Shown in pieces: positions 1 to 54,970 of a stretch of DNA of 54,970 bases (position 1 is the first letter of the stretch; every line of letters starts with the position of its first letter). Both the position numbers and the translations under genes were made by a program. The stretch covers positions 1-54,970 of the forward strand of contig JAAUTN010000010.1 of NCBI GenBank assembly GCA_012031415.1, written 5' to 3'. The DNA comes from Leptolyngbyaceae cyanobacterium SM1_4_3. Lineage in GTDB: Bacteria; Cyanobacteriota; Cyanobacteriia; Elainellales; Elainellaceae. Under the pieces are notes generated by a model that worked only from the letters and a program-made list of their open reading frames with translations, was not told the origin of the DNA and did no database searches.

Positions 1-178
1 CGGCCTCGTGGCTGGTGAAGCTGGCTTCGTGGCTGGCGAAGCTAGCCTCACTTTGACGAAGCCAGCCTCGTGGCTGGTGAAGCTGACTTCGTGGCTGGCG
101 AAGCTAGCCTCACTTTTGGCGAAGCCAGCCTCGTGGCTGGTGAAGCTGGCTTCATGGCTGGCGAAGCTAGCCTCGCCC
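1..178. repeat. Tandem repeat of about 60 bp built from palindromic modules
   Basis: Three consecutive copies of a roughly 60-63 bp unit are visible. Each contains GCCAGCCTCGTGGCTGGTG, then GAAGCTGGCTTC, then GTGGCTGGCGAAGCTAGCCT. The sub-modules are inverted repeats of each other (GAAGCCAGC against GCTGGCTTC, GCCAGCC against GGCTGGC), so the tract could form several hairpins. Open frames through it translate to low-complexity repeats of Ala/Ser/Trp/Leu/Lys or Gly/Glu/Ala/Ser and are almost certainly not genes. The array is cut by the window edge, so its real copy number is unknown. Confidence 0.85.
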
Positions 179-265
179 GGACACAAGCAACAAATTGGAG
201 GAGTGGTTTGCGCCCCGCCTCTGCGGAGGTATCAGTCAGTCCTTACGCATTTGAAACCTAAAACC

Positions 266-338
266 TTGATCCCCCCTTAGCCCCCCTTGAAAAAGGGGAA
301 TCCTGGAAGCCCGCTTGAAAAGGGAGTTGGGGGATTGT
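266..338. repeat. C-rich intergenic palindromic element (GATCCCCC family)
   Basis: The left part reads TTGATCCCCCCTTAGCCCCC and the right part ends CTTGAAAAGGGAGTTGGGGG followed by ATTG, so the two halves are imperfect inverted repeats. An internal CCCCCCTTGAAAAAGGGG forms its own hairpin. A related element is present at 51693-51793. Elements of this appearance are common between genes in filamentous cyanobacteria. No coding function is proposed. Confidence 0.6.
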
Positions 339-393
339 GTAACAAAAATCCCCCCTTCCAGTTCTAGAAGAGAGGATACAGGCTGAAGCACTT

Positions 394-438
394 ATGGCTC
401 AACCTAATATGGCTCAACCTAATATGGCTCAACCTAAG
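394..438. repeat. Three 15-bp direct repeats next to the peroxiredoxin gene
   Basis: ATGGCTCAACCTAAT is repeated three times in register; the last copy ends in AAGG instead of AATA. The array stops four bases before the stop codon of the minus-strand peroxiredoxin gene. The plus frame would read Met-Ala-Gln-Pro-Asn repeats but continues antisense to the peroxiredoxin gene, so it is not taken as a gene. Confidence 0.8.
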
Positions 439-441
439 GAG

Positions 442-1077
442 TTACTTGTTGGGCTGAGGCGTTGTCCGCAGGTAAGGCTTCACTTCGGTAACGCCTTTGG
501 GGAATTTTTGCTTTGCTTCTTCGGTGGAAATAGTTGGAACCACCACCACATCATCGCCATCTTTCCAGTTTGCTGGAGTCGCAACGCTGTAGTTGTCAGT
601 CAGTTGCAGCGAATCGATGACGCGCAGAATTTCGTCAAAGTTACGTCCTGCACTCGGAGGATAGGTCAGCGTCAGACGCAGTTTCTTGCTGGGGTCGATG
701 ACGAAGACTGCCCGGACGGTCACTTTTGCGTTGGCGTTGGGGTGAATCATTCCATACAGGTCAGACACCTTTTTGTCGTCGTCTGCCAGGATGGGGTAGT
801 TGAGTGAGGTACTTTGAGTTTCTTCGATGTCACCAATCCAACCCTTGTGAGATTCAACATCGTCAACGCTGAGGGCGATCGCCTTGACATTGCGCTTGTC
901 GAATTCGGGCTTGAGCTTGGCAACTTCACCCAATTCTGTGGTGCAAACGGGAGTAAAGTCCGCAGGATGAGAGAATAAAATCACCCAGCTATCGCCAGCC
1001 CAGTCGTAGAAGCTAATTTCACCCTCGCTGGACTTCTGGGTGAAGTTGGGTACCGTATCGCCAAGTTGAAGTGCCAT
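442..1077 (-). CDS. 1-Cys peroxiredoxin (Prx6 type)
   Basis: This 211-residue protein is a thiol peroxidase of the Prx6 (1-Cys) group, which reduces hydrogen peroxide and alkyl hydroperoxides in the cytoplasm. The peroxidatic cysteine is Cys45 in the motif HPADFTPVCTTE. The length and the long C-terminal extension after the thioredoxin-like fold (YSVATPANWKDGDDVVVVP, then a Lys/Pro-rich tail) are typical of the 1-Cys group and unlike the shorter 2-Cys AhpC/Tsa group. No clear resolving cysteine is visible. The gene starts at the ATG at 1077 and is monocistronic, divergent from ureE. The family assignment is firm; the physiological substrate is inferred. Confidence 0.95.
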   Translation of the reverse strand: MALQLGDTVPNFTQKSSEGEISFYDWAGDSWVILFSHPADFTPVCTTELGEVAKLKPEFDKRNVKAIALSVDDVESHKGWIGDIEETQSTSLNYPILADDDKKVSDLYGMIHPNANAKVTVRAVFVIDPSKKLRLTLTYPPSAGRNFDEILRVIDSLQLTDNYSVATPANWKDGDDVVVVPTISTEEAKQKFPKGVTEVKPYLRTTPQPNK

Positions 1078-1250
1078 AGCTAACTTCCTGTGATTTCTAA
1101 TACAGATGCAGAAGGTATACTCTGCCTATCATGCCATATAAACCCCGGTTTTCCGCTCGGAGTTTAGACCTTATTTAGATTTTAGCGTGACCAGAGATAT
1201 TGTTGAGCTATGCCAGTTAAGTTTAAGCAAAAGAACCAGGGTAAATTTGA

Positions 1251-1264
1251 GGCGTTGCTGATTT
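1251..1264. repeat. Solitary end of a GGCGTTGCT-type palindromic element
   Basis: GGCGTTGCTGATTT matches the ends of the two complete elements at 19698-19781 and 29455-29535 (reverse complement of AAGCAACGCC). No partner end or long hairpin is seen nearby. It could be a truncated copy left 20 bp upstream of the ureE start codon, or a chance match. Confidence 0.35.
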
Positions 1265-1282
1265 ACCAATCTGACTGAATTC

Positions 1283-1771
1283 ATGCTGAATTTGACGCAG
1301 CGTTTGCCTGCCGATCCAACGGCTGTGGCTGAGTTTACATTGGCGCTAACGGCTGAAGAAAGGGTGCGATCGCGCCACTACTTTCACACAGATGAGCAAG
1401 ATTTCTACCTGAACCTGCCCAGAGGCACCGTGCTACAGGATGGCGATTTGTTGCAAACTGAGGCGGATGGGCGATTGGTTCGGATTAGTGCTAAGCCGGA
1501 ACCCGTCATGACTGTAATGGCGCAATCGTCGCTTGATTTGCTCCGGGCTGCCTATCATCTGGGCAACCGCCACGTACCGCTGGAGGTGACAGAAGCCTAC
1601 TTACGCTTTTCGCCCGATCCGGTGCTAAAGGCAATGTTGGAGCAGCAAGGGCTGGATGTATCTGAAGACATTGCCCCACTCCAACCCGAGTCCGGAGCTT
1701 ACGGACACAGCCATGCTACCGATCCTCATCTCCATCCCCCGTCAACTCCCGCTCATCCCCATGCCCAGTGA
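1283..1771 (+). CDS. ureE: Urease accessory protein UreE (nickel metallochaperone)
   Basis: UreE binds nickel and hands it to the UreG/UreF/UreD complex that builds the urease active site. The 162-residue protein has the family layout: an N-terminal peptide-binding domain (about residues 1-70, including [17 protein letters not shown]), a central metal-binding ferredoxin-like domain with [10 protein letters not shown], and a histidine-rich tail (six His in the last 22 residues, such as [13 protein letters not shown]). It is first in a ureE-ureF-ureG run. Its stop codon overlaps the likely ureF start (ATGCCCAGTGA), which suggests translational coupling. The urease subunits and ureD are not in this window. 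Confidence 0.95.
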
Positions 1772-2492
1772 ACCGCGATTAGACCTCAATACCTCTCCTA
1801 CCCCTTCCCCCCTTCACTCCTCCACTTCCTCACTCCTTCATCTGATGCAACTGGTTAGTCCGGCGCTTCCTGTGGGGGCGTATAGCTACTCTGAGGGACT
1901 GGAAACGCTGGTGCAGTCCAGCAATTTAGTCGATGCCGAAAGTCTACAGCACTGGCTGGTTCAAGAATTGCGCTATGGGGCAGTGCAACTGGAGGCAGCG
2001 GTAATGGTGCGAGTGTATCAGGCTGCGCTCGCCTCTGACCCAGCCCCCCTCAGCGATTGGAATCAATGGCTCTCAGCCTTCCGTGAAACCGAAGAACTGC
2101 GACAGCAAAGCTGGCAGATGGGCCGCTCTTTGAGTCGATTATTGCTTGAGCTACAGCCTCAAGCCGCTGAACGGCTTCACGCCTGTGGAGAACCCTGTAA
2201 TTTTGCTGTTGCCTTTGCGATCGCCGCTCATTCCTGGCAGATCGACTGCAAGACTATGCTCTTGGGCTATCTTCACAGTTGGGCAACTAATCTGGTGAAT
2301 GCAGGAGTTCGGCTGATTCCGCTAGGGCAAACTGCGGGGCAGCGTTTATTGTTAAATCTCTGTGCCGAAATCGAAACTACAACGACCGCCATTTTAGAAA
2401 TGAAGGAAGAAGATTTTGGAATCTGTAGCTGGGGAGTGGCGATCGCCAGCATGAACCATGAAACGCTTTATTCCCGCCTGTTTCGCAGTTAA
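1761..2492 (+). CDS. ureF: Urease accessory protein UreF
   Basis: UreF is the helical scaffold of the urease activation complex; with UreD it couples UreG GTP hydrolysis to nickel insertion. Diagnostic sequence is [20 protein letters not shown] near the N-terminus and the C-terminal [23 protein letters not shown] chose the ATG at 1761 because it overlaps the ureE stop codon, giving 243 residues. The open frame extends back to 1656 inside ureE, and an ATG at 1845 lies directly before the conserved start of the domain. The segment between 1761 and 1845 encodes a Ser/Thr/Pro/Leu-rich stretch from a C/T-rich heptamer-like repeat and is probably not part of the fold. Confidence 0.93.
1783..1843. 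repeat. C/T-rich heptamer-like repeat inside the ureF 5' end
   Basis: The tract CCCCTTCCCCCCTTCACTCC continuing with TCCACTTCCTCACTCCTTCA resembles the degenerate heptamer repeats seen at 51827-51868 and 54896-54935. It encodes [17 protein letters not shown] of UreF, so a repeat tract appears to have been taken into a reading frame or to have formed there. Confidence 0.5.
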
Positions 2493-2548
2493 AAATACTA
2501 CGCTCTCATAAGCTATCATCTGCAAATTCTAAATAGAAGAGGGAAAGA

Positions 2549-3169
2549 ATGCTTACGTTTCGAGTGGGAATTGCTGGGCCGGTTGGATCAGGCAAAACTG
2601 CCCTGGTAGATGCGCTGTGTAAGACAATGCGCGATCGCTACAGCATTGCCGTTGTCACCAATGACATCTACACCCAGGAAGACGCACAGTTTTTGGTGCG
2701 AAGTCAGGCGTTGGAGGGCGATCGCATCGTTGGCGTAGAAACAGGTGGCTGTCCCCACACAGCGATTCGGGAAGATGCCTCGATTAACCTAGTGGCGATC
2801 GAGCAGCTAGAGCGGCAGTTTGGCAACCTGGATCTAGTCTTTGTTGAAAGCGGAGGAGATAACCTGGCCTCCACCTTCAGCCCAGAACTAGTTGACCTGA
2901 CCATTTATGTCATCGACGTTGCCGCTGGCGATAAAATTCCTCGCAAGGGCGGCCCGGGAATTACCAAATCTGATCTGCTGGTGATTAACAAAATCGATCT
3001 GGCACCGCTGGTCGGGGCAGATCTAGACGTTATGGAGCGAGATACTCGCAAGATGAGGGGCGAGAAGCCATTCGTATTTACAAATCTCAAGATTCGCCAG
3101 GGATTGGAAACTGTAGTTAATTTGATTCAGCTTCACATGGGCAAAAGTCTCTCTACAACGGCGAACTGA
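2549..3169 (+). CDS. ureG: Urease accessory GTPase UreG
   Basis: UreG is the SIMIBI-class GTPase that carries nickel from UreE to apo-urease. The 206-residue protein has the P-loop GPVGSGKT (residues 8-15), the [15 protein letters not shown] segment containing the Cys-Pro-His nickel-binding motif, the ESGGDNLA switch region and the NKID guanine-specificity motif. A purine-rich ribosome binding site (GAGGGA) precedes the ATG at 2549. It lies 56 bp downstream of ureF and probably shares its transcript. Very well conserved family. Confidence 0.98.
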
Positions 3170-3186
3170 GTCACCTGAAAAGAAAA

Positions 3187-3209
3187 TAGGGTGGGCATTG
3201 CCCACCCTA
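3187..3209. terminator. Perfect hairpin between convergent ureG and infB
   Basis: TAGGGTGGGC, loop ATT, then GCCCACCCTA forms a 10-bp perfect stem in the 63 bp between two converging stop codons. Either strand could use it as a transcription stop, although neither side has a strong T-run. Related GTAGGGTGGG motifs occur at 31621-31696, so it may also be a dispersed repeat. Confidence 0.6.
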
Positions 3210-3232
3210 CAGAGTGTTTATCTACGAAAGAA

Positions 3233-6200
3233 TTAGGCAGAGAGCGATCGCCGCTTGGAAATCAGGCGATAGGTTTCAATAATGTCACTCACTTCCCAAG
3301 CGTTGAAGCTATCAATCCCGATACCGCATTCGTATCCAGCATTGACTTCCTTCGCGTCATCTTTCATGCGCTTCAGCGAATCTAGGCTGCCCTCAAAGAC
3401 AACATTCCCGCTACGACGAACCCGCACCTTGCAGTTACGAATTGCTTTGCCCGACTGCACATAGCAGCCTGCAACGGCACCACGACCCACCGGGAAGACT
3501 GCCCGAACTTCCACTTGACCTAGAGGTTCTTCCACCATTTCTGGCTCTAGCAACCCTTCCATCGCGCCCTGGATATCTTCCAGCAGCTTGTAGATGATGT
3601 TGTACTCACGCACGTCTACTCCGGCGCGATCGGCGGACTGCCTTGCACCGCTTGCAAGAGTCGTATTAAAGCCAACAATCACCGCATCACTTGCCGCTGC
3701 CAAATCAACATCCGTTTCCGTGATTTCACCTGGGGCAGAGAGTAATACCCGCACCTGAACCTCTTTTTGAGGAAGCTGCTGCAATGCTCCCAAAATGGCC
3801 TCGACTGAACCCTGCACGTCTGCCTTCAGGATCAGGTTTAGCTCCTTTAGGTCGCCTTCCTGAGCCTGGGCAGAAAGCGTATTCAGACTGACCCGTCGAG
3901 ATGCCATCGCTTGCTGCAAGCGAGACTGACGCTGCTGGTCAGTTCGGCTGGAGGCAACCGATCGCGCCTCCTTCTCATCCAGGAAGACCTCAAACTCATC
4001 ACCCGCAGCAGGCACATCGCTCAGACCCAGCACCTCAACGGCAAAGGAAGGCGAGGCCGTATCCACTCGCTTACTCCGGTCATCAATCATCGCGCGGACT
4101 TTACCAAAGGCGGAGCCTGCCACTAATACATCGCCGACTTTCAGCGTCCCGTTTTGAATCAATAAGGTTGCCACTGGACCTCTGGCTTTATCCAGGTTTG
4201 CCTCAATAACCGTCCCTCTGGCGGGGCGATCGGGGTTGGCGTAGAGATCTTCGACCTCCGACACAAGCAGCAGCATTTCCAGCAGATTGTCCAGATTCTC
4301 ACCGTTGATTGCGCTGACCGGAACCATGATGGTTTCACCACCCCATTCCTCCGGCACCAGCCCAAACTCGGTTAGCTCCTGCTTCACCCGTTCTGGCTGA
4401 GCCTCTTCTTTGTCAACCTTGTTGATTGCAACTACAATTGGCACTTCGGCAGCCTTGGCATGGCTGATGGCTTCAATGGTTTGAGGCCTCACGCCATCGT
4501 CTGCGGCGACCACCAGCACCGCGATATCTGTAACTCTGGCTCCTCTTGCCCGCATTGCGGTAAAGGCCTCGTGACCTGGCGTATCCAGGAAGACGACTTG
4601 CTGCATTTCGCCTTCATGCTCAACATCGACATGGTAAGCACCGATGTGCTGTGTAATGCCGCCTGCCTCGCCCTGAGCCACTTTGGTTTTGCGAATCGAG
4701 TCGAGCAGAGTAGTCTTACCGTGATCGACGTGTCCCATGATCGTGACCACAGGAGGACGACGCTGGAGATTCTTCAGGTCATTCGCATCGAGCATCTCGG
4801 TAACTTTCTTTGCCTCGGCCTCAGCTTCAGCAGTCTCTACCGTTACGCTCATTTCCTCTGCCACCATCGTTGCAGTAGGAATGTCTAAAATTTGGTTGAT
4901 GTTGGCAATGATGCCTTTGAAGAAGAGCGCTTTAATAATCTCTGTTTCGGGTACCACCAGCGCCTCGGCTAGGTCATGAACGGTCAAACTGCCTGTCAGC
5001 ACGAGATGCTCTGGGCGCTCGACTTTCACTTCTTCGCGGCGATCGCGCCGATAGCTTCTAGAAGAATCACGCCCCTTACTCTTCTGAGTTGGGCTGGCAA
5101 CTGCCACAGGCTTTGCTTGACCTGGGCGGCCCTTAGGTTTAGGTGGACGCGCTAGCGACAAGCTGACCTGCATAGAAGTGTCTTCGTCGTTCGCGTTGAG
5201 AACGTCCTCCAGTTCCTCTTCATCCTCATCCAGCACAGGCTGGACTCGCCGCTTGCCCTTGGCAGCTTTAGCAGCTTTTGGTGTCTCTTCTTCTTGCTCC
5301 TCTTCCTCCCATCCTTTAGCCCGCTTGGGAACGCGAGGCAAAGTCGGTCGGCGCAACTCGTCTAATGCTCCGACTACAGGCTCAACACCCGCTTCAGACT
5401 TAGACTGCCCAGTTGTTTCTGAAGCGTCAGAGGGCGCACCCGCTCCGGGACGAACTGGCTTACGCCGCAGTTCGATCACGGGCTTTGGCTTTGGAGTAGC
5501 TGGCTCCTCAGTCTCCGTAATTGGAATCTGTTTGCCGCGATCGCCCCTTAACGCAACCCTCTCACCTCTTTCAGAAGGGACTCTAAGTTCAGGTCTTGCC
5601 GCCTCAGACGAACGCCCCTCTGAGCGATCGCTCTCTCCCTTATCGGCTCTAGCCCGCTTTAGGGTAGGACGATTCGTTAGATTAGGCTGTGAGCTTTCGA
5701 CTTTGGCAACGGGCCTGGATGGTGGTGCAATTAGATCAGGCACCTCCTCATCAGGAAGGAGCACCACTGCTTCGGTGTCTGATTCGTCGGGAATAATGGG
5801 TTCAGGTGCTGCAACTTCTTCAGGAGTGTAATCGTACAGTTCTTCTTCTGAGACAACCTCTACTGCCGCAGTCGCCTCAGCTAGCGCAGGACTATCAGCT
5901 AGCGCAGGACTGTCAGATTGGGGTCGCACGGGTCGGCTAGGAGGTCCCGCCAGACGGTTTACAGGTCGTGACCCAGACGCTACATCATTGGCCGCAACCG
6001 GATCAAATGGGGGTGCAGCAGGTGCCTCAGCTTCTACCCGTTTAGGAGGATCAGCTAAGGGACGATGGCGACGAATTTCAAGGATCTGTTGCTTCTTAAC
6101 GGGCGGCTGCACATTAGATTTTCGAGTTTGAGAACCACCGCTGTGCTGAGTTGATGAGTTGTGCTTACTGGCAGAAGAGTGATTGGTGGTGTGCTTCTCG

Positions 6201-6355
6201 GCAGCAGAGCGGATCTGAGCGGCCTCAGCTTCTGTAATGGTGCTGCTATGACTCTTGACCGCAATATTGAGCTGATCGCAAACTGCCAAAATATCCCTAT
6301 TGTCCAAATTCAATTCCTTTGATAACTCGTAAATTCTCACTTTGCCGTTGTTCAT
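3233..6355 (-). CDS. infB: Translation initiation factor IF-2
   Basis: IF-2 is the GTPase that places fMet-tRNA on the 30S subunit and promotes subunit joining. The 1040-residue protein has an N-terminal IF2_N helical domain (residues 1-50), a long Pro/Glu/Lys-rich low-complexity linker (about 55-450), a second IF2_N domain (about 455-515), then the G domain: GHVDHGKT (G1), [10 protein letters not shown] (G2), DTPGHEAF (G3), NKVD (G4) and VSAIN (G5), followed by domains II-IV. It is the last gene of the rimP-nusA-ylxR-infB cluster, but 269 bp separate it from ylxR, so it may have its own promoter. The length is normal for cyanobacteria. Confidence 0.98.
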
Positions 6356-6624
6356 CCACGCTTCCCTCTTCGTACCGAACTTGTTGTCACATAATTTTCT
6401 GCCGCTTTTTTGATGAAACTACGCTAAATCTACTCAAGCCGTGCATCTAACCTGCAAAGTTACAGATTCTGCTCTTTTCATAATCCTACAGATGGAGGAC
6501 TTTTAGCATACTCTATAACTTTCTTCCATGAGTTTAAGAGGCTGCCCTGGAAAATAGGCAACTTCTTTTACTATCTTGCATGAACTTTTAGAAAACTGGT
6601 TGCAGCTTGTGGAGCAATTGTGAT

Positions 6625-6888
6625 TCAGGATTGGGGGTCGATGACTGATAGGCGTTGCCACAATGTTTGGTAAATTCCTTCAGGAACACAGGCCTTGAGC
6701 GATCGCCCTAGTCGATTTTTCTTGTGAGCCGTCCGCAAGCAGCTTTCCCGCGGACATAGATAAACTGATCGCCCCTCACCCTGATCTAATTCTACCGTAC
6801 CAGACGGATGCACTCTGACCACTCGCCAGAAGTCTGACTTTGGCGCAACCTTGCGACAGCTCACACAGCGGCGGTAGTTAGGCAACAT
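6625..6888 (-). CDS. ylxR: YlxR-family RNA-binding / nucleoid-associated protein (DUF448)
   Basis: This 87-residue protein begins MLPNYRRCVSCRKVAPKSDF, with the RRCVxCR signature of the YlxR family. Family members lie between nusA and infB and are reported to bind RNA or act as nucleoid-associated regulators. The GRSVYLCPRESC segment and basic KKNRLGRSLK stretch are also typical. It starts only 5 bp after the nusA stop codon, so the two are almost certainly cotranscribed. The biochemical role here is not established. Confidence 0.9.
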   Translation of the reverse strand: MLPNYRRCVSCRKVAPKSDFWRVVRVHPSGTVELDQGEGRSVYLCPRESCLRTAHKKNRLGRSLKACVPEGIYQTLWQRLSVIDPQS

Positions 6889-6893
6889 AGCTT

Positions 6894-8285
6894 CTACGGT
6901 CTGAAATCTGACTGCGGACGCTGGAGCGCGTTGTCTGTCTCGACCCCAAACCCGTCCGCTGAAGTTGCAGGTTCAGGTGAGGGTTCAAGCTCTGGCTCAT
7001 CCGACTCTCCTTCAGGCTCTGATTCAAACTCTGACTCAAATTCTTCTGATTCCAGATCCTCCTCCAGATCTTCCTCTTCCTGCCACGCCGCCTCTTGAGC
7101 CTGACGACGTTCTTCGGTCAGTGCTGCTATTTTCTGGTTTTCTGCCTCATAGTCGTACTTAGCCGAATCTTTGATATCAATCTTCCAGCCTGTTAAACGC
7201 GCTGCCAGACGGACATTCTGCCCCTCTTTGCCGATCGCCAAACTCAACTGATCTTCCGGCACCAGTACGTGGGCCTGCCGATCTTCTGGATTGATCAGAC
7301 GCACTTCATCTACCCGTGCTGGACTCAGCGCATTAGCGATATAAGTCGCGGGGTCAGGCGACCAGCGAATTACGTCGATCTTTTCGCCACGTAGCTCGTT
7401 CACCACAACCTGGATGCGTGAACCCCGTGCGCCAATGCAGGCCCCCACTGGGTCAACATCCCGCTCCAGGGTATCTACAGCAATTTTAGTGCGAGGGCCA
7501 ACTGAGCGAGAGGGAGGATTAGCTTCTCGTGCAACGGCTACAATTCGCACAATTTCATCTTCAATTTCGGGAACTTCGTTGGCAAACAAGTCTACGACGA
7601 GTCCAGCATCTGCTCTAGACACCAGAAGCTGTGGGCCGCGATGTGCCCCTTCTGAGACGCGCTTTAAGAAAACCTTAAACACCGCGTTGGCTCGGTAGTT
7701 ATCGTTGGGTAACTGGTCGCGCTTGAGCAGTTCCGCCTCGACTTCAGGTTGCCCAAAGCCGCTGCTGACTGCCATGATCACAGACTGTCGCTCAAATCGC
7801 AGCACTCGCGCCTGAGGTAGAACGGTTCCTTCCAGATCCTGAAATTCTTCCTGAACAAGTTTGCGCTGCTGATCCCGCAGCTTTTGGGCCAATACTTGCT
7901 TAGTCTGGATTGCCGCCATGCGCCCAAATTCGCCCTGGTCAGGGGTGACATCTAGTACCACCGTGTCGCCCAGTTGTGCTTCATCTGCGACTTCCTGCAC
8001 TTCCTGAAGAGCGATCTGGTGGTCGGGTGTGGTAACTTCCTCCACGATGGTTTTGGCAGCGAGGACGCGAAACCCTTCGTCTTCGATGTCTAGCTCAACC
8101 TCAAAATTGTTGAAATATTCTTCATCAAAGTTGGCACTATCTGGGCGGTGGGTGCGGCGATAGCGCTCGTATCCTTTCAGCAGGGCTTCTCGCAGGGCAG
8201 CTTGAACCGCGTGTTTGGGCAAGTTGCGCTCACGGCTGATGCCGTCAATCATGTCTTGGAGTCCGGGTAAGCTGACCATTGACAT
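6894..8285 (-). CDS. nusA: Transcription termination/antitermination factor NusA
   Basis: NusA binds RNA polymerase and nascent RNA to control pausing, termination and antitermination. The protein has the N-terminal polymerase-binding domain (MVSLPGLQDMIDGISRERNL), an S1 domain (about residues 95-165, GTVLPQARVLRFE), and KH1 and KH2 domains (GACIGARGSRIQ, LAIGKEGQNVRLAARLTGW). It ends in a very acidic Glu/Ser-rich tail without the extra repeats of E. coli NusA. I place the start at the ATG at 8285 because AGGAGG sits 8 bp upstream (8294-8299); the frame is open further upstream (to 8399) but without conserved sequence. Length 463 residues. Confidence 0.97.
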   Translation of the reverse strand: MSMVSLPGLQDMIDGISRERNLPKHAVQAALREALLKGYERYRRTHRPDSANFDEEYFNNFEVELDIEDEGFRVLAAKTIVEEVTTPDHQIALQEVQEVADEAQLGDTVVLDVTPDQGEFGRMAAIQTKQVLAQKLRDQQRKLVQEEFQDLEGTVLPQARVLRFERQSVIMAVSSGFGQPEVEAELLKRDQLPNDNYRANAVFKVFLKRVSEGAHRGPQLLVSRADAGLVVDLFANEVPEIEDEIVRIVAVAREANPPSRSVGPRTKIAVDTLERDVDPVGACIGARGSRIQVVVNELRGEKIDVIRWSPDPATYIANALSPARVDEVRLINPEDRQAHVLVPEDQLSLAIGKEGQNVRLAARLTGWKIDIKDSAKYDYEAENQKIAALTEERRQAQEAAWQEEEDLEEDLESEEFESEFESEPEGESDEPELEPSPEPATSADGFGVETDNALQRPQSDFRP

Positions 8286-8293
8286 AGAACTAA

Positions 8294-8299
8294 CCTCCT
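8294..8299 (-). promoter_or_regulatory. Strong Shine-Dalgarno sequence fixing the nusA start
   Basis: On the minus strand AGGAGG is followed by an 8-base spacer and ATGTCAATGGTC. This supports the internal start of nusA over the longer open frame. Confidence 0.8.
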
Positions 8300-8418
8300 G
8301 ATGATTCGATTCGGTTTTGTATTTGGTGTGGTGATAGTTTTTGTTGGCGGCTTCGAGTCTTGAGGTACTTGAGGTATGAGTTTTGAACTCAAGACCCAAG
8401 AGCTAGAACTCAAACAAT

Positions 8419-8880
8419 TTAAGGGCTTTCGTCTAGCTGCACTTTGTCGATCAGGTGACGTGGAATGGCGATCGCCCGTCCCTTTTTGTTCAAATAAAGG
8501 GCCTCTTCGTCACGCCGGATCAGTTTCCCAGTCCAGGATTTTTGTCCCTCGTATGGTTCTGTTGTCATCACCACGACAGGAAAGCCTTTGAAAGAAGCAA
8601 ATTCCCGGTCGGTTGTCAGGTTGCGAGAAATTCCAGGGCTGGAAATTTCTAAAAAGTAGGCATCAGGGATCACGTCTGTCTCGTCTAAGGCAGCTTCTAG
8701 CGCCCGACTCATTTGCTCACAGTTTTCTAAACTGACATCGCCTTGAGGATTACGAATGTCTACCCGCAAGACGGGTGGATGCTGATTGGTGTGAAAAACA
8801 GCCGTAACAATCTCTAACCCTAAGCTCTTGGCGAGGGGGGCTGCTAAATCGACGATTTTAGGAATCAATGGATGAGCCAT
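8419..8880 (-). CDS. rimP: Ribosome maturation factor RimP
   Basis: RimP assists late 30S subunit assembly. The 153-residue protein has the typical pattern: MAHPLIPKIVDLAAPLAKSLGLEIV, an NCEQMSRALEAALDE helix, the hallmark YFLEISSPGISRNLTTDREF motif, and a C-terminal SH3-like domain (SWTGKLIRRDEEALYL). The open frame extends to 9015, but that extension runs through a terminator hairpin (about 8966-8993), so the ATG at 8880, with GAGAGAAAG before it, is the likely start. It heads the nusA-ylxR-infB cluster, the usual bacterial order. Confidence 0.95.
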   Translation of the reverse strand: MAHPLIPKIVDLAAPLAKSLGLEIVTAVFHTNQHPPVLRVDIRNPQGDVSLENCEQMSRALEAALDETDVIPDAYFLEISSPGISRNLTTDREFASFKGFPVVVMTTEPYEGQKSWTGKLIRRDEEALYLNKKGRAIAIPRHLIDKVQLDESP

Positions 8881-8961
8881 CTTTCTCTCAAGATGCTGTG
8901 CAGATATGCTTAAAGCGCCAAGCGGGTAGTACCATCCGTAGCCTGTTTGAGCTTTTCGTTG

Positions 8962-8993
8962 CAATAAAAAAAGTGGGGTCGGGCCCACTTCCA
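8962..8993 (-). terminator. Rho-independent terminator upstream of rimP
   Basis: Read on the minus strand, AAGTGGG, loop CCCGAC, CCCACTT is followed by a run of T. It lies about 120 bp after the stop codon of the membrane-protein gene at 9112-10611 and about 85 bp before rimP. The simplest reading is termination of the upstream gene. Attenuation in a rimP leader is an alternative. Confidence 0.75.
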
Positions 8994-9111
8994 ACGAAAT
9001 GATGTCCAAAAACACGACGAAATGCAGGCTTGCCCTTCGTCAATGATCAGTCTAGCGCATTCGATTCAGAGTTGGCACACACCGCTGTTATCACTATGAG
9101 CAACGGGTTAC

Positions 9112-10611
9112 CTATTTTCTGCCGCCAGTTTGGGTGATTTGATAGAGCATTTGCGTTTGTTCACGCAGCTTTTCTACGTCTTCTTCGGCAATGCGCCTAA
9201 CGTAATTAATCTTGACTTCATCTAGCCACACTGCCATTAAAGATTCAATTTCTTTCAGGGTGTGTCCCTTTTGAATTTCAGCCCTGAAAGCTTTAATGGT
9301 GCTGTCGATTAGGGTTTGAGTCAGTTCTGCTCCAACCGGGTCTTCCTGGAGTGAATCAGCGATCGCCCCATAAACTGCTTGATAAAGCTGGGCGATCACC
9401 TGCCGGGTTAGCTGGTCAGGCAGATTGCCAATTCCAGGCAAGTGCTTGATTCCCTCATACAGGGGCAATTCCTGTAAGGCTTTGTTGGCGTTGTGATGCA
9501 GCAATGCTTCAACATCGGGTCTAACCTTAGGCAAAACCTGGCAAACCAGGGTTGAAGATAGCCGCTTGGAAATGACGGTAACTTCATCGATTTCATTCAG
9601 GTCGATGTAGCGTGGACCTGCTTCTGGTTTCAGCAGCGTTCGGGCAACATCTCCCTGCCGAACCAGATTTTGAAGCTGTTCAATGACGCGAATGACGACA
9701 ATTTCGGTTAGCTCAACCGCGTAGTTGGCGATGATTCCACGAATGATGCGATCGCGCAGCGGGTCGAGGTTAATCAAGTTGGATTGATTGATCCGCGTAA
9801 TCAGGGGAATAATCCGCAGGAAGCGCCAAAACGGAAGCAGCAGGAACACGTCGTACCAGCGCCACAGCAGTGTGTCTAGCCAACTGGTGCCTTTGTAGCG
9901 GCGGCTGAGATACCATGTTCTGGCTAAAAGCTCGATGCCAAACAGAGCCATAAACCAGATGTCGATTCTGACAAATTCATCGGTAGGTCTGCCATCAAAC
10001 CCAATACCGCGATAGTAGTTAGTTTGAATTAACGGCTGAATGCGCTCGTCGAAGAAATCAATTTCCTGCTCAAAGCCATATCTATTCAGGTATTCAGGAC
10101 TCCAAAAGGTGGCAAATGCCTGTTTTGAAGATTCAATTTCCCGGCCGGTCTGGTCTTCAACGTGCCTCCGCATCCTTTCCTTGATCCGTTCCAGGGTGCC
10201 TGACTTATTGGCAATCTCAAACGGATTTTCGTCAACCATTGCTTCGCTGCGGCTCTGCAATTCTGACAAGATGGATCGAATTTGGGGTGATGAAATTGCC
10301 TGCTCACCCTGTTGGCGCATCTGCCGCTCTAGCTCACCCACAGCAGCTAGATAGGCTTCGGTGGTGCGATTTGGCTCAATTCCTTTGAATTCGCGCCCGT
10401 ACCAGTCAACAACCCGCGAAAAGTTTAGCTGGCGATCGCCCCAAAGGGTAATCGGCGGAATTTGCCTTAAATAAAAGTCTCTAAAGGGAATGTAGCTGTA
10501 GTCAAACAGCACTAGCGCAAAATTTAGCAGGGCGATCGCCGCCATAATGCGTTCAAACAAACGTGCCCTGCGACGAGCTTTGGTAACTTTGGAGCGTTCT
10601 AAGGCTGCCAT
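9112..10611 (-). CDS. Conserved membrane protein of unknown function
   Basis: A 499-residue protein whose family I cannot name with certainty. A basic N-terminus (RRRARLFERI) is followed by a first membrane segment (about residues 20-40, IMAAIALLNFALVLFDY), a soluble helical region of about 180 residues, a second hydrophobic stretch (IDIWFMALFGIELLARTWYL), a third around WYDVFLLLPFWRFLRIIPL, and a long C-terminal soluble part rich in amphipathic helices. The segment WRWYDVFLLLPFWRFLRIIPLI slightly resembles the S4-like region of ion-channel-type proteins, but no selectivity filter is visible. A strong terminator follows it. Probably monocistronic and conserved in cyanobacteria. Confidence 0.75.
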   Translation of the reverse strand: MAALERSKVTKARRRARLFERIMAAIALLNFALVLFDYSYIPFRDFYLRQIPPITLWGDRQLNFSRVVDWYGREFKGIEPNRTTEAYLAAVGELERQMRQQGEQAISSPQIRSILSELQSRSEAMVDENPFEIANKSGTLERIKERMRRHVEDQTGREIESSKQAFATFWSPEYLNRYGFEQEIDFFDERIQPLIQTNYYRGIGFDGRPTDEFVRIDIWFMALFGIELLARTWYLSRRYKGTSWLDTLLWRWYDVFLLLPFWRFLRIIPLITRINQSNLINLDPLRDRIIRGIIANYAVELTEIVVIRVIEQLQNLVRQGDVARTLLKPEAGPRYIDLNEIDEVTVISKRLSSTLVCQVLPKVRPDVEALLHHNANKALQELPLYEGIKHLPGIGNLPDQLTRQVIAQLYQAVYGAIADSLQEDPVGAELTQTLIDSTIKAFRAEIQKGHTLKEIESLMAVWLDEVKINYVRRIAEEDVEKLREQTQMLYQITQTGGRK

Positions 10612-10778
10612 GAAGAGACTGAATTAAAATTTGACCCATTGTGTTCAAATATGCCGTTTTATCAGCCAAATTACTATCTACAATCAGTGAGATTTCAGAC
10701 CTGCGATAGGATCAGCTAGGATTGTTTATCTTGCTTCACACTCATTCTCAGAATTGCATTCAAGGTACGGCTTAGCTT

Positions 10779-11669
10779 ATGCAAACCTCGACCGACACCC
10801 AAACAGGAGCCTACTGGCAATGGCAGGAACAGCCTATCTACTACGTGCGAAGTGGCGATCGCCATCCTCAAAGGCCACCTCTGCTGCTGATTCATGGGTT
10901 TGGTGCGTCCACCGACCACTGGCGCAAAAACATCGCTGGGCTAAGCCGCGACTTTGAAGTGTGGGCGATCGACCTGCTAGGGTTTGGTCGCTCCGCCAAA
11001 CCTGACTGGCAGTACAGCGGCGACCTCTGGCGTGACCAACTGCACGAGTTTATCACCGAGGTGGTGGGTCAGCCTGCTGTGCTGGCAGGTAATTCCCTCG
11101 GCGGCTACTCAGCCCTGTGCGTTGCAGCGCAGCGCCCCGAATCGGCAGTCGGGCTAGTCTTACTAAACAGTGCTGGACCCTTTACCGAAATGCAGTTGAC
11201 CTCCAAGCCAGACCCATTTAGACAAACAATGGGCAAGCTGATTCAGTCATTTCTACTTCAGCCGCTCCCCAGTTTCTTGCTGTTTCAATACGTCCGGCAG
11301 CGCTGGATAATTCGTCGAACTTTGGAAAGCGTCTACCTGGACAAAAGCGCCATCACCGACCAGCTGATTGAAGATATCTACCGTCCTTCTTGCGATTCGG
11401 GCGCGGCTAAAGTTTTTGCTTCGGTGTTTAAGTCTCCACGAGGCGAGAAAATCGACATTCTGCTCAGTCAACTGACTTGTCCGCTGCTGCTGCTGTGGGG
11501 CGAGGGCGATCCCTGGATGAATGCTAGACAGCGGGGCGCTCAGTTTCGGCAGCACTACCCGCAACTAGTAGAACATTACTTGCAGGCAGGTCACTGTCCG
11601 CATGATGAGGTGCCCGACCAGGTAAATGCGCTATTGAGGGAATGGGTGATGAATCTGGGTGAGGGATAG
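10779..11669 (+). CDS. Alpha/beta-fold hydrolase, possibly chlorophyll-dephytylase-like
   Basis: A 296-residue single-domain serine hydrolase. The oxyanion motif HGFGAS (from residue 39) is followed by the nucleophile elbow GNSLGG with Ser106, an acidic residue in LLWGEGDPW and the histidine in LQAGHCPHDE, giving a complete Ser-Asp-His triad. The N-terminal pattern (YYVRSGDRHPQRPPLLLIHG) resembles the cyanobacterial/plant group containing chlorophyll dephytylase and pheophytinase-like enzymes. That substrate is a guess from resemblance; the hydrolase call is firm. It is divergent from the membrane-protein gene and converges on the KaiB-domain gene. Confidence 0.85.
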   Translation: MQTSTDTQTGAYWQWQEQPIYYVRSGDRHPQRPPLLLIHGFGASTDHWRKNIAGLSRDFEVWAIDLLGFGRSAKPDWQYSGDLWRDQLHEFITEVVGQPAVLAGNSLGGYSALCVAAQRPESAVGLVLLNSAGPFTEMQLTSKPDPFRQTMGKLIQSFLLQPLPSFLLFQYVRQRWIIRRTLESVYLDKSAITDQLIEDIYRPSCDSGAAKVFASVFKSPRGEKIDILLSQLTCPLLLLWGEGDPWMNARQRGAQFRQHYPQLVEHYLQAGHCPHDEVPDQVNALLREWVMNLGEG

Positions 11670-11682
11670 GCGATCGCCCTCC

Positions 11683-12465
11683 TTAAACCTGAGAATTAGA
11701 CAGAATCTGCAAAATTCTAGCTGCATCTTCTAAATTTCCCGCAATCCGTCGAACTGGCTTAGGCCAGACCTTCACCAGGGTCGGTGTCGCCGCAACCTGG
11801 TCAGCCTCTGCCTGTTCAGGATGCTTGTAGATATCAACCACTTTCAGCGTGTAAGGTTGTTGGAGAGATTTTTCTAAAAGCTGGTGCAGATTTTGCAAAA
11901 TGCGTTCAGTTACAGCATTGTGACCCGCAACAAACAGCCGCAGCACATAGCCTTGAGGCGGCTGATCCGGCTTCTGCGGCAACCAGGACGCGGTATGTTT
12001 GCTTTCAGAAAAGTAGGCATGGGGTTCTTCCTGAAGACGAACTACCAGGTCATGGTCTTCCCAGAGTTGCGGAAACTGCTGGCGATAGCTAGCCAACACC
12101 AGTGGGTCACAAAGTTCTTCCTGGCGAGGATCGATCTCCCAAGTCAAATCACCCGCTGCAAAAATCGCATTCAGCAGCACCCGGTGCGGTAAAACTCGCC
12201 GACAGGCTTCCGCAGACGTTTGAACTCGCTGCGTTTTGGGGTCAAGCCAACGGTCAATAGTCGCCGTGTAGCAGGGCAATAAAAAATGCGGAGGTTCAGA
12301 TAGCCCCAACATTTCCTGTAGCGCTGAGCAAAGCTGTAAATGCCAGCGACTCCGCTTGTGGGGATCGATGCAGTACACCAAATCCCCACCCGGTGTAAAT
12401 AAAGCTATCCCTTTGAATAGGTCTGAATTTTGAGCTTTGAGTGCTGAACCAGAACTGTAACTCAT
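11683..12465 (-). CDS. KaiB-domain protein with a long N-terminal extension
   Basis: The C-terminal 90 residues (about 172-255: YVLRLFVAGHNAVTERILQN, then YTLKVVDIYKHPEQAEADQV, ATPTLVKVWPKPVRRIAGN) match the KaiB/SasA sensor fold, including the position where KaiB has its PTL cis-proline region. The first 160 residues form another domain without a motif I recognise; it starts GIALFTPGGDLVYCIDP and is not a histidine kinase. At 260 residues it is neither a classical about 100-residue KaiB nor SasA. It begins 23 bp after the pilT stop codon, so it is probably cotranscribed with pilT. A link between clock-type signalling and motility is inference. Confidence 0.8.
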   Translation of the reverse strand: MSYSSGSALKAQNSDLFKGIALFTPGGDLVYCIDPHKRSRWHLQLCSALQEMLGLSEPPHFLLPCYTATIDRWLDPKTQRVQTSAEACRRVLPHRVLLNAIFAAGDLTWEIDPRQEELCDPLVLASYRQQFPQLWEDHDLVVRLQEEPHAYFSESKHTASWLPQKPDQPPQGYVLRLFVAGHNAVTERILQNLHQLLEKSLQQPYTLKVVDIYKHPEQAEADQVAATPTLVKVWPKPVRRIAGNLEDAARILQILSNSQV

Positions 12466-12488
12466 GACTCAAAACTCACAATTCAAAT

Positions 12489-13820
12489 CTAAACACGACC
12501 ACGCAAGATCTGTGCCATCTCGTTAGGCTTGGGCGACATTTCTAGAGCCGTCTCTTCAGTAATTCGCCCTGCTTCGTAAAGCTTGTAGAGCGACTGGTTC
12601 ATTGTACACATACCGTCAAAGGTACATCTGGGAATAATGGCTTCGACTTCATCAATTTCCCCACGACGAAGGTAGTCTTTGATCGCATCTGTGTTAATCA
12701 TGATGTCGTGGAAAGCGGCCCGTTTGCCGTCAGTGGTGCGGCATAGACCTTGAGCGATGACGGCGACAAGGGATTCGGCGATCGCCACCCGCATGGGAGT
12801 CTGCTGATCTGGCTCATACAGGCTGAGAATCCGCTCAATCGTTTTCACGGCGCTGTTCGTGTGCAGTGTTCCCATAACCAGGTGTCCGGTTTGGGCTGCC
12901 TTGAGAGCCGTATTCACGGTTTCCTTGTCCCGCATTTCACCCACTAGAATCACGTCCGGGTCTTCCCGTAGAGAAGACTTCAGGGCGCGGTCAAATTCGA
13001 GCGTGTGAATTCCCACTTCCCGCTGCTTAATCAAAGATTTGCGGCTCTGGTGAACATACTCAATCGGATCTTCGATTGTGATGATGTTCTTAGGCATCTC
13101 TTTGTTGATGTAGTCCACCATTGCTGCCAGCGTTGTGGACTTACCTGAACCCGTTGGCCCAGTTACCAGTACCAACCCTTTGTGGTAATGGCAGATGTCT
13201 TTAAATACCAGAGGCAGGTTCAACTGCTCAATGGTCAAAATTTTCAGCGGGATCAAACGCATGACCAGCGCTGGTCCTCTGAGCGAGTCAAACAAGTTCA
13301 CCCGCACCCTGGCAAAGTCATACTGGGCTGCGCCGTCAAAGTCAAGCGTGTCCTTAAACCGCTTGATCTCCATGTCTGACAAAATTTCTTTGAGCCAGCT
13401 AAAGAAGGTCGGCTCGTCAGTGATGGGATAATCCGTCGTGTCTATTTCGCCCCGGTTGCGGAAGCGAGGTACTTCGCCTACACCCACATGAATATCAGAA
13501 AAGCCTTTATCAAAGGCTTCTTTGACAAGCTGTGCCAATGTAGGGGAACCCGGCGTGACTTTAATCCGCGAACCTTGTACCGGGGGAGGGGCAGCGGGGC
13601 GATGTCCTGCCGGGGGGGGCGGTGGTTTTACAGCAGGCGCAGTGGCTTCCTGAGCCGCAGTGGAAGGGTTAACTGAAGTAGCTGTAGCTATAGGGGCTGT
13701 TATTTGAGAAGGCACCTGCGTAGCTCCGGCAGATGCATGGGGCGCAGCCTGTCTCGGTGGGGGCGGTGGGGGAACCCGATGAGCAGGAGGAGGGGTGAGT
13801 GGACGCTGTGCTTCTGTCAT
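12489..13820 (-). CDS. pilT: Type IV pilus retraction-type ATPase, PilT family (PilT2-like)
   Basis: A 443-residue hexameric secretion ATPase that would power pilus retraction and twitching or phototactic movement. It has Walker A GPTGSGKST, the Asp box IEDPIEYVH, Walker B LREDPDVILVGEMRD and a His box (LVMGTLHTNSA). The first 90 residues are a Pro/Ala-rich disordered extension (MTEAQRPLTPPPAHRVPPPP). The canonical PilT C-terminal AIRNLIRE motif is replaced by AIKDYLRRGEIDEVE, suggesting a second PilT paralogue (PilT2-type) rather than the main retraction motor. Followed at 23 bp by the KaiB-domain gene. Confidence 0.93.
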   Translation of the reverse strand: MTEAQRPLTPPPAHRVPPPPPPRQAAPHASAGATQVPSQITAPIATATSVNPSTAAQEATAPAVKPPPPPAGHRPAAPPPVQGSRIKVTPGSPTLAQLVKEAFDKGFSDIHVGVGEVPRFRNRGEIDTTDYPITDEPTFFSWLKEILSDMEIKRFKDTLDFDGAAQYDFARVRVNLFDSLRGPALVMRLIPLKILTIEQLNLPLVFKDICHYHKGLVLVTGPTGSGKSTTLAAMVDYINKEMPKNIITIEDPIEYVHQSRKSLIKQREVGIHTLEFDRALKSSLREDPDVILVGEMRDKETVNTALKAAQTGHLVMGTLHTNSAVKTIERILSLYEPDQQTPMRVAIAESLVAVIAQGLCRTTDGKRAAFHDIMINTDAIKDYLRRGEIDEVEAIIPRCTFDGMCTMNQSLYKLYEAGRITEETALEMSPKPNEMAQILRGRV

Positions 13821-14220
13821 AAACTACTTCTCAGTGAAATTTCAGGATGCCACAGATAGGTGATGACTAAATCAGAAACCTATGCTGAGCGATCGAATCT
13901 AAATGGAGAAATTGAGTGGCTTGCGAGAAGGGAATGCATAACTTCCCCCCTTTATACCTGGTTTTTTACAAAAACTTCTAGAGTCTCAACTTCTATTCAC
14001 ACACATAGCAACCCTAGACAATTTTTGATGCTTGAAGCGCTCTTGAGATGAGCAAGTTTAAGCTTTGCCCAGGTCATCCCTGATGAACAAAAATCAGATC
14101 AGAACCGTTTTAGACTTTTTTGGATTGCTATAGCTTGCCCAAAGTTTCAGAAATTCTTGCAGCGTTTTGCCGTTATGTAGAGATCTGAGTACTTAAATCA
14201 GCAGGTTATATCTTTGGCAG
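13821..14220. other. 400-bp intergenic region without a convincing gene
   Basis: The region lies upstream of pilT (minus) and downstream of the hybrid kinase (minus), so it should hold the pilT promoter and the end of the kinase transcript. I see no strong terminator and no convincing coding frame. A GGATTGCTATAGC at about 14123-14135 resembles the terminal motif of the TATAGC element family but has no matching partner end. Confidence 0.5.
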
Positions 14221-16467
14221 TTACTGAAGCTGTTGTCGATATAGCTCCAGAGTGGTTTTGACTCGCTGGTACTCTACTTCAAACCTTGTTAATTCTGCTT
14301 TGATTTCGGCTTTGCTGACCGCGCTTTCTATCTGATGAGGATGTTCCAGGACCCATTTTTCCAACTCTTGACATAGATTAGCTAGATGCGTTGCACCAAC
14401 CGCTGCGCTGGTAGATTTCAGGGTGTGAGCAGTTTGCCGTAAGGTATCAGGGTGAACGGTTCCTGCCTCATGCATCGTTTGCACTAGACGAGGTGCTTCT
14501 TCTAAGTAGATGTCAATGATTTCGGCTAGTGCGTCACAGGTTTGCTCTCGCCCGATCGCCTGAAGCTCTTGCAAAACTTTGAGGTCAACGGCCGCTGATG
14601 GGTCTTTTTTGGGGAGCGACTGACATTTTTTGAGCACCTGAACTAACTGCTCAATCCGAATTGGTTTGCTGAGATAGTCGTCCATGCCTGCAATCAAGCA
14701 TTCTTCGCGATCGCCTGCCATTGCGCCCGCTGTCATTGCAATGATGCGCGGTCGGTTTGCGGGCTGCCACTCCTGACAGATTTGGCGAGTTGCGCTGATG
14801 CCATCCATTTCTGGCATTTGCACATCCATCAATACGACATCGTAGGGTTGGCGACGGAGTGATTCCAATACCTCTTGCCCATTACAGGCGACATCAGCCC
14901 GATACCCAATACGCTGAAGCAAGTGTAGAACAACCTTTTGGTTAACAACGTTATCTTCTGCCAGAAGAATTCTGAGCGGTAACGGATGGGAGAGGTGCAG
15001 ATCGGACAAAGATTTGACAGAGCGAGACTGCTGCCTCCGAACTGGCTGTCCGCCAAAAATACGAACTAAAACGTCGTGAAGCTGAGCTTGCTTGACGGGT
15101 TTGTGGAGCAGCGCTTTAAAGCTGGCAATGGTTGTTGCATGGGCATCTCGCTCCAGATTGACCATTGAAGTTAGCATGACGAGCGGCAAACGCAAATAGC
15201 CTGGTTGCCTGCGGATTGCAGTTGCCAGGGTTAACCCGTCTATGTGGGGCATTTGCATATCGAGAATAGCGATATCAAACAAATCTGGCTGGGTTAACCA
15301 ACTCAGAGCTTCTGCTCCAGAGGCGGCGGCACGGCTAAGCATTCCCCAGGCTTGGGCTTGCAGGGTAAGAATTCGGCGATTGGTGGCGTTGTCATCCACG
15401 ATGAGAAGTCGCTTGCCGATGAGCAGGTCTGTGTCGGAGCGATCGCCCGTTTCAACGTTCGGCGTTGCCTGAGTCAGGATCGTGAAATAGAAGATAGAGC
15501 CTTGACCAATCTGGCTCTCAACCCATATTTGACCGCCCATCATTTCGCTTAGATGTTTGCTAATGGCGAGTCCTAACCCTGTACCGCCATACCGACGGTT
15601 GGTGGACGAGTCTACCTGACTAAACGATTTAAACAGGCGATCCATTCGGTTTGTGGGAATGCCAATGCCCGTATCTTTGACCGCAAACTGAAGCTTGTAG
15701 ATCGATTGAAGCGTATCACTTGAACTTTCGCCTATCGATTGCTGAATTACCTTGACGGAGACGATCACCTCACCTGATTTTGTAAATTTGACGGCATTGC
15801 TAATCAGGTTGACTAGAACTTGGCGCAGTCGGGTTACATCTCCAATGATGAACTGGGGCGTTTGGGGATCGATCAGGTAGCCCAACTCTAGCCCCTTCTC
15901 AGCAGCTTTGGGGGCTAATAGGTCGAGTGATTCTTCAATGCAGTCGCGCAAACTAAAGGGCTGGCGTTCCAGGTCGAGTTTGCCAGACTCAATTTTAGAG
16001 AAGTCTAAAATGTCGTTGATGATGGTAAGCAGAGCATCACCGCTCGTGCGAATGGTTTCAACAAAGTCTTGCTGCTGCGGGTCGAGTGAGGTGTCTAACA
16101 GCAGTCCGGTCATGCCGATGACTGCGTTCATGGGAGTACGAATTTCGTGGCTCATGTTGGCCAGAAATTCACTTTTTGTTCGATTGGCGGCTTCGGCTTC
16201 TCGTTTGGCTCGTTCTAACGCAAAGTTTTTCAGCGCTAACTCCTGACGCTGGTGCTTCTCCTGTTCTAGCAAGTGAGCTTGCGTTAGGGCGATTCCAACC
16301 TGGGCGGCAACGGCTTCTAATAGCTCGATTTCATCAGCCGTCCAGCGTCGAAAGCGATCGCACTGATGTAGCTCGATAATTCCATTTGGCTCGTTATTGT
16401 ACGAGGTGCGAACCGCCAGCATCGACTTCAGGTAAATTTGCCGATATAGTGCCGCCGCTGGCAGCAA
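14221..16467 (-). CDS. Hybrid sensor histidine kinase, C-terminal 748 residues (frameshifted)
   Basis: This is the larger part of a hybrid kinase split by a frameshift. In order: the end of a GAF domain ([16 protein letters not shown]), a coiled coil, a HisKA domain with the phospho-acceptor in [15 protein letters not shown] (His about 107 of this fragment), a HATPase domain with N-box [21 protein letters not shown] and [11 protein letters not shown], a receiver domain ([12 protein letters not shown], phospho-acceptor in [18 protein letters not shown]), a second receiver ([30 protein letters not shown]) and an HPt domain ([14 protein letters not shown]). All phosphorelay residues are present. 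The nominal start here is a TTG inside the GAF domain, so it is not the real start; the true N-terminus is in the 16428-17333 frame. Confidence 0.9.
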
Positions 16468-17333
16468 AAGGGGTTCAGTGTATACATTTGGGGAGCGATC
16501 GCCTGATCGTGAAACAACAATCGCTGCATATGAGGATTGTCAACCGCAGGAATTTCTAACTCCGAGGCTGATTCATACCCGTTCTCCAAATATTCAGCCA
16601 CACCAGGCGCTTTTGGCGCTGGCGCAGCAATGTACGTGCGAATCACACAGCGATTTACCCCAAACGCTTGGCCAATTTGGGTTGCTGTTGTTTGAAGGAT
16701 TTGATCAACGTCTAAACTTTGACGAATTTTTTGAGTAATTTGTTTGAGCAGCAGGACCCGTTGAATCTGGTGCTGAAGGCTATCTTCTGCTTGCCGCCGC
16801 TGCTCTAAAGTATTCTCTAAAGTTTTCAGGTTATGACGTAGCTCTAGCTGAGTCACCACTTGACGTGCCAAAACCCGCAGGGTTTCTCGCTGCTCAAGGC
16901 TCAGGTTGCGTGAGACAAAATCAATGACACACAGAGAACCCAGGACAAAACCATCGGGCGTGACTAATGGCGCACCTGCATAAAACCGAATGTGGGGAGC
17001 TTCAACAACCAGAGGATTATCAGCAAATCGCGGATCTTCCAAGGCATTGGGTACGATCAGCACTGCTTCAGGCTGAAGAATTGCATGGGCACAAAAAGCA
17101 ACATCTCGCGAGGTTTCTGATGCGTCCAGTCCAACTTTTGATTTGAACCACTGGCGCTCAGCATCAACCAGACTGACTAATGCAACTGGGGTTTGGCAAA
17201 TTTGGGCAGCTAGACGAGTCAGGTCGTCAAAAGCGGCCTCAGGAGGAGTATCGAGAATTTCACACCGATTGAGGGCTTGCAGCCGTGAGGCTTCATTCTC
17301 TGGTAATGGAGCGACTTGCATAAGCGATCGCAA
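16428..17333 (-). CDS. Hybrid sensor histidine kinase, N-terminal part (frameshifted)
   Basis: These residues form the sensory N-terminus of the kinase continued in the frame at 14221-16467. A first complete GAF domain (about residues 10-170: [60 protein letters not shown]) is followed by a helix and the first half of a second GAF domain ([28 protein letters not shown]). Around 16460-16490 the homology jumps to the other frame. Adding one base to the CCCC or TTTT run (minus strand AACCCCTTTTGCTGCC) restores a continuous GAF domain. No classic slippery heptamer is present, so an indel is more likely than programmed frameshifting. The intact protein would be about 1035 residues. Confidence 0.88.
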
Positions 17334-17715
17334 AATTCAGACCAAAGCAGACATTAAAAAAGCAGGCATTAATTGACCAGCGTTCCCAGATCAACTACAT
17401 CCTTCTCACTTAGACACGAATTGGGAATGCTGCCTACATCGCTGCCCACATTATACAAATAGGACTTCCAGCGCTAAGGATTATGGGAATATAGGCTTCC
17501 GGCTGATTCATTAAAGCTATTTCGTTCCCGATCCTTACGGATTTACAATGCTACGGTATACGGGTATATTTCTTAGCCTTTTTTGATGTATTTACCAACT
17601 GCCCAAGGATAAGAAATCCTGTTAACTCAAAAAAGTAATGCTAATCACAACCCTAGATTGGACTAGAGTGAGATAAGCAGTAAGCACCGTTAAAAACTCA
17701 AAAGGTATAATCTGT
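17334..17715. other. 382-bp divergent promoter region between the hybrid kinase and dxs
   Basis: No open frame of note is present. A perfect TATAAT at 17706-17711 lies just before the dxs ATG at 17716 but has no good -35 at the usual distance. Further upstream, GGTATACGGGTATATT and TTATACAAATAGG are AT-rich promoter candidates. I cannot assign a transcription start with confidence. Confidence 0.45.
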
Positions 17716-19623
17716 ATGCATCTGAGTGAATTGACTCATCCCAACCAGTTGCATGGTCTGTCGATTCATCAACTCAAGCAAATTGCCCGCCAGATTCGAG
17801 AAAAGCACCTGCAAACGGTAGCTACCAGTGGCGGTCATCTTGGTCCTGGCTTGGGCGTGGTGGAGTTAACGCTGGCTTTGTATCAAACCTTAGATCTTGA
17901 CCAAGATAAGGTGATTTGGGATGTGGGGCATCAGGCTTACCCCCACAAGCTAATTACAGGACGCTATGACCGTTTTCATACGCTGCGGCAAAAAGGCGGC
18001 GTTGCGGGTTATTTGAAGCGCTGTGAGAGCAAGTTTGACCATTTTGGCGCAGGCCACGCCTCTACCAGCATTTCTGCGGCACTGGGTATGGCGCTGGCAC
18101 GAGACGCAAGAGGGGAAAACTTTAAAGTCGCAGCCGTAATCGGAGACGGGGCACTGACTGGCGGTATGGCGCTGGAGGCAATTAACCATGCCGGACATCT
18201 ACCCAACACAAACCTGTTGGTTGTGTTGAATGATAACGAGATGTCAATTTCGCCCAATGTAGGCGCAATTCCTCGATATCTCAATAAGATGCGGCTGAGT
18301 CCTCCCGTTCAATTTTTAGCTGACAACCTAGAGGAGCAGTTTAAGCATCTGCCGTTTGTCGGTGACTCCCTTTCGCCAGAGCTAAATCGCCTCAAGGAAG
18401 GGATGAAGCGCTTGGCTGTTCCTAAAGTGGGGGCAGTGTTTGAGGAACTTGGTTTTACCTACATGGGGCCTGTTGATGGTCACAATTTGCAGGAGTTGAT
18501 TGCGACTTTTCAGCAGGCTCATCAATATCCTGGCCCAGTACTGGTACACGTGGCAACGGTGAAAGGGAAGGGGTATGCGATCGCCGAGCAAGATCAAGTA
18601 GGCTACCATGCTCAGTCGCCGTTCAACTTGGCTACTGGAAAAGCCATTCCTGCCAGCAAGCCCAAGCCACCCAGCTATGCTAAGGTGTTTTCTCACACGC
18701 TGGTCAAGCTAGCTGAGAATAATCCTAAAATCATCGGCATCACTGCTGCGATGGCAACTGGAACAGGCTTAGACAAGCTTCAGGCAAAATTGCCCAAGCA
18801 ATACATCGACGTGGGAATTGCTGAGCAACACGCCGTAACGCTAGCGGCGGGGCTTGCCTGTGAAGGAATGCGCCCTGTTGCAGCAATTTACTCGACCTTT
18901 TTGCAGCGGGCCTACGACCAGATCGTTCACGATGTTTGCATTCAAAAGCTGCCTGTGTTCTTTTGCTTAGATCGGGCAGGCATTGTGGGGGCTGACGGGC
19001 CAACCCATCAAGGGCTATACGACATTGCTTATTTGCGCTGCATTCCCAACATTGTGCTGATGGCTCCTAAAGATGAGGCTGAGCTTCAGCGGATGGTGGT
19101 GACAGGCGTAAACTATACCGAGGGGGCGATCGCCCTTCGCTATCCGCGTGGCAATGGCTATGGTGTACCGCTAATGGAAGAAGGCTGGGAGCCGCTACCC
19201 ATTGGCAAAGGTGAAATTTTGCGCCAAGGCGACGACATTTTGCTGATCGGCTACGGCACAATGGTCTACCCAGCTATGCAGACTGCCGAAATCCTCAGTG
19301 AACACGGGATTGAAGCAACGGTGATTAACGCCCGCTTTGTGAAGCCGCTCGACACTGAACTCATCGTTCCGCTAGCGCAGCAGATCGGGCGAGTCGTAAC
19401 CCTGGAGGAAGGGTGTCTGATGGGCGGTTTTGGCTCTGCTGTTGCAGAAGCGCTACTTGACCAGGATATAACTGTCCCGGTCAAACGGATCGGTGTGCCA
19501 GATGTGCTGGTCGATCACGCTAAACCGGACGAATCCCTGGCAACTTTAGGGTTAACTCCGTCCCAAATTGCCGAGCGTATTCTGAAAACCTTTAGCCCTC
19601 AGCCTTCAGCCCTTAATGTATAG
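17716..19623 (+). CDS. dxs: 1-deoxy-D-xylulose-5-phosphate synthase
   Basis: DXS condenses pyruvate and glyceraldehyde 3-phosphate, the first step of the MEP isoprenoid pathway, which feeds carotenoid, phytol and quinone synthesis. The 635-residue enzyme has the N-terminal motif [20 protein letters not shown], the thiamin-diphosphate motif [38 protein letters not shown] containing the catalytic glutamate, and a C-terminal transketolase-like domain ([17 protein letters not shown]). The start [16 protein letters not shown] is as conserved in cyanobacteria. It is monocistronic; a strong palindromic element follows about 75 bp after the stop codon. Confidence 0.98.
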
Positions 19624-19697
19624 ATCGAACCCTTGACGATTTACAGAACGTGCCTTATGCCCTGTGTGAGGCGCGTTTTTGTATGGTCATCTTGTGT

Positions 19698-19781
19698 GGG
19701 GCTGCTGATTTGAAATATGAATTTTGGTGAGAGTGCCGCACGGCACTCTCACCAAAATTCATACCTGAGTCAAGCAACGCC
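19698..19781. repeat. 84-bp palindromic element, GGCGTTGCT/AAGCAACGCC family, copy 1
   Basis: A perfect 23-bp inverted repeat (arms 19716-19738 and 19741-19763, core GGTGAGAGTGCCG / CGGCACTCTCACC) has only CA between its arms. It is flanked by GGGGCTGCTGATTTGAAA on the left and CCTGAGTCAAGCAACGCC on the right, and these flanks are imperfect inverted repeats of each other. The same flanks occur around a different stem at 29455-29535. It sits downstream of dxs and could also end its transcript, although no T-run follows. MITE-like organisation is inferred. Confidence 0.8.
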
Positions 19782-19916
19782 TCTGGTGTTCCTCAGAGGA
19801 TTGACATGGGTATTTTGGGATTGGGATCAGGAAAATCGCACTCCCAAATGACCGGGTACAGTAGTTTCCAAACCCTAATTCCCGATTCCCGTTCTATCGC
19901 TAAGTTCTGTGAGTAG

Positions 19917-20921
19917 ATGCAGCAAACCTCTTCTCAAGAAGACTTGAATCCTGTAGCTTTTGTGGCCGGTGAACAAGATAAACCGTTGATTCTCTTAATT
20001 GATGATGATGCGGTAATTCGGCTGCGGCTACGTCGCTTTTTAGAGCAGGAAGGCTATCAGGTTGCTGAAGCGGAGAATGGCATTGAGGGATTGGCAGCCT
20101 ACACGTGTTTGCATCCAGATATCGTTTTGTTGGATGCGTTAATGCCAGAAATGGATGGCTTTGGCTGCTGTATGCATTTGCAGCGGTTGCCCGGTGGTGC
20201 CCGCACTCCAGTATTGATGATTACAGGGTTAGAGGATCGAGAATCGGTTGATCAGGCATTTGCGGCTGGGGCGGCGGACTTTGTGACGAAGCCGATTCAC
20301 TGGGCAGTGTTACGTCAGCGGGTGCGACGGTTGATTCATCAGGCTCAGCTTCAGCGCAAGTTGGAGACAGCAAATCAGGCGTTGCAGCGGTTGATTTCAA
20401 TTGATAATTTGACGCAGGTGGCGAATCGTCGTCGATTTGATGAATATTTGGATCAGGAATGGAAACGCATGGCAAGAGAGCGATCGCCCCTTTCATTGAT
20501 TCTCTGTGATGTCGATTTTTTCAAAGCTTACAACGATACCTACGGGCACCAGGCGGGCGATCGTTGTCTCCAGCAGATTGCTAAGGTGCTTGAAAATACG
20601 CCAAAGCGCTCGACGGATCTGGTCGCTCGGTATGGGGGCGAAGAATTTGCAATGATCTTGCCAAATACCCCAGTTGAGGGTGCAGTGCAACTGGCTGAGT
20701 TGATGCGGGCGGCGGTTCGGGCAGTTGCCATTCCCCATGCTCAATCGCCCATTGGACAGGCTGTGACATTAAGCATGGGAGTTGCCTGTGCGATCGCCCA
20801 TCTTGATATAGACTTTGAGTCCCTGGTTGCCGATGCCGACGCAGCACTTTATAAAGCTAAGGCTCGGGGGCGCGATCGCGTGATGGCGGCTGGACAAATT
20901 TGCTTGGATACAGGTTGCTAG
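19917..20921 (+). CDS. Response regulator with GGDEF diguanylate cyclase output
   Basis: A 334-residue REC-GGDEF protein. The receiver (about residues 22-145) has the acidic triad LIDDDA, the phospho-acceptor in VLLDALMPEMDG and the conserved lysine in VTKPIHW. After a short coiled linker, the GGDEF domain has an active-site GGEEF (c-di-GMP synthesis competent), metal and substrate residues in CDVDFFKAYNDTYGHQAGD, and an intact RxxD inhibitory site (RSTD, five residues before GGEEF). It should convert GTP to c-di-GMP under phosphorylation control. Its stop codon overlaps that of the opposite-strand multisensor kinase by 4 bp; the two may be a signalling pair, which is inference from position. 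Confidence 0.93.
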   Translation: MQQTSSQEDLNPVAFVAGEQDKPLILLIDDDAVIRLRLRRFLEQEGYQVAEAENGIEGLAAYTCLHPDIVLLDALMPEMDGFGCCMHLQRLPGGARTPVLMITGLEDRESVDQAFAAGAADFVTKPIHWAVLRQRVRRLIHQAQLQRKLETANQALQRLISIDNLTQVANRRRFDEYLDQEWKRMARERSPLSLILCDVDFFKAYNDTYGHQAGDRCLQQIAKVLENTPKRSTDLVARYGGEEFAMILPNTPVEGAVQLAELMRAAVRAVAIPHAQSPIGQAVTLSMGVACAIAHLDIDFESLVADADAALYKAKARGRDRVMAAGQICLDTGC

Positions 20922-23900
20922 CCTTCTTGCGAGTTAGCTTGGGCGACTGAGGAAATAGCCAGGGGTAGCGTCAGCCAGAAGGTGGAGCCAACGTTGGGAG
21001 TGCTGTAAACCCCGATTTGACCCCCGTGAGCGGTGACGATCTGGCGGCAGAGGTAAAGCCCTAAGCCGATTCCGGTAGAGTGGCGCGATTTTGGTCCTCG
21101 GACATACCGCTCAAAGAGGCGATCGCTCACTTCCTGGGTCATGCCAACGCCATTGTCCTGAAAGTTAAACCGGATCATTTCTTCTTCGACTATGGCGCTA
21201 AGGGTCAAGTCTACCCCAGGAGGATTGTGGTTGAGCGCGTTGGTAATCAGGTTCTCAAACACGCGCCGCAGTTGCAGCGGGTCAGCCGTGACGAGCGGCA
21301 AGTCTGGCGGCACCAGATTTTTCAGCATAGCCTGATTTTTGACCACCAGTGGCTCCAATTCTTCCAGAATGACTTGCGTGAGCAGCCCAAGCTGCATCAG
21401 TTCACAATGCAATACTATGCCCTGAGTTTCACCCGTATGGGCTTGCAGCAGCGAGTTGATGAGTTGAAGCTGATGTTCGCTGCTTTGCAGCATTCGAGTC
21501 ACGATGGAGCGGGTGATAGGAACGATATCTCCAGACTGATTCAGTAAATTTTTCAGCACCAGCGACACCCCCATAATGGGCGTTCGCAGGTCATGGGAAA
21601 AAGCATTAAGAAATTCGTCTTTGAGTTGATTTAGCTGCTGAAGCTCCTGCATTTTTTGCTGAAGCTGGGCAGTGCGTTCCTCAACCTGCTGTTCCAATCC
21701 GGCGTTGAGGGCCTGCACTTGCTGGTAAAGCTGGGATTGTTGAATGGCGATCGTGACTTGAGTGGCCAGGCGATCGATCAGGTCGGCTTCAAACGGCTGC
21801 CACTCGCGAGTGCTAGAACACTGGTTGACGACCAGAGAGCCGAAGAACTGTCCATCTGGCATGATAGGGACGGCAATTCCAGCTTTGATTTGATACTGCT
21901 TGTAGTGTTCCTTGAGGACAGGAGGAGATTCTGTTTGCTCGGTGTCGTTAACGATATAGACGCGATCGCGCTCAAAAATGGTCTGAACTTCCTGATAAAT
22001 AGAGCGATCCGTCACCGAACCCAGGGTTGGCAGAACGTTTTCAGCCACCGATTCAGCAACCACAACGCTAACCCCGTTTGCGTCGTAATGGCTGATTGAA
22101 ACGCGATCGGCTTGCAGCAAATACCGCACTTCTACGGCCGCTGTGCTAAGAATTTCGTTCAGGTCAAGGGATTGGCGGATGCGAAGGGCGATTTCTCCTA
22201 AAAGGCGATCGCGCTCTGCCGAAGCCCACAACTGATGTTCTACACGCTTGCGCTCCGTGATGTCTCGCACGATTGCCAGCACTTCATCTTCGCCACTGAC
22301 CACCACCCGCGCTTCATAATCTCGCGTCGCTGAAACCTCAGACGACAGCGTTTGGTCGGAGGTAAGCTGGCGATAAAGCTGACTGGCGCGATTATGAGTG
22401 AGGCGTAGCTGGTACTCAAAAAGCTGAATTTTGCCTGTTTTCAGCGCTTGCTCAACATAGTGCATTCGCTGCTGGGCCAGGTCAGGCGGCAGCACTTCAT
22501 ACACCGTCTTGCCAATCAGTTGGCTGGGCGGCAGCAAAACATCGCCGTCTCTTTCAGCTTTACAGTCCAGGTAGGTACCATCGCGACCGATTCTAAACAT
22601 TAAGTCGGGAATGGCATTGACCAGTGCCCGGTTTCTAGCTTCGCTCTGGCGAATAGCTGCTTCGGTGCGTTTTCTCTCGGTGATATTCCGAACTCCGGCA
22701 ACTCGCACCGACCGACCCTTATAGTGAATTGCCTTAGCGCAAACGGCCGCAAAAAAGTAGGTGCCGTCTTTTGTAACGCCCATCGCTTCATATTCGTAGG
22801 GTTGATCGGGTGAGGTGAGCGATTGCCAGGTGCGTCTCACGGCTTCACGGTAACTGGGTGCAACCAGATCCATCACGGGCATTCCAATCATTTCGGTGGT
22901 GGAATAGCCGAGTAGCTGTTCGGCGGCGGGGTTAACGTCGATGATTTTGCCAAAGTCGTGAATGATTACCGTTTCAAACGTGGCATTGAAGAAGCTTTGT
23001 AGCCGATCTTCGCTGTCGCGCAGTTCTTTCTCAACTCGCTTGCGATCGGTGACATCTTGCACCACTGTAAGAACTTCATCCTCGCCGCTGACGACGATGC
23101 GGGCTTCGTAGTCGCGCAGTCCTGTGGCTTCTGGCAGGGAATATTCGCAGGTTCGCAGTTCGCTTGACGCTAGCGTTTGCTGAATCTCGTGCCAGAACAT
23201 CTCTGCAACATCAGCGGTGATTACGTCGTGCAAATAGTGACCGACGATCGCCTCACGAGGTACGTGGGCCGAGGCGGCGTTGCCCTTAAAGTCGAGATAG
23301 CGACCGTTGCGACTGAGCCGAAACATTAGATCAGGGCTGGCATCTAGCATTGCCCGGTAACGGGCTTCGCTCTCGCGCAGGTTTTGCTCAACCTGTTTAC
23401 GGTCGGTGATATCGACCAGAACTCCATCCCAGAGCAGTCCGCCGTTTTCTTGCTGCTCAGGGCGAGAAAACCCTTGAACCCACTTGAGTTTGCCGGACGG
23501 GGTGACGATTCGCCCTTCCCAATTCCAGGGTTCCAGGGCAGCGGCGGAGTCGGCGATCGCCTGCTCAAAGCTGTCGCGGTCGGCTGGATGGCAGAGACTA
23601 GAAATCAGTGAAAAATCTGCCTGCACAGCCTGGGGGTCTAGCTCCAAGAGTTCCTGACAGCCAGAGCTAGCGTAAAGCACCTGGCGCACCCCGTTTGCCT
23701 GATAGAGGAACTGATAGATCATTCCAGGCACATTGGACGCAATCTTCTTGAGCCTGGATTCGCTTTGGCGTAGGGCGGTTACAGCCTGTTGGCGGGCGAT
23801 CGCTCCGCCAATGCTGGCCGCCATCATCGACAGGGCAGCTTTTTCGTCCTGTGACCACTGGCGCTCGGTGCGGCAATCATCAAAGCCAATGAATCCCCAG

Positions 23901-24481
23901 AGTTCGCTGTCAATCCGAATTGGGACGACTAGAATCGCCAGAATGTCTTGAGCCAGCAAGCACTCCTGCTCTTCGGGGGGCATTTCTCGCGTCAGCCCGC
24001 TCACAATTTGTCCGGCGGCGATCGCCCGATACCATTCCGTCGCGCTGGGACTGGAAAACGAAAAGCTCTGAAAAGCGGGATTGTGAATGTGAGCCGTGAT
24101 TGACTCTCGCACCCATTCCAGCTTTTGGTTGGCGACAGGCTCTCCGGTTTCGGGATGAGGCTCAATGGTGAAGATATGAACTCGATCGACCCCTGTGGTT
24201 TTACCTAAAATGGCTAATGCTCTGGCGATCGCCTCGTTGTAATCGTCGCCCATTAAGAGTTGTCCGGTCGCCTCTGCGACCCCTTGCAGGAGGCGAGAGC
24301 CTCGTGATTCTTGTGGCTGCGCGGGATGATCAGCAGGAGCGGGATAATCTACTGAGGTACGCCTATTTTCAGCGGGGCGGTTAAATTGGGCGATCGCCAA
24401 AACTTTCTGTAGCCGAATGAATGCAGCTTCATCCGCACAGCAGTCTCGCAGGGCTTGGAGGCGATCGAGGTCGAGAATCAT
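20918..24481 (-). CDS. Multisensor histidine kinase (GAF, four PAS, GAF, HisKA, HATPase)
   Basis: A 1187-residue soluble sensor kinase without obvious membrane segments. Domains in order: GAF (about 70-215), PAS (about 240-360), PAS/PAC (about 370-485), PAS/PAC (about 490-605), PAS/PAC (about 620-770), GAF (about 785-930), a coiled coil rich in Gln, HisKA (phospho-acceptor near residue 963 in FSHDLRTPIMGVSLVL) and HATPase (NLITNALNHNPPG, NFQDNGVGMT, GIGLGLYLCRQIVTAHGGQI). The ligand is unknown; the GAF domains lack an obvious cysteine in the usual bilin-binding position. No receiver is attached. The nearest regulator is the convergent REC-GGDEF gene. Confidence 0.92.
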   Translation of the reverse strand: MILDLDRLQALRDCCADEAAFIRLQKVLAIAQFNRPAENRRTSVDYPAPADHPAQPQESRGSRLLQGVAEATGQLLMGDDYNEAIARALAILGKTTGVDRVHIFTIEPHPETGEPVANQKLEWVRESITAHIHNPAFQSFSFSSPSATEWYRAIAAGQIVSGLTREMPPEEQECLLAQDILAILVVPIRIDSELWGFIGFDDCRTERQWSQDEKAALSMMAASIGGAIARQQAVTALRQSESRLKKIASNVPGMIYQFLYQANGVRQVLYASSGCQELLELDPQAVQADFSLISSLCHPADRDSFEQAIADSAAALEPWNWEGRIVTPSGKLKWVQGFSRPEQQENGGLLWDGVLVDITDRKQVEQNLRESEARYRAMLDASPDLMFRLSRNGRYLDFKGNAASAHVPREAIVGHYLHDVITADVAEMFWHEIQQTLASSELRTCEYSLPEATGLRDYEARIVVSGEDEVLTVVQDVTDRKRVEKELRDSEDRLQSFFNATFETVIIHDFGKIIDVNPAAEQLLGYSTTEMIGMPVMDLVAPSYREAVRRTWQSLTSPDQPYEYEAMGVTKDGTYFFAAVCAKAIHYKGRSVRVAGVRNITERKRTEAAIRQSEARNRALVNAIPDLMFRIGRDGTYLDCKAERDGDVLLPPSQLIGKTVYEVLPPDLAQQRMHYVEQALKTGKIQLFEYQLRLTHNRASQLYRQLTSDQTLSSEVSATRDYEARVVVSGEDEVLAIVRDITERKRVEHQLWASAERDRLLGEIALRIRQSLDLNEILSTAAVEVRYLLQADRVSISHYDANGVSVVVAESVAENVLPTLGSVTDRSIYQEVQTIFERDRVYIVNDTEQTESPPVLKEHYKQYQIKAGIAVPIMPDGQFFGSLVVNQCSSTREWQPFEADLIDRLATQVTIAIQQSQLYQQVQALNAGLEQQVEERTAQLQQKMQELQQLNQLKDEFLNAFSHDLRTPIMGVSLVLKNLLNQSGDIVPITRSIVTRMLQSSEHQLQLINSLLQAHTGETQGIVLHCELMQLGLLTQVILEELEPLVVKNQAMLKNLVPPDLPLVTADPLQLRRVFENLITNALNHNPPGVDLTLSAIVEEEMIRFNFQDNGVGMTQEVSDRLFERYVRGPKSRHSTGIGLGLYLCRQIVTAHGGQIGVYSTPNVGSTFWLTLPLAISSVAQANSQEG

Positions 24482-24968
24482 AACACTCCCGATGGTGACA
24501 ACACAATGCGTAAAGGTGTAAGTAGATATCTATGTATCTCACCAAAAAACAAACTTTTAGCCTTTCTTAATCATTAAAATAGGTCTGCCTGGTGGATTAG
24601 ATAAATCCGTCGTTAGGGTACTTTACGCTCTGGTCAAATTTGCTTTTGGTCTGTAGTGCTTCAGCGTGAACCAGTCCGATTACGGAAACAGCAAAACTTC
24701 TTTAAATACGATGAAGCGGTAGGCAACTAATTTACGCAGATTTCGTCGCCTCCCCTGTAAATCTTATGACAAGCCTCTGACGAAGATATTAAAGCTAAGG
24801 AAAAGATAGTACGGGTGGCGATCGCCAAATTCCCTCTAAAACAAGTCTTTTGTCCGCCTTTTTAACAGAATTAACAGTTTTTCTCGACGCAGCTAATTTA
24901 GGAACTTTTTATACCTTTCCTGGTCTGTTTATTCATCCAGTTCAGCATTTTTTGGAGAACGCTCTCCC
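24482..24968. other. 487-bp divergent promoter region without a gene
   Basis: The region separates the multisensor kinase (minus) from the SLH-protein gene (plus). It is AT-rich, with no frame that looks coding, no clear hairpin with a T-run and no dispersed repeat that I can recognise. A TTAACAGAATTAACAG direct repeat at about 24864-24879, about 90 bp before the SLH start codon, could be a regulator site; this is weak. Confidence 0.45.
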
Positions 24969-26201
24969 ATGTCTAGTTTCAATTCTTGGCGATCTGGTAC
25001 CGCCTTACTAATCGCACTTAGCCTGACTGCGGGAGCCGCTGCACCCCTAGTCATTCAGGCTCCTGTGCAAGCACAAACTAACTTTTTTGATGTTCAGTCA
25101 AGTTACTGGGCAGCACCCTTCATTCAAGAGCTAGCCAGACGAGAAATTATTAGTGGATTTCCCGATGGCAGTTTCCGCCCGGATGATCCGGTAACTCGCG
25201 CTCAGTTTGCCGCAATGGTGCGTCAGGCTTTTGACCAGGCTCAGGTTCGCAATTCCGTTAATTTTGTCGATGTTCCCAGTAACTACTGGGCCTACACCGC
25301 GATTCAGGAAGCCTACAGCATTGGCTTTTTGACAGGCTACCCTGGCAATGTGTTTAACCCTAACCAAAATATTCCTAGAGCGCAGGTGTTGGTTTCTCTC
25401 GCTAATGGGTTGGGCTACAGCGCTAGCGGTGTCGGCAACACGCTGCAAGTCTACAGCGACAGCAGCAGCATTCCTGACTATGCTCAAACCAGCATTGCGG
25501 CTGCAACTCAAGAGCAAATCGTGGTGAACTACCCTAATACTCAAGTGCTAAACCCAAATCGCCCTGCTACTCGTGCAGAGGTGGCTGCGTTTATCTATCA
25601 AGCGCTGGTGAGTTCGGGTGAGGCGGTTGCAGTTTCCTCTCCGTACATTGTGGGTCAAGCTCCGGTTGTTCAGCCTGCTGTCAGAATTCCTTCTGGCACC
25701 GTGATCCCAGTCGGCTATGGCGAGGCTGACAAGATTTACGTTGCGCCAGAGGAGCCAGATCCGGTTCCGGTGACGCTGTTGGTTGACCGGGATATCATTT
25801 CGGCTGACGGCACGGTGTTGATTCCCGCTAACAGTCAGGTTGTGGGTGAGGTACGAGTTACAGGAAATGGGGCACAGTTCTACGCTAATCAGCTAGTTCT
25901 GACTAACGGTTCTCGTTTGGCGATTGATGCAACCTCACAGGTTGTCACTCGGACTGAAGAGATTCGTCGAGGTGCCAGTGTGCGCGAAGTGATCACGGGC
26001 GCTGCGCTGGGTGCGGGTGCGGCGGCGGCTGTGGCTGGTGTGACAGGCGATCGCGCCATTGCTACTGAGGAAGTGCTGGGCGGTGTAGGGGCAGGGGCGC
26101 TGCTCAACTTCTTCTTGGGACGCGATCGCGTTACGCTGATTTCGATTGATCCCAATACCGACCTAGATCTGACGCTAAACTCGCCGCTAGCTCTGCAATA
26201 G
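24969..26201 (+). CDS. Secreted SLH-domain envelope protein
   Basis: A 410-residue exported protein. The signal peptide (about residues 1-36) ends at a VQAQT-type site. Three SLH repeats follow: FFDVQSSYWAAPFIQELARR with GFPDGSFRPDDPVTRAQF (38-90), FVDVPSNYWAYTAIQEAYSI with GYPGNVFNPNQNIPRAQV (100-155), and a more divergent third (DSSSIPDYAQTSIAAATQEQ with NYPNTQVLNPNRPATRAEV, to about 215). SLH domains usually anchor proteins to cell-wall polymers. The C-terminal half contains DGTVLIPANSQVVGEVRVTG and a Gly/Ala-rich hydrophobic stretch (GAALGAGAAAAVAGVTG), which may insert in or associate with the outer membrane. It is not the SLH-OprB porin type, which is much longer. Confidence 0.9.
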   Translation: MSSFNSWRSGTALLIALSLTAGAAAPLVIQAPVQAQTNFFDVQSSYWAAPFIQELARREIISGFPDGSFRPDDPVTRAQFAAMVRQAFDQAQVRNSVNFVDVPSNYWAYTAIQEAYSIGFLTGYPGNVFNPNQNIPRAQVLVSLANGLGYSASGVGNTLQVYSDSSSIPDYAQTSIAAATQEQIVVNYPNTQVLNPNRPATRAEVAAFIYQALVSSGEAVAVSSPYIVGQAPVVQPAVRIPSGTVIPVGYGEADKIYVAPEEPDPVPVTLLVDRDIISADGTVLIPANSQVVGEVRVTGNGAQFYANQLVLTNGSRLAIDATSQVVTRTEEIRRGASVREVITGAALGAGAAAAVAGVTGDRAIATEEVLGGVGAGALLNFFLGRDRVTLISIDPNTDLDLTLNSPLALQ

Positions 26202-26213
26202 CGTCAAGTGAAT

Positions 26214-26294
26214 GCCATTTCAGCCCCCGATACACCGCTGAAATGGCGCGAGAAACGTGCCTCTTGTAAGCGATTCAATGGAGGCACGTTTCTC
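26214..26294. terminator. Two consecutive hairpins after the SLH gene
   Basis: Hairpin 1: GCCATTTCAGC (26214-26224) with GCTGAAATGGC (26237-26247). Hairpin 2: GAGAAACGTGCCTC (26250-26263) with GAGGCACGTTTCTC (26281-26294), a perfect 14-bp stem followed by TTCAATTTATT. They lie between the stop codons of the SLH gene and the restored reading frame of the convergent sua5 gene and probably stop transcription from both sides. Confidence 0.7.
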
Positions 26295-26300
26295 TTCAAT

Positions 26301-26932
26301 TTATTGTAAATCTAGCTGAATATTGCCCTGTCGCAAAATTTCCCAGCAGTTGCCCTGCCATCGAACGACGGTAGAAGGAACTCCCTGAGATGCCACTGGG
26401 GGAAGCTCAGATGGTTTGGTCTGAGACAGCGTTTGCTGTAGGTTATCTAATTCTGAGGGTGAGAGAGTGAGAACTTCTGGAAATTGGGCTGCGATCGCTC
26501 CATTGTTCGCAGCGGAGGTTGTCCAGAAAGGTTGGCGCTAGTCGTCGCAAGTGTCCCAGTCTGCGCCAGAATATGACGGGCGATCGCGCAGTTTGGCACT
26601 CTAATGCCAATGGTCGTTGGGTCAGTTGGGTTGACGGCAGTAGGGAGGCGATCGCTAGCGGGCAAAACCAGCGTCAAGGCACCCGGCCAGTACCTTTCCG
26701 CAACCTGCCGCCAAATTTGTCTCTCCTCAGCGCTGCCCGCTGTAAACTCCCACAAATCTGAACTGTTAGCCGCCATCAAAATCAGCGGTTTAGTCTGGCT
26801 GCGCTGCTTTGCGGCAAAAATTAGCGCCGCCCGATCGGGTCGGGCTGCCAACGCCGGAACGGTGTCGGTCGGAAAGCTGATCAGGCGATCGCCAGAGCGA
26901 GCAGCAGCAATCAAGTCAGGAAGGGAAGACAT
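26301..26932 (-). pseudogene. Threonylcarbamoyl-AMP synthase (Sua5/YrdC), interrupted by a frameshift
   Basis: Sua5/YrdC makes threonylcarbamoyl-AMP for the t6A37 modification of ANN-decoding tRNAs, an essential function in most bacteria. The first part (ISFPTDTVPALAAR, AKQRSQTKPLILM, RYWPGALTLVLP, IGIRVPNCAIARHILAQTG, LATTSANLSGQPP) is a good family match. After SGQPPLRT the frame runs to an early stop at 26447, but the neighbouring frame continues with family-like coding sequence (GAIAAQFPEVLTLSPSELDN, then GVPSTVVRWQGNCWEILRQG) to a stop at 26301. One extra A near 26512 (ACAATGG to ACAAATGG on the minus strand) would restore it. It follows prmC by 59 bp. Because the function is essential, a sequence error is the likeliest cause. 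Confidence 0.85.
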
Positions 26933-26991
26933 GGGAAGGAGGAGGGAGGAGGACTGAAGGAATAGCATGAGTTCCGCTTTGCTAAACCATC

Positions 26992-27936
26992 CTACAAAAA
27001 CTTTTCATTCCTGATCTCTTCTTCCTTTTTCCTCGCCTGAGCAAATCGCTCAATTCCTGCCAGGTCTTTGTGAATCTGAATATCCTGATAGCAGCCATGC
27101 TGGTGGAGCAAGGTGGCAACGGTTTGGGCTTGACCTGCCATCATCTCAATTAGCCAGATGCCGCCAGATTGTAAATAATCAGGTGCAGTGTCAATCAGGT
27201 GACGAATGCTGTTGAGTCCATCCACACCGCCATCAAGCGCTAACTGGGGTTCGTGTTTGGTGACTTCGGGTTGCAGTTCAGATACCGTCTGGCTGGGAAT
27301 GTAGGGAGGGTTAGAAATGAGTCCGCTGAGGGTGCCTTTAAGTGACACAAGGGGCTGAAACCAGTCGCCGTGATGGAATCGAATGCGGTCGGTTAAGCTA
27401 TATTGCTGGGCGTTGGTTTGGGCGATCGCCAAAGCCTCAGCGCTGCAATCCACAGCATGAACGGTAGCAAGCGGAAATGTGATGGATAGCCCCAGCGCGA
27501 TCGCCCCGCTGCCCGTGCCCAAGTCTGCCCAGTGTCCTTGTCTTAGCTTAGGGGTTTTGGCGGTGGCGGCGATCGCCAGATCAACCAAAAGCTCAGTTTC
27601 AGGTCTGGGAATCAAGACTGCGGGAGAAACAGTCAGGGAAAATTGTCTCCAGGGTGCTACTCCTGTCAGATATTGGACGGGAACACGGTCCTCTAGTCTG
27701 CGCTGCCACAGTCGCGTCAGTTCCTCTAGGGGCAGCTTTAGCAGCACTTTCTCCTGATGGCGAATAGCCCCTGAGTATAGAGGTAGCCGATTTAAGCCTG
27801 CTGCCTCTCGCAAGAGCCATTCGATTTCAAATGGGGGGATGTGAGCGATCGCCGCCTGCTGTCGAGCATCCTGCCACCATTGCCAGAGCGCTCGTCCAGA
27901 CACCTCAACCAAAAGTTCCGTCACTTGCTCATGCAT
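26992..27936 (-). CDS. prmC: Peptide chain release factor N5-glutamine methyltransferase
   Basis: PrmC methylates the Gln of the GGQ motif in release factors RF1/RF2. The protein has an N-terminal helical domain, the SAM-binding motif WADLGTGSGAIALGLS, and the catalytic NPPY motif in LISNPPYIPSQTV, followed by HEPQLALDGGVDGLNSIRHL, all standard. I start at the ATG at 27936 (314 residues); the frame is open to 28014, but that extension runs into a 93-bp palindromic element (27959-28051) and is not conserved-looking. Upstream of sua5 in an apparent two-gene operon. Confidence 0.94.
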   Translation of the reverse strand: MHEQVTELLVEVSGRALWQWWQDARQQAAIAHIPPFEIEWLLREAAGLNRLPLYSGAIRHQEKVLLKLPLEELTRLWQRRLEDRVPVQYLTGVAPWRQFSLTVSPAVLIPRPETELLVDLAIAATAKTPKLRQGHWADLGTGSGAIALGLSITFPLATVHAVDCSAEALAIAQTNAQQYSLTDRIRFHHGDWFQPLVSLKGTLSGLISNPPYIPSQTVSELQPEVTKHEPQLALDGGVDGLNSIRHLIDTAPDYLQSGGIWLIEMMAGQAQTVATLLHQHGCYQDIQIHKDLAGIERFAQARKKEEEIRNEKFL

Positions 27937-27958
27937 TAATTGCCTACACAACTGAGCA

Positions 27959-28051
27959 TATAGCGATCCTAAATAATTCGTGAAAGTGTCCGCCCTTAGG
28001 GCGGACACTTTCACGAATTATCTTTTTCACAAATCAGATAGGACTGCTATA
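27959..28051. mobile_element. 93-bp palindromic MITE-like element, TATAGC family, copy 1
   Basis: Begins TATAGCGATCCTAAAT and ends AGGACTGCTATA; the termini are imperfect inverted repeats. Inside is a perfect 24-bp palindrome (arms 27973-27996 and 27998-28021, GTGAAAGTGTCCGCCCT and its complement) with a single central T. Then comes CTTTTTCACAAATCAGATAG. The second copy (48318-48410) has exactly the same length, ends and tail. It lies 22 bp upstream of the prmC ATG. TA-flanked termini suggest a Tc1/mariner/IS630-type origin, but the mobilising transposase is not in the window. Confidence 0.85.
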
Positions 28052-28073
28052 GAAGCATTGGTAAAAATTAGGC

Positions 28074-28132
28074 CAAAAACTAGAACCAGGAATGGAGACG
28101 GGGCAAAGCCTTACTTCCATTCTTGGTTCTAG
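28074..28132 (-). terminator. Rho-independent terminator of the tic22-like gene
   Basis: On the minus strand CTAGAACCAAGAATGGA pairs with TCCATTCCTGGTTCTAG (one G-U position, 17-bp stem) and is followed by TTTTTGG. It lies 26 bp after the stop codon of the Tic22-like gene, the expected position. Confidence 0.85.
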
Positions 28133-28157
28133 GTTGAATGATTACAGCTATACAAGC

Positions 28158-28949
28158 TTATTCAGGTTGAGCAGGTTGCCCTTGAGCAGGTTGCCCTTGA
28201 GCAGGTTGCCCTTGAAGCGATCGAATAAATTCAATAGACTCTCTGGGGGGAACCAGCAGAATCTGATTTAGCTCCGGGTTGTTACTGTCCTGCAACGTTT
28301 GAATCAAGCTTTCCAAATTAACAACCTGAATCGTCATTGAATCCGCTAATTCGGGCTGATTTTGTCTAAGTTGACCTAGCAGATCCTGCAACTCTGCCTG
28401 ATCAAAAAACATGGGAACAACCTGGTTTTGTCCTTGTTGAATAGTCAGGTAGCCACCCTCATCATCGGTTGAGCGGGCTAGAAAAATCGGTACTCCATTA
28501 AACTCATCAGGATTTTCACCGCTCTGCTGAAGTACAGAACGAGCCGACTCAACCTGCTCAGTCGTGGGCACAAACGTAAATTCTAAAGGCTGCTCCTGGT
28601 CTTCGTTGGCCAATGCTAGCTCATAGACTTGCGCCAAAGAAACAGGGACAACCTGCACGTTTGTAGCTAGCTCCGGATCGCTCTGCCTCAGATCATCGAG
28701 GGAGGCTTGGGCATCTTCACGGCTAATGAATACCCCAGCGACGGCGGGTGCTTCTTCTTCATTTCCCAGAACGGCAACCAGGGGTACCCCCTGTGCATTG
28801 GTGATCATAAAGACGGGTACTGATTGTAGACGTTCTACAACCTGTTCCTGCGTCAATGCCAATGCTCGATTAGCTCCACCCAGTAGGGAACCCAGTAGAA
28901 TACCCCCGACTAGGCTGAGTGCTGTACTCCAGCGAACTAGTGATTTCAT
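28158..28949 (-). CDS. Tic22-like exported protein
   Basis: A 263-residue protein of the Tic22 family. In plastids Tic22 is an intermembrane-space import component; cyanobacterial homologues are periplasmic or thylakoid-associated and have been linked to outer-membrane biogenesis. The signal peptide (residues 1-32) ends ANRALA. Two related halves follow, each with a VFISREDAQASLDDLRQSDP-type or VPMFFDQAELQDLLGQLRQN-type motif, then the typical ending ILLVPPRESIEFIRSLQ. The tail carries tandem GQPAQ repeats (28168-28215) that are probably disordered. It is followed by a strong terminator. Confidence 0.85.
   Translation of the reverse strand: MKSLVRWSTALSLVGGILLGSLLGGANRALALTQEQVVERLQSVPVFMITNAQGVPLVAVLGNEEEAPAVAGVFISREDAQASLDDLRQSDPELATNVQVVPVSLAQVYELALANEDQEQPLEFTFVPTTEQVESARSVLQQSGENPDEFNGVPIFLARSTDDEGGYLTIQQGQNQVVPMFFDQAELQDLLGQLRQNQPELADSMTIQVVNLESLIQTLQDSNNPELNQILLVPPRESIEFIRSLQGQPAQGQPAQGQPAQPE
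28168..28215. repeat. 15-bp tandem repeat encoding the GQPAQ tail
   Basis: CAGGTTGCCCTTGAG repeats about three times in the plus-strand orientation, encoding Gly-Gln-Pro-Ala-Gln units at the C-terminus of the Tic22-like protein. Copy number probably varies between strains. Confidence 0.8.
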
Positions 28950-29326
28950 AACTGCTCCGGATAACGAAACTGCAACGGGATTGGTCTACTGCTGAGCGGC
29001 TCAGCAGCATCGCTTTGAAAGGTGAACGTTGCCCAGTAGATGACCGCCTAGCTAAGTCGTTACTAGTAGACAAATGTAAACCTTTAACCTTTCAACATAG
29101 CATCAGACCTTTGAATTTACTTTCGATGCCTTCAGCCCAAAACCAGGACTGATTTAATTTTGCGCTTTTAGGGCTTCCCCAAATCAATGTCTTCCCGACT
29201 CGATGACCTGTCCACTACAGAAATAGTTCCGAGTGCAAAATGCAGCATCCATGCCCTTGCAGCATCTCAGCAGGGCTACTTAAGCTCCCTAAAATTAGGC
29301 TTTCTAACAATAATAAGCTACAGCAA
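28950..29326. other. 377-bp intergenic region upstream of the Tic22-like gene
   Basis: It should hold the promoter of the minus-strand Tic22-like gene and the end of the minus-strand tRNA-Pro transcript. TTTGAAAGGTGAACG at about 29015 and TTTAACCTTTCAACA at about 29085 form a weak inverted pair. A short plus-strand frame (29189-29347, about 52 codons) ends inside the tRNA and does not look like a gene. Confidence 0.4.
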
Positions 29327-29400
29327 TCGGGATGACAGGATTTGAACCTGCGACATCCTGCTCCCAAAGCAGGCGCGCTACCAAGCTGCGCTACATCCCG
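29327..29400 (-). tRNA. tRNA-Pro (anticodon UGG)
   Basis: Read on the minus strand, the 74-nt sequence folds as a cloverleaf: acceptor CGGGATG/CATCCCG with discriminator A, D arm GCGCAGCTTGGTAGCGC, anticodon stem CCTGC/GCAGG with loop TTTGGGA (anticodon TGG), and T arm with GTTCAAATC. No CCA is encoded. No intron. Confidence 0.96.
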
Positions 29401-29454
29401 TCAATGTCATCTGTTAGTATAGCTTGCTTTGCAAAAAGTAACTGCTCGTTTTTT

Positions 29455-29535
29455 GGGATTGCTGGTTTTAAGCATGAATGGGTATGTGGCGACTGGGCCG
29501 CCACATACCCATTCATGCCCGAATTAAGCAACGCC
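29455..29535. repeat. 81-bp palindromic element, GGCGTTGCT/AAGCAACGCC family, copy 2
   Basis: The left flank GGGATTGCTGGTTTTAA and right flank CCCGAATTAAGCAACGCC match those of copy 1 (19698-19781). The stem is a perfect 20-bp inverted repeat (29472-29491 and 29499-29518, GGGTATGTGGCG / CGCCACATACCC) with a 7-nt loop. Its core bears no resemblance to the stem of copy 1. Confidence 0.8.
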
Positions 29536-29629
29536 ATTTTTTAGAGCAAATTTTCTATGGGTAGTCTTCGTTACAGCCTATAAGATGGAGAAGACTCCTG
29601 AACTTCATTCACTCTAAGCAAGGATTACT

Positions 29630-30070
29630 ATGGGAACTGCTCAGCGCACTCGCCACAGCGCTCTTCAACCTGCTGATTGGAATATTGCTCAATTACCTGG
29701 GCTGAGTAACGAGGATAGCGATCGCCTCATCAACAGCGGCATTCACACCACGCTACAGCTACTTGAAGCCATCAAGACCGTGCCTGAAAAGCAAGCTCTA
29801 GCAGCACAGATCCAAGTTCACATTCAGCACGTCAATAAATGGCTGGCGCTGGCTGACTTGGCGCGTGTGCCCATTGTTGGCTGTCAGTATTGCGGTTTGT
29901 TGCTCCACGCGGGGGTTAGTTCTGCTACCCAACTGGCTCAAATGTCTTTGCCCAGGCTACATCAGCAAATTCTAAAGCTGCACGTCTCAACTTTCCAAAA
30001 CCAGGGACATTGCCCATCTCTGGACGAACTGGCAAATTGGATACGACAGGCGCGATCGCTCAATCTCTAA
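29630..30070 (+). CDS. DUF4332-type helix-hairpin-helix protein
   Basis: A 146-residue protein with two helix-hairpin-helix-like segments: WNIAQLPGLSNEDSDRLINS with GIHTTLQLLEA, and LARVPIVGCQYCGLLLHAGV with SSATQLAQM. This matches the DUF4332 pattern known in cyanobacteria. Such folds often bind DNA or RNA without sequence specificity, but no function has been shown for this family to my knowledge. No signal peptide or membrane segment. Stands alone between tRNA-Pro and the GNAT gene. Confidence 0.75.
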   Translation: MGTAQRTRHSALQPADWNIAQLPGLSNEDSDRLINSGIHTTLQLLEAIKTVPEKQALAAQIQVHIQHVNKWLALADLARVPIVGCQYCGLLLHAGVSSATQLAQMSLPRLHQQILKLHVSTFQNQGHCPSLDELANWIRQARSLNL

Positions 30071-30162
30071 GGTCAGGACTTAAATCGAAGGGTGAAACTG
30101 GGATATCTTCATACAAAAGGACTGGCAGCCCTTCAAACCCCCTATTTTGGCATATGACCCAA

Positions 30163-30744
<582 letters not shown>

Positions 30745-30893
30745 TCATCGTTTTAATTATGATTAACACCATTCATTGAGATGGGTGGTGCAATTTGTCG
30801 AAGATTGCCCTAAAGTTAGGGTTTTCTAGCAAAAGGCTCTTAGCCCTTTCGCATCTTACCTCTTGACCGGGCAGGCAAGGTTTACTCCCAATT

Positions 30894-31619
30894 ATGGCTG
30901 CGGGCTTGAAATCATCGACGCTGGAACTGCTAAAGCGCTTTAATCGAGCGTTTCCTCAGTTTTATGAGCAGTTTGTTAGTAGTGAAATCCAATTGCAGAA
31001 CCTGCGGCTAGCCTACCAGCTTTACAAAAGTAAACAGGCGGTGATTGAGCTAAAGCCAGAGGGCAGCAAAAGCGCCTTGCATTTTGCCTATCGCAATCAG
31101 TCTTTTTTGCTAAGTGATATTTTTGGTGTACTGGCGGCCTATGGTCTAACGATTCACAGCCTCAGCCTGTATGGGCAAATTTACCCACCGATGCTGGTAT
31201 TTATCAAACTGGTAGTATCGCGGGGTGGCAAAGTGTTGACCGACAAGACGGCTGAAAATGTCTGTCGGGCAGTGCAGGAGGCGCTGGCAGGACGGTTTGA
31301 AGTTGAGGAAATGCTGGCGGTAGAGTTTAACCTGGATGCGGGTTTGGAGCAGGTGGAAACGGAGTTTTATGTTGACCCGGTGTTTCACTTGCCTGCACTG
31401 CTGATTGAGGCAGACAACCAGCCAGGGCTTTTCTATAAGGTGATGTACTCGATCTGGCAGGAAGATTTGCTGGTGGTCAATGCAAATTTGCTGGTTTGGC
31501 GAGGTAGAACGCGCATGATTTTATATCTATTGGGGCCGAATGAAAGCCTGATTCCCGAATATTTAGGACAGAAGATTGCTGAAAGTGTGCGGCAGAGGCT
31601 ATTGGGCAGGCGCTTCTGA
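30894..31619 (+). CDS. ACT-like-domain protein, conserved in cyanobacteria
   Basis: A 241-residue protein. After an N-terminal helical part (residues 1-60) come two regions resembling ACT domains: SFLLSDIFGVLAAYGLTIHS with LSLYGQIYPPMLVFIKLVV (about 70-115), and LPALLIEADNQPGLFYKVMY with VVNANLLVWRGRTRMILYLL (about 163-220). The spacing recalls the tandem ACT region of GlnD. No catalytic domain is attached. A role in sensing a small ligand is inferred from the fold only. Confidence 0.6.
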   Translation: MAAGLKSSTLELLKRFNRAFPQFYEQFVSSEIQLQNLRLAYQLYKSKQAVIELKPEGSKSALHFAYRNQSFLLSDIFGVLAAYGLTIHSLSLYGQIYPPMLVFIKLVVSRGGKVLTDKTAENVCRAVQEALAGRFEVEEMLAVEFNLDAGLEQVETEFYVDPVFHLPALLIEADNQPGLFYKVMYSIWQEDLLVVNANLLVWRGRTRMILYLLGPNESLIPEYLGQKIAESVRQRLLGRRF

Positions 31620-31620
31620 A

Positions 31621-31696
31621 GCGTAGGCTGGGTTCATGTTTCAAGACGTAGAGTTTTGCGGGGGTTGGGTTCCGCTTTGCTTCACCCACCCTACGG
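31621..31696. repeat. GTAGGGTGGG-type palindromic element after the ACT-like gene
   Basis: GCGTAGGCTGGGTT at the left end and TTCACCCACCCTACGG at the right end are imperfect inverted repeats enclosing about 45 bp that include GGGTTGGGTTCCGCTTTGC. The end motif recurs in the hairpin at 3187-3209. Confidence 0.6.
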
Positions 31697-31710
31697 ATAC
31701 TGCGGCTACT

Positions 31711-32321
31711 TTATTCTTTGCGAAGGGTTTGGGGGACTCCGACGGGGGAAAGTCCGGCGATCGCCTTTAAGTTTTGCAGTCTTAGCAGTTCGGTAAAATC
31801 AAGCTGAATGCGGCCTTCAATTTGAGAAACGGACTCGATCGCAGCCATCAGATGACGGGCGGCATCAGTTTCGCTATAGCCTCGGCGAACAGCAACCCGA
31901 ACGGCGGCTTCGTCGGCTTCGAGTTCGCGTTGAGAACTGTAGTTGTTGCGCCAGATCTGCTTCCGGCAAGGGTGGTGAGTCCACCTGCGGTGACAGCGCC
32001 AATGATGTCGCCCTGCACCAGTTCAAATACGGTGCCGACGATGCCAGCTGCGACCAAACCCTGATAGAGGTCAGGTTTGAGCCAGCGAACGCTGCCCAGC
32101 CAGTTGACGGTTCTCAGAATCAGCAAATCTCGCTGGGGTTTGGGAAGCTGGCTCCACAGGTCAAAGTTGATGAACACGGGGCGAGCCTGATCCCAGGGCT
32201 TAGGCAACTTGGCCATGATGACGGCTGGCTGCTCTGGCTTGCTCTTGATTTTAGTAAACATTCGACCGGACGCGGGCAGCAAATCCACGAGTCGGTAAAT
32301 TTCAGAATCTGGATTGATCAT
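31711..32321 (-). pseudogene. DUF3318-type protein, interrupted by a frameshift
   Basis: The open frame from 32321 reads MINPDSEIYRLVDLLPASGR, FINFDLWSQLPKPQRDLLIL and LGSVRWLKPDLYQGLVAAG, the pattern of the cyanobacterial DUF3318 family, then a hydrophobic helix (GIVGTVFELVQGDIIGAVTA). At about 31950 the downstream homology switches frame: the neighbouring frame reads IWRNNYSSQRELEADEAAVR, VAVRRGYSETDAARHLMAAI, ESVSQIEGRIQLDFTELLRL and on to a stop at 31711. Adding one C (AGCAGA to AGCCAGA on the minus strand) joins the frames, giving about 203 residues. Function unknown; ends 19 bp downstream of the M20 amidohydrolase gene, so possibly cotranscribed. Confidence 0.8.
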
Positions 32322-32340
32322 GGGTGAGGAAGGGACTGCG

Positions 32341-33552
32341 CTAATTTACACAAAATTTTTCCACACAGCGGACAAAGATTTCTACACCCATGCTTAGAAC
32401 CGTTTCGTCGAAGTCAAAGCGGGGATGATGATGGGGATAGGCCAGGTTGCGCTCGACGTTGGCTGAACCTAAGAAGAAGTAACAGCCGGGAACTTCTTGT
32501 AGGAAGAAGGCCATATCTTCGCCGCCCATTGTTTGACATTCAGGAACGATGCCCAGCGGGGTTTCGATCACGGTTTCGGCAACGGAGCGGATGAGGGAGG
32601 CGATCGCCCCATCATTCACGACAGCGGGATAGACCCGTCGATAATCTAAATCATAGGTTGCGCCGTGACTCTGACACACACCGCTGATGATTTGTTCGAT
32701 CCGTTGTTCAAAGAATCCTTCCAGGCTGGGGTCGAAGTAGCGCACGGTGCCTTTGAATTGGGCGGTGTTGGCAATCACGTTGCAGGCGTGTCCGGCGTGA
32801 AAGCTGCCGACGGTGACAACGCCTGCCCTAAGCGGATCGACGTTGCGGGCAATGATGGTTTGCAGGGCGGTGACAATTTGAGCGCCAACGACGATAGCAT
32901 CAATGGTCTGATGGGGCATGGCTCCGTGACCGCCTTTACCCTGAATCGTGCAGTCAAATAGCTCGACGGCTGCCATCAGTGGGCCATTGCGAACGCCCAG
33001 CGACCCTAGCGGCAGGTTATTCCACAGGTGCAGCCCAATAATTGCGTCTACGTCAGGGTTTCTCAAAACGCCAGCTTCTACCATTGGCTTGGCACCACCG
33101 GGGCCTTCTTCAGCGGGTTGAAAGATCAGCTTGACGGTTCCAGCAAAATCGGGATGTTGGGACAGGTAGTAGGCGGTGCCGAGGGCGATCGCCGTGTGTC
33201 CATCGTGACCGCAAGCGTGCATCACCCCATCGTGCAGGGAGCGGTAGGGCACCTGGTTGAGTTCTTGAATCGGCAGTGCGTCCATGTCTGCCCGAATTGC
33301 CAGCACAGGGCCGGGACGGTTGCCAGGAATGATTGCCACAATCCCGGTTTCGGCGATTCCGGTTTGATGCTGAATGCCCCATTCTTGAAGCTTTTGGGCG
33401 ATCGCTTCTGATGTTAGCCGTTCTCGAAAGCCCAACTCCGGACGCTGATGAAAGTGTCGTCGCCATTCCACCAGGCGCGGCTGTAACGCCTGAATCTCCG
33501 AACGAATTCGGGATTTATCCACGTTGAGGGGCTTAAGAGTGGTAGCAAGCAT
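32341..33552 (-). CDS. M20D-family amidohydrolase (N-acyl amino acid / hippurate type)
   Basis: A 403-residue metallopeptidase-fold hydrolase that cleaves N-acyl or conjugated amino acids. Metal-binding and catalytic segments of the M20D group are all present: AIRADMDALPIQE, HACGHDGHTAIALG, IFQPAEEGPGGAKPM, IIGLHLWNNLPLG, and the final HHHPRFDFDETVL. The dimerisation domain contains GKGGHGAMPHQTIDAI. It is cytoplasmic, without a signal peptide. IAA-amino acid or hippurate hydrolysis are typical activities of relatives; the actual substrate is not deducible. Confidence 0.92.
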   Translation of the reverse strand: MLATTLKPLNVDKSRIRSEIQALQPRLVEWRRHFHQRPELGFRERLTSEAIAQKLQEWGIQHQTGIAETGIVAIIPGNRPGPVLAIRADMDALPIQELNQVPYRSLHDGVMHACGHDGHTAIALGTAYYLSQHPDFAGTVKLIFQPAEEGPGGAKPMVEAGVLRNPDVDAIIGLHLWNNLPLGSLGVRNGPLMAAVELFDCTIQGKGGHGAMPHQTIDAIVVGAQIVTALQTIIARNVDPLRAGVVTVGSFHAGHACNVIANTAQFKGTVRYFDPSLEGFFEQRIEQIISGVCQSHGATYDLDYRRVYPAVVNDGAIASLIRSVAETVIETPLGIVPECQTMGGEDMAFFLQEVPGCYFFLGSANVERNLAYPHHHPRFDFDETVLSMGVEIFVRCVEKFCVN

Positions 33553-33742
33553 AATTTTGAAAATATTCCAATTCTATGAGAAATTTCTATCTTTTAGATA
33601 TCTATAAGGTAGCGGATTACTGGGCATTCAATTCAGTTGAACTGCAATCCTGGTAGCCATTCTGTGTGGAACTGTTCTCAACAAGGGGCTTAGCTCCCCC
33701 AATTTTTCTATGTTTGGTTTAGATTAAGAATCTCTATATTAT

Positions 33743-34873
33743 TTAATCGTGGGGGCGGGAAACGCGGAGGCGAGGCGATCGCGGTGTGATCATCAGCTTT
33801 TGCCAGAGGCGTTCATAGCTTGTGGTCATTGACTCGACGGTGAAGTGGGCGATCGCGATTTCCCGGGCCCGCTGTCCCAGACGCGATCGCAATGCTGGAT
33901 CATCTCGCAGTTGCAAAATTGCTTGCGTCAACCCGCTCACATCATTTTTGTCGAACAGCAGTCCGGTTTCACCGTGCAGCACTGCTTCTGGAACGCTGCC
34001 CACGCGGGTTGCAATCACCGGACGTGCCGCCAGCATTGCTTCTACGATCGCCAGCGGAAAGCCTTCTGAGCGGGAGGGCAGCGCCACCACATCAAACCCT
34101 GACAGCTGCGATCGCGGATTGTCCACCCATCCCGGTAGGCTAACGCGATCGCTAATTCCCAGACTAGATGCCAGCTTTTCCAGGGCTGTTCGCTGTTCGC
34201 CTTCGCCTAAAATGACAACTTTTACCTCGGTGAGAGGGGCGATCGCCTGTAACAGCAATTCATGGGCTTTCATCAAGTCCAGCCGACCAACGCTACCAAC
34301 AACCAGTGGTCCGTCAATGCGGGGGAGCGGTTCAGGTTCGCCCATATCGGGAACTCCATTGGGGATCGACAGCACCGACCCTCGACCGAGCGCGTAGAAA
34401 TCTTCCATTCGCTGAGCGCTTGCTTGACCGACAGCAACATGGGCATCGACTCTGAGGGAAATAGCTCTGGTACGCCAGAGGGCGATCGCATCGGTTGTTC
34501 GCAGCGGCAGTTGGTCAACTCTCACGACACGGGCACGAGGCAGCATCAAAGCAGCGGTTAGACCCGTTGCACAAGCCCAGGGCGTACAGAGGTTAGCGTG
34601 TACAATGTCAGGCTGAAGCCGCGATAGGATTTGCAGGTGAGCGACAAAGGATTGAATTCCGTTAGCGGGTAAGACGAATTGATTTGCGGACGGGCGGCGG
34701 TGGGCGATCGCCTCTACAACCTTTGGCGAAACGCCTACAACCGAGATTTGAACCTGATCTGAAGCGGTAGCTACCAGATGCCCCAGGCTGATCTCTGCGC
34801 CGCCAATTCCTGCTGCATCAGTGTAGGCAACCACGCGCAGCGGTCGATCAATCCCAGATTGAGCAATTGTCAT
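33743..34873 (-). CDS. Glycosyltransferase family 4 protein
   Basis: A 376-residue GT-B retaining glycosyltransferase. The N-terminal acceptor domain starts RVVAYTDAAGIGGAEISLGH (the GGAE motif typical of GT4). The donor domain has GSVGRLDLMKAHELLLQAIA, VVILGEGEQRTALEKLASSL, and the EX7E region in PSRSEGFPLAIVEAMLAARP followed by GSVPEAVLHGETGLLF. It probably adds a sugar to an extracellular polysaccharide or lipid-linked glycan; donor and acceptor are unknown. A stand-alone gene, not part of the glycan cassette at 48.5-54 kb. Confidence 0.9.
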   Translation of the reverse strand: MTIAQSGIDRPLRVVAYTDAAGIGGAEISLGHLVATASDQVQISVVGVSPKVVEAIAHRRPSANQFVLPANGIQSFVAHLQILSRLQPDIVHANLCTPWACATGLTAALMLPRARVVRVDQLPLRTTDAIALWRTRAISLRVDAHVAVGQASAQRMEDFYALGRGSVLSIPNGVPDMGEPEPLPRIDGPLVVGSVGRLDLMKAHELLLQAIAPLTEVKVVILGEGEQRTALEKLASSLGISDRVSLPGWVDNPRSQLSGFDVVALPSRSEGFPLAIVEAMLAARPVIATRVGSVPEAVLHGETGLLFDKNDVSGLTQAILQLRDDPALRSRLGQRAREIAIAHFTVESMTTSYERLWQKLMITPRSPRLRVSRPHD

Positions 34874-34886
34874 TTATCTTTCCTTG

Positions 34887-34978
34887 TACCAATTCCTTTG
34901 TGAAGCTGTATGGAACAAAGGGCTTAAGCCCCTTGTTTTACCAGGGTTCATTCTGTGCAAGCTCAAATTAAATTGGTA
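34887..34978. repeat. 92-bp palindromic element with TACCAATT ends
   Basis: TACCAATT (34887-34894) and AATTGGTA (34971-34978) flank a central near-perfect palindrome AACAAAGGGCTTAAGCCCCT (34914-34933, continuing TGTT). It occupies most of the divergent spacer between the GT4 gene and the VOC gene, so it may influence either promoter. A truncated relative of the core (CAACAAGGGGCTTAGCTCCC) lies at about 33678-33698. Confidence 0.7.
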
Positions 34979-34998
34979 TTACCTTTCTGCCACAGCTT

Positions 34999-35364
34999 AT
35001 GAGTTTTGAATGTAGGTCTGCTTTCACAACATTGGCTACGACTCAGCTAGAAGAGTTGGTAAAATTCTACGCTCGGCTATTCGAGCAAACTCCTCAGCCC
35101 TATCAGCCAGATCGTTACGCAGAATTTCAGCTTCCGGGCTTACGGTTGGGCATTTTTCAGCCAAAGCAGGGTCATGCAGCCGAGTTTGCGGGAGAACGAG
35201 GCAAAATTAGCCTATGTTTGGAGGTGGAAAGCCTGGATGAAGCGATCGCCCACCTCACAACTCTGGGATATCCACCACCTGGGGAAGTGGCGATCGCCTC
35301 ACACGGTAAAGAAATCTACGCCTACGACCCTGACCAGAATCGGCTGATTCTGCATCAGTCTTGA
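34999..35364 (+). CDS. VOC-superfamily (glyoxalase/bleomycin-resistance fold) protein
   Basis: A 121-residue single VOC domain: ATTQLEELVKFYARLFEQTP at the start, PGLRLGIFQPK and ISLCLEVESLDEAIAHLTTL in the middle, EIYAYDPDQNRLILHQS at the end. The paired beta-alpha-beta-beta-beta modules are recognisable. The family includes glyoxalases, extradiol dioxygenases and antibiotic-binding proteins; the metal-ligand set is not complete enough to choose. Converges on the CHAT gene with only 2 bp between stop codons. Confidence 0.8.
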   Translation: MSFECRSAFTTLATTQLEELVKFYARLFEQTPQPYQPDRYAEFQLPGLRLGIFQPKQGHAAEFAGERGKISLCLEVESLDEAIAHLTTLGYPPPGEVAIASHGKEIYAYDPDQNRLILHQS

Positions 35365-35366
35365 CC

Positions 35367-38141
35367 CTATTGTTCTTCTCGTTGTGAGAGAGCATTCCAG
35401 GCTTGAATTGCCTCCTCCGTCCAGAGCCAGTTTTGGCTCAGCGCGTCTGCCTGGAAGCTAGTCGGGTCGCTCATCATTACCATTTGGTGAAGCTTGAAAG
35501 CTTTACTCTCCAGGTTGTCTTGGTCCGCAGAGGGTTGGTCAGCCGCAGCCTTTAGCGCCAGAGCAATTCCGGCGTAGGCATTGAGCGCATCCTCCCCTTG
35601 CACAAGCTGCTCAGGCAGAGGCACATCTGCATTGGCCGATCCCTCAGTCTGAGCTTTCAAATTAGCTGCCTGCTGGTCTTCTAACTCCGATAGGGCCGCC
35701 ACCCATTCTTGAATCGCTTCATTGAATTGATTCTCGGCATAGTGAGCAAAGCCCAAAGCAATGCGGTAGTTGGGATTGTCGGGCTGCTCTCGAACGGCGG
35801 TTCCCCAATAGCGTCGAACATCGTCAATGCCAAAGTTCTCATCTCCAGCTTGAATCGCTTGCCACGCCAGTCGCCCCCGCAAGAAGCTGACTTCAGGCTG
35901 ATCGAGTTCTGCCGGAGGTACAGTGGCAAGGGCAGCAACTGCCTGCGGCAAAGCATTGCGGTCTAGCAGCGCCCTGACGGCCCGCTCTCCTTCAGAAATC
36001 TGCCCCTGGTTAAAGTGTTCAATGGCGATCGCCGTCACAGTCGTAGTCTCAGCAGTGTCTAGGTCAGCCTCATCCACATCAGGCACTTCTGCCTCTAGCG
36101 TTTCAGAAATATCTGCCCCTTGCGGCAGTAAATTATCTGGGTTGCCCTCCGGATTGAACCAGTCCTTAGGCACCACCAGAAAGCTGATCAGGGCAATTAG
36201 CCCGACCCCAGCGGCCCCGACTAGCGGTAGCACAAACCGAGGCAATTGCTTTGTGCGAGAAGGAAGGGGCTGGAATACAGGCTGAATAGCAGCCACAACA
36301 CTTGCAGAACGGGCGGGTTGTTCAGCCGCCTGATCTGCTTCCAGTGGATGAGCAACCGAAGTCGCCCTAGAAAGCTGCGTGACAGGAACGTCATCATAAA
36401 CCCACTGACTAGACTCTGCATCCGGTTTAGCTTGGGTTCTGGAGATCGCCGTCTGACCAGCAGAATTAGCTCTTGCCTCGTCATACTCTAAATCCGGATC
36501 GGCAGCCTCCGTGACCAGCATTGCCTCTGACCCTGAGCCGTTCCGCCCTTCCTGGCTAGAAAGCTGGTTCAGCAGATTCGCTACGATGGACTGCTCTTCC
36601 TCGTAATCTACTGTGTCGCTGTCTAGCTCATCGTCCAGATCTGCTTCATACTCCGTATAGTCTGGTGCATAGCCTGGGTTCCCTCCCTCTGCCAGATCGG
36701 TCAAGTCATCATCCAGCAGCACGGCTTCATTCAACACTTGCCAGTCATCGGTTGGCTCTAGATAGCGAGAGTCTGGAACCGCATCAGCAGGCAAAGGGGG
36801 CGCTGATTTTGCCGTAGCTTGAGGAACGTCATATCCCTGCGGAATCAACATCAGCCGATCGGCGGGGTTGTCAAGGGTGCGATCGCCTTCCTTCAAATAG
36901 CCGTCAAATTCTGAATGCAGGTAAAGAATCGGTAGCGCCCAATAAAGCTGGTGAGAGCCGTAGGCAGAAACTAGCCCCTGCCGCGCCCGACTGAGGCTAA
37001 GGTCAATTGGGTAGCCTTGTTTCAAATTGCGGTAAAACAAACGGCTCAGCGTCAGCGCCACATCATCGGGAATTCGCTCTGCCATCGCCAGCACTGCCGG
37101 AATGCCGCGCCCCACCAGCGCCTCTGCCAGATTTCGCTCTCCCACATCAGAGGTAGGGTCAGCCGCCGCCGTGTAAGCTCCCCGACAGGAGTTAAACACC
37201 GCCATGCGGATGCCATTGTTGACCAGCAGCCCCGCTAGGTCATCACCCGTCAAGATTTCGGTCAGTCCCGTTTTGTTATTGACCAGATATAGATTGCCGC
37301 CAGAAGCACCCAGGTTGCTATGTCCTGCATAGTGCAAAACCTGATACTTTCCTTGTTCTAACGCCTGAGTCAGTTGTTCTCGTCCAGGCTGATCGAGAAT
37401 CGTTAACTGGATGTCGGGCAGCGTTTCGGTCAGACTTTCTGGCCAAGAGCCGCTTTGGTGGCGTAACTCTTGCTGGAGGTGGGTTGCTTCCCGTTTTAGC
37501 TCCAGTCGCTTTTGGTCAGTAGGAGCCGCAATCACCATGAGGATACGCAGCGGCTGGTCTGGCTCCTGGGGAAAAGGCGACACAGGCAGCATTAGGCTGG
37601 TGCCCGGCTGATAGCGAGAAAAGACAACTCCAGTGCCCGTCGCCACGGGACGAGGCGGCAGGCTCAGTCCATCTCGCTGACGCATTCTTTCAGCGGGCGA
37701 GTCGGTTTCATGCAGCACTTCCCAGGGCAGGCGGGGCAGGCGCGAACCCTTTAGCCCCAGCCGCAGCCGTAAGACTTCGCCGCGATGTTGGGCGATCGCC
37801 TGAGCCGTCATCCAGCTATCGCGCAGCGTCCCCTGAAACAAGGCACCATAAAGCTGCTGTCCGATTTCTGCCAGACTGAGGGGCGGCAGTGACGAATCAG
37901 CATCAGCAGGATTGTCTGAACTGCGGGACAGTTCAAATCCACCAATGCGGTTGACTCTATCTCCTTGCAGCACACCCAGCAGCGGATCGTTCATCAACTG
38001 CCGCGCCTGGGTCAGCCAATCTTCGACTGTCCATGTAACTTGCTCTTCTGCCAAAGGGACACCGGGCGCGACTCGCTCAGTCCGCACTAAATATTCTTCA
38101 TTCCCCACCGGGGTTACAGAGATGTGAAACTCCTGAGTCAC
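35367..38141 (-). CDS. CHAT-domain protein with a membrane segment and C-terminal TPR-like region
   Basis: A 924-residue protein. The N-terminal half is a CHAT (caspase-like) domain: LPWEVLHETDSPAERMRQRD, then the putative catalytic histidine in VLHYAGHSNLG (about residue 272) and cysteine in FNSCRGAYTA (about residue 318), followed by GIPAVLAMAERIPDDVALTL and ALPILYLH. An acidic low-complexity linker (about 480-620) leads to one membrane segment (about 640-660, LPLVGAAGVGLIALISFLVV). The region after it contains TPR-like helices (AVREQPDNPNYRIALGFAHY, FNEAIQEWVAALSELE). The topology suggests a cytoplasmic protease tethered to a membrane with a helical domain on the other side. CHAT proteins can act in programmed cell death or defence; substrates here are unknown and no effector neighbour is seen. 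Confidence 0.88.
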   Translation of the reverse strand: MTQEFHISVTPVGNEEYLVRTERVAPGVPLAEEQVTWTVEDWLTQARQLMNDPLLGVLQGDRVNRIGGFELSRSSDNPADADSSLPPLSLAEIGQQLYGALFQGTLRDSWMTAQAIAQHRGEVLRLRLGLKGSRLPRLPWEVLHETDSPAERMRQRDGLSLPPRPVATGTGVVFSRYQPGTSLMLPVSPFPQEPDQPLRILMVIAAPTDQKRLELKREATHLQQELRHQSGSWPESLTETLPDIQLTILDQPGREQLTQALEQGKYQVLHYAGHSNLGASGGNLYLVNNKTGLTEILTGDDLAGLLVNNGIRMAVFNSCRGAYTAAADPTSDVGERNLAEALVGRGIPAVLAMAERIPDDVALTLSRLFYRNLKQGYPIDLSLSRARQGLVSAYGSHQLYWALPILYLHSEFDGYLKEGDRTLDNPADRLMLIPQGYDVPQATAKSAPPLPADAVPDSRYLEPTDDWQVLNEAVLLDDDLTDLAEGGNPGYAPDYTEYEADLDDELDSDTVDYEEEQSIVANLLNQLSSQEGRNGSGSEAMLVTEAADPDLEYDEARANSAGQTAISRTQAKPDAESSQWVYDDVPVTQLSRATSVAHPLEADQAAEQPARSASVVAAIQPVFQPLPSRTKQLPRFVLPLVGAAGVGLIALISFLVVPKDWFNPEGNPDNLLPQGADISETLEAEVPDVDEADLDTAETTTVTAIAIEHFNQGQISEGERAVRALLDRNALPQAVAALATVPPAELDQPEVSFLRGRLAWQAIQAGDENFGIDDVRRYWGTAVREQPDNPNYRIALGFAHYAENQFNEAIQEWVAALSELEDQQAANLKAQTEGSANADVPLPEQLVQGEDALNAYAGIALALKAAADQPSADQDNLESKAFKLHQMVMMSDPTSFQADALSQNWLWTEEAIQAWNALSQREEQ

Positions 38142-38786
38142 CGTTACCGCGCTCTCCTGACTTCTGATTTGGTAGTTCTGCCTGGTTGCTCTGTGGGAAT
38201 AAGGCTGTATCCAATTGGACGGGTCAAAGGCTCAAAAAGTTACTTGCTGTAGGATCTTTCTCTCTGCCAGCAGACAAACTTTTTACGGATTTCTCATGTG
38301 AGATGAGCAGTAAACCTGTTTTCTCGCTCTAACCAACCCGTAAGACATCCGACTCAATCCAATTTTATTCCGGATGGCAACCCGCTCCCTAGAACAGTGG
38401 AATGGTAGATGCACCCTGATTTAACTCCCTGGCTCACTTGTTTGAGTTGGGGAGTTTTTTTGTGCATAGTCCCGTTTGAAACGCTGCTCACGAAGCGACG
38501 ACTTTTGAACTATTTTTGAACTATTGAGTTGAACTATTTGAATGATTACAGATCAATTACAGCTTCAGCTTTACGAATAATCTTAAGCAGGGTAGATACA
38601 AGACCTAACCCTACAATCCCCAAAATCATCCTATTGGAGATGAGGGGTATCACCCCCCACAACTGAAACCTCAACTAGAGGGATTTGTGAAATCCGTGGT
38701 GCGTCTCCAATTCAGCGAAAACACTGAATTTTTAAAGATTTAGTAATGAGGATATGAAGCTCATGTGAGCCGCAAATTTAGTCTGG
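38142..38786. other. 645-bp intergenic region with an orphan plus-strand terminator
   Basis: The longest gene-free stretch in the window. It lies upstream of the CHAT gene (minus) and downstream of the small membrane-protein gene (minus). A strong plus-strand terminator at 38423-38461 has no plus-strand gene before it. The rest shows GGGTATCACCCCCC at about 38645 and AT-rich sequence but no convincing frame. Confidence 0.5.
38423..38461 (+). terminator. Rho-independent terminator without an upstream gene
   Basis: AACTCCCTGGCTCA and TGAGTTGGGGAGTT pair over 14 positions (three of them G-U), loop CTTGTT, followed by seven T. This is the best-formed plus-strand terminator in the window. The nearest plus-strand gene upstream is the VOC gene more than 3 kb away, so it probably ends a short untranslated RNA starting within about 38150-38400. 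Confidence 0.75.
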
Positions 38787-38999
38787 TTAATGAATAGACC
38801 GGATTTGGGTAGAGGGGTATAACAGAGCCGCAATCAGCAGCAATAGCTGTATGAACCAGGGAGCAGAAAACAAGCTAAAAACCAGGCTGACGATCGCCAC
38901 TGCGAGAAGGGCGATCGCCACCTCTTCAGAAAATTTCTCAACTTTGTCGTAGAACCGAACTGCTCCAATCGTGGCAACCAATGAAGCGATGAACCACAT
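38787..38999 (-). CDS. Small membrane protein of unknown function
   Basis: A 70-residue protein with two predicted membrane helices (WFIASLVATIGAVRF and VAIALLAVAIVSLVFSLFSA plus FIQLLLLIAALLYP) and a short basic tail. A purine-rich AGGGTAAG precedes the ATG at 38999. I do not recognise the family. Reading-frame quality (hydrophobic helices, sensible start) favours a real gene. Confidence 0.55.
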   Translation of the reverse strand: MWFIASLVATIGAVRFYDKVEKFSEEVAIALLAVAIVSLVFSLFSAPWFIQLLLLIAALLYPSTQIRSIH

Positions 39000-39193
39000 T
39001 TGCTTACCCTAACCAAACGAAAAAGTTCATATTTAGTAAAGTACGCCACTTCCCAACAAACTTTATCGGTCAGTTGACTCACCCGACTGGGCGATTTAAC
39101 GTCGCCCACAGCGACCCGTCTGCCACAGCCAACCCGTCGCGAAGTGGAACGATCTCAAGCAAAATAGAGTATGCACTCAGACAGGGGTGAATT

Positions 39194-40030
39194 ATGCTTG
39201 CACACATTCTGGCGCTGACGGTTGGTTTCGGCAGTTTCATGCTCTATACGTCTGCCTTCTTCTTTCCAGAAGTTCATCGCAAAAACGACTTTGCCTGGAG
39301 CGGCGTAGGGATGTTTTATGCCCTCGTGCTGTGGGTTTGTGCCGGACGGATTACGGGCGGAGTGCTGCTGGGGCAGACTGCCAGTGTCGCGCTGTTGGGC
39401 TGGTTGGGCTGGCAGACATTGGCGCTAAGACGAACGCTGACTCCCCGTGACCAGCAAACCCGGCTACCCGGATCAGCTAAATCTTTGAGTGAAGCGTTCC
39501 AGAATGGGTTAAAGCAACTTCAGACAACGCTGCCGCAGCGATTGCAAAAGTTACCGCTGCTGAATAACCTGGTACAGCCTGTCGCGAGGTCGTTGGCGGT
39601 AATCGCCTCCTCCCTCCAAAACCTGCTCAAGCCTAAACCTAAACTTAAGCGATCGCCCAAAACCCGTTCCGCCCAACCTCGTGCTAATCCGCCTGCACCA
39701 GCCGCTGATGAAAAAGTTGAGGCTTCAGTCGAAGTGGAAGAGGCGATCGCTGAATTTGAAGATTTAGACGAATTTGAAGATTTAGACGAATTTGAAGATT
39801 TAGACGAATTTGAAGATTTAGACGAATTTGAAGATCTAGACGAATTAGAGTCGGCTGCATCATCAGACACACCAACACCCGCTGCCACTGAACTGATTCC
39901 TGAAGCAGAGGTTGTATCGGAGACGAGTTCAGAGCGATCGCCCCCCCAAAGTCCGACATCCCTAAGGCTCCGTAATTTCGCCAGTTCGAGCTGTCATCAC
40001 CAAAATTCGCTCAATCTGGGTAGGGGTTAA
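39194..40030 (+). CDS. ycf66: Ycf66-family protein with an acidic repeat tail
   Basis: The first 90 residues (ALTVGFGSFMLYTSAFFFPE, VHRKNDFAWSGVGMFYALVL, WVCAGRITGGVLLGQTASVA) match Ycf66, a plastid/cyanobacterial family with two or three membrane helices and unknown function. A basic linker follows, then five near-identical FEDLDE units (residues about 187-217), a Ser/Thr/Pro-rich stretch, and an unusual ending LRLRNFASSSCHHQNSLNLG encoded antisense to the subtilase C-terminus (69-bp convergent overlap). A run of seven C at about 39941 precedes this; with six, the protein would stop at about 39964, next to the subtilase stop codon. The true C-terminus is therefore uncertain. Confidence 0.85.
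   Translation: MLAHILALTVGFGSFMLYTSAFFFPEVHRKNDFAWSGVGMFYALVLWVCAGRITGGVLLGQTASVALLGWLGWQTLALRRTLTPRDQQTRLPGSAKSLSEAFQNGLKQLQTTLPQRLQKLPLLNNLVQPVARSLAVIASSLQNLLKPKPKLKRSPKTRSAQPRANPPAPAADEKVEASVEVEEAIAEFEDLDEFEDLDEFEDLDEFEDLDEFEDLDELESAASSDTPTPAATELIPEAEVVSETSSERSPPQSPTSLRLRNFASSSCHHQNSLNLGRG
39757..39846. repeat. 18-bp tandem repeat encoding FEDLDE
   Basis: GAATTTGAAGATTTAGAC repeats five times almost without change, encoding Glu-Phe-Glu-Asp-Leu-Asp units in the Ycf66 tail. Near identity at the DNA level implies recent expansion or ongoing copy-number change. Confidence 0.9.
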
Positions 40031-41542
40031 ATCAGGGTTAGCGCTCAACATTAGCGCCACCACACCTGCAACGTGAGGGGTTGCCATTGATGTGCCAGAC
40101 CAATAATCCTCATAAGCACCACCCGGAACCGTCGAGCGAACTTCAACACCTGGTGCTACTAAAAAAGATAGCGGTTTGCGCCCAGCAGGAGTAGAAAAGC
40201 TAGCCACTCTACGCTGAGAGTCGATCGCCCCTACACCAATTCCCAACCGCTTTAACCCAAACAGGGCCGGTTCAATCGGCTGCACGGCTCCCAGGCTGTC
40301 CCGCTCATTGCCGGAAGCCATCACCGCCACCACGCCCGCCCGACGAACATACTTCAGGGCCAATTCAGTCTGGCGCATATTGGGGTCGCCCGGATAGCTG
40401 CCCAGGCTCATGCTAATGACCTTTGCGCCGTTTTGCACGGCATAGCGGATGCCAGCCGCAACGTTTGCATCAAACTTCTGAAAAGAATTATCTTCTTCGC
40501 TATCAATTACCCGTACAGGCATAATTTTGGCAGCGTGAGCCACACCCGTCACGCCAAAGCGATTTCGAGTTGCAGCAATCGTGCCCGCTACGTGTGTGCC
40601 GTGACCATAAAAATCACTGACATCATTGCTGTCTCGTCCAGCAAAATTCCAGCCGTGAATGTCATCAATGAATCCATTGCGATCGTCGTCCAGCCCATTA
40701 TTTGGAATTTCGCCCTGGTTCTTCCAAATATTCGCTTCTAGGTCAGGATGACGAATGTCAACGCCAGTATCTAATACCGCAACGGTCACGTTTTTGCCTG
40801 CATAGCCTTTTGCCCAGACTTCTGGCGCTTTGACTAAATCCAGTCCCCAATTGCTGCTGCCCAGGTCACGCACTGCCTTGAAGGGCTTTTGCCCCACAGC
40901 ACGGGCAACCGCTGCTGCCGCGTCAACCAGCCCGTAGCCATAGGAAAAGTTGAATTTACCGACGGAAGCCGGAAAATTGTGCAGACTCAGTTCATAGGAA
41001 CCTGTTGCGCGAGAAGTGGCGCTGCTGACACGAATCACATAGTTTAAGTTAGGTTTGACTGTAAAGGTAAGGCTGGAATCGGTGCCCTGAAGAGTGCTGT
41101 TGTTATTGGAAGCAAGAATTTTGTTGGTGCGGGGATCTATGAGTGCCAGGTAAGCATCAAAGCGTGAAGACTCAAGCTCAATATGAAGCTGCTGCCCTTG
41201 CCTCAACCCCAACAGGCGATAGTGATCCAGGTAATAGGATGTCTGTGGGTGGAATGGGTCAGAATACACTGTGTCCTGGTGGCTGAGCTTGCCTTTTAAC
41301 ACCACATCTTTGTCAGTTGGTGTTTTGGAGGGAGGAAATTTAATCGCAATGTCCTTCCGGCGGCTACGCGAATCAGTTGTGCTGGCAGCGGCATGAAAGG
41401 TCTTATTTTTAAAGGAAAGACTGGAGCGGTGTGTCAGTTCACCTGGCTGAAGTGAATGCTGAAGCTGCAAATGGGACTGCAAGCGGCCAGAGGGCATTTC
41501 TTGACTTGAAGAATTTGGGTAGGAGCGCAAGAACGAGGACAT
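39962..41542 (-). CDS. Subtilisin-like serine protease (S8) with N-terminal PPC-like domain
   Basis: A 526-residue protease. The first 80 residues are Ser/Lys-rich and lack a clear signal peptide. A PPC-like beta domain follows (about 85-195: DPFHPQTSYYLDHYRLLGLR, LTFTVKPNLNYVIRVSSATS). The S8 catalytic domain has the aspartate in VAVLDTGVDIRHPDL, histidine in GHGTHVAGTIAA, oxyanion Asn in VVAVMASGNERD and serine in GTSMATPHVAGVVALML, so it is complete. Substrates unknown. Its stop codon lies inside the tail of the convergent ycf66 gene. Confidence 0.92.
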   Translation of the reverse strand: MSSFLRSYPNSSSQEMPSGRLQSHLQLQHSLQPGELTHRSSLSFKNKTFHAAASTTDSRSRRKDIAIKFPPSKTPTDKDVVLKGKLSHQDTVYSDPFHPQTSYYLDHYRLLGLRQGQQLHIELESSRFDAYLALIDPRTNKILASNNNSTLQGTDSSLTFTVKPNLNYVIRVSSATSRATGSYELSLHNFPASVGKFNFSYGYGLVDAAAAVARAVGQKPFKAVRDLGSSNWGLDLVKAPEVWAKGYAGKNVTVAVLDTGVDIRHPDLEANIWKNQGEIPNNGLDDDRNGFIDDIHGWNFAGRDSNDVSDFYGHGTHVAGTIAATRNRFGVTGVAHAAKIMPVRVIDSEEDNSFQKFDANVAAGIRYAVQNGAKVISMSLGSYPGDPNMRQTELALKYVRRAGVVAVMASGNERDSLGAVQPIEPALFGLKRLGIGVGAIDSQRRVASFSTPAGRKPLSFLVAPGVEVRSTVPGGAYEDYWSGTSMATPHVAGVVALMLSANPDLTPTQIERILVMTARTGEITEP

Positions 41543-41752
41543 AATTAGCTTTGCAGTTAGGACGGTTAGCTTACTGGTTAATTCTTCTACTGCTGAGTTC
41601 TACTGCTGGTAGGTGCTGATTCGTGTTGCAAATTCACATCAAGAAAGTTGAAGCTTGAGGGGCTTCTGGCTCATAATGGTTCGATAACTCGTGCTTTGGA
41701 TCTTGATACAGTTCGAGTTTTAGTTATTCCCCTAATCTATCCCCCAGCGATC

Positions 41753-44683
41753 GTGACAGAACCAGGAAGCTATAAAGATACCGTTAACCTGCCTAAGACT
41801 CAGTTTGATATGCGGGCTAATGCCGTCAAGCGAGAGCCAGAACTGCAAAAATTTTGGGCAGATCATCAGATTTACGAAAAGCTTTCTCAGAACAATCCGG
41901 GGGAACCGTTTATTCTGCATGATGGACCGCCCTACGCAAATGGGTCGCTACACATTGGTCATGCGATGAATAAGACGCTGAAAGACATCATCAACAAATT
42001 TCAGTTGCTTAAAGGGCGAAAGGTTCGCTATGTCCCCGGTTGGGACTGTCACGGGCTGCCGATTGAGCTAAAGGTGCTTCAGGCGATGAAGCCCGAAGAG
42101 CGGCAAAACCTGACCCCAATTGAGTTGCGCCATCGAGCTAAAGAATGGGCTTTAGGGCAACAGCGGCAGCAGTGTGAAAGCTTTATGCGCTATGGCGTTT
42201 GGGGCGACTGGGAGCATCCTTACCTGACGATGACTCCAGAGTATGAGGCGGCTCAAATCGGCGTGTTTGGGCAGATGGTGCTAAAAGGCTACATCTACCG
42301 AGGGCTAAAGTCGGTGCATTGGAGTCCTAGTTCGCGCACGGCCCTAGCAGAAGCAGAATTGGAATATCCAGAGGGACACACGTCGCGCAGTATCTATGCG
42401 GCGTTTCCGATGGTGAGTCTGGCAGAGTCGGCTCAGGCTTTCTCGCCCTACCTGTCGGAATTGGGTGTGGCGATCTGGACGACGACTCCCTGGACGATTC
42501 CGGCAAACTTGGCAGTGGCAGTGAATCCTGAACTGACCTATGCGGTGGTTGAGGTTAGTGAAGATGTGAGTGCGGATGATTTGGGGGCGGCCCAACAAGC
42601 CACAGAAACAGGCAAATCCTCTGGCATTTTCTTCCGCTACCTGATCGTCGCCAAAGATCTGGTCGAGCGGCTGTCTAAGCTGCTGAATGTCTCGCTTACC
42701 GTCAAAGCCGAACTGCCTGGAAAAGCGCTAGAGTTTTCCACCTACCGCCATCCGCTGTTTGAGCGGGAAAGCCCGATTGTAATTGGCGGTGATTACGTTA
42801 CGACTGAATCGGGAACGGGTCTGGTGCATACGGCTCCCGGTCACGGTGAGGACGACTTTAGGGTGGGTCAGCAGTATGGGTTGCCCATTCTCTCGCCCGT
42901 TGACGATGCGGGTAATTTTACCGAAGAGGCGGGGCCGTTTGCCGGACTGAACGTGCTGAAAGATGCAAATGGGGCAGTGATTGAGGCGATGATCGAAGCC
43001 AGATCGCTGCTCAAGGAAGAAACCTATGCTCACCGCTATCCTTACGATTGGCGCACCAAGCAGCCGACGATTTTCCGGGCAACCGAGCAGTGGTTTGCGT
43101 CGGTGGAAGGGTTCCGGGATGAGGCGTTGAAGGCGATCGCCCAAGTCCATTGGATTCCCGAACAAGGCGAAAACCGCATCACCGCAATGGTGGCAGACCG
43201 TTCTGACTGGTGCATTTCCCGTCAGCGCAGTTGGGGCGTTCCCATTCCGGTGTTTTATGACGAGGAAACGGGCGAACCGCTGCTAAACGAAGAAACGATC
43301 AATTACGTTCAGTCCATCTTTGCTGAAAAAGGCTCCGATGCCTGGTGGGAACTTCCGATCGAGGAACTGTTGCCCGAATCGTACCGCAGCAACGGTCGCA
43401 CCTACCGCAAAGGCATGGACACGATGGATGTCTGGTTTGATTCCGGTTCCTCCTGGGCGGCGGTGGCTAAACAGCGAGAAGGCTTGCGCTATCCGGTGGA
43501 GATGTACCTGGAAGGGTCGGACCAGCACCGAGGCTGGTTTCAGTCCAGCTTGCTAACCAGTGTGGCGACGAACGGCTGCGCCCCTTACAAAACGGTGTTA
43601 ACTCACGGTTTTGTGCTGGATGAGCAGGGCAGGAAAATGAGTAAGTCGCTGGGCAACGTCGTCGATCCGAATGTGGTGATCGAAGGCGGCAAAAACCAGA
43701 AAGCGGAGCCGCCCTATGGAGCAGACGTGTTGCGGCTGTGGGTGTCGTCGGTGGACTATTCCTCTGATGTGCCGCTGGGCAAAAACATCCTCAAGCAAAT
43801 GTCGGATGTGTACCGCAAAATCCGCAATACGGCGCGATTCTTGCTAGGCAACCTGCACGATTTTGATCCGGCAAAAGATGCTGTCCCCTATGAGCAACTG
43901 CCGGAACTGGATCGCTATATGCTGCACCGGATAACGGAGGTGTTTACGGAGGTGACGGATGCATTCGAGAGCTTCCAGTTTTTCCGCTTTTTCCAGACGG
44001 TGCAAAATTTCTGCACGGTGGATTTGTCTAACTTTTACCTCGACATTGCCAAAGATCGGCTGTACATCAGCGCGGCAGATACACTCCGTCGCCGCAGTTG
44101 CCAGACTGTGTTGGCAGTGGCGATCGAAAACCTGGCACGGGCGATCGCCCCCGTCCTTTCCCACATGGCGGAAGACATTTGGCAGTTCCTCCCCTACTCC
44201 ACGCCTTACGAATCGGTGTTTGAGTCGGGCTGGGTGAAGCTAGACGAGTGGAAAAATCCTGACCTAGCGGCTTCCTGGCAGCAGCTTCGGCGCATCCGGT
44301 TTGAGGTAAATAAAGTGCTAGAGCAGGCACGGGCAGAAAAGGCGATCGGGTCTTCCCTAGAAGCAAAGGTATTGCTCTATGTGCCTGATTTGGAACTGCG
44401 CCAAACGCTGCAATCGATGAATCCGGCGGATAGTCTCAGCAGCAATGGCGTGGATGAACTGCGCTATCTGTTCCTCACGTCTCAGGTTGAACTGTTAGAC
44501 AGTCCGGCAGCGCTAGCAGACCTGAAGTATCAGTCACAGTCGGATGCATTGGGTGTGGGTGTGGTAGATGCTGAGGGGGTAAAGTGCGATCGCTGCTGGA
44601 ACTATTCCGTCCACGTTGGTGAGTCTAAAGAGCATCCTTTGCTGTGCGAACGGTGTGTCCCAGCTCTAGCAGGCAAATTCTAA
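41753..44683 (+). CDS. ileS: Isoleucyl-tRNA synthetase
   Basis: IleRS charges tRNA-Ile. The protein has the class I HIGH motif (GSLHIGHAMNK), the editing domain (TTPWTIPANLAVAVN), GSDQHRGWFQSS, the KMSKS motif (GRKMSKSLGN), the anticodon-binding domain and a C-terminal zinc finger with CDRCWNYSVHVG and LLCERC. The frame is open from 41648, but homology begins TEPGSYKDTVNLPKTQFDMR, so I start at the GTG at 41753 (976 residues). This GTG has no strong Shine-Dalgarno sequence, so the ATG at 41648 remains possible. Monocistronic. Confidence 0.96.
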   Translation: MTEPGSYKDTVNLPKTQFDMRANAVKREPELQKFWADHQIYEKLSQNNPGEPFILHDGPPYANGSLHIGHAMNKTLKDIINKFQLLKGRKVRYVPGWDCHGLPIELKVLQAMKPEERQNLTPIELRHRAKEWALGQQRQQCESFMRYGVWGDWEHPYLTMTPEYEAAQIGVFGQMVLKGYIYRGLKSVHWSPSSRTALAEAELEYPEGHTSRSIYAAFPMVSLAESAQAFSPYLSELGVAIWTTTPWTIPANLAVAVNPELTYAVVEVSEDVSADDLGAAQQATETGKSSGIFFRYLIVAKDLVERLSKLLNVSLTVKAELPGKALEFSTYRHPLFERESPIVIGGDYVTTESGTGLVHTAPGHGEDDFRVGQQYGLPILSPVDDAGNFTEEAGPFAGLNVLKDANGAVIEAMIEARSLLKEETYAHRYPYDWRTKQPTIFRATEQWFASVEGFRDEALKAIAQVHWIPEQGENRITAMVADRSDWCISRQRSWGVPIPVFYDEETGEPLLNEETINYVQSIFAEKGSDAWWELPIEELLPESYRSNGRTYRKGMDTMDVWFDSGSSWAAVAKQREGLRYPVEMYLEGSDQHRGWFQSSLLTSVATNGCAPYKTVLTHGFVLDEQGRKMSKSLGNVVDPNVVIEGGKNQKAEPPYGADVLRLWVSSVDYSSDVPLGKNILKQMSDVYRKIRNTARFLLGNLHDFDPAKDAVPYEQLPELDRYMLHRITEVFTEVTDAFESFQFFRFFQTVQNFCTVDLSNFYLDIAKDRLYISAADTLRRRSCQTVLAVAIENLARAIAPVLSHMAEDIWQFLPYSTPYESVFESGWVKLDEWKNPDLAASWQQLRRIRFEVNKVLEQARAEKAIGSSLEAKVLLYVPDLELRQTLQSMNPADSLSSNGVDELRYLFLTSQVELLDSPAALADLKYQSQSDALGVGVVDAEGVKCDRCWNYSVHVGESKEHPLLCERCVPALAGKF

Positions 44684-44694
44684 GTCAACTGTAG

Positions 44695-44725
44695 GATGGG
44701 CAAAGGGCGTTAGCCCGTGCCCATC
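44695..44725. terminator. Hairpin after ileS
   Basis: GATGGGCA (44695-44702) pairs with TGCCCATC (44718-44725), and an inner GGGC/GCCC stem closes on GTTA. It lies 12 bp after the ileS stop codon, so it is a likely stop signal, although no T-run follows. It also resembles common GGGC-TTAGCCC intergenic repeats. Confidence 0.6.
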
Positions 44726-44799
44726 TATCCACTGCACTTTGATGAACACCCTCTGTTTTGCCCATTCTGCAAAATGGCGATCGCTCCATTCACAAGTAG

Positions 44800-45069
44800 C
44801 TATGGAAAGTAGCGATAAAATTCTCGACGATGTAAAACCCGTACTACCTCCAACGTATCCTTATTTAGCTCAAGACCAATGCGATATTCACCCACTCGAA
44901 GACGATATTGATTAGTAGTTCCAACTAGAGCCTTAACGCCGGACAAGTCTTGTAAAGATTGAGCATCTAGTAAAGTTTTGAAAACGAGATCGTAGATCTG
45001 TTGATAAATAGGCTGATTTTTTAGCTTTTTCAAATCTTTTAAGAACAGCTTCCGATATTCAACATTCAA
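44800..45069 (-). CDS. RelE/ParE-superfamily toxin
   Basis: An 89-residue protein with the RelE-like fold pattern: YRKLFLKDLKKLKNQPIYQQ, LSGVKALVGTTNQYRLRVGE with YRIGLEL, and the ending VVRVLHRREFYRYFP. Members of this superfamily are ribosome-dependent mRNA interferases or gyrase inhibitors; the basic residues (Arg in YRLRVGEYR, HRRE) match the mRNase type. It overlaps the upstream antitoxin gene by 4 bp, the classical arrangement. Confidence 0.88.
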   Translation of the reverse strand: MNVEYRKLFLKDLKKLKNQPIYQQIYDLVFKTLLDAQSLQDLSGVKALVGTTNQYRLRVGEYRIGLELNKDTLEVVRVLHRREFYRYFP

Positions 45070-45299
45070 TCCTCCTCCTCCGCTTCCAAAAACTGAATTG
45101 CCTCTTGCCGATTTAGCAAAGGTGTTTCCCTAGCTTCTTCCATTGCTTTACTAAGGCAGTAGTCTTCTAAACCTTCAGCAAGTTCTTCAAGAGAGCTATT
45201 TGCTTGGGGCAAAAGTTTTTTCCACAACTCAATGGGAATGACAACCGCTTTAGGATTGCCTTCAGAGTCAGTGAGATATTCGATCGCAAGATTCGTCAT
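45066..45299 (-). CDS. Antitoxin of the RelE/ParE module
   Basis: A 77-residue acidic protein beginning MTNLAIEYLTDSEGNPKAVV, with IPIELWKKLLPQA then a Glu-rich helical C-terminus. This is the pattern of cyanobacterial antitoxins paired with RelE-type toxins (Phd/RelB-like N-terminus for DNA binding, C-terminus for toxin wrapping). First gene of the pair, with a 4-bp overlap to the toxin. It probably represses its own promoter. Confidence 0.83.
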   Translation of the reverse strand: MTNLAIEYLTDSEGNPKAVVIPIELWKKLLPQANSSLEELAEGLEDYCLSKAMEEARETPLLNRQEAIQFLEAEEED

Positions 45300-45388
45300 G
45301 GTGTCCCTCCTTGAGGGTCTACTGTATCAGGCATTTGTTGAACAATTCCCATTGTGCAGACGCTAATAGTGCAGACTCTTCTAGTATC

Positions 45389-45437
45389 AGAAGCTAGAGC
45401 TTCCAGTGCGCCGTTACCAAGCTGGAGCTTGGTAACA
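45389..45437. repeat. Paired hairpins between the toxin-antitoxin module and the next gene
   Basis: GAAGCT-AG-AGCTTC is followed by GTTACCAAGCT (45413-45423), GG, AGCTTGGTAAC (45426-45436), an 11-bp perfect stem. It lies downstream of the minus-strand membrane-protein gene (ends 45489) and upstream of the antitoxin gene, so it could terminate the former. It looks like a dispersed repeat. Confidence 0.6.
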
Positions 45438-45488
45438 AGACAATTCTATGACGCGCAACTTGAGCTGATTTTGACACGAGCGGCAAAA

Positions 45489-46454
45489 TTAATTGGTGTA
45501 CAGTTCCTCTGGCCCATCGTGGGTGCAAATGTCTTTGACCAACTCGGTCGGCTCAGGGCAACTGTAGGTGGCTTCCAGGTGAACCAGGGCGATCGCCCGA
45601 CCATTTAGCCTCAAAACGCCCCAAGAACTGGGAACGGTGTTGCGAATGAAGACCCCCGTGAGGGCATCGGTGGGGGAAGCGGCTTGCTCGGCGAAAAGTT
45701 GGTTAACGGCTTCGGTTTCTAGCTGGGTGGGGAAGCCGAAATAGTATTGCGGTTGCAGGAGGAATCCTCGGTCTTTGTTGTAGGCGATCGCCTCTGCATC
45801 CACTCGGTAATAGCGGTAAGGCTGCTGAGCCGGAATCAGTAGCGCCAGGGAAGGATTGTGGGGAAAGGAAACCTTCACCGCCTGAAACAGTTGTCGCAGT
45901 TCACCCGGTGAAACGGTGTTGGTTTGAATGGAGTTTCGCAACGATGGCGTGAACAATTCCAAAACTTGAGGCAGCGCTTGATCGAGATCCTGTTGAATTT
46001 GGTCAAATTCAACGCTTGCTTTTTCAAATTCTTCCCTTTGCCGCTGTTCTGTTTCCTGGCGATTAAGTTGCGTAACTATATTTCCCCGAACCCGGTTTGC
46101 CGCTTGCAGTCCAACAAACAGCACAATGGCTACAACTCCCGTCAGAGGCACCAGACGGTCTAACTTGCGCTTTAATTCAGATGAAACCTGGACATCGGGT
46201 AACTTGGCACGACTGGCACTTGCTTCGGCAAATAGCGTGAGGCTGAGCAAAACGTGAATCACAATTAGTGTAAAAGTGATCCAGGCGATACCGATCACTA
46301 ATGCCCGGATGTAGATTCCCAGAGCGTCAGGAAGAATATCCCACCCGATAAGCTCGTCAATTGTCCATAACAGTACGGCAACGCTGGATAAAGCTAAAGC
46401 ACAAATAACTAAATTGGTGATCAGACGAAGCAAAAATCGATGATTGAATAACAT
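45489..46454 (-). CDS. Membrane protein of unknown function
   Basis: A 321-residue protein with two N-terminal membrane helices (about 10-32 and 45-72), a third at about 98-120 (LVPLTGVVAIVLFVGLQAAN), a coiled-coil segment rich in Gln/Glu (NRQETEQRQREEFEKASVEF) and a soluble C-terminal domain of about 170 residues. I do not recognise the family. It ends with several Cys (YSCPEPTELVKDICTHDG). Confidence 0.65.
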   Translation of the reverse strand: MLFNHRFLLRLITNLVICALALSSVAVLLWTIDELIGWDILPDALGIYIRALVIGIAWITFTLIVIHVLLSLTLFAEASASRAKLPDVQVSSELKRKLDRLVPLTGVVAIVLFVGLQAANRVRGNIVTQLNRQETEQRQREEFEKASVEFDQIQQDLDQALPQVLELFTPSLRNSIQTNTVSPGELRQLFQAVKVSFPHNPSLALLIPAQQPYRYYRVDAEAIAYNKDRGFLLQPQYYFGFPTQLETEAVNQLFAEQAASPTDALTGVFIRNTVPSSWGVLRLNGRAIALVHLEATYSCPEPTELVKDICTHDGPEELYTN

Positions 46455-46707
46455 GACAGCACTTGGAGGAAGTTAGTGATTGAGTGAAGTGGGTCTATTG
46501 GTCATTAGTCATTGGCTGTTTACAAATGACAAAAACTACTGCACTAACCCGAAATCGCTATAAGTTCTTCCTGCTTTTCCTTCAAGTTTTGGAGTGTATT
46601 CTTAGCATCTTGACAAAAGCTTTATAAAAACGAGCTAGCAAACGTCAGAATGCTTCACAAGAACATTTCATTAAAAGTTGGAGATCCCGAAAAATTAAGC
46701 ACCGCTT

Positions 46708-47157
46708 TTAGTTGTCAGTGAGGCTAGTGATTCGATTTAGGATTTTGATGAGAAACTTCACTTCGGTTGTATTTAGGTGACACGCAAAGTATTGTTCAAT
46801 TCCCTGACCATACACAACCCACATTCGATCCAACATCTTGTGTCCTTCATCAGTGATGACCGCGAACGCGCCTCGGCGATCGCTCGAACACTGTTCTCGC
46901 CGAATCAACCCTGCAACTTCTAAACGATCAACCAAGCGCGTAAGATTACTGCGAGTAAGCAGCACGGCTTGAGCGAGTTCGTGGAGTCGAAGTTTATGCT
47001 CAGGCGCTTCTGACAACACAAACAGAACGTCATACCAACTGAGTGACGGTAAATCTGCTTGGGCTAAATCTTGCTCAATCTGCTCGATCAGCAGAACATG
47101 AGCGGTTAGAAACTTCCGCCATGCAAGGTTATGGGCTTTGCTCAGGTTAATAGACAT
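46708..47157 (-). CDS. MarR-family transcriptional regulator
   Basis: A winged-helix repressor of about 149 residues. The DNA-binding part is recognisable: LPSLSWYDVLFVLSEAPEHK, LRLHELAQAVLLTRSNLTRL, VDRLEVAGLIRREQCSSDRR and GAFAVITDEGHKML (wing). I start at the ATG at 47157; the frame is open to 47235 through the operator-like region. It is divergent from the SnoaL-like and GST genes, the usual arrangement for a MarR protein controlling a small detoxification operon. No cysteine pattern of the OhrR type is evident. Confidence 0.9.
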   Translation of the reverse strand: MSINLSKAHNLAWRKFLTAHVLLIEQIEQDLAQADLPSLSWYDVLFVLSEAPEHKLRLHELAQAVLLTRSNLTRLVDRLEVAGLIRREQCSSDRRGAFAVITDEGHKMLDRMWVVYGQGIEQYFACHLNTTEVKFLIKILNRITSLTDN

Positions 47158-47185
47158 AGATTTGGTTAAGAGTGATTTGATTACA

Positions 47186-47270
47186 ATTGCAACGATGTGT
47201 AAAAGCTCAGATGAGATAGTTGCAATCGCAATCATTTTTAGGATATACCTGAATCAGTTGCAGTTGCAAT
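47186..47270. promoter_or_regulatory. Candidate MarR operators in the divergent spacer
   Basis: Two related 14-mers, GTTGCAATCGCAAT (47219-47232) and GTTGCAGTTGCAAT (47257-47270), plus an inverted half-site ATTGCAAC (47186-47193), lie between the MarR start codon (47157) and the SnoaL-like start codon (47290). Each 14-mer is a near-palindrome of ATTGC..GCAAT type, suitable for a dimeric winged-helix repressor. Direct evidence is only the repeat pattern and position. Confidence 0.55.
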
Positions 47271-47289
47271 TAATTTGTTGAGGTAAACC

Positions 47290-47646
47290 ATGAGCATTGA
47301 TTTAAGGTCAGCCTTTGAGGACATCAAAGCCCTAGTTTTGCAAGGTCAGGCAATGAAGGCATTTGAAAAATATTACGGTGAGGATGTCGTCATGCAGGAA
47401 AATGAAACGCCTGCTACGGTTGGAAAGGCTGCGAATCGTCAAAGAGAACAAGACTTCTTCTCGAAAGTGGTTGAGTTTCGAGGGATAGAGTTGAAAAACG
47501 TCGCTTATGGTGAGGACGTGATTATCTCTGAATGGTTTGTGGACTACACTCACGCTGACTGGGGCAAAGTGACCCACGATCAAGTCTCAGTTCAGCAGTG
47601 GAAAGATGGCAAAGTGATTCACGAGCGTTTCTACTACGGAACTTGA
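47290..47646 (+). CDS. SnoaL-like (NTF2-fold) protein
   Basis: A 118-residue protein with the SnoaL-like pattern: FEKYYGEDVVMQENETPATV, GKAANRQREQDFFSKVVEF, VIISEWFVDYTHADWGKVTH, VSVQQWKDGKVIHERFYYG. The NTF2 fold forms a small-molecule pocket; members act as isomerases or hydrolases or have unknown roles. It lies 24 bp upstream of the GST gene and is divergent from MarR, so it is probably part of the same regulated unit. Confidence 0.82.
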   Translation: MSIDLRSAFEDIKALVLQGQAMKAFEKYYGEDVVMQENETPATVGKAANRQREQDFFSKVVEFRGIELKNVAYGEDVIISEWFVDYTHADWGKVTHDQVSVQQWKDGKVIHERFYYGT

Positions 47647-47670
47647 TCAGCATTTATCTGAGACACTCAC

Positions 47671-48342
47671 ATGGCAATTCCTAAATTAGAGTTGGTTAGC
47701 CACCATCTTTGTCCCTATGTTCAACGCGCTGTCATCACTTTGCTTGAAAAAGACATCCCTCATGAACGCACGTATATCGACCTATCGAATAAACCTGATT
47801 GGTTTCGCCAAATCTCACCATTGGGAAAAGTGCCCTTATTGAAAGTCAATGAGGAGATTCTGTTTGAGTCAGCGGTGATTTGTGAGTATTTGGATGAAAT
47901 TACACCTGGTTCATTGCACCCTGCTGATCCTTTGCAAAAGGCAAAACATCGGAGTTGGATTGAGTTTGGTTCTAACATTCTCAATAGTATTGCTGGATTC
48001 TACAACGCTCCAACTAAAGAGAGTTTTGAGCAAAAGTGTGAGGAATTAGCCAGCAAATTTTTCTGGATCGAGCAGTCCTTTAAAGGTGGTTACTTTGCTG
48101 GCGAAGCCTTTTCTCTGGTTGATGGGGTTTATGGAACAATCTTCCGCTACTTTGATGTGTTTGATACGATTGGTGAGTTTAGCATTTTTGCTAACACTCC
48201 AAAAGTAGAAGATTGGCGGCAACTCCTTCAGTCCCGATCTTCAATCCAATATGCAGTCACAGAGGATTATGCACAGCGTCTACTCATCTTTCTAAAGCAG
48301 CGCAACTCATACCTATCTATAGCGCTCCTAGATGATTTGTGA
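47671..48342 (+). CDS. Glutathione S-transferase family protein, C-terminus supplied by a repeat element
   Basis: A 223-residue GST. The thioredoxin-like N-terminal domain has the redox-type motif SHHLCPYVQRAVI (Cys14) and the glutathione-binding segment GKVPLLKVNEEILFESAVIC. The C-terminal helical domain follows (SWIEFGSNILNSIAGFY, DGVYGTIFRYFDVFD). CPY at the active site suggests an omega/zeta-like or thiol-transferase type. The last residues (IALLDDL) and the stop codon lie inside the 93-bp palindromic element at 48318-48410, so the ancestral C-terminus was probably cut or changed by its insertion. Likely induced with the SnoaL-like gene. Confidence 0.9.
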   Translation: MAIPKLELVSHHLCPYVQRAVITLLEKDIPHERTYIDLSNKPDWFRQISPLGKVPLLKVNEEILFESAVICEYLDEITPGSLHPADPLQKAKHRSWIEFGSNILNSIAGFYNAPTKESFEQKCEELASKFFWIEQSFKGGYFAGEAFSLVDGVYGTIFRYFDVFDTIGEFSIFANTPKVEDWRQLLQSRSSIQYAVTEDYAQRLLIFLKQRNSYLSIALLDDL

Positions 48343-48410
48343 AAGTGCCCGCCCGGAGGGCGGGCACTTTCACAAATCATCTTTTTGACAAATCAAATAG
48401 AATTGCTATA
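48318..48410. mobile_element. 93-bp palindromic MITE-like element, TATAGC family, copy 2
   Basis: Same length and organisation as 27959-28051: begins TATAGCGCTCCTAGAT, then 24-bp arms (GATGATTTGTGAAAGTGCCC continuing GCCC) around GGA, then CTTTTTGACAAATCAAATAG, ending AATTGCTATA. Differences from copy 1 in one arm are matched in the other, so pairing is kept. The element begins within the GST gene and contributes its stop codon. Confidence 0.85.
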
Positions 48411-48545
48411 TGCTGATTTAGTTGTGTGATTGTTAGCAAGCTAACCAGTCATTAGAGCAGATGGGCGAAAGTTTTTGCGTCTAACGTTTAGGTTCTCGTG
48501 CCGCCGCTCAATTTGATCGTTCTGGCGATCGCCCCCACCAAACCG

Positions 48546-49397
48546 CTACCCATCCATTTTCCCGACAATATCCTCATATCGAACGCGGGGAAAAACTTCT
48601 AATTGCCCGCCAATCGTGGCGTTATAGACAGTGCCGCCGTTTGTTTCGTAAAAGCTTTTGGCTTGCTTGTAAGCCTGCTCCATCCGCTCAACTTTAGGAT
48701 CGTGCCAGCGATAGCCAGGGCCAAAGTAATCGGGGTGAAAGTGGTTTACGTCGTTGGAGTGAGAGGTGATGACGTTGCCCTGCTGTTCGTCTGCTTCGGC
48801 TTTGGGTCTGTAGCTGTGGTCTACGCCGACCAGATACACTTCACGAATGCCCAGGTAGTAGGCAAGCTGGAGGCTGAGGTAGGTGACGGTGCCGCCCCAA
48901 TAAACATATTCGTCAAATTCGGCGGAGAATTGGGGGAATTTGGGATATTGGCGCAGGAAGTTGATGTAGAGGGTGTGGCGATCGCCCTTCAAGCAATACT
49001 CTAAATCCTGCGGAAAAATCTTTGTCATCTCAGTGAGCGTGTTGATCACACTGGCGCGGTCTTCGGCAACCAGGCGGTCTTCGACGGTGTAGAAGGTGGG
49101 GCGAAAGTCGATTTCGTCAAATAGCAAGAAGATGCCGTTAGAGGCGATCGTAATTTCGTTTTTGAGTTTGCTCAGGTCAGTTTCTCGCAGGCTGGGGCCA
49201 TTGCCGATGATGAAGGCGCGTCGCCCGATGTATCTGTTTTTTAGAGCCAGGAGTTTGCGATCGCTGCTAAATAGCTCAATGCCGCGTTTTGCCAGTTTGT
49301 GCTGAGTTGACCGAATCTTTTCCCGCAACTGCCGCTGCCAGTGATTTACTTTGTTCAGCACTTTAATAGAGAAGTTGGGTTGAGAAGGAAGGGGCAT
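48546..49397 (-). CDS. MptE-like / DUF115-type protein (Maf-related), glycan cassette
   Basis: The protein contains RRAFIIGNGPSLRETDLSKL then KNEITIASNGIFLLFDEIDF, and YWGGTVTYLSLQLAYYLGIR with EVYLVGVDHSYRP, the signature of the DUF115 / 6-hydroxymethylpterin diphosphokinase MptE-like family. Bacterial relatives (including Maf proteins) are often found with nonulosonic-acid genes and implicated in glycosylation of surface proteins. I prefer the ATG at 49397 (283 residues); an ATG at 49457 would overlap the upstream gene by 26 bp. Last gene of the minus-strand glycan cassette. The exact reaction is unknown. Confidence 0.8.
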   Translation of the reverse strand: MPLPSQPNFSIKVLNKVNHWQRQLREKIRSTQHKLAKRGIELFSSDRKLLALKNRYIGRRAFIIGNGPSLRETDLSKLKNEITIASNGIFLLFDEIDFRPTFYTVEDRLVAEDRASVINTLTEMTKIFPQDLEYCLKGDRHTLYINFLRQYPKFPQFSAEFDEYVYWGGTVTYLSLQLAYYLGIREVYLVGVDHSYRPKAEADEQQGNVITSHSNDVNHFHPDYFGPGYRWHDPKVERMEQAYKQAKSFYETNGGTVYNATIGGQLEVFPRVRYEDIVGKMDG

Positions 49398-49431
49398 GGC
49401 GGCAGGTGGGTAGCAATTGGTCGAACCGTAA

Positions 49432-51312
49432 CTATCTAACCGCAAAAGGGGTGCCATTCATAATGCCGTTGCAAATGGTCTGCATCGCGACAGAGCGATT
49501 GGGATGCAGCGCTTCAGCTTCAAAGGGTTTGAGCGTGTAGTTGTACAGGTAAGCCTGGTCGGTAAAAGGCGACAGGTCAAGCGATGTTTTGAACAGTGAG
49601 TAATACATAAACCGCCGTGCCCGCTGCTGCCAGTCGGCTGGAATGGGCGGCACGCCTGCCTGCAAAAAGTGCTGCATCAGGTCTAGATAAGCCGCTGGGC
49701 TAACTGCTTTGTGAGTGATATGCTCGCGGTCGTAACGGGTTTGTCCGGCGGTGATTACAGGTTTGCCAAGCAGGGTTGCTTCTAGCCCAATGGTGGAGTT
49801 GTAGACGATGCAAAACTGCGAGAGATCGATGAGTTCGTAGGAGCTAACGTACTCGGTGGGAGCGATGAAGCTGAGGTTTTTGAGGGTGTTGAATCCTTGT
49901 GCAGCCAGCCATTCACCAACGGGTTCCTGGCTGGCTTTGTCTTGGCGCAATTCGTCGGGATGGGCGCGAACAATAAACAGCGTGTCTGGATGTTTGGCGG
50001 CAAGGGTGAGGGTTGCTTTTAGCCAGTCAAACATATTCTCAAATACACGATTGGCATAGACCTGGCTGGTGTCAAAGACGACGTTGGTGAACACCACGAC
50101 AATCTGCCGATAGGCTTCTGCTTGTTGCTGCAATTCTGGGCTGATGCTTTGCATATCTTGCCAGAAGCGAACTCCAGCCATTGTGAAGTTGCCTTTTAAG
50201 CGCTGAGCCAGATATTCATCGAGTTGGACGTTTTCTTTGTCGCTCAGTTTAAAGTTGACAGGGATTTGGATTGAGTATTCTGTGGCGGCTGTGTGGGAAA
50301 AGAAGGTGGAGAGGGGCAGGAAACCGCTCTCGTAGGTGACAACCGGAATGTTGTGCAATTGGGCAACGGCTCTGGCGGTGGCTTCAGGGAAGAAGGTGCC
50401 GTTAAACAGGAGGAGCGATCGCACCCTCCTTTCAGCCAAGATCGTTTCAAGTTGCTGGATCAGGGCGATCGCCGACACAACATAAGCTGCCAAAATATCG
50501 TGCCCAGCCGTGTTCAGAGCTAAATTCCAGCGGCGCAGTCGCCAACGCACCGACGGGACACACAGTTCACCCAAATTAATCGAGCCATGACGATAAGCGA
50601 TCAGTTCCTCGGTGGTCATCGCCATGAATTTGGATAACGGGTCGTCATAACCCGTTTCGGGCGGGTAAAACGCAACGCTGTGTTGAGCCGGATACCAGGA
50701 TGTGTTGTTGGCGGTGCAGGTGTCGCAAGGCATCGGTGCCGACAGGTCATCGGGACGCGCACCCAGGAGACATTTCTCAAAGCCACCGTGACAAACCAGA
50801 TACGTGACAGACTGCCCCATCAGTCGCAGGCTCCACGTTGCCAATAGCCCCACCACTCCGTTGAAGCTCAGATTATAGATGTGGGATGAAACATCAAGAA
50901 ACAAAACCGTTGGCTGATGAGCATTGGCATATTTTGCTTCGGTCTGCTGCACTTGCCGCTCGATCGCCCGAATTCGGGTCAGCCTTAGCTCGTCGTGGAG
51001 TGTTTTGACCTCCTGATTGCGTTCTTTTAGCTCTAGCCGCACCTCTTTTAGCGATGCCCGAACTTGTTGAAGGGCAGTCTGCTCGTTGTGCAGCTTTGCC
51101 GTAATCTGCTGATTGGTTTGCTGCTGAGCATTCAACCTGATGACGGTGCGGCTAACTGATTCGCTGAGAGTGGCAAATTCCTTTGAGGTGGCGATCGCCA
51201 AGTTTTGAGGCGGCTGACCTTTCGTTATGGCAGTAAACCCATTGATCAGCCGAATCGGTCGCACGATAAACAGCCGCAGCCACAGCAGCATTCCGACTGG
51301 CAGCACTAGCAA
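49432..51312 (-). CDS. Membrane-anchored capsule-type glycosyltransferase (main part, frameshifted at the N-terminus)
   Basis: This part begins in a hydrophobic helix (LVLPVGMLLWLRLFIV), then a HAMP-like segment (RPIRLINGFTAITKGQPPQN) and a long coiled coil (about residues 60-125), followed by a GT-B-like domain (about 135-610). Key sequences are VTYESGFLPLSTFFSHTA, FIVRAHPDELRQDK, and QFCIVYNSTIGLEATLLGKP with VITAG, the pattern of capsule polysaccharide (KpsC/LpsZ-like) transferases. The nominal start is a TTG inside the membrane region; the N-terminus is in the frame at 51372-51566. A HAMP/coiled-coil stalk on such an enzyme is unusual. Acceptor unknown; context suggests a nonulosonic-acid glycan. 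Confidence 0.8.
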   Translation of the reverse strand: MLVLPVGMLLWLRLFIVRPIRLINGFTAITKGQPPQNLAIATSKEFATLSESVSRTVIRLNAQQQTNQQITAKLHNEQTALQQVRASLKEVRLELKERNQEVKTLHDELRLTRIRAIERQVQQTEAKYANAHQPTVLFLDVSSHIYNLSFNGVVGLLATWSLRLMGQSVTYLVCHGGFEKCLLGARPDDLSAPMPCDTCTANNTSWYPAQHSVAFYPPETGYDDPLSKFMAMTTEELIAYRHGSINLGELCVPSVRWRLRRWNLALNTAGHDILAAYVVSAIALIQQLETILAERRVRSLLLFNGTFFPEATARAVAQLHNIPVVTYESGFLPLSTFFSHTAATEYSIQIPVNFKLSDKENVQLDEYLAQRLKGNFTMAGVRFWQDMQSISPELQQQAEAYRQIVVVFTNVVFDTSQVYANRVFENMFDWLKATLTLAAKHPDTLFIVRAHPDELRQDKASQEPVGEWLAAQGFNTLKNLSFIAPTEYVSSYELIDLSQFCIVYNSTIGLEATLLGKPVITAGQTRYDREHITHKAVSPAAYLDLMQHFLQAGVPPIPADWQQRARRFMYYSLFKTSLDLSPFTDQAYLYNYTLKPFEAEALHPNRSVAMQTICNGIMNGTPFAVR

Positions 51313-51371
51313 AACGGCAGTGGTTAATGTCTCTGTATCCGCAAGCTCAAACTGGGCAGCAACCAGCGAGA

Positions 51372-51566
51372 TTAGGGCGATCGCCCCCCCAGCAGCAAAA
51401 ATTGCTGAGTTAAGGACAGCGATTTTGGCACCTGACGGACAAACCTGACCGCCAGAGCAGTTGACCCCAGTGGCGATCGGCTGGGCTGAGAGGAATGTGC
51501 TTGCGAAGAGTTGGACTGCGGCGAACCAGATTGCGGTGAATTCAACTGAGGTTCATCGTTAGGCAT
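51372..51566 (-). CDS. N-terminal fragment of the capsule-type glycosyltransferase (frameshifted)
   Basis: From the ATG at 51566 the frame encodes a Ser/Gln/Pro-rich segment (MPNDEPQLNSPQSGSPQSNS) followed by RFVRQVPKSLSLTQQFLLLG, the start of a membrane helix, then stops after a run of seven G (minus strand). With eight G the frame continues GAIALISLVAAQFELADTET into the 49432-51312 frame, completing a two-helix membrane hairpin. The joined protein would be about 711 residues. Confidence 0.7.
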   Translation of the reverse strand: MPNDEPQLNSPQSGSPQSNSSQAHSSQPSRSPLGSTALAVRFVRQVPKSLSLTQQFLLLGGRSP

Positions 51567-51692
51567 AGGTTTATGGCAGTACAAAGATCAGCTAGAACGA
51601 TCGGCAAGGATTGGAAATTACAGCAGTTTTTACTTGCGTAAGATACGAATTTCTGTAGGATGGTTAAGAGCTAAGGGCTAGACCGTGTTTAA

Positions 51693-51793
51693 AAACCTTT
51701 TGATCCTCCCCAACCCTCCTTAGAAAGGAGAGAACCGAACCGCTCAAAGTCCCTCTTTTCAAGGCGGATTTAGGGGGATCAAGCCAGGGTTTG
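51693..51793. repeat. C-rich palindromic element (GATCCCCC family), copy 2
   Basis: AACCTTTTGATCCTCCCCAA on the left and TTTAGGGGGATCAAGCCAGG on the right are imperfect inverted repeats. The inner part carries CCTCCTTAGAAAGGAG. It is related to 266-338. It separates the NeuB-fusion gene from the capsule-type glycosyltransferase gene. Confidence 0.65.
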
Positions 51794-51826
51794 TCCTCTT
51801 AGCCGGGAGGTATATACACGGTAGCA

Positions 51827-51868
51827 TCCCTCATCCTTCACTCCTCATCCTTCACTCCTCATCCCTCA
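51827..51868. repeat. Heptamer short tandem repeats
   Basis: CTCATCCTTCACTCCTCATC is repeated and continues TTCACTCCTCATCCCTCATC, a degenerate 7-bp periodicity (CTCATCC / TTCACTC). The repeat forms the last codons of the NeuB fusion (PLMRDEE and stop). The complement-type repeat is present at 54896-54935. Such heptamer arrays are typical of filamentous cyanobacteria. Confidence 0.75.
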
Positions 51869-54113
51869 TCAAGGGTTCCAGCCGTTCCAGGGCAATCCAA
51901 AATCCTTCCCCTGAATTCTTGTGACCCTGCCAAATTTCAGGAATGAAAGAAGCCTGGGGTGCAACCTCAACCAGGTCAGATGCCAATGCTAGAAAGTCTA
52001 TGTCCCCTTCGCCAATTTGTAGCCCTTCACCGTCTACGCCGACCGCATCGGCAATATGCAGATGAGCCGTGTAAGGGCCAACCTGGTGAATGAAAGCTTT
52101 GAAAGAGGCTTTGCGGTGGTTGCAGGCCAGCTTAGAGTGGGAAATGTCCAGGCAGAGGCGATAGCCATACTGACGGCAAAAGTCTGCCGTATCCTGCGGG
52201 TCTACAAACAGGTTGAGGTAAAGCTGTCCACCAAAATACCAGGGAAAGGGGGGCAAAGTTTGAGGTAAAATCTCTACCCCAGCAGTATCTAGCTCCGATA
52301 AACTTTTAGCAATTAAGCCGTAAAGCTGACTTCGCTTAGATGGATGAAGCGGCGCATCTTTGGTGAAGCCGCCCAGACTGGCGACAATCAGCGGCCGCTG
52401 GGCTTTGCGGAAAAAGGGTTGGAGCGATCGCGCCATGTCAACTACTCGCTGGAGTTCGCGCACCGATCGCTGTCGTTTTTCCTCATGGCGATCGCACAAA
52501 TTCAGCAGATGATCGCCCGCAAAAAAGTCAGGACTGTGAACCACCAGCCCCAGGTCATATTCCTGGTCAAAGTACGGGTGAATCTCCTGATCCATATCCT
52601 TATAGCTCAGGTGAAATTCCAGGAAATCAGGATTGGACTTTGCCAAAATCGACTTGAAATCGTGATAGCGAACGGGCACACCCCAGGGACGGTTGAACTT
52701 GTAGTGCCTTGCCTGGACTTGCTCTCGCTCCAGGTCACTAGGGAAGAAAAAGTCACCCGCCTGCATCGATCGCTTTGCCCGCTGCCCAATCAAATCAGCT
52801 TTGCGGTTGGGCTGAAGTCCGCGTCCCGGACTTTTCACGGCAATCATGGGGCTGGTGATCGTTTGTCCTGGTTCAAGGTCGCAGGTAATCACCAAACTTT
52901 TAGCCAGCGTCGTTCGATTCATCAGTTCGCCCTGGCTGGGCTTACGCTCCGAATCGCTGCCCAAAGCCTGCTCGACCTGACGAATGCCCTGCACCATCTG
53001 CTCAAATTCTTCGCGCAGCAGGCTAACCTTGTGGTCGTTGCCCTCCATCGATTTGTCCAGGGTGATGTGCTTTTCGATTAGCTTTGCGCCTTTGGCAACA
53101 GCGGCGATCGCCACATAAATGCCCCGCTCATGCCCCGAATAACCCACCGGACAGTTGCCAATTTCCCGCAGCCGCTTCAAATAGTTAAGGTTCACATCTT
53201 TGAACGGCGCAGGATAAGTCGAATTGCAGTGCAGCAGCACATAGGCTACGCCCAAATGCTTGAGCAACTCCACCGATTCAATAATTTCTGCCTCGGTAGA
53301 CATTCCCGTTGAGCAAATCAGCGGCTTACCCGTTTGCGCCAGCGCCTTCAGCAAATCATGATGGGTCAAATCCGCCGAAGCCACCTTGTAAGCTGCCATG
53401 CCGTATTCCTCTAGCAGCCGCAGACTTTCCAAATCCCAGGCGGTGCAGAGGGGTAGAATTCCTTGCTGTTGGCAGTAGTCGAAGGCGGCAAACATTTCGT
53501 CGGGGCTAAGCTGAAACTGCGACAGCAAATCCAGCACGTATTGAACACCCAGGTCTTCACTAACACTGTTGTTGCCCGCATTGCGATACAGGCTGGGCAA
53601 ATGCCGCATTTGAAATTTGGCGCAGTCGGCTCCAGCGGCGATCGCCTGATCTACCAGCCGTTTCGCAATATCCAGACTGCCATTGTGGTTAATCCCAATC
53701 TCAGCCACCACAAACGTCGGCGAATCAGCGCTGACCGTAAAAGAGCCGATTTGAATGCCATCGGTCAGGTTGCGAATGCGGGCAACGGCAACCAGCCGAT
53801 GGTGATGGTTGAGTAGGGGAATGAAGGCGATCGCTTCAGAAAAATAAGACTCAATTTTCTCTGGCGGCTCGTCCACAAAAGCGTACTTAAAAGCTTTGTT
53901 AGAAATTCTAGAAACGGGCTGATTCAGGTCGATGCTGCTTTGCTTCACTAGCCAGCGACGAAAGTCGCCATCGGTCATCACCCCTTCTAACACGCCCGCT
54001 TCAGTAATTGAGAAAATGATGCCGCTTTTGTTGTCGCTGATTTTTTGCAGCGCGTTGATGATGCTGTCGTCTGCAAAAACAATGTATTGAGTCAGATTTT
54101 TGTCAATCAGCAT
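51852..54113 (-). CDS. CBS - NeuB (nonulosonic acid synthase) - SAF - TIM-barrel fusion
   Basis: A 753-residue fusion. Residues 1-120: a CBS pair (IFSITEAGVLEGVMTDGDFR, FIPLLNHHHRLVAVARI), usually a nucleotide sensor or the input domain of sugar nucleotidyltransferases. Residues 130-375: a NeuB synthase (FVVAEIGINHNGSLDIAKRL, ADCAKFQMR, STGMSTEAEIIESVELL, LLHCNSTYPAPFKDVNL, GYSGHERGIYVAIAAVAKGA), which condenses PEP with an N-acetylated hexose to give sialic, legionaminic or pseudaminic acid. Residues 400-465: a SAF domain. Residues 475-750: a xylose-isomerase-like TIM barrel (EFHLSYKDMDQEIHPYFDQE, LCLDISHSKLACNHRKASFK, HLHIADAVGVDGEGLQIGEG), with possible sugar epimerase or isomerase activity. 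First gene of the glycan cassette. Confidence 0.92.
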   Translation of the reverse strand: MLIDKNLTQYIVFADDSIINALQKISDNKSGIIFSITEAGVLEGVMTDGDFRRWLVKQSSIDLNQPVSRISNKAFKYAFVDEPPEKIESYFSEAIAFIPLLNHHHRLVAVARIRNLTDGIQIGSFTVSADSPTFVVAEIGINHNGSLDIAKRLVDQAIAAGADCAKFQMRHLPSLYRNAGNNSVSEDLGVQYVLDLLSQFQLSPDEMFAAFDYCQQQGILPLCTAWDLESLRLLEEYGMAAYKVASADLTHHDLLKALAQTGKPLICSTGMSTEAEIIESVELLKHLGVAYVLLHCNSTYPAPFKDVNLNYLKRLREIGNCPVGYSGHERGIYVAIAAVAKGAKLIEKHITLDKSMEGNDHKVSLLREEFEQMVQGIRQVEQALGSDSERKPSQGELMNRTTLAKSLVITCDLEPGQTITSPMIAVKSPGRGLQPNRKADLIGQRAKRSMQAGDFFFPSDLEREQVQARHYKFNRPWGVPVRYHDFKSILAKSNPDFLEFHLSYKDMDQEIHPYFDQEYDLGLVVHSPDFFAGDHLLNLCDRHEEKRQRSVRELQRVVDMARSLQPFFRKAQRPLIVASLGGFTKDAPLHPSKRSQLYGLIAKSLSELDTAGVEILPQTLPPFPWYFGGQLYLNLFVDPQDTADFCRQYGYRLCLDISHSKLACNHRKASFKAFIHQVGPYTAHLHIADAVGVDGEGLQIGEGDIDFLALASDLVEVAPQASFIPEIWQGHKNSGEGFWIALERLEPLMRDEE

Positions 54114-54368
54114 CAGGGGGTTTAAGGGGTCATTGGCGATCGCACCGCCAAATCAAAATTTTCCAGGTTAATTGAGTCAAAACCGTTCTGAGAATCAGGA
54201 TCATATCACAGCGCCCGTCCCCTCTCCTTTATAGCCCTTAGGCGTTGACCAACCTGACGCACATCTCTCATTTAGGGTAGCCCTCGCTTGATTTTGCGTT
54301 CTGCTTGCGTGAGTCCCGTTGCCCTAGACCGATCATCTACCAGCTAGAATCTTGAGCATATAAATACG

Positions 54369-54901
54369 TGCTGGTGTTGCTGAAACGTCTCATTCCAATT
54401 CTTGGGAATTCCTACAAAATTCCTCTCCAGACTGCGCTGATATTGCCTTTTACGCTGCAAAATGCAGACCGCCTGGAGCGTCACTTTTGCTACGCTGGCT
54501 TGCTCGCTTCTAGACAACCAGGAAGTTTCTGGGAATTTGTGGTTGTTTAAACCCAAAGAGCAAATGTTTAGTGAGTCGGAGGTGCGCCTCGTCGAGCAGG
54601 TGGCTAATCAATGCGGGTCGGTCATGCTGAAAATTGCATTCATGCCCATTCCAACCCTATTCCTGGAATCGCATTGACAGTCAGCAACACAGCCGAAATT
54701 TCAACCGACGCACTTCCACGCATTTTTGAAAAATTCTACCGAGTCCCCCATGCCGACCACTGGAAACAGGGAGGCACCGGACTAGGACTAGCACTAGTGA
54801 AAAAGCTCACAGAACAGCTAGGAGGAACGCTTAAGGTGGAAAGTAAGGAAGGGCAAACGAAGTTTACTGTTCTGCTAACAGAGACAGGGAATAAGGGATG
54901 A
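54369..54901 (+). pseudogene. Decayed multisensor histidine kinase remnant
   Basis: Two pieces of a kinase survive in different frames. First the end of a GAF domain, GNLWLFKPKEQMFSESEVRL with VEQVANQC (about 54510-54615); then, from about 54650 in another frame, the C-terminal half of a HATPase domain: ALTVSNTAEISTDALPRIFE, KFYRVPHADHWKQGGTGLGL with ALVKKL. The HisKA domain and N-box are missing. The join looks like an internal deletion plus frameshift, so it cannot act as a kinase. The strand and order are as in an intact gene. Confidence 0.75.
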
Positions 54902-54935
54902 GGGATGAAGGATGAAGGATGAGGGATGAAGGGAA
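54896..54935. repeat. Heptamer short tandem repeats after the kinase remnant
   Basis: GGGATGAGGGATGAAGGATG continuing AAGGATGAGGGATGAAGGG has a 7-bp period (GGGATGA / AGGATGA), about five units. It begins at the stop codon of the HATPase fragment and matches the complement of the array at 51827-51868. Confidence 0.8.
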
Positions 54936-54970
54936 GAAATGCCTTCCTACCCCCAGCCCCTAACCCCCAG

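Follow-up and report, generated by a model that had tools for sequence, protein, structure and literature searches.

A widespread CBS-NeuB-SAF-TIM-barrel fusion as a candidate self-supplying nonulosonate synthase

A 54,970-nucleotide stretch of the SM1_4_3 genome, hereafter the window, encodes a predicted nonulosonate synthase in which a CBS pair, a NeuB barrel, a SAF domain and a xylose-isomerase-like TIM barrel form one chain, and 80 further loci, spread over at least nine phyla, encode this full-length architecture at 52-74% identity. The fusion is a widespread protein, not one peculiar to the SM1_4_3 cassette. We assign a probability of roughly one half to the reading that it is a self-supplying synthase, whose own barrel would make the aldose that the NeuB core condenses, probably one without an N-acetyl group at C2, under the control of the CBS pair.

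Results

The original prediction, made from the DNA alone, joined the four domains in one protein, placed a capsule-type glycosyltransferase gene and then an MptE-like/DUF115 gene after it, and proposed a search for the same architecture in other genomes; the single 753-residue chain, the gene order (Table 1) and the 80 further loci bear it out. In Pfam searches the fusion scored 279 bits for NeuB (PF03102; gathering threshold 22.1; residues 153-387), 34 bits for SAF (threshold 21; residues 406-462) and 72.6 bits for AP_endonuc_2 (PF01261; gathering threshold 31.1; residues 496-736). The N-terminal CBS pair (PF00571) is under the Pfam cut-off, at 15.8 versus 24 bits; among NCBIfam models it comes nearest to the CBS regions of KpsF/GutQ arabinose-5-phosphate isomerases, the KpsF match reaching 3.6e-8 in one fusion homologue, and the CBS motif residues G49, D50, R53 and W54 are invariant among 56 homologues. 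The reading frame is unbroken, and because the gene is intact and its full architecture is found in the other loci, chance or assembly chimerism is excluded. In the tree the fusions form one NeuB clade (support 100/100) separate from 30 standalone NeuBs, and this sequence phylogeny shows a single origin of the fusion.

Table 1. Cassette features, in positions of the window
Feature	Positions	Strand	Remarks
Four-domain nonulosonate synthase gene, 753 aa	51852..54113	(-)	CBS pair - NeuB - SAF - xylose-isomerase-like TIM barrel
CBS pair, residues 1-112	53778..54113	(-)	Nearest to CBS region of KpsF/GutQ arabinose-5-phosphate isomerases
NeuB PEP-condensing barrel, residues 118-390	52944..53762	(-)	Pfam and conserved residues
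SAF (antifreeze-like) domain, residues 406-462	52728..52898	(-)	S428 at the NmeNeuB Arg314 position
Xylose-isomerase-like / ketose-3-epimerase-like TIM barrel, residues 470-750	51864..52706	(-)	E614, D656, H659, H686, E726
Capsule-type glycosyltransferase (GT) gene, 626 aa from TTG	49432..51312	(-)	Coiled-coil-like N-terminal part; candidate nonulosonate transferase
Likely true GT 5' end, ATG 51566	51313..51566	(-)	Out of frame; G7 run 51384-51390
MptE-like/DUF115 protein gene, 303 aa	48546..49457	(-)	Overlaps GT gene; candidate glycan transferase or partner
Perfect long hairpin, terminator-like or small repeat element	48331..48381	(-)	3' of DUF115 gene, read directly

No paper on a CBS-NeuB-SAF-TIM fusion was found in the open-access literature, and the sugar product of the fused enzyme has apparently never been determined to date. 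Among plasmid records a single one matches the fusion query over 80% or more of its length, the full-length fusion was not found in phage records, and a structure search of viral proteins with the full-length fusion model gave partial matches only. On IMG/VR contigs a NeuB-SAF-TIM protein without the CBS pair adjoins a homologue of GT29 sialyltransferases, with a cytidylyltransferase nearby; the viral origin of these virus-like contigs is not confirmed, because comparison with PHROG gave one weak match of unknown function among eight proteins. Two candidates were set aside: a NeuA seemingly fused at the N-terminus of long homologues, whose added stretches are artefacts of stop-to-stop frames and do not look like protein, and Shewanella sfmA (PMC3765264), a 290-residue NeuB too short to hold the fused domains.

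The NeuB core has PseI, SpsE and NmeNeuB as its best solved relatives and shares the NeuB-SAF arrangement of N. meningitidis NeuB/SiaC (1xuu, 4ipi, 4ipj). Its phosphoenolpyruvate, metal and catalytic residues were assigned by mapping onto the published NmeNeuB residues: NmeNeuB E25, Q55, T110, K129, Y186, S213, H215 and E234 have conserved counterparts, the fusion residues E138, K166, Q168, T224, K243, S326, H328, E347, H349 and D360 are kept in 82/82 fusions, and Y300 of the NeuB barrel is conserved as well. However, the fusion differs from NmeNeuB in its extra CBS pair and TIM barrel, in a Trp that replaces F112, and at the position of Arg314, where 80 of 82 fusions have Ser and all 30 of the standalone NeuBs have Arg. 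The arginine is also kept in PseI (8h2c, TIGR03586) and the SpsE/LegI-type synthases (1vli), which share core fold and family with the fusion and have neither CBS pair nor TIM barrel. Position 431 is mostly K, R or Q and position 437 mostly R, and these are possible functional stand-ins for Arg314. In NmeNeuB this residue positions the N-acetyl group of ManNAc, and the R314A mutant is inactive (PMC6795526). The acceptor aldose of the fusion probably lacks an N-acetyl group at C2, and a Kdn-like product would then be expected rather than Neu5Ac, Leg or Pse.

Could the core nevertheless use a conventional acceptor, making Neu5Ac or Leg from an acetamido-aldose provided by another enzyme, with the barrel a remnant or a structural or regulatory appendage? 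We regard this as improbable. The N-acetylneuraminate synthase equivalog TIGR03569 (NeuB_NnaB) is indeed the top-scoring model for the core, but at 316.5 bits the fusion misses its cut-off of 399.65, as it does that of the pseudaminic acid synthase equivalog TIGR03586 (234.6 versus 340.25 bits), and both the replacement of Arg314 and the retention of the barrel catalytic residues across phyla argue against it. Genomic context speaks both ways. Sialyl- and polysialyltransferase homologues lie 3' of the fusion in relatives, with an A-2,8-polysialyltransferase homologue directly 3' in cyanobacterial ones, and a strong 2-epimerase homologue occurs in six other fusion genomes, which would suit a conventional acceptor. 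The A-2,8-polysialyltransferase homologue, like the GT29 one, is also in keeping with the self-supplying reading, and against a conventional acceptor, family searches of the SM1_4_3 genome, a 700-contig draft, found no Epimerase_2 (NeuC/LegG), N-acylglucosamine 2-epimerase (AGE) or PseG over the cut-off. The Epimerase_2 absence may be an assembly gap, since a WecB-like Epimerase_2 occurs in 17/17 of the other cyanobacteria that carry the fusion. In G306, G173, G239 and G273, near-complete genomes of one contig each that have a fusion-length NeuB, no 2-epimerase was found and only a single intact strong WecB-like Epimerase_2 is present; Synechococcus elongatus, with no NeuB match, has an Epimerase_2 too.

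What might then supply the aldose? The original prediction suggested that the TIM barrel could do so within the same chain and proposed to model its active site, and the idea is plausible: the model is of high quality (pLDDT 94), the barrel retains its metal and acid/base residues, and the predicted active site looks catalytically intact. The nearest solved folds in the PDB are L-ribulose, D-psicose and D-tagatose 3-epimerases, followed by xylose isomerases, with glucal hydratase also among the matches; a profile search added a weak similarity to CbiR. The barrel shares with the 3-epimerases and xylose isomerase its fold (TM about 0.6-0.66) and the order E, DxxH, H, E, although it is 9-17% identical to them and, unlike them, is fused to NeuB. 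This E-DxxH-H-E set, assigned by motif order and not by superposition, is kept in 78-82 of 82 fusions, E614 being replaced by Gln in four. We are confident that the barrel has the ketose-3-epimerase/xylose-isomerase fold with its predicted active site intact, and further invariant residues (R482, E499, H501, H526, Q618, W625, N634, E696, W728 and H731) suggest a substrate unlike that of the known enzymes. Ketose 3-epimerases use ketoses and NeuB requires an aldose, so the barrel must be an aldose-ketose isomerase, like xylose isomerase, or act elsewhere in the route.

The CMP-sugar synthetase gene neuA adjoins the fusion in 55 of 81 loci and lies within the locus in 67. The cassette in SM1_4_3 had been proposed as possibly self-contained, with no neuA seen; the lack holds for the window but not for the genome, where contig C437 carries neuA and an SDR gene side by side, 63% and 61% identical to fusion-adjoining genes elsewhere, and self-containment is not supported, the module normally having its neuA. 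Cytidylyltransferases are present on C437 and on C34; the latter was rejected as the likely partner, with about 30% identity to fusion-linked neuAs. Of the outcomes that the original prediction named as refuting, neither a barrel stripped of its metal residues nor a genome without a CMP-transferase was found. Upstream of the fusion, the 857 bp to the window end hold a histidine-kinase-like ORF on the opposite strand.

An SDR gene is found near the fusion in 18 loci and a Gfo/Idh gene in 10, and some loci also add DegT genes. The supply route may be longer because of these additions. They bear as well on the possibility, to our minds no less doubtful than a conventional acceptor, that the barrel acts after NeuB or on a nucleotide-linked precursor, as a tailoring epimerase, hydrolase or dehydratase working with the SDR and Gfo/Idh enzymes. 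The SDR gene beside neuA in SM1_4_3 would fit, as would the hydrolases among AP_endonuc_2 proteins, to which the CbiR similarity points, and the glucal hydratase match; yet most loci lack these accessory genes while neuA is an almost constant neighbor, and a nonulosonic acid is deoxy at carbon 3, which rules out ketose 3-epimerisation of the product. Quite remote is a shorter product, with a pentose (arabinose, for example) formed by the barrel and an eight-carbon, Kdo-like acid, instead of a nine-carbon one, by the core: arabinose-5-phosphate isomerases, nearest to the CBS pair, feed Kdo synthesis and the partner cytidylyltransferase family includes KdsB, but the core is a NeuB with SAF and not KdsA, and the C437 cytidylyltransferase scores 147 bits with PseF versus at most 37 bits with KdsB models.

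The glycosyltransferase scored 38.3 bits for Capsule_synth (PF05159; Pfam gathering threshold 20) and 45 bits, under the curated cut-off of 200, for the BFO_1060 family glycosyltransferase (NF046086), on which nothing was found in the open-access literature. The following protein scored 57.6 bits for MptE-like/DUF115 (PF01973; gathering threshold 34.6), and the two genes overlap by 26 bp. A HAMP/membrane tether that had been proposed for the glycosyltransferase is not upheld: no HAMP or other membrane family matched in Pfam at E<=1, and the HAMP-like stretch, seen by eye only, is absent from the closest homologue (L059). The annotated TTG is probably not the real start; the frame from the upstream ATG encodes a leader rich in Q and S together with a hydrophobic stretch, stops just past the G7 run and continues in the glycosyltransferase frame, and the shift would be due to an indel from sequencing or assembly, to a genuine frameshift or to a phase-variable tract. 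A search of 35 relatives gave a single, distant match (24%) to the glycosyltransferase, so the cassette is not an ancestral feature of the order. That fusion, glycosyltransferase and DUF115 protein belong together is supported by the recurrence of the set with neuA in one Chloroflexi locus, as neuA-fusion-GT-(two genes)-DUF115.

Discussion

In the self-supplying route that we favor, the C-terminal metal-dependent barrel would isomerise or epimerise a common sugar to an aldose, which the NeuB/SAF core would condense with phosphoenolpyruvate to a nonulosonic acid. NeuA, encoded elsewhere in the genome, would convert this to the CMP-sugar, and the capsule-type glycosyltransferase and the DUF115 protein would probably attach the sugar to a polymer or protein at the cell surface. 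The CBS pair could tune activity in response to a nucleotide, perhaps the CMP-sugar formed at the end of the route. A related pair is found in KpsF/GutQ/KdsD, likewise on an enzyme that supplies an ulosonate synthase of the PEP-condensing type, although that isomerase has the SIS fold and is separate from the synthase, whereas the barrel is fused to it. The structure 4o9k is, we presume, a CBS pair with CMP-Kdo bound; nothing on feedback by CMP-Kdo through CBS domains was found in the open-access literature. There is precedent for joining a neighboring pathway step to a nonulosonate synthase in the Leptospira NeuB-phosphatase, which has a phosphatase where the fusion has an isomerase-like barrel and for which no CBS domain is mentioned (PMC3438082).

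More tentatively, the fusion could mark an unrecognised pan-phylum nonulosonate route of two near-constant genes, neuA and a NeuB with a built-in ketose/aldose isomerase and a CBS pair that senses the end product, which would give a Kdn-type (5-hydroxy) product from a sugar of central metabolism without NeuC, LegG, PseG or a 2-epimerase, and which would also occur, minus the CBS pair, beside the GT29 sialyltransferase homologue on virus-like contigs; we consider this broader proposal possible and rather doubtful.

Genome-based predictions of nonulosonic acids usually look for neuC, legG or pseG beside neuB. None of these predictions fits the large single-origin NeuB clade described here, which has a sugar-isomerase-like domain of its own and an altered N-acetyl-reading residue. 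If the self-supplying reading is true, a sugar common on bacterial surfaces is being wrongly annotated as sialic acid.

Spread and phylogeny of the fusion

The protein that joins a CBS pair, NeuB, SAF and a xylose-isomerase-like TIM barrel is a real, well conserved variant of nonulosonate synthase, apparently so far uncharacterised, and its enzyme class is near certain. No description of it was found in the open PMC literature, and an earlier account elsewhere is possible. Its NeuB (279 bits), SAF (34 bits) and TIM-barrel (AP_endonuc_2, 72.6 bits) domains exceed their Pfam gathering scores. One scan of 84,980 genomes gave 280 candidate relatives, and the four-domain architecture recurs in the best 80, which align along essentially its full length (52-74% identity) and come from Cyanobacteriota, Bacillota, Verrucomicrobiota, Lentisphaerota, Chloroflexota, Pseudomonadota, Thermodesulfobacteriota, Actinomycetota and Bacteroidota. 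In a 292-genome sample of the window's phylum, NeuB is present in 124 genomes, and a fusion-length open frame (750-900 aa) in ~21 genomes of the window's own class and in none outside it; three long NeuB frames that we read were confirmed as fusions (70-72% identity). In a maximum-likelihood tree of the NeuB core, a 100/100 branch parts the fusions, together with CBS-less virus-like forms, from all 30 standalone NeuBs. The tree points to horizontal spread, because the smallest well-supported group with the window protein holds UASB270, Chthoniobacterales, Anaerolineae and Rhodospirillaceae sequences, not other cyanobacteria.

Coordinates of features in the window, in other contigs of its genome and in related loci
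Sequence	Coordinates	Strand	Feature
Window	51852-54113	minus	fusion gene, 753 residues
Window	51384-51390		G7 run, overlapping GGCGATCGCC (HIP1) site
Window	49432-51312	minus	capsule-type glycosyltransferase (GT), downstream of fusion
Window	48546-49457	minus	MptE-like/DUF115 protein, downstream of fusion; 26-bp overlap with GT gene
Window	48331-48381		perfect long inverted repeat (GATGATTTGTGAAAGTGCCCGCCC-TCC-GGGCGGGCACTTTCACAAATCATC), just 3' of DUF115 gene
Window	39194-40030		ORF; C-terminal half with tandem acidic repeat EFEDLDEFEDLDEFEDLD
C284 (locus L119)	9478-10335		second MptE-like/DUF115 paralogue, beside SDR gene
C34 (locus L118)	2280-3874		second cytidylyltransferase, beside D-3-phosphoglycerate-dehydrogenase-like gene
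L005 (cyanobacterial)	353-1492		A-2,8-polysialyltransferase homologue (PF07388), directly 3' of neuA-fusion
L120 (IMG/VR)	5360-7842		CBS-less fusion and GT29 homologue; DHDPS/NanA-like aldolase directly 3'
L123 (IMG/VR)	4768-7890		CBS-less fusion and GT29 homologue; cytidylyltransferase also adjacent

Acceptor and source of the aldose

What sugar might the fusion condense, and where does it come from? We aligned the core to the NmeNeuB structures 4ipi and 4ipj, which match 1xuu in sequence apart from the R314A and R314K changes expected of them, and S428 of the fusion falls at the Arg314 position. Arg314 is the sole SAF residue in the NeuB active site and positions the N-acetyl of ManNAc; R314A is inactive and R314K active (PMC6795526). 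This position is Ser in 80 of 82 fusions, as it is in the virus-like forms, and Arg in all 30 standalone NeuBs. Since the arginine is replaced while the remaining active-site residues are mostly kept, the sequences suggest that the acceptor bears no acetamido group at C2. Xylose-isomerase chemistry, too, works only where C2 carries a free hydroxyl or keto group; the loss of Arg314 and the type of barrel would thus agree.

Judged by its conserved residues, the barrel is not decayed. Its AlphaFold2 model (69 homologues) has a mean pLDDT of 94 and, among solved structures, comes closest to the 3-epimerases for L-ribulose, D-psicose, D-tagatose and L-ketose; xylose isomerases rank lower. In these enzymes the metal-holding and acid/base residues follow the order E, DxxH, H, E, and the predicted counterparts, assigned by motif order rather than superposition, are present as E614, D656, H659, H686 and E726, kept in 78 to 82 of 82 sequences alongside ~30 more invariant residues.

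In the window genome, no Epimerase_2 (NeuC, LegG), N-acylglucosamine 2-epimerase or PseG scored over the cut-off, in a draft that may have gaps, because each of 17 other fusion-bearing genomes carries at least one strong WecB-like Epimerase_2. Synechococcus elongatus, in the same control set, has a WecB-like Epimerase_2 and no NeuB. Four near-complete single-contig genomes with fusion-length NeuB (G306, G173, G239, G273) have one intact strong Epimerase_2 among them and no 2-epimerase. On four IMG/VR contigs of putative viral origin (L120-L123), NeuB-SAF-TIM without CBS adjoins a GT29 sialyltransferase homologue, with a cytidylyltransferase nearby. Most simply, the barrel itself would supply the aldose to the NeuB core; the Leptospira NeuB-phosphatase sets a precedent for joining a nonulosonate synthase to another step of its pathway (PMC3438082).

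CBS pair and neuA partner

The N-terminal CBS pair falls below the Pfam cut-off, and its NCBIfam match is the CBS region of KpsF/GutQ arabinose-5-phosphate isomerases. That isomerase has the closest CBS pair and likewise feeds a PEP-condensing ulosonate synthase. Nucleotides are ligands of CBS pairs, and CMP-sugar feedback through the pair would be a natural guess.

Of 81 loci, 55 have a CMP-sugar synthetase gene (neuA) <400 bp from the fusion, and 67 have one at any position in the locus. The original prediction saw no neuA, which holds for the window, where none adjoins the fusion, but not for the genome: contig C437 carries neuA beside an SDR. Identity is 63% between this neuA and the one that precedes the UASB270 fusion, and 61% between this SDR and its counterpart in an Anaerolineae SDR-neuA-fusion run; the absence therefore reflects contig layout. 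In a same-genus genome, a 92%-identical fusion N-terminus, preceded as in the window by an opposite-strand sensor-like protein, runs into the contig end. The cytidylyltransferase on C34 has ~30% identity to fusion-linked neuAs.

Gene neighbourhood

The proposed cassette of fusion, GT and DUF115 is real, and the set recurs with neuA in a Chloroflexi MAG (L059), on one strand in the order neuA, fusion, GT, two methyltransferase-like genes, DUF115. Over 528 residues its GT shares 39% identity with the window GT (E 3e-145), and its DUF115 shares 36% with the window copy; the paralogue on C284 is closer to it (40%). The GT is nearly private to the window's genome within its own order. The HAMP domain ascribed to it drew no Pfam match, and its closest homologue is without such a region. 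Its start is uncertain: the frame from ATG 51566 breaks at the G7 run, where the 5' part is out of frame, and resumes in the GT frame, which could reflect an indel or a phase-variable tract. The inverted repeat is a small repeat element or terminator-like.

DUF115 directly follows the fusion in cyanobacterial loci L034, L035 and L038, and in others the gene at that place is an A-2,8-polysialyltransferase homologue (PF07388, E 6e-71), which in L032 and L036 (cluster c30), as in L005, suggests poly-nonulosonate in these organisms. Export genes resembling wzm/wzt lie upstream of the fusion in many cyanobacterial loci. Together with GT and DUF115, these neighbourhoods fit a surface nonulosonate.
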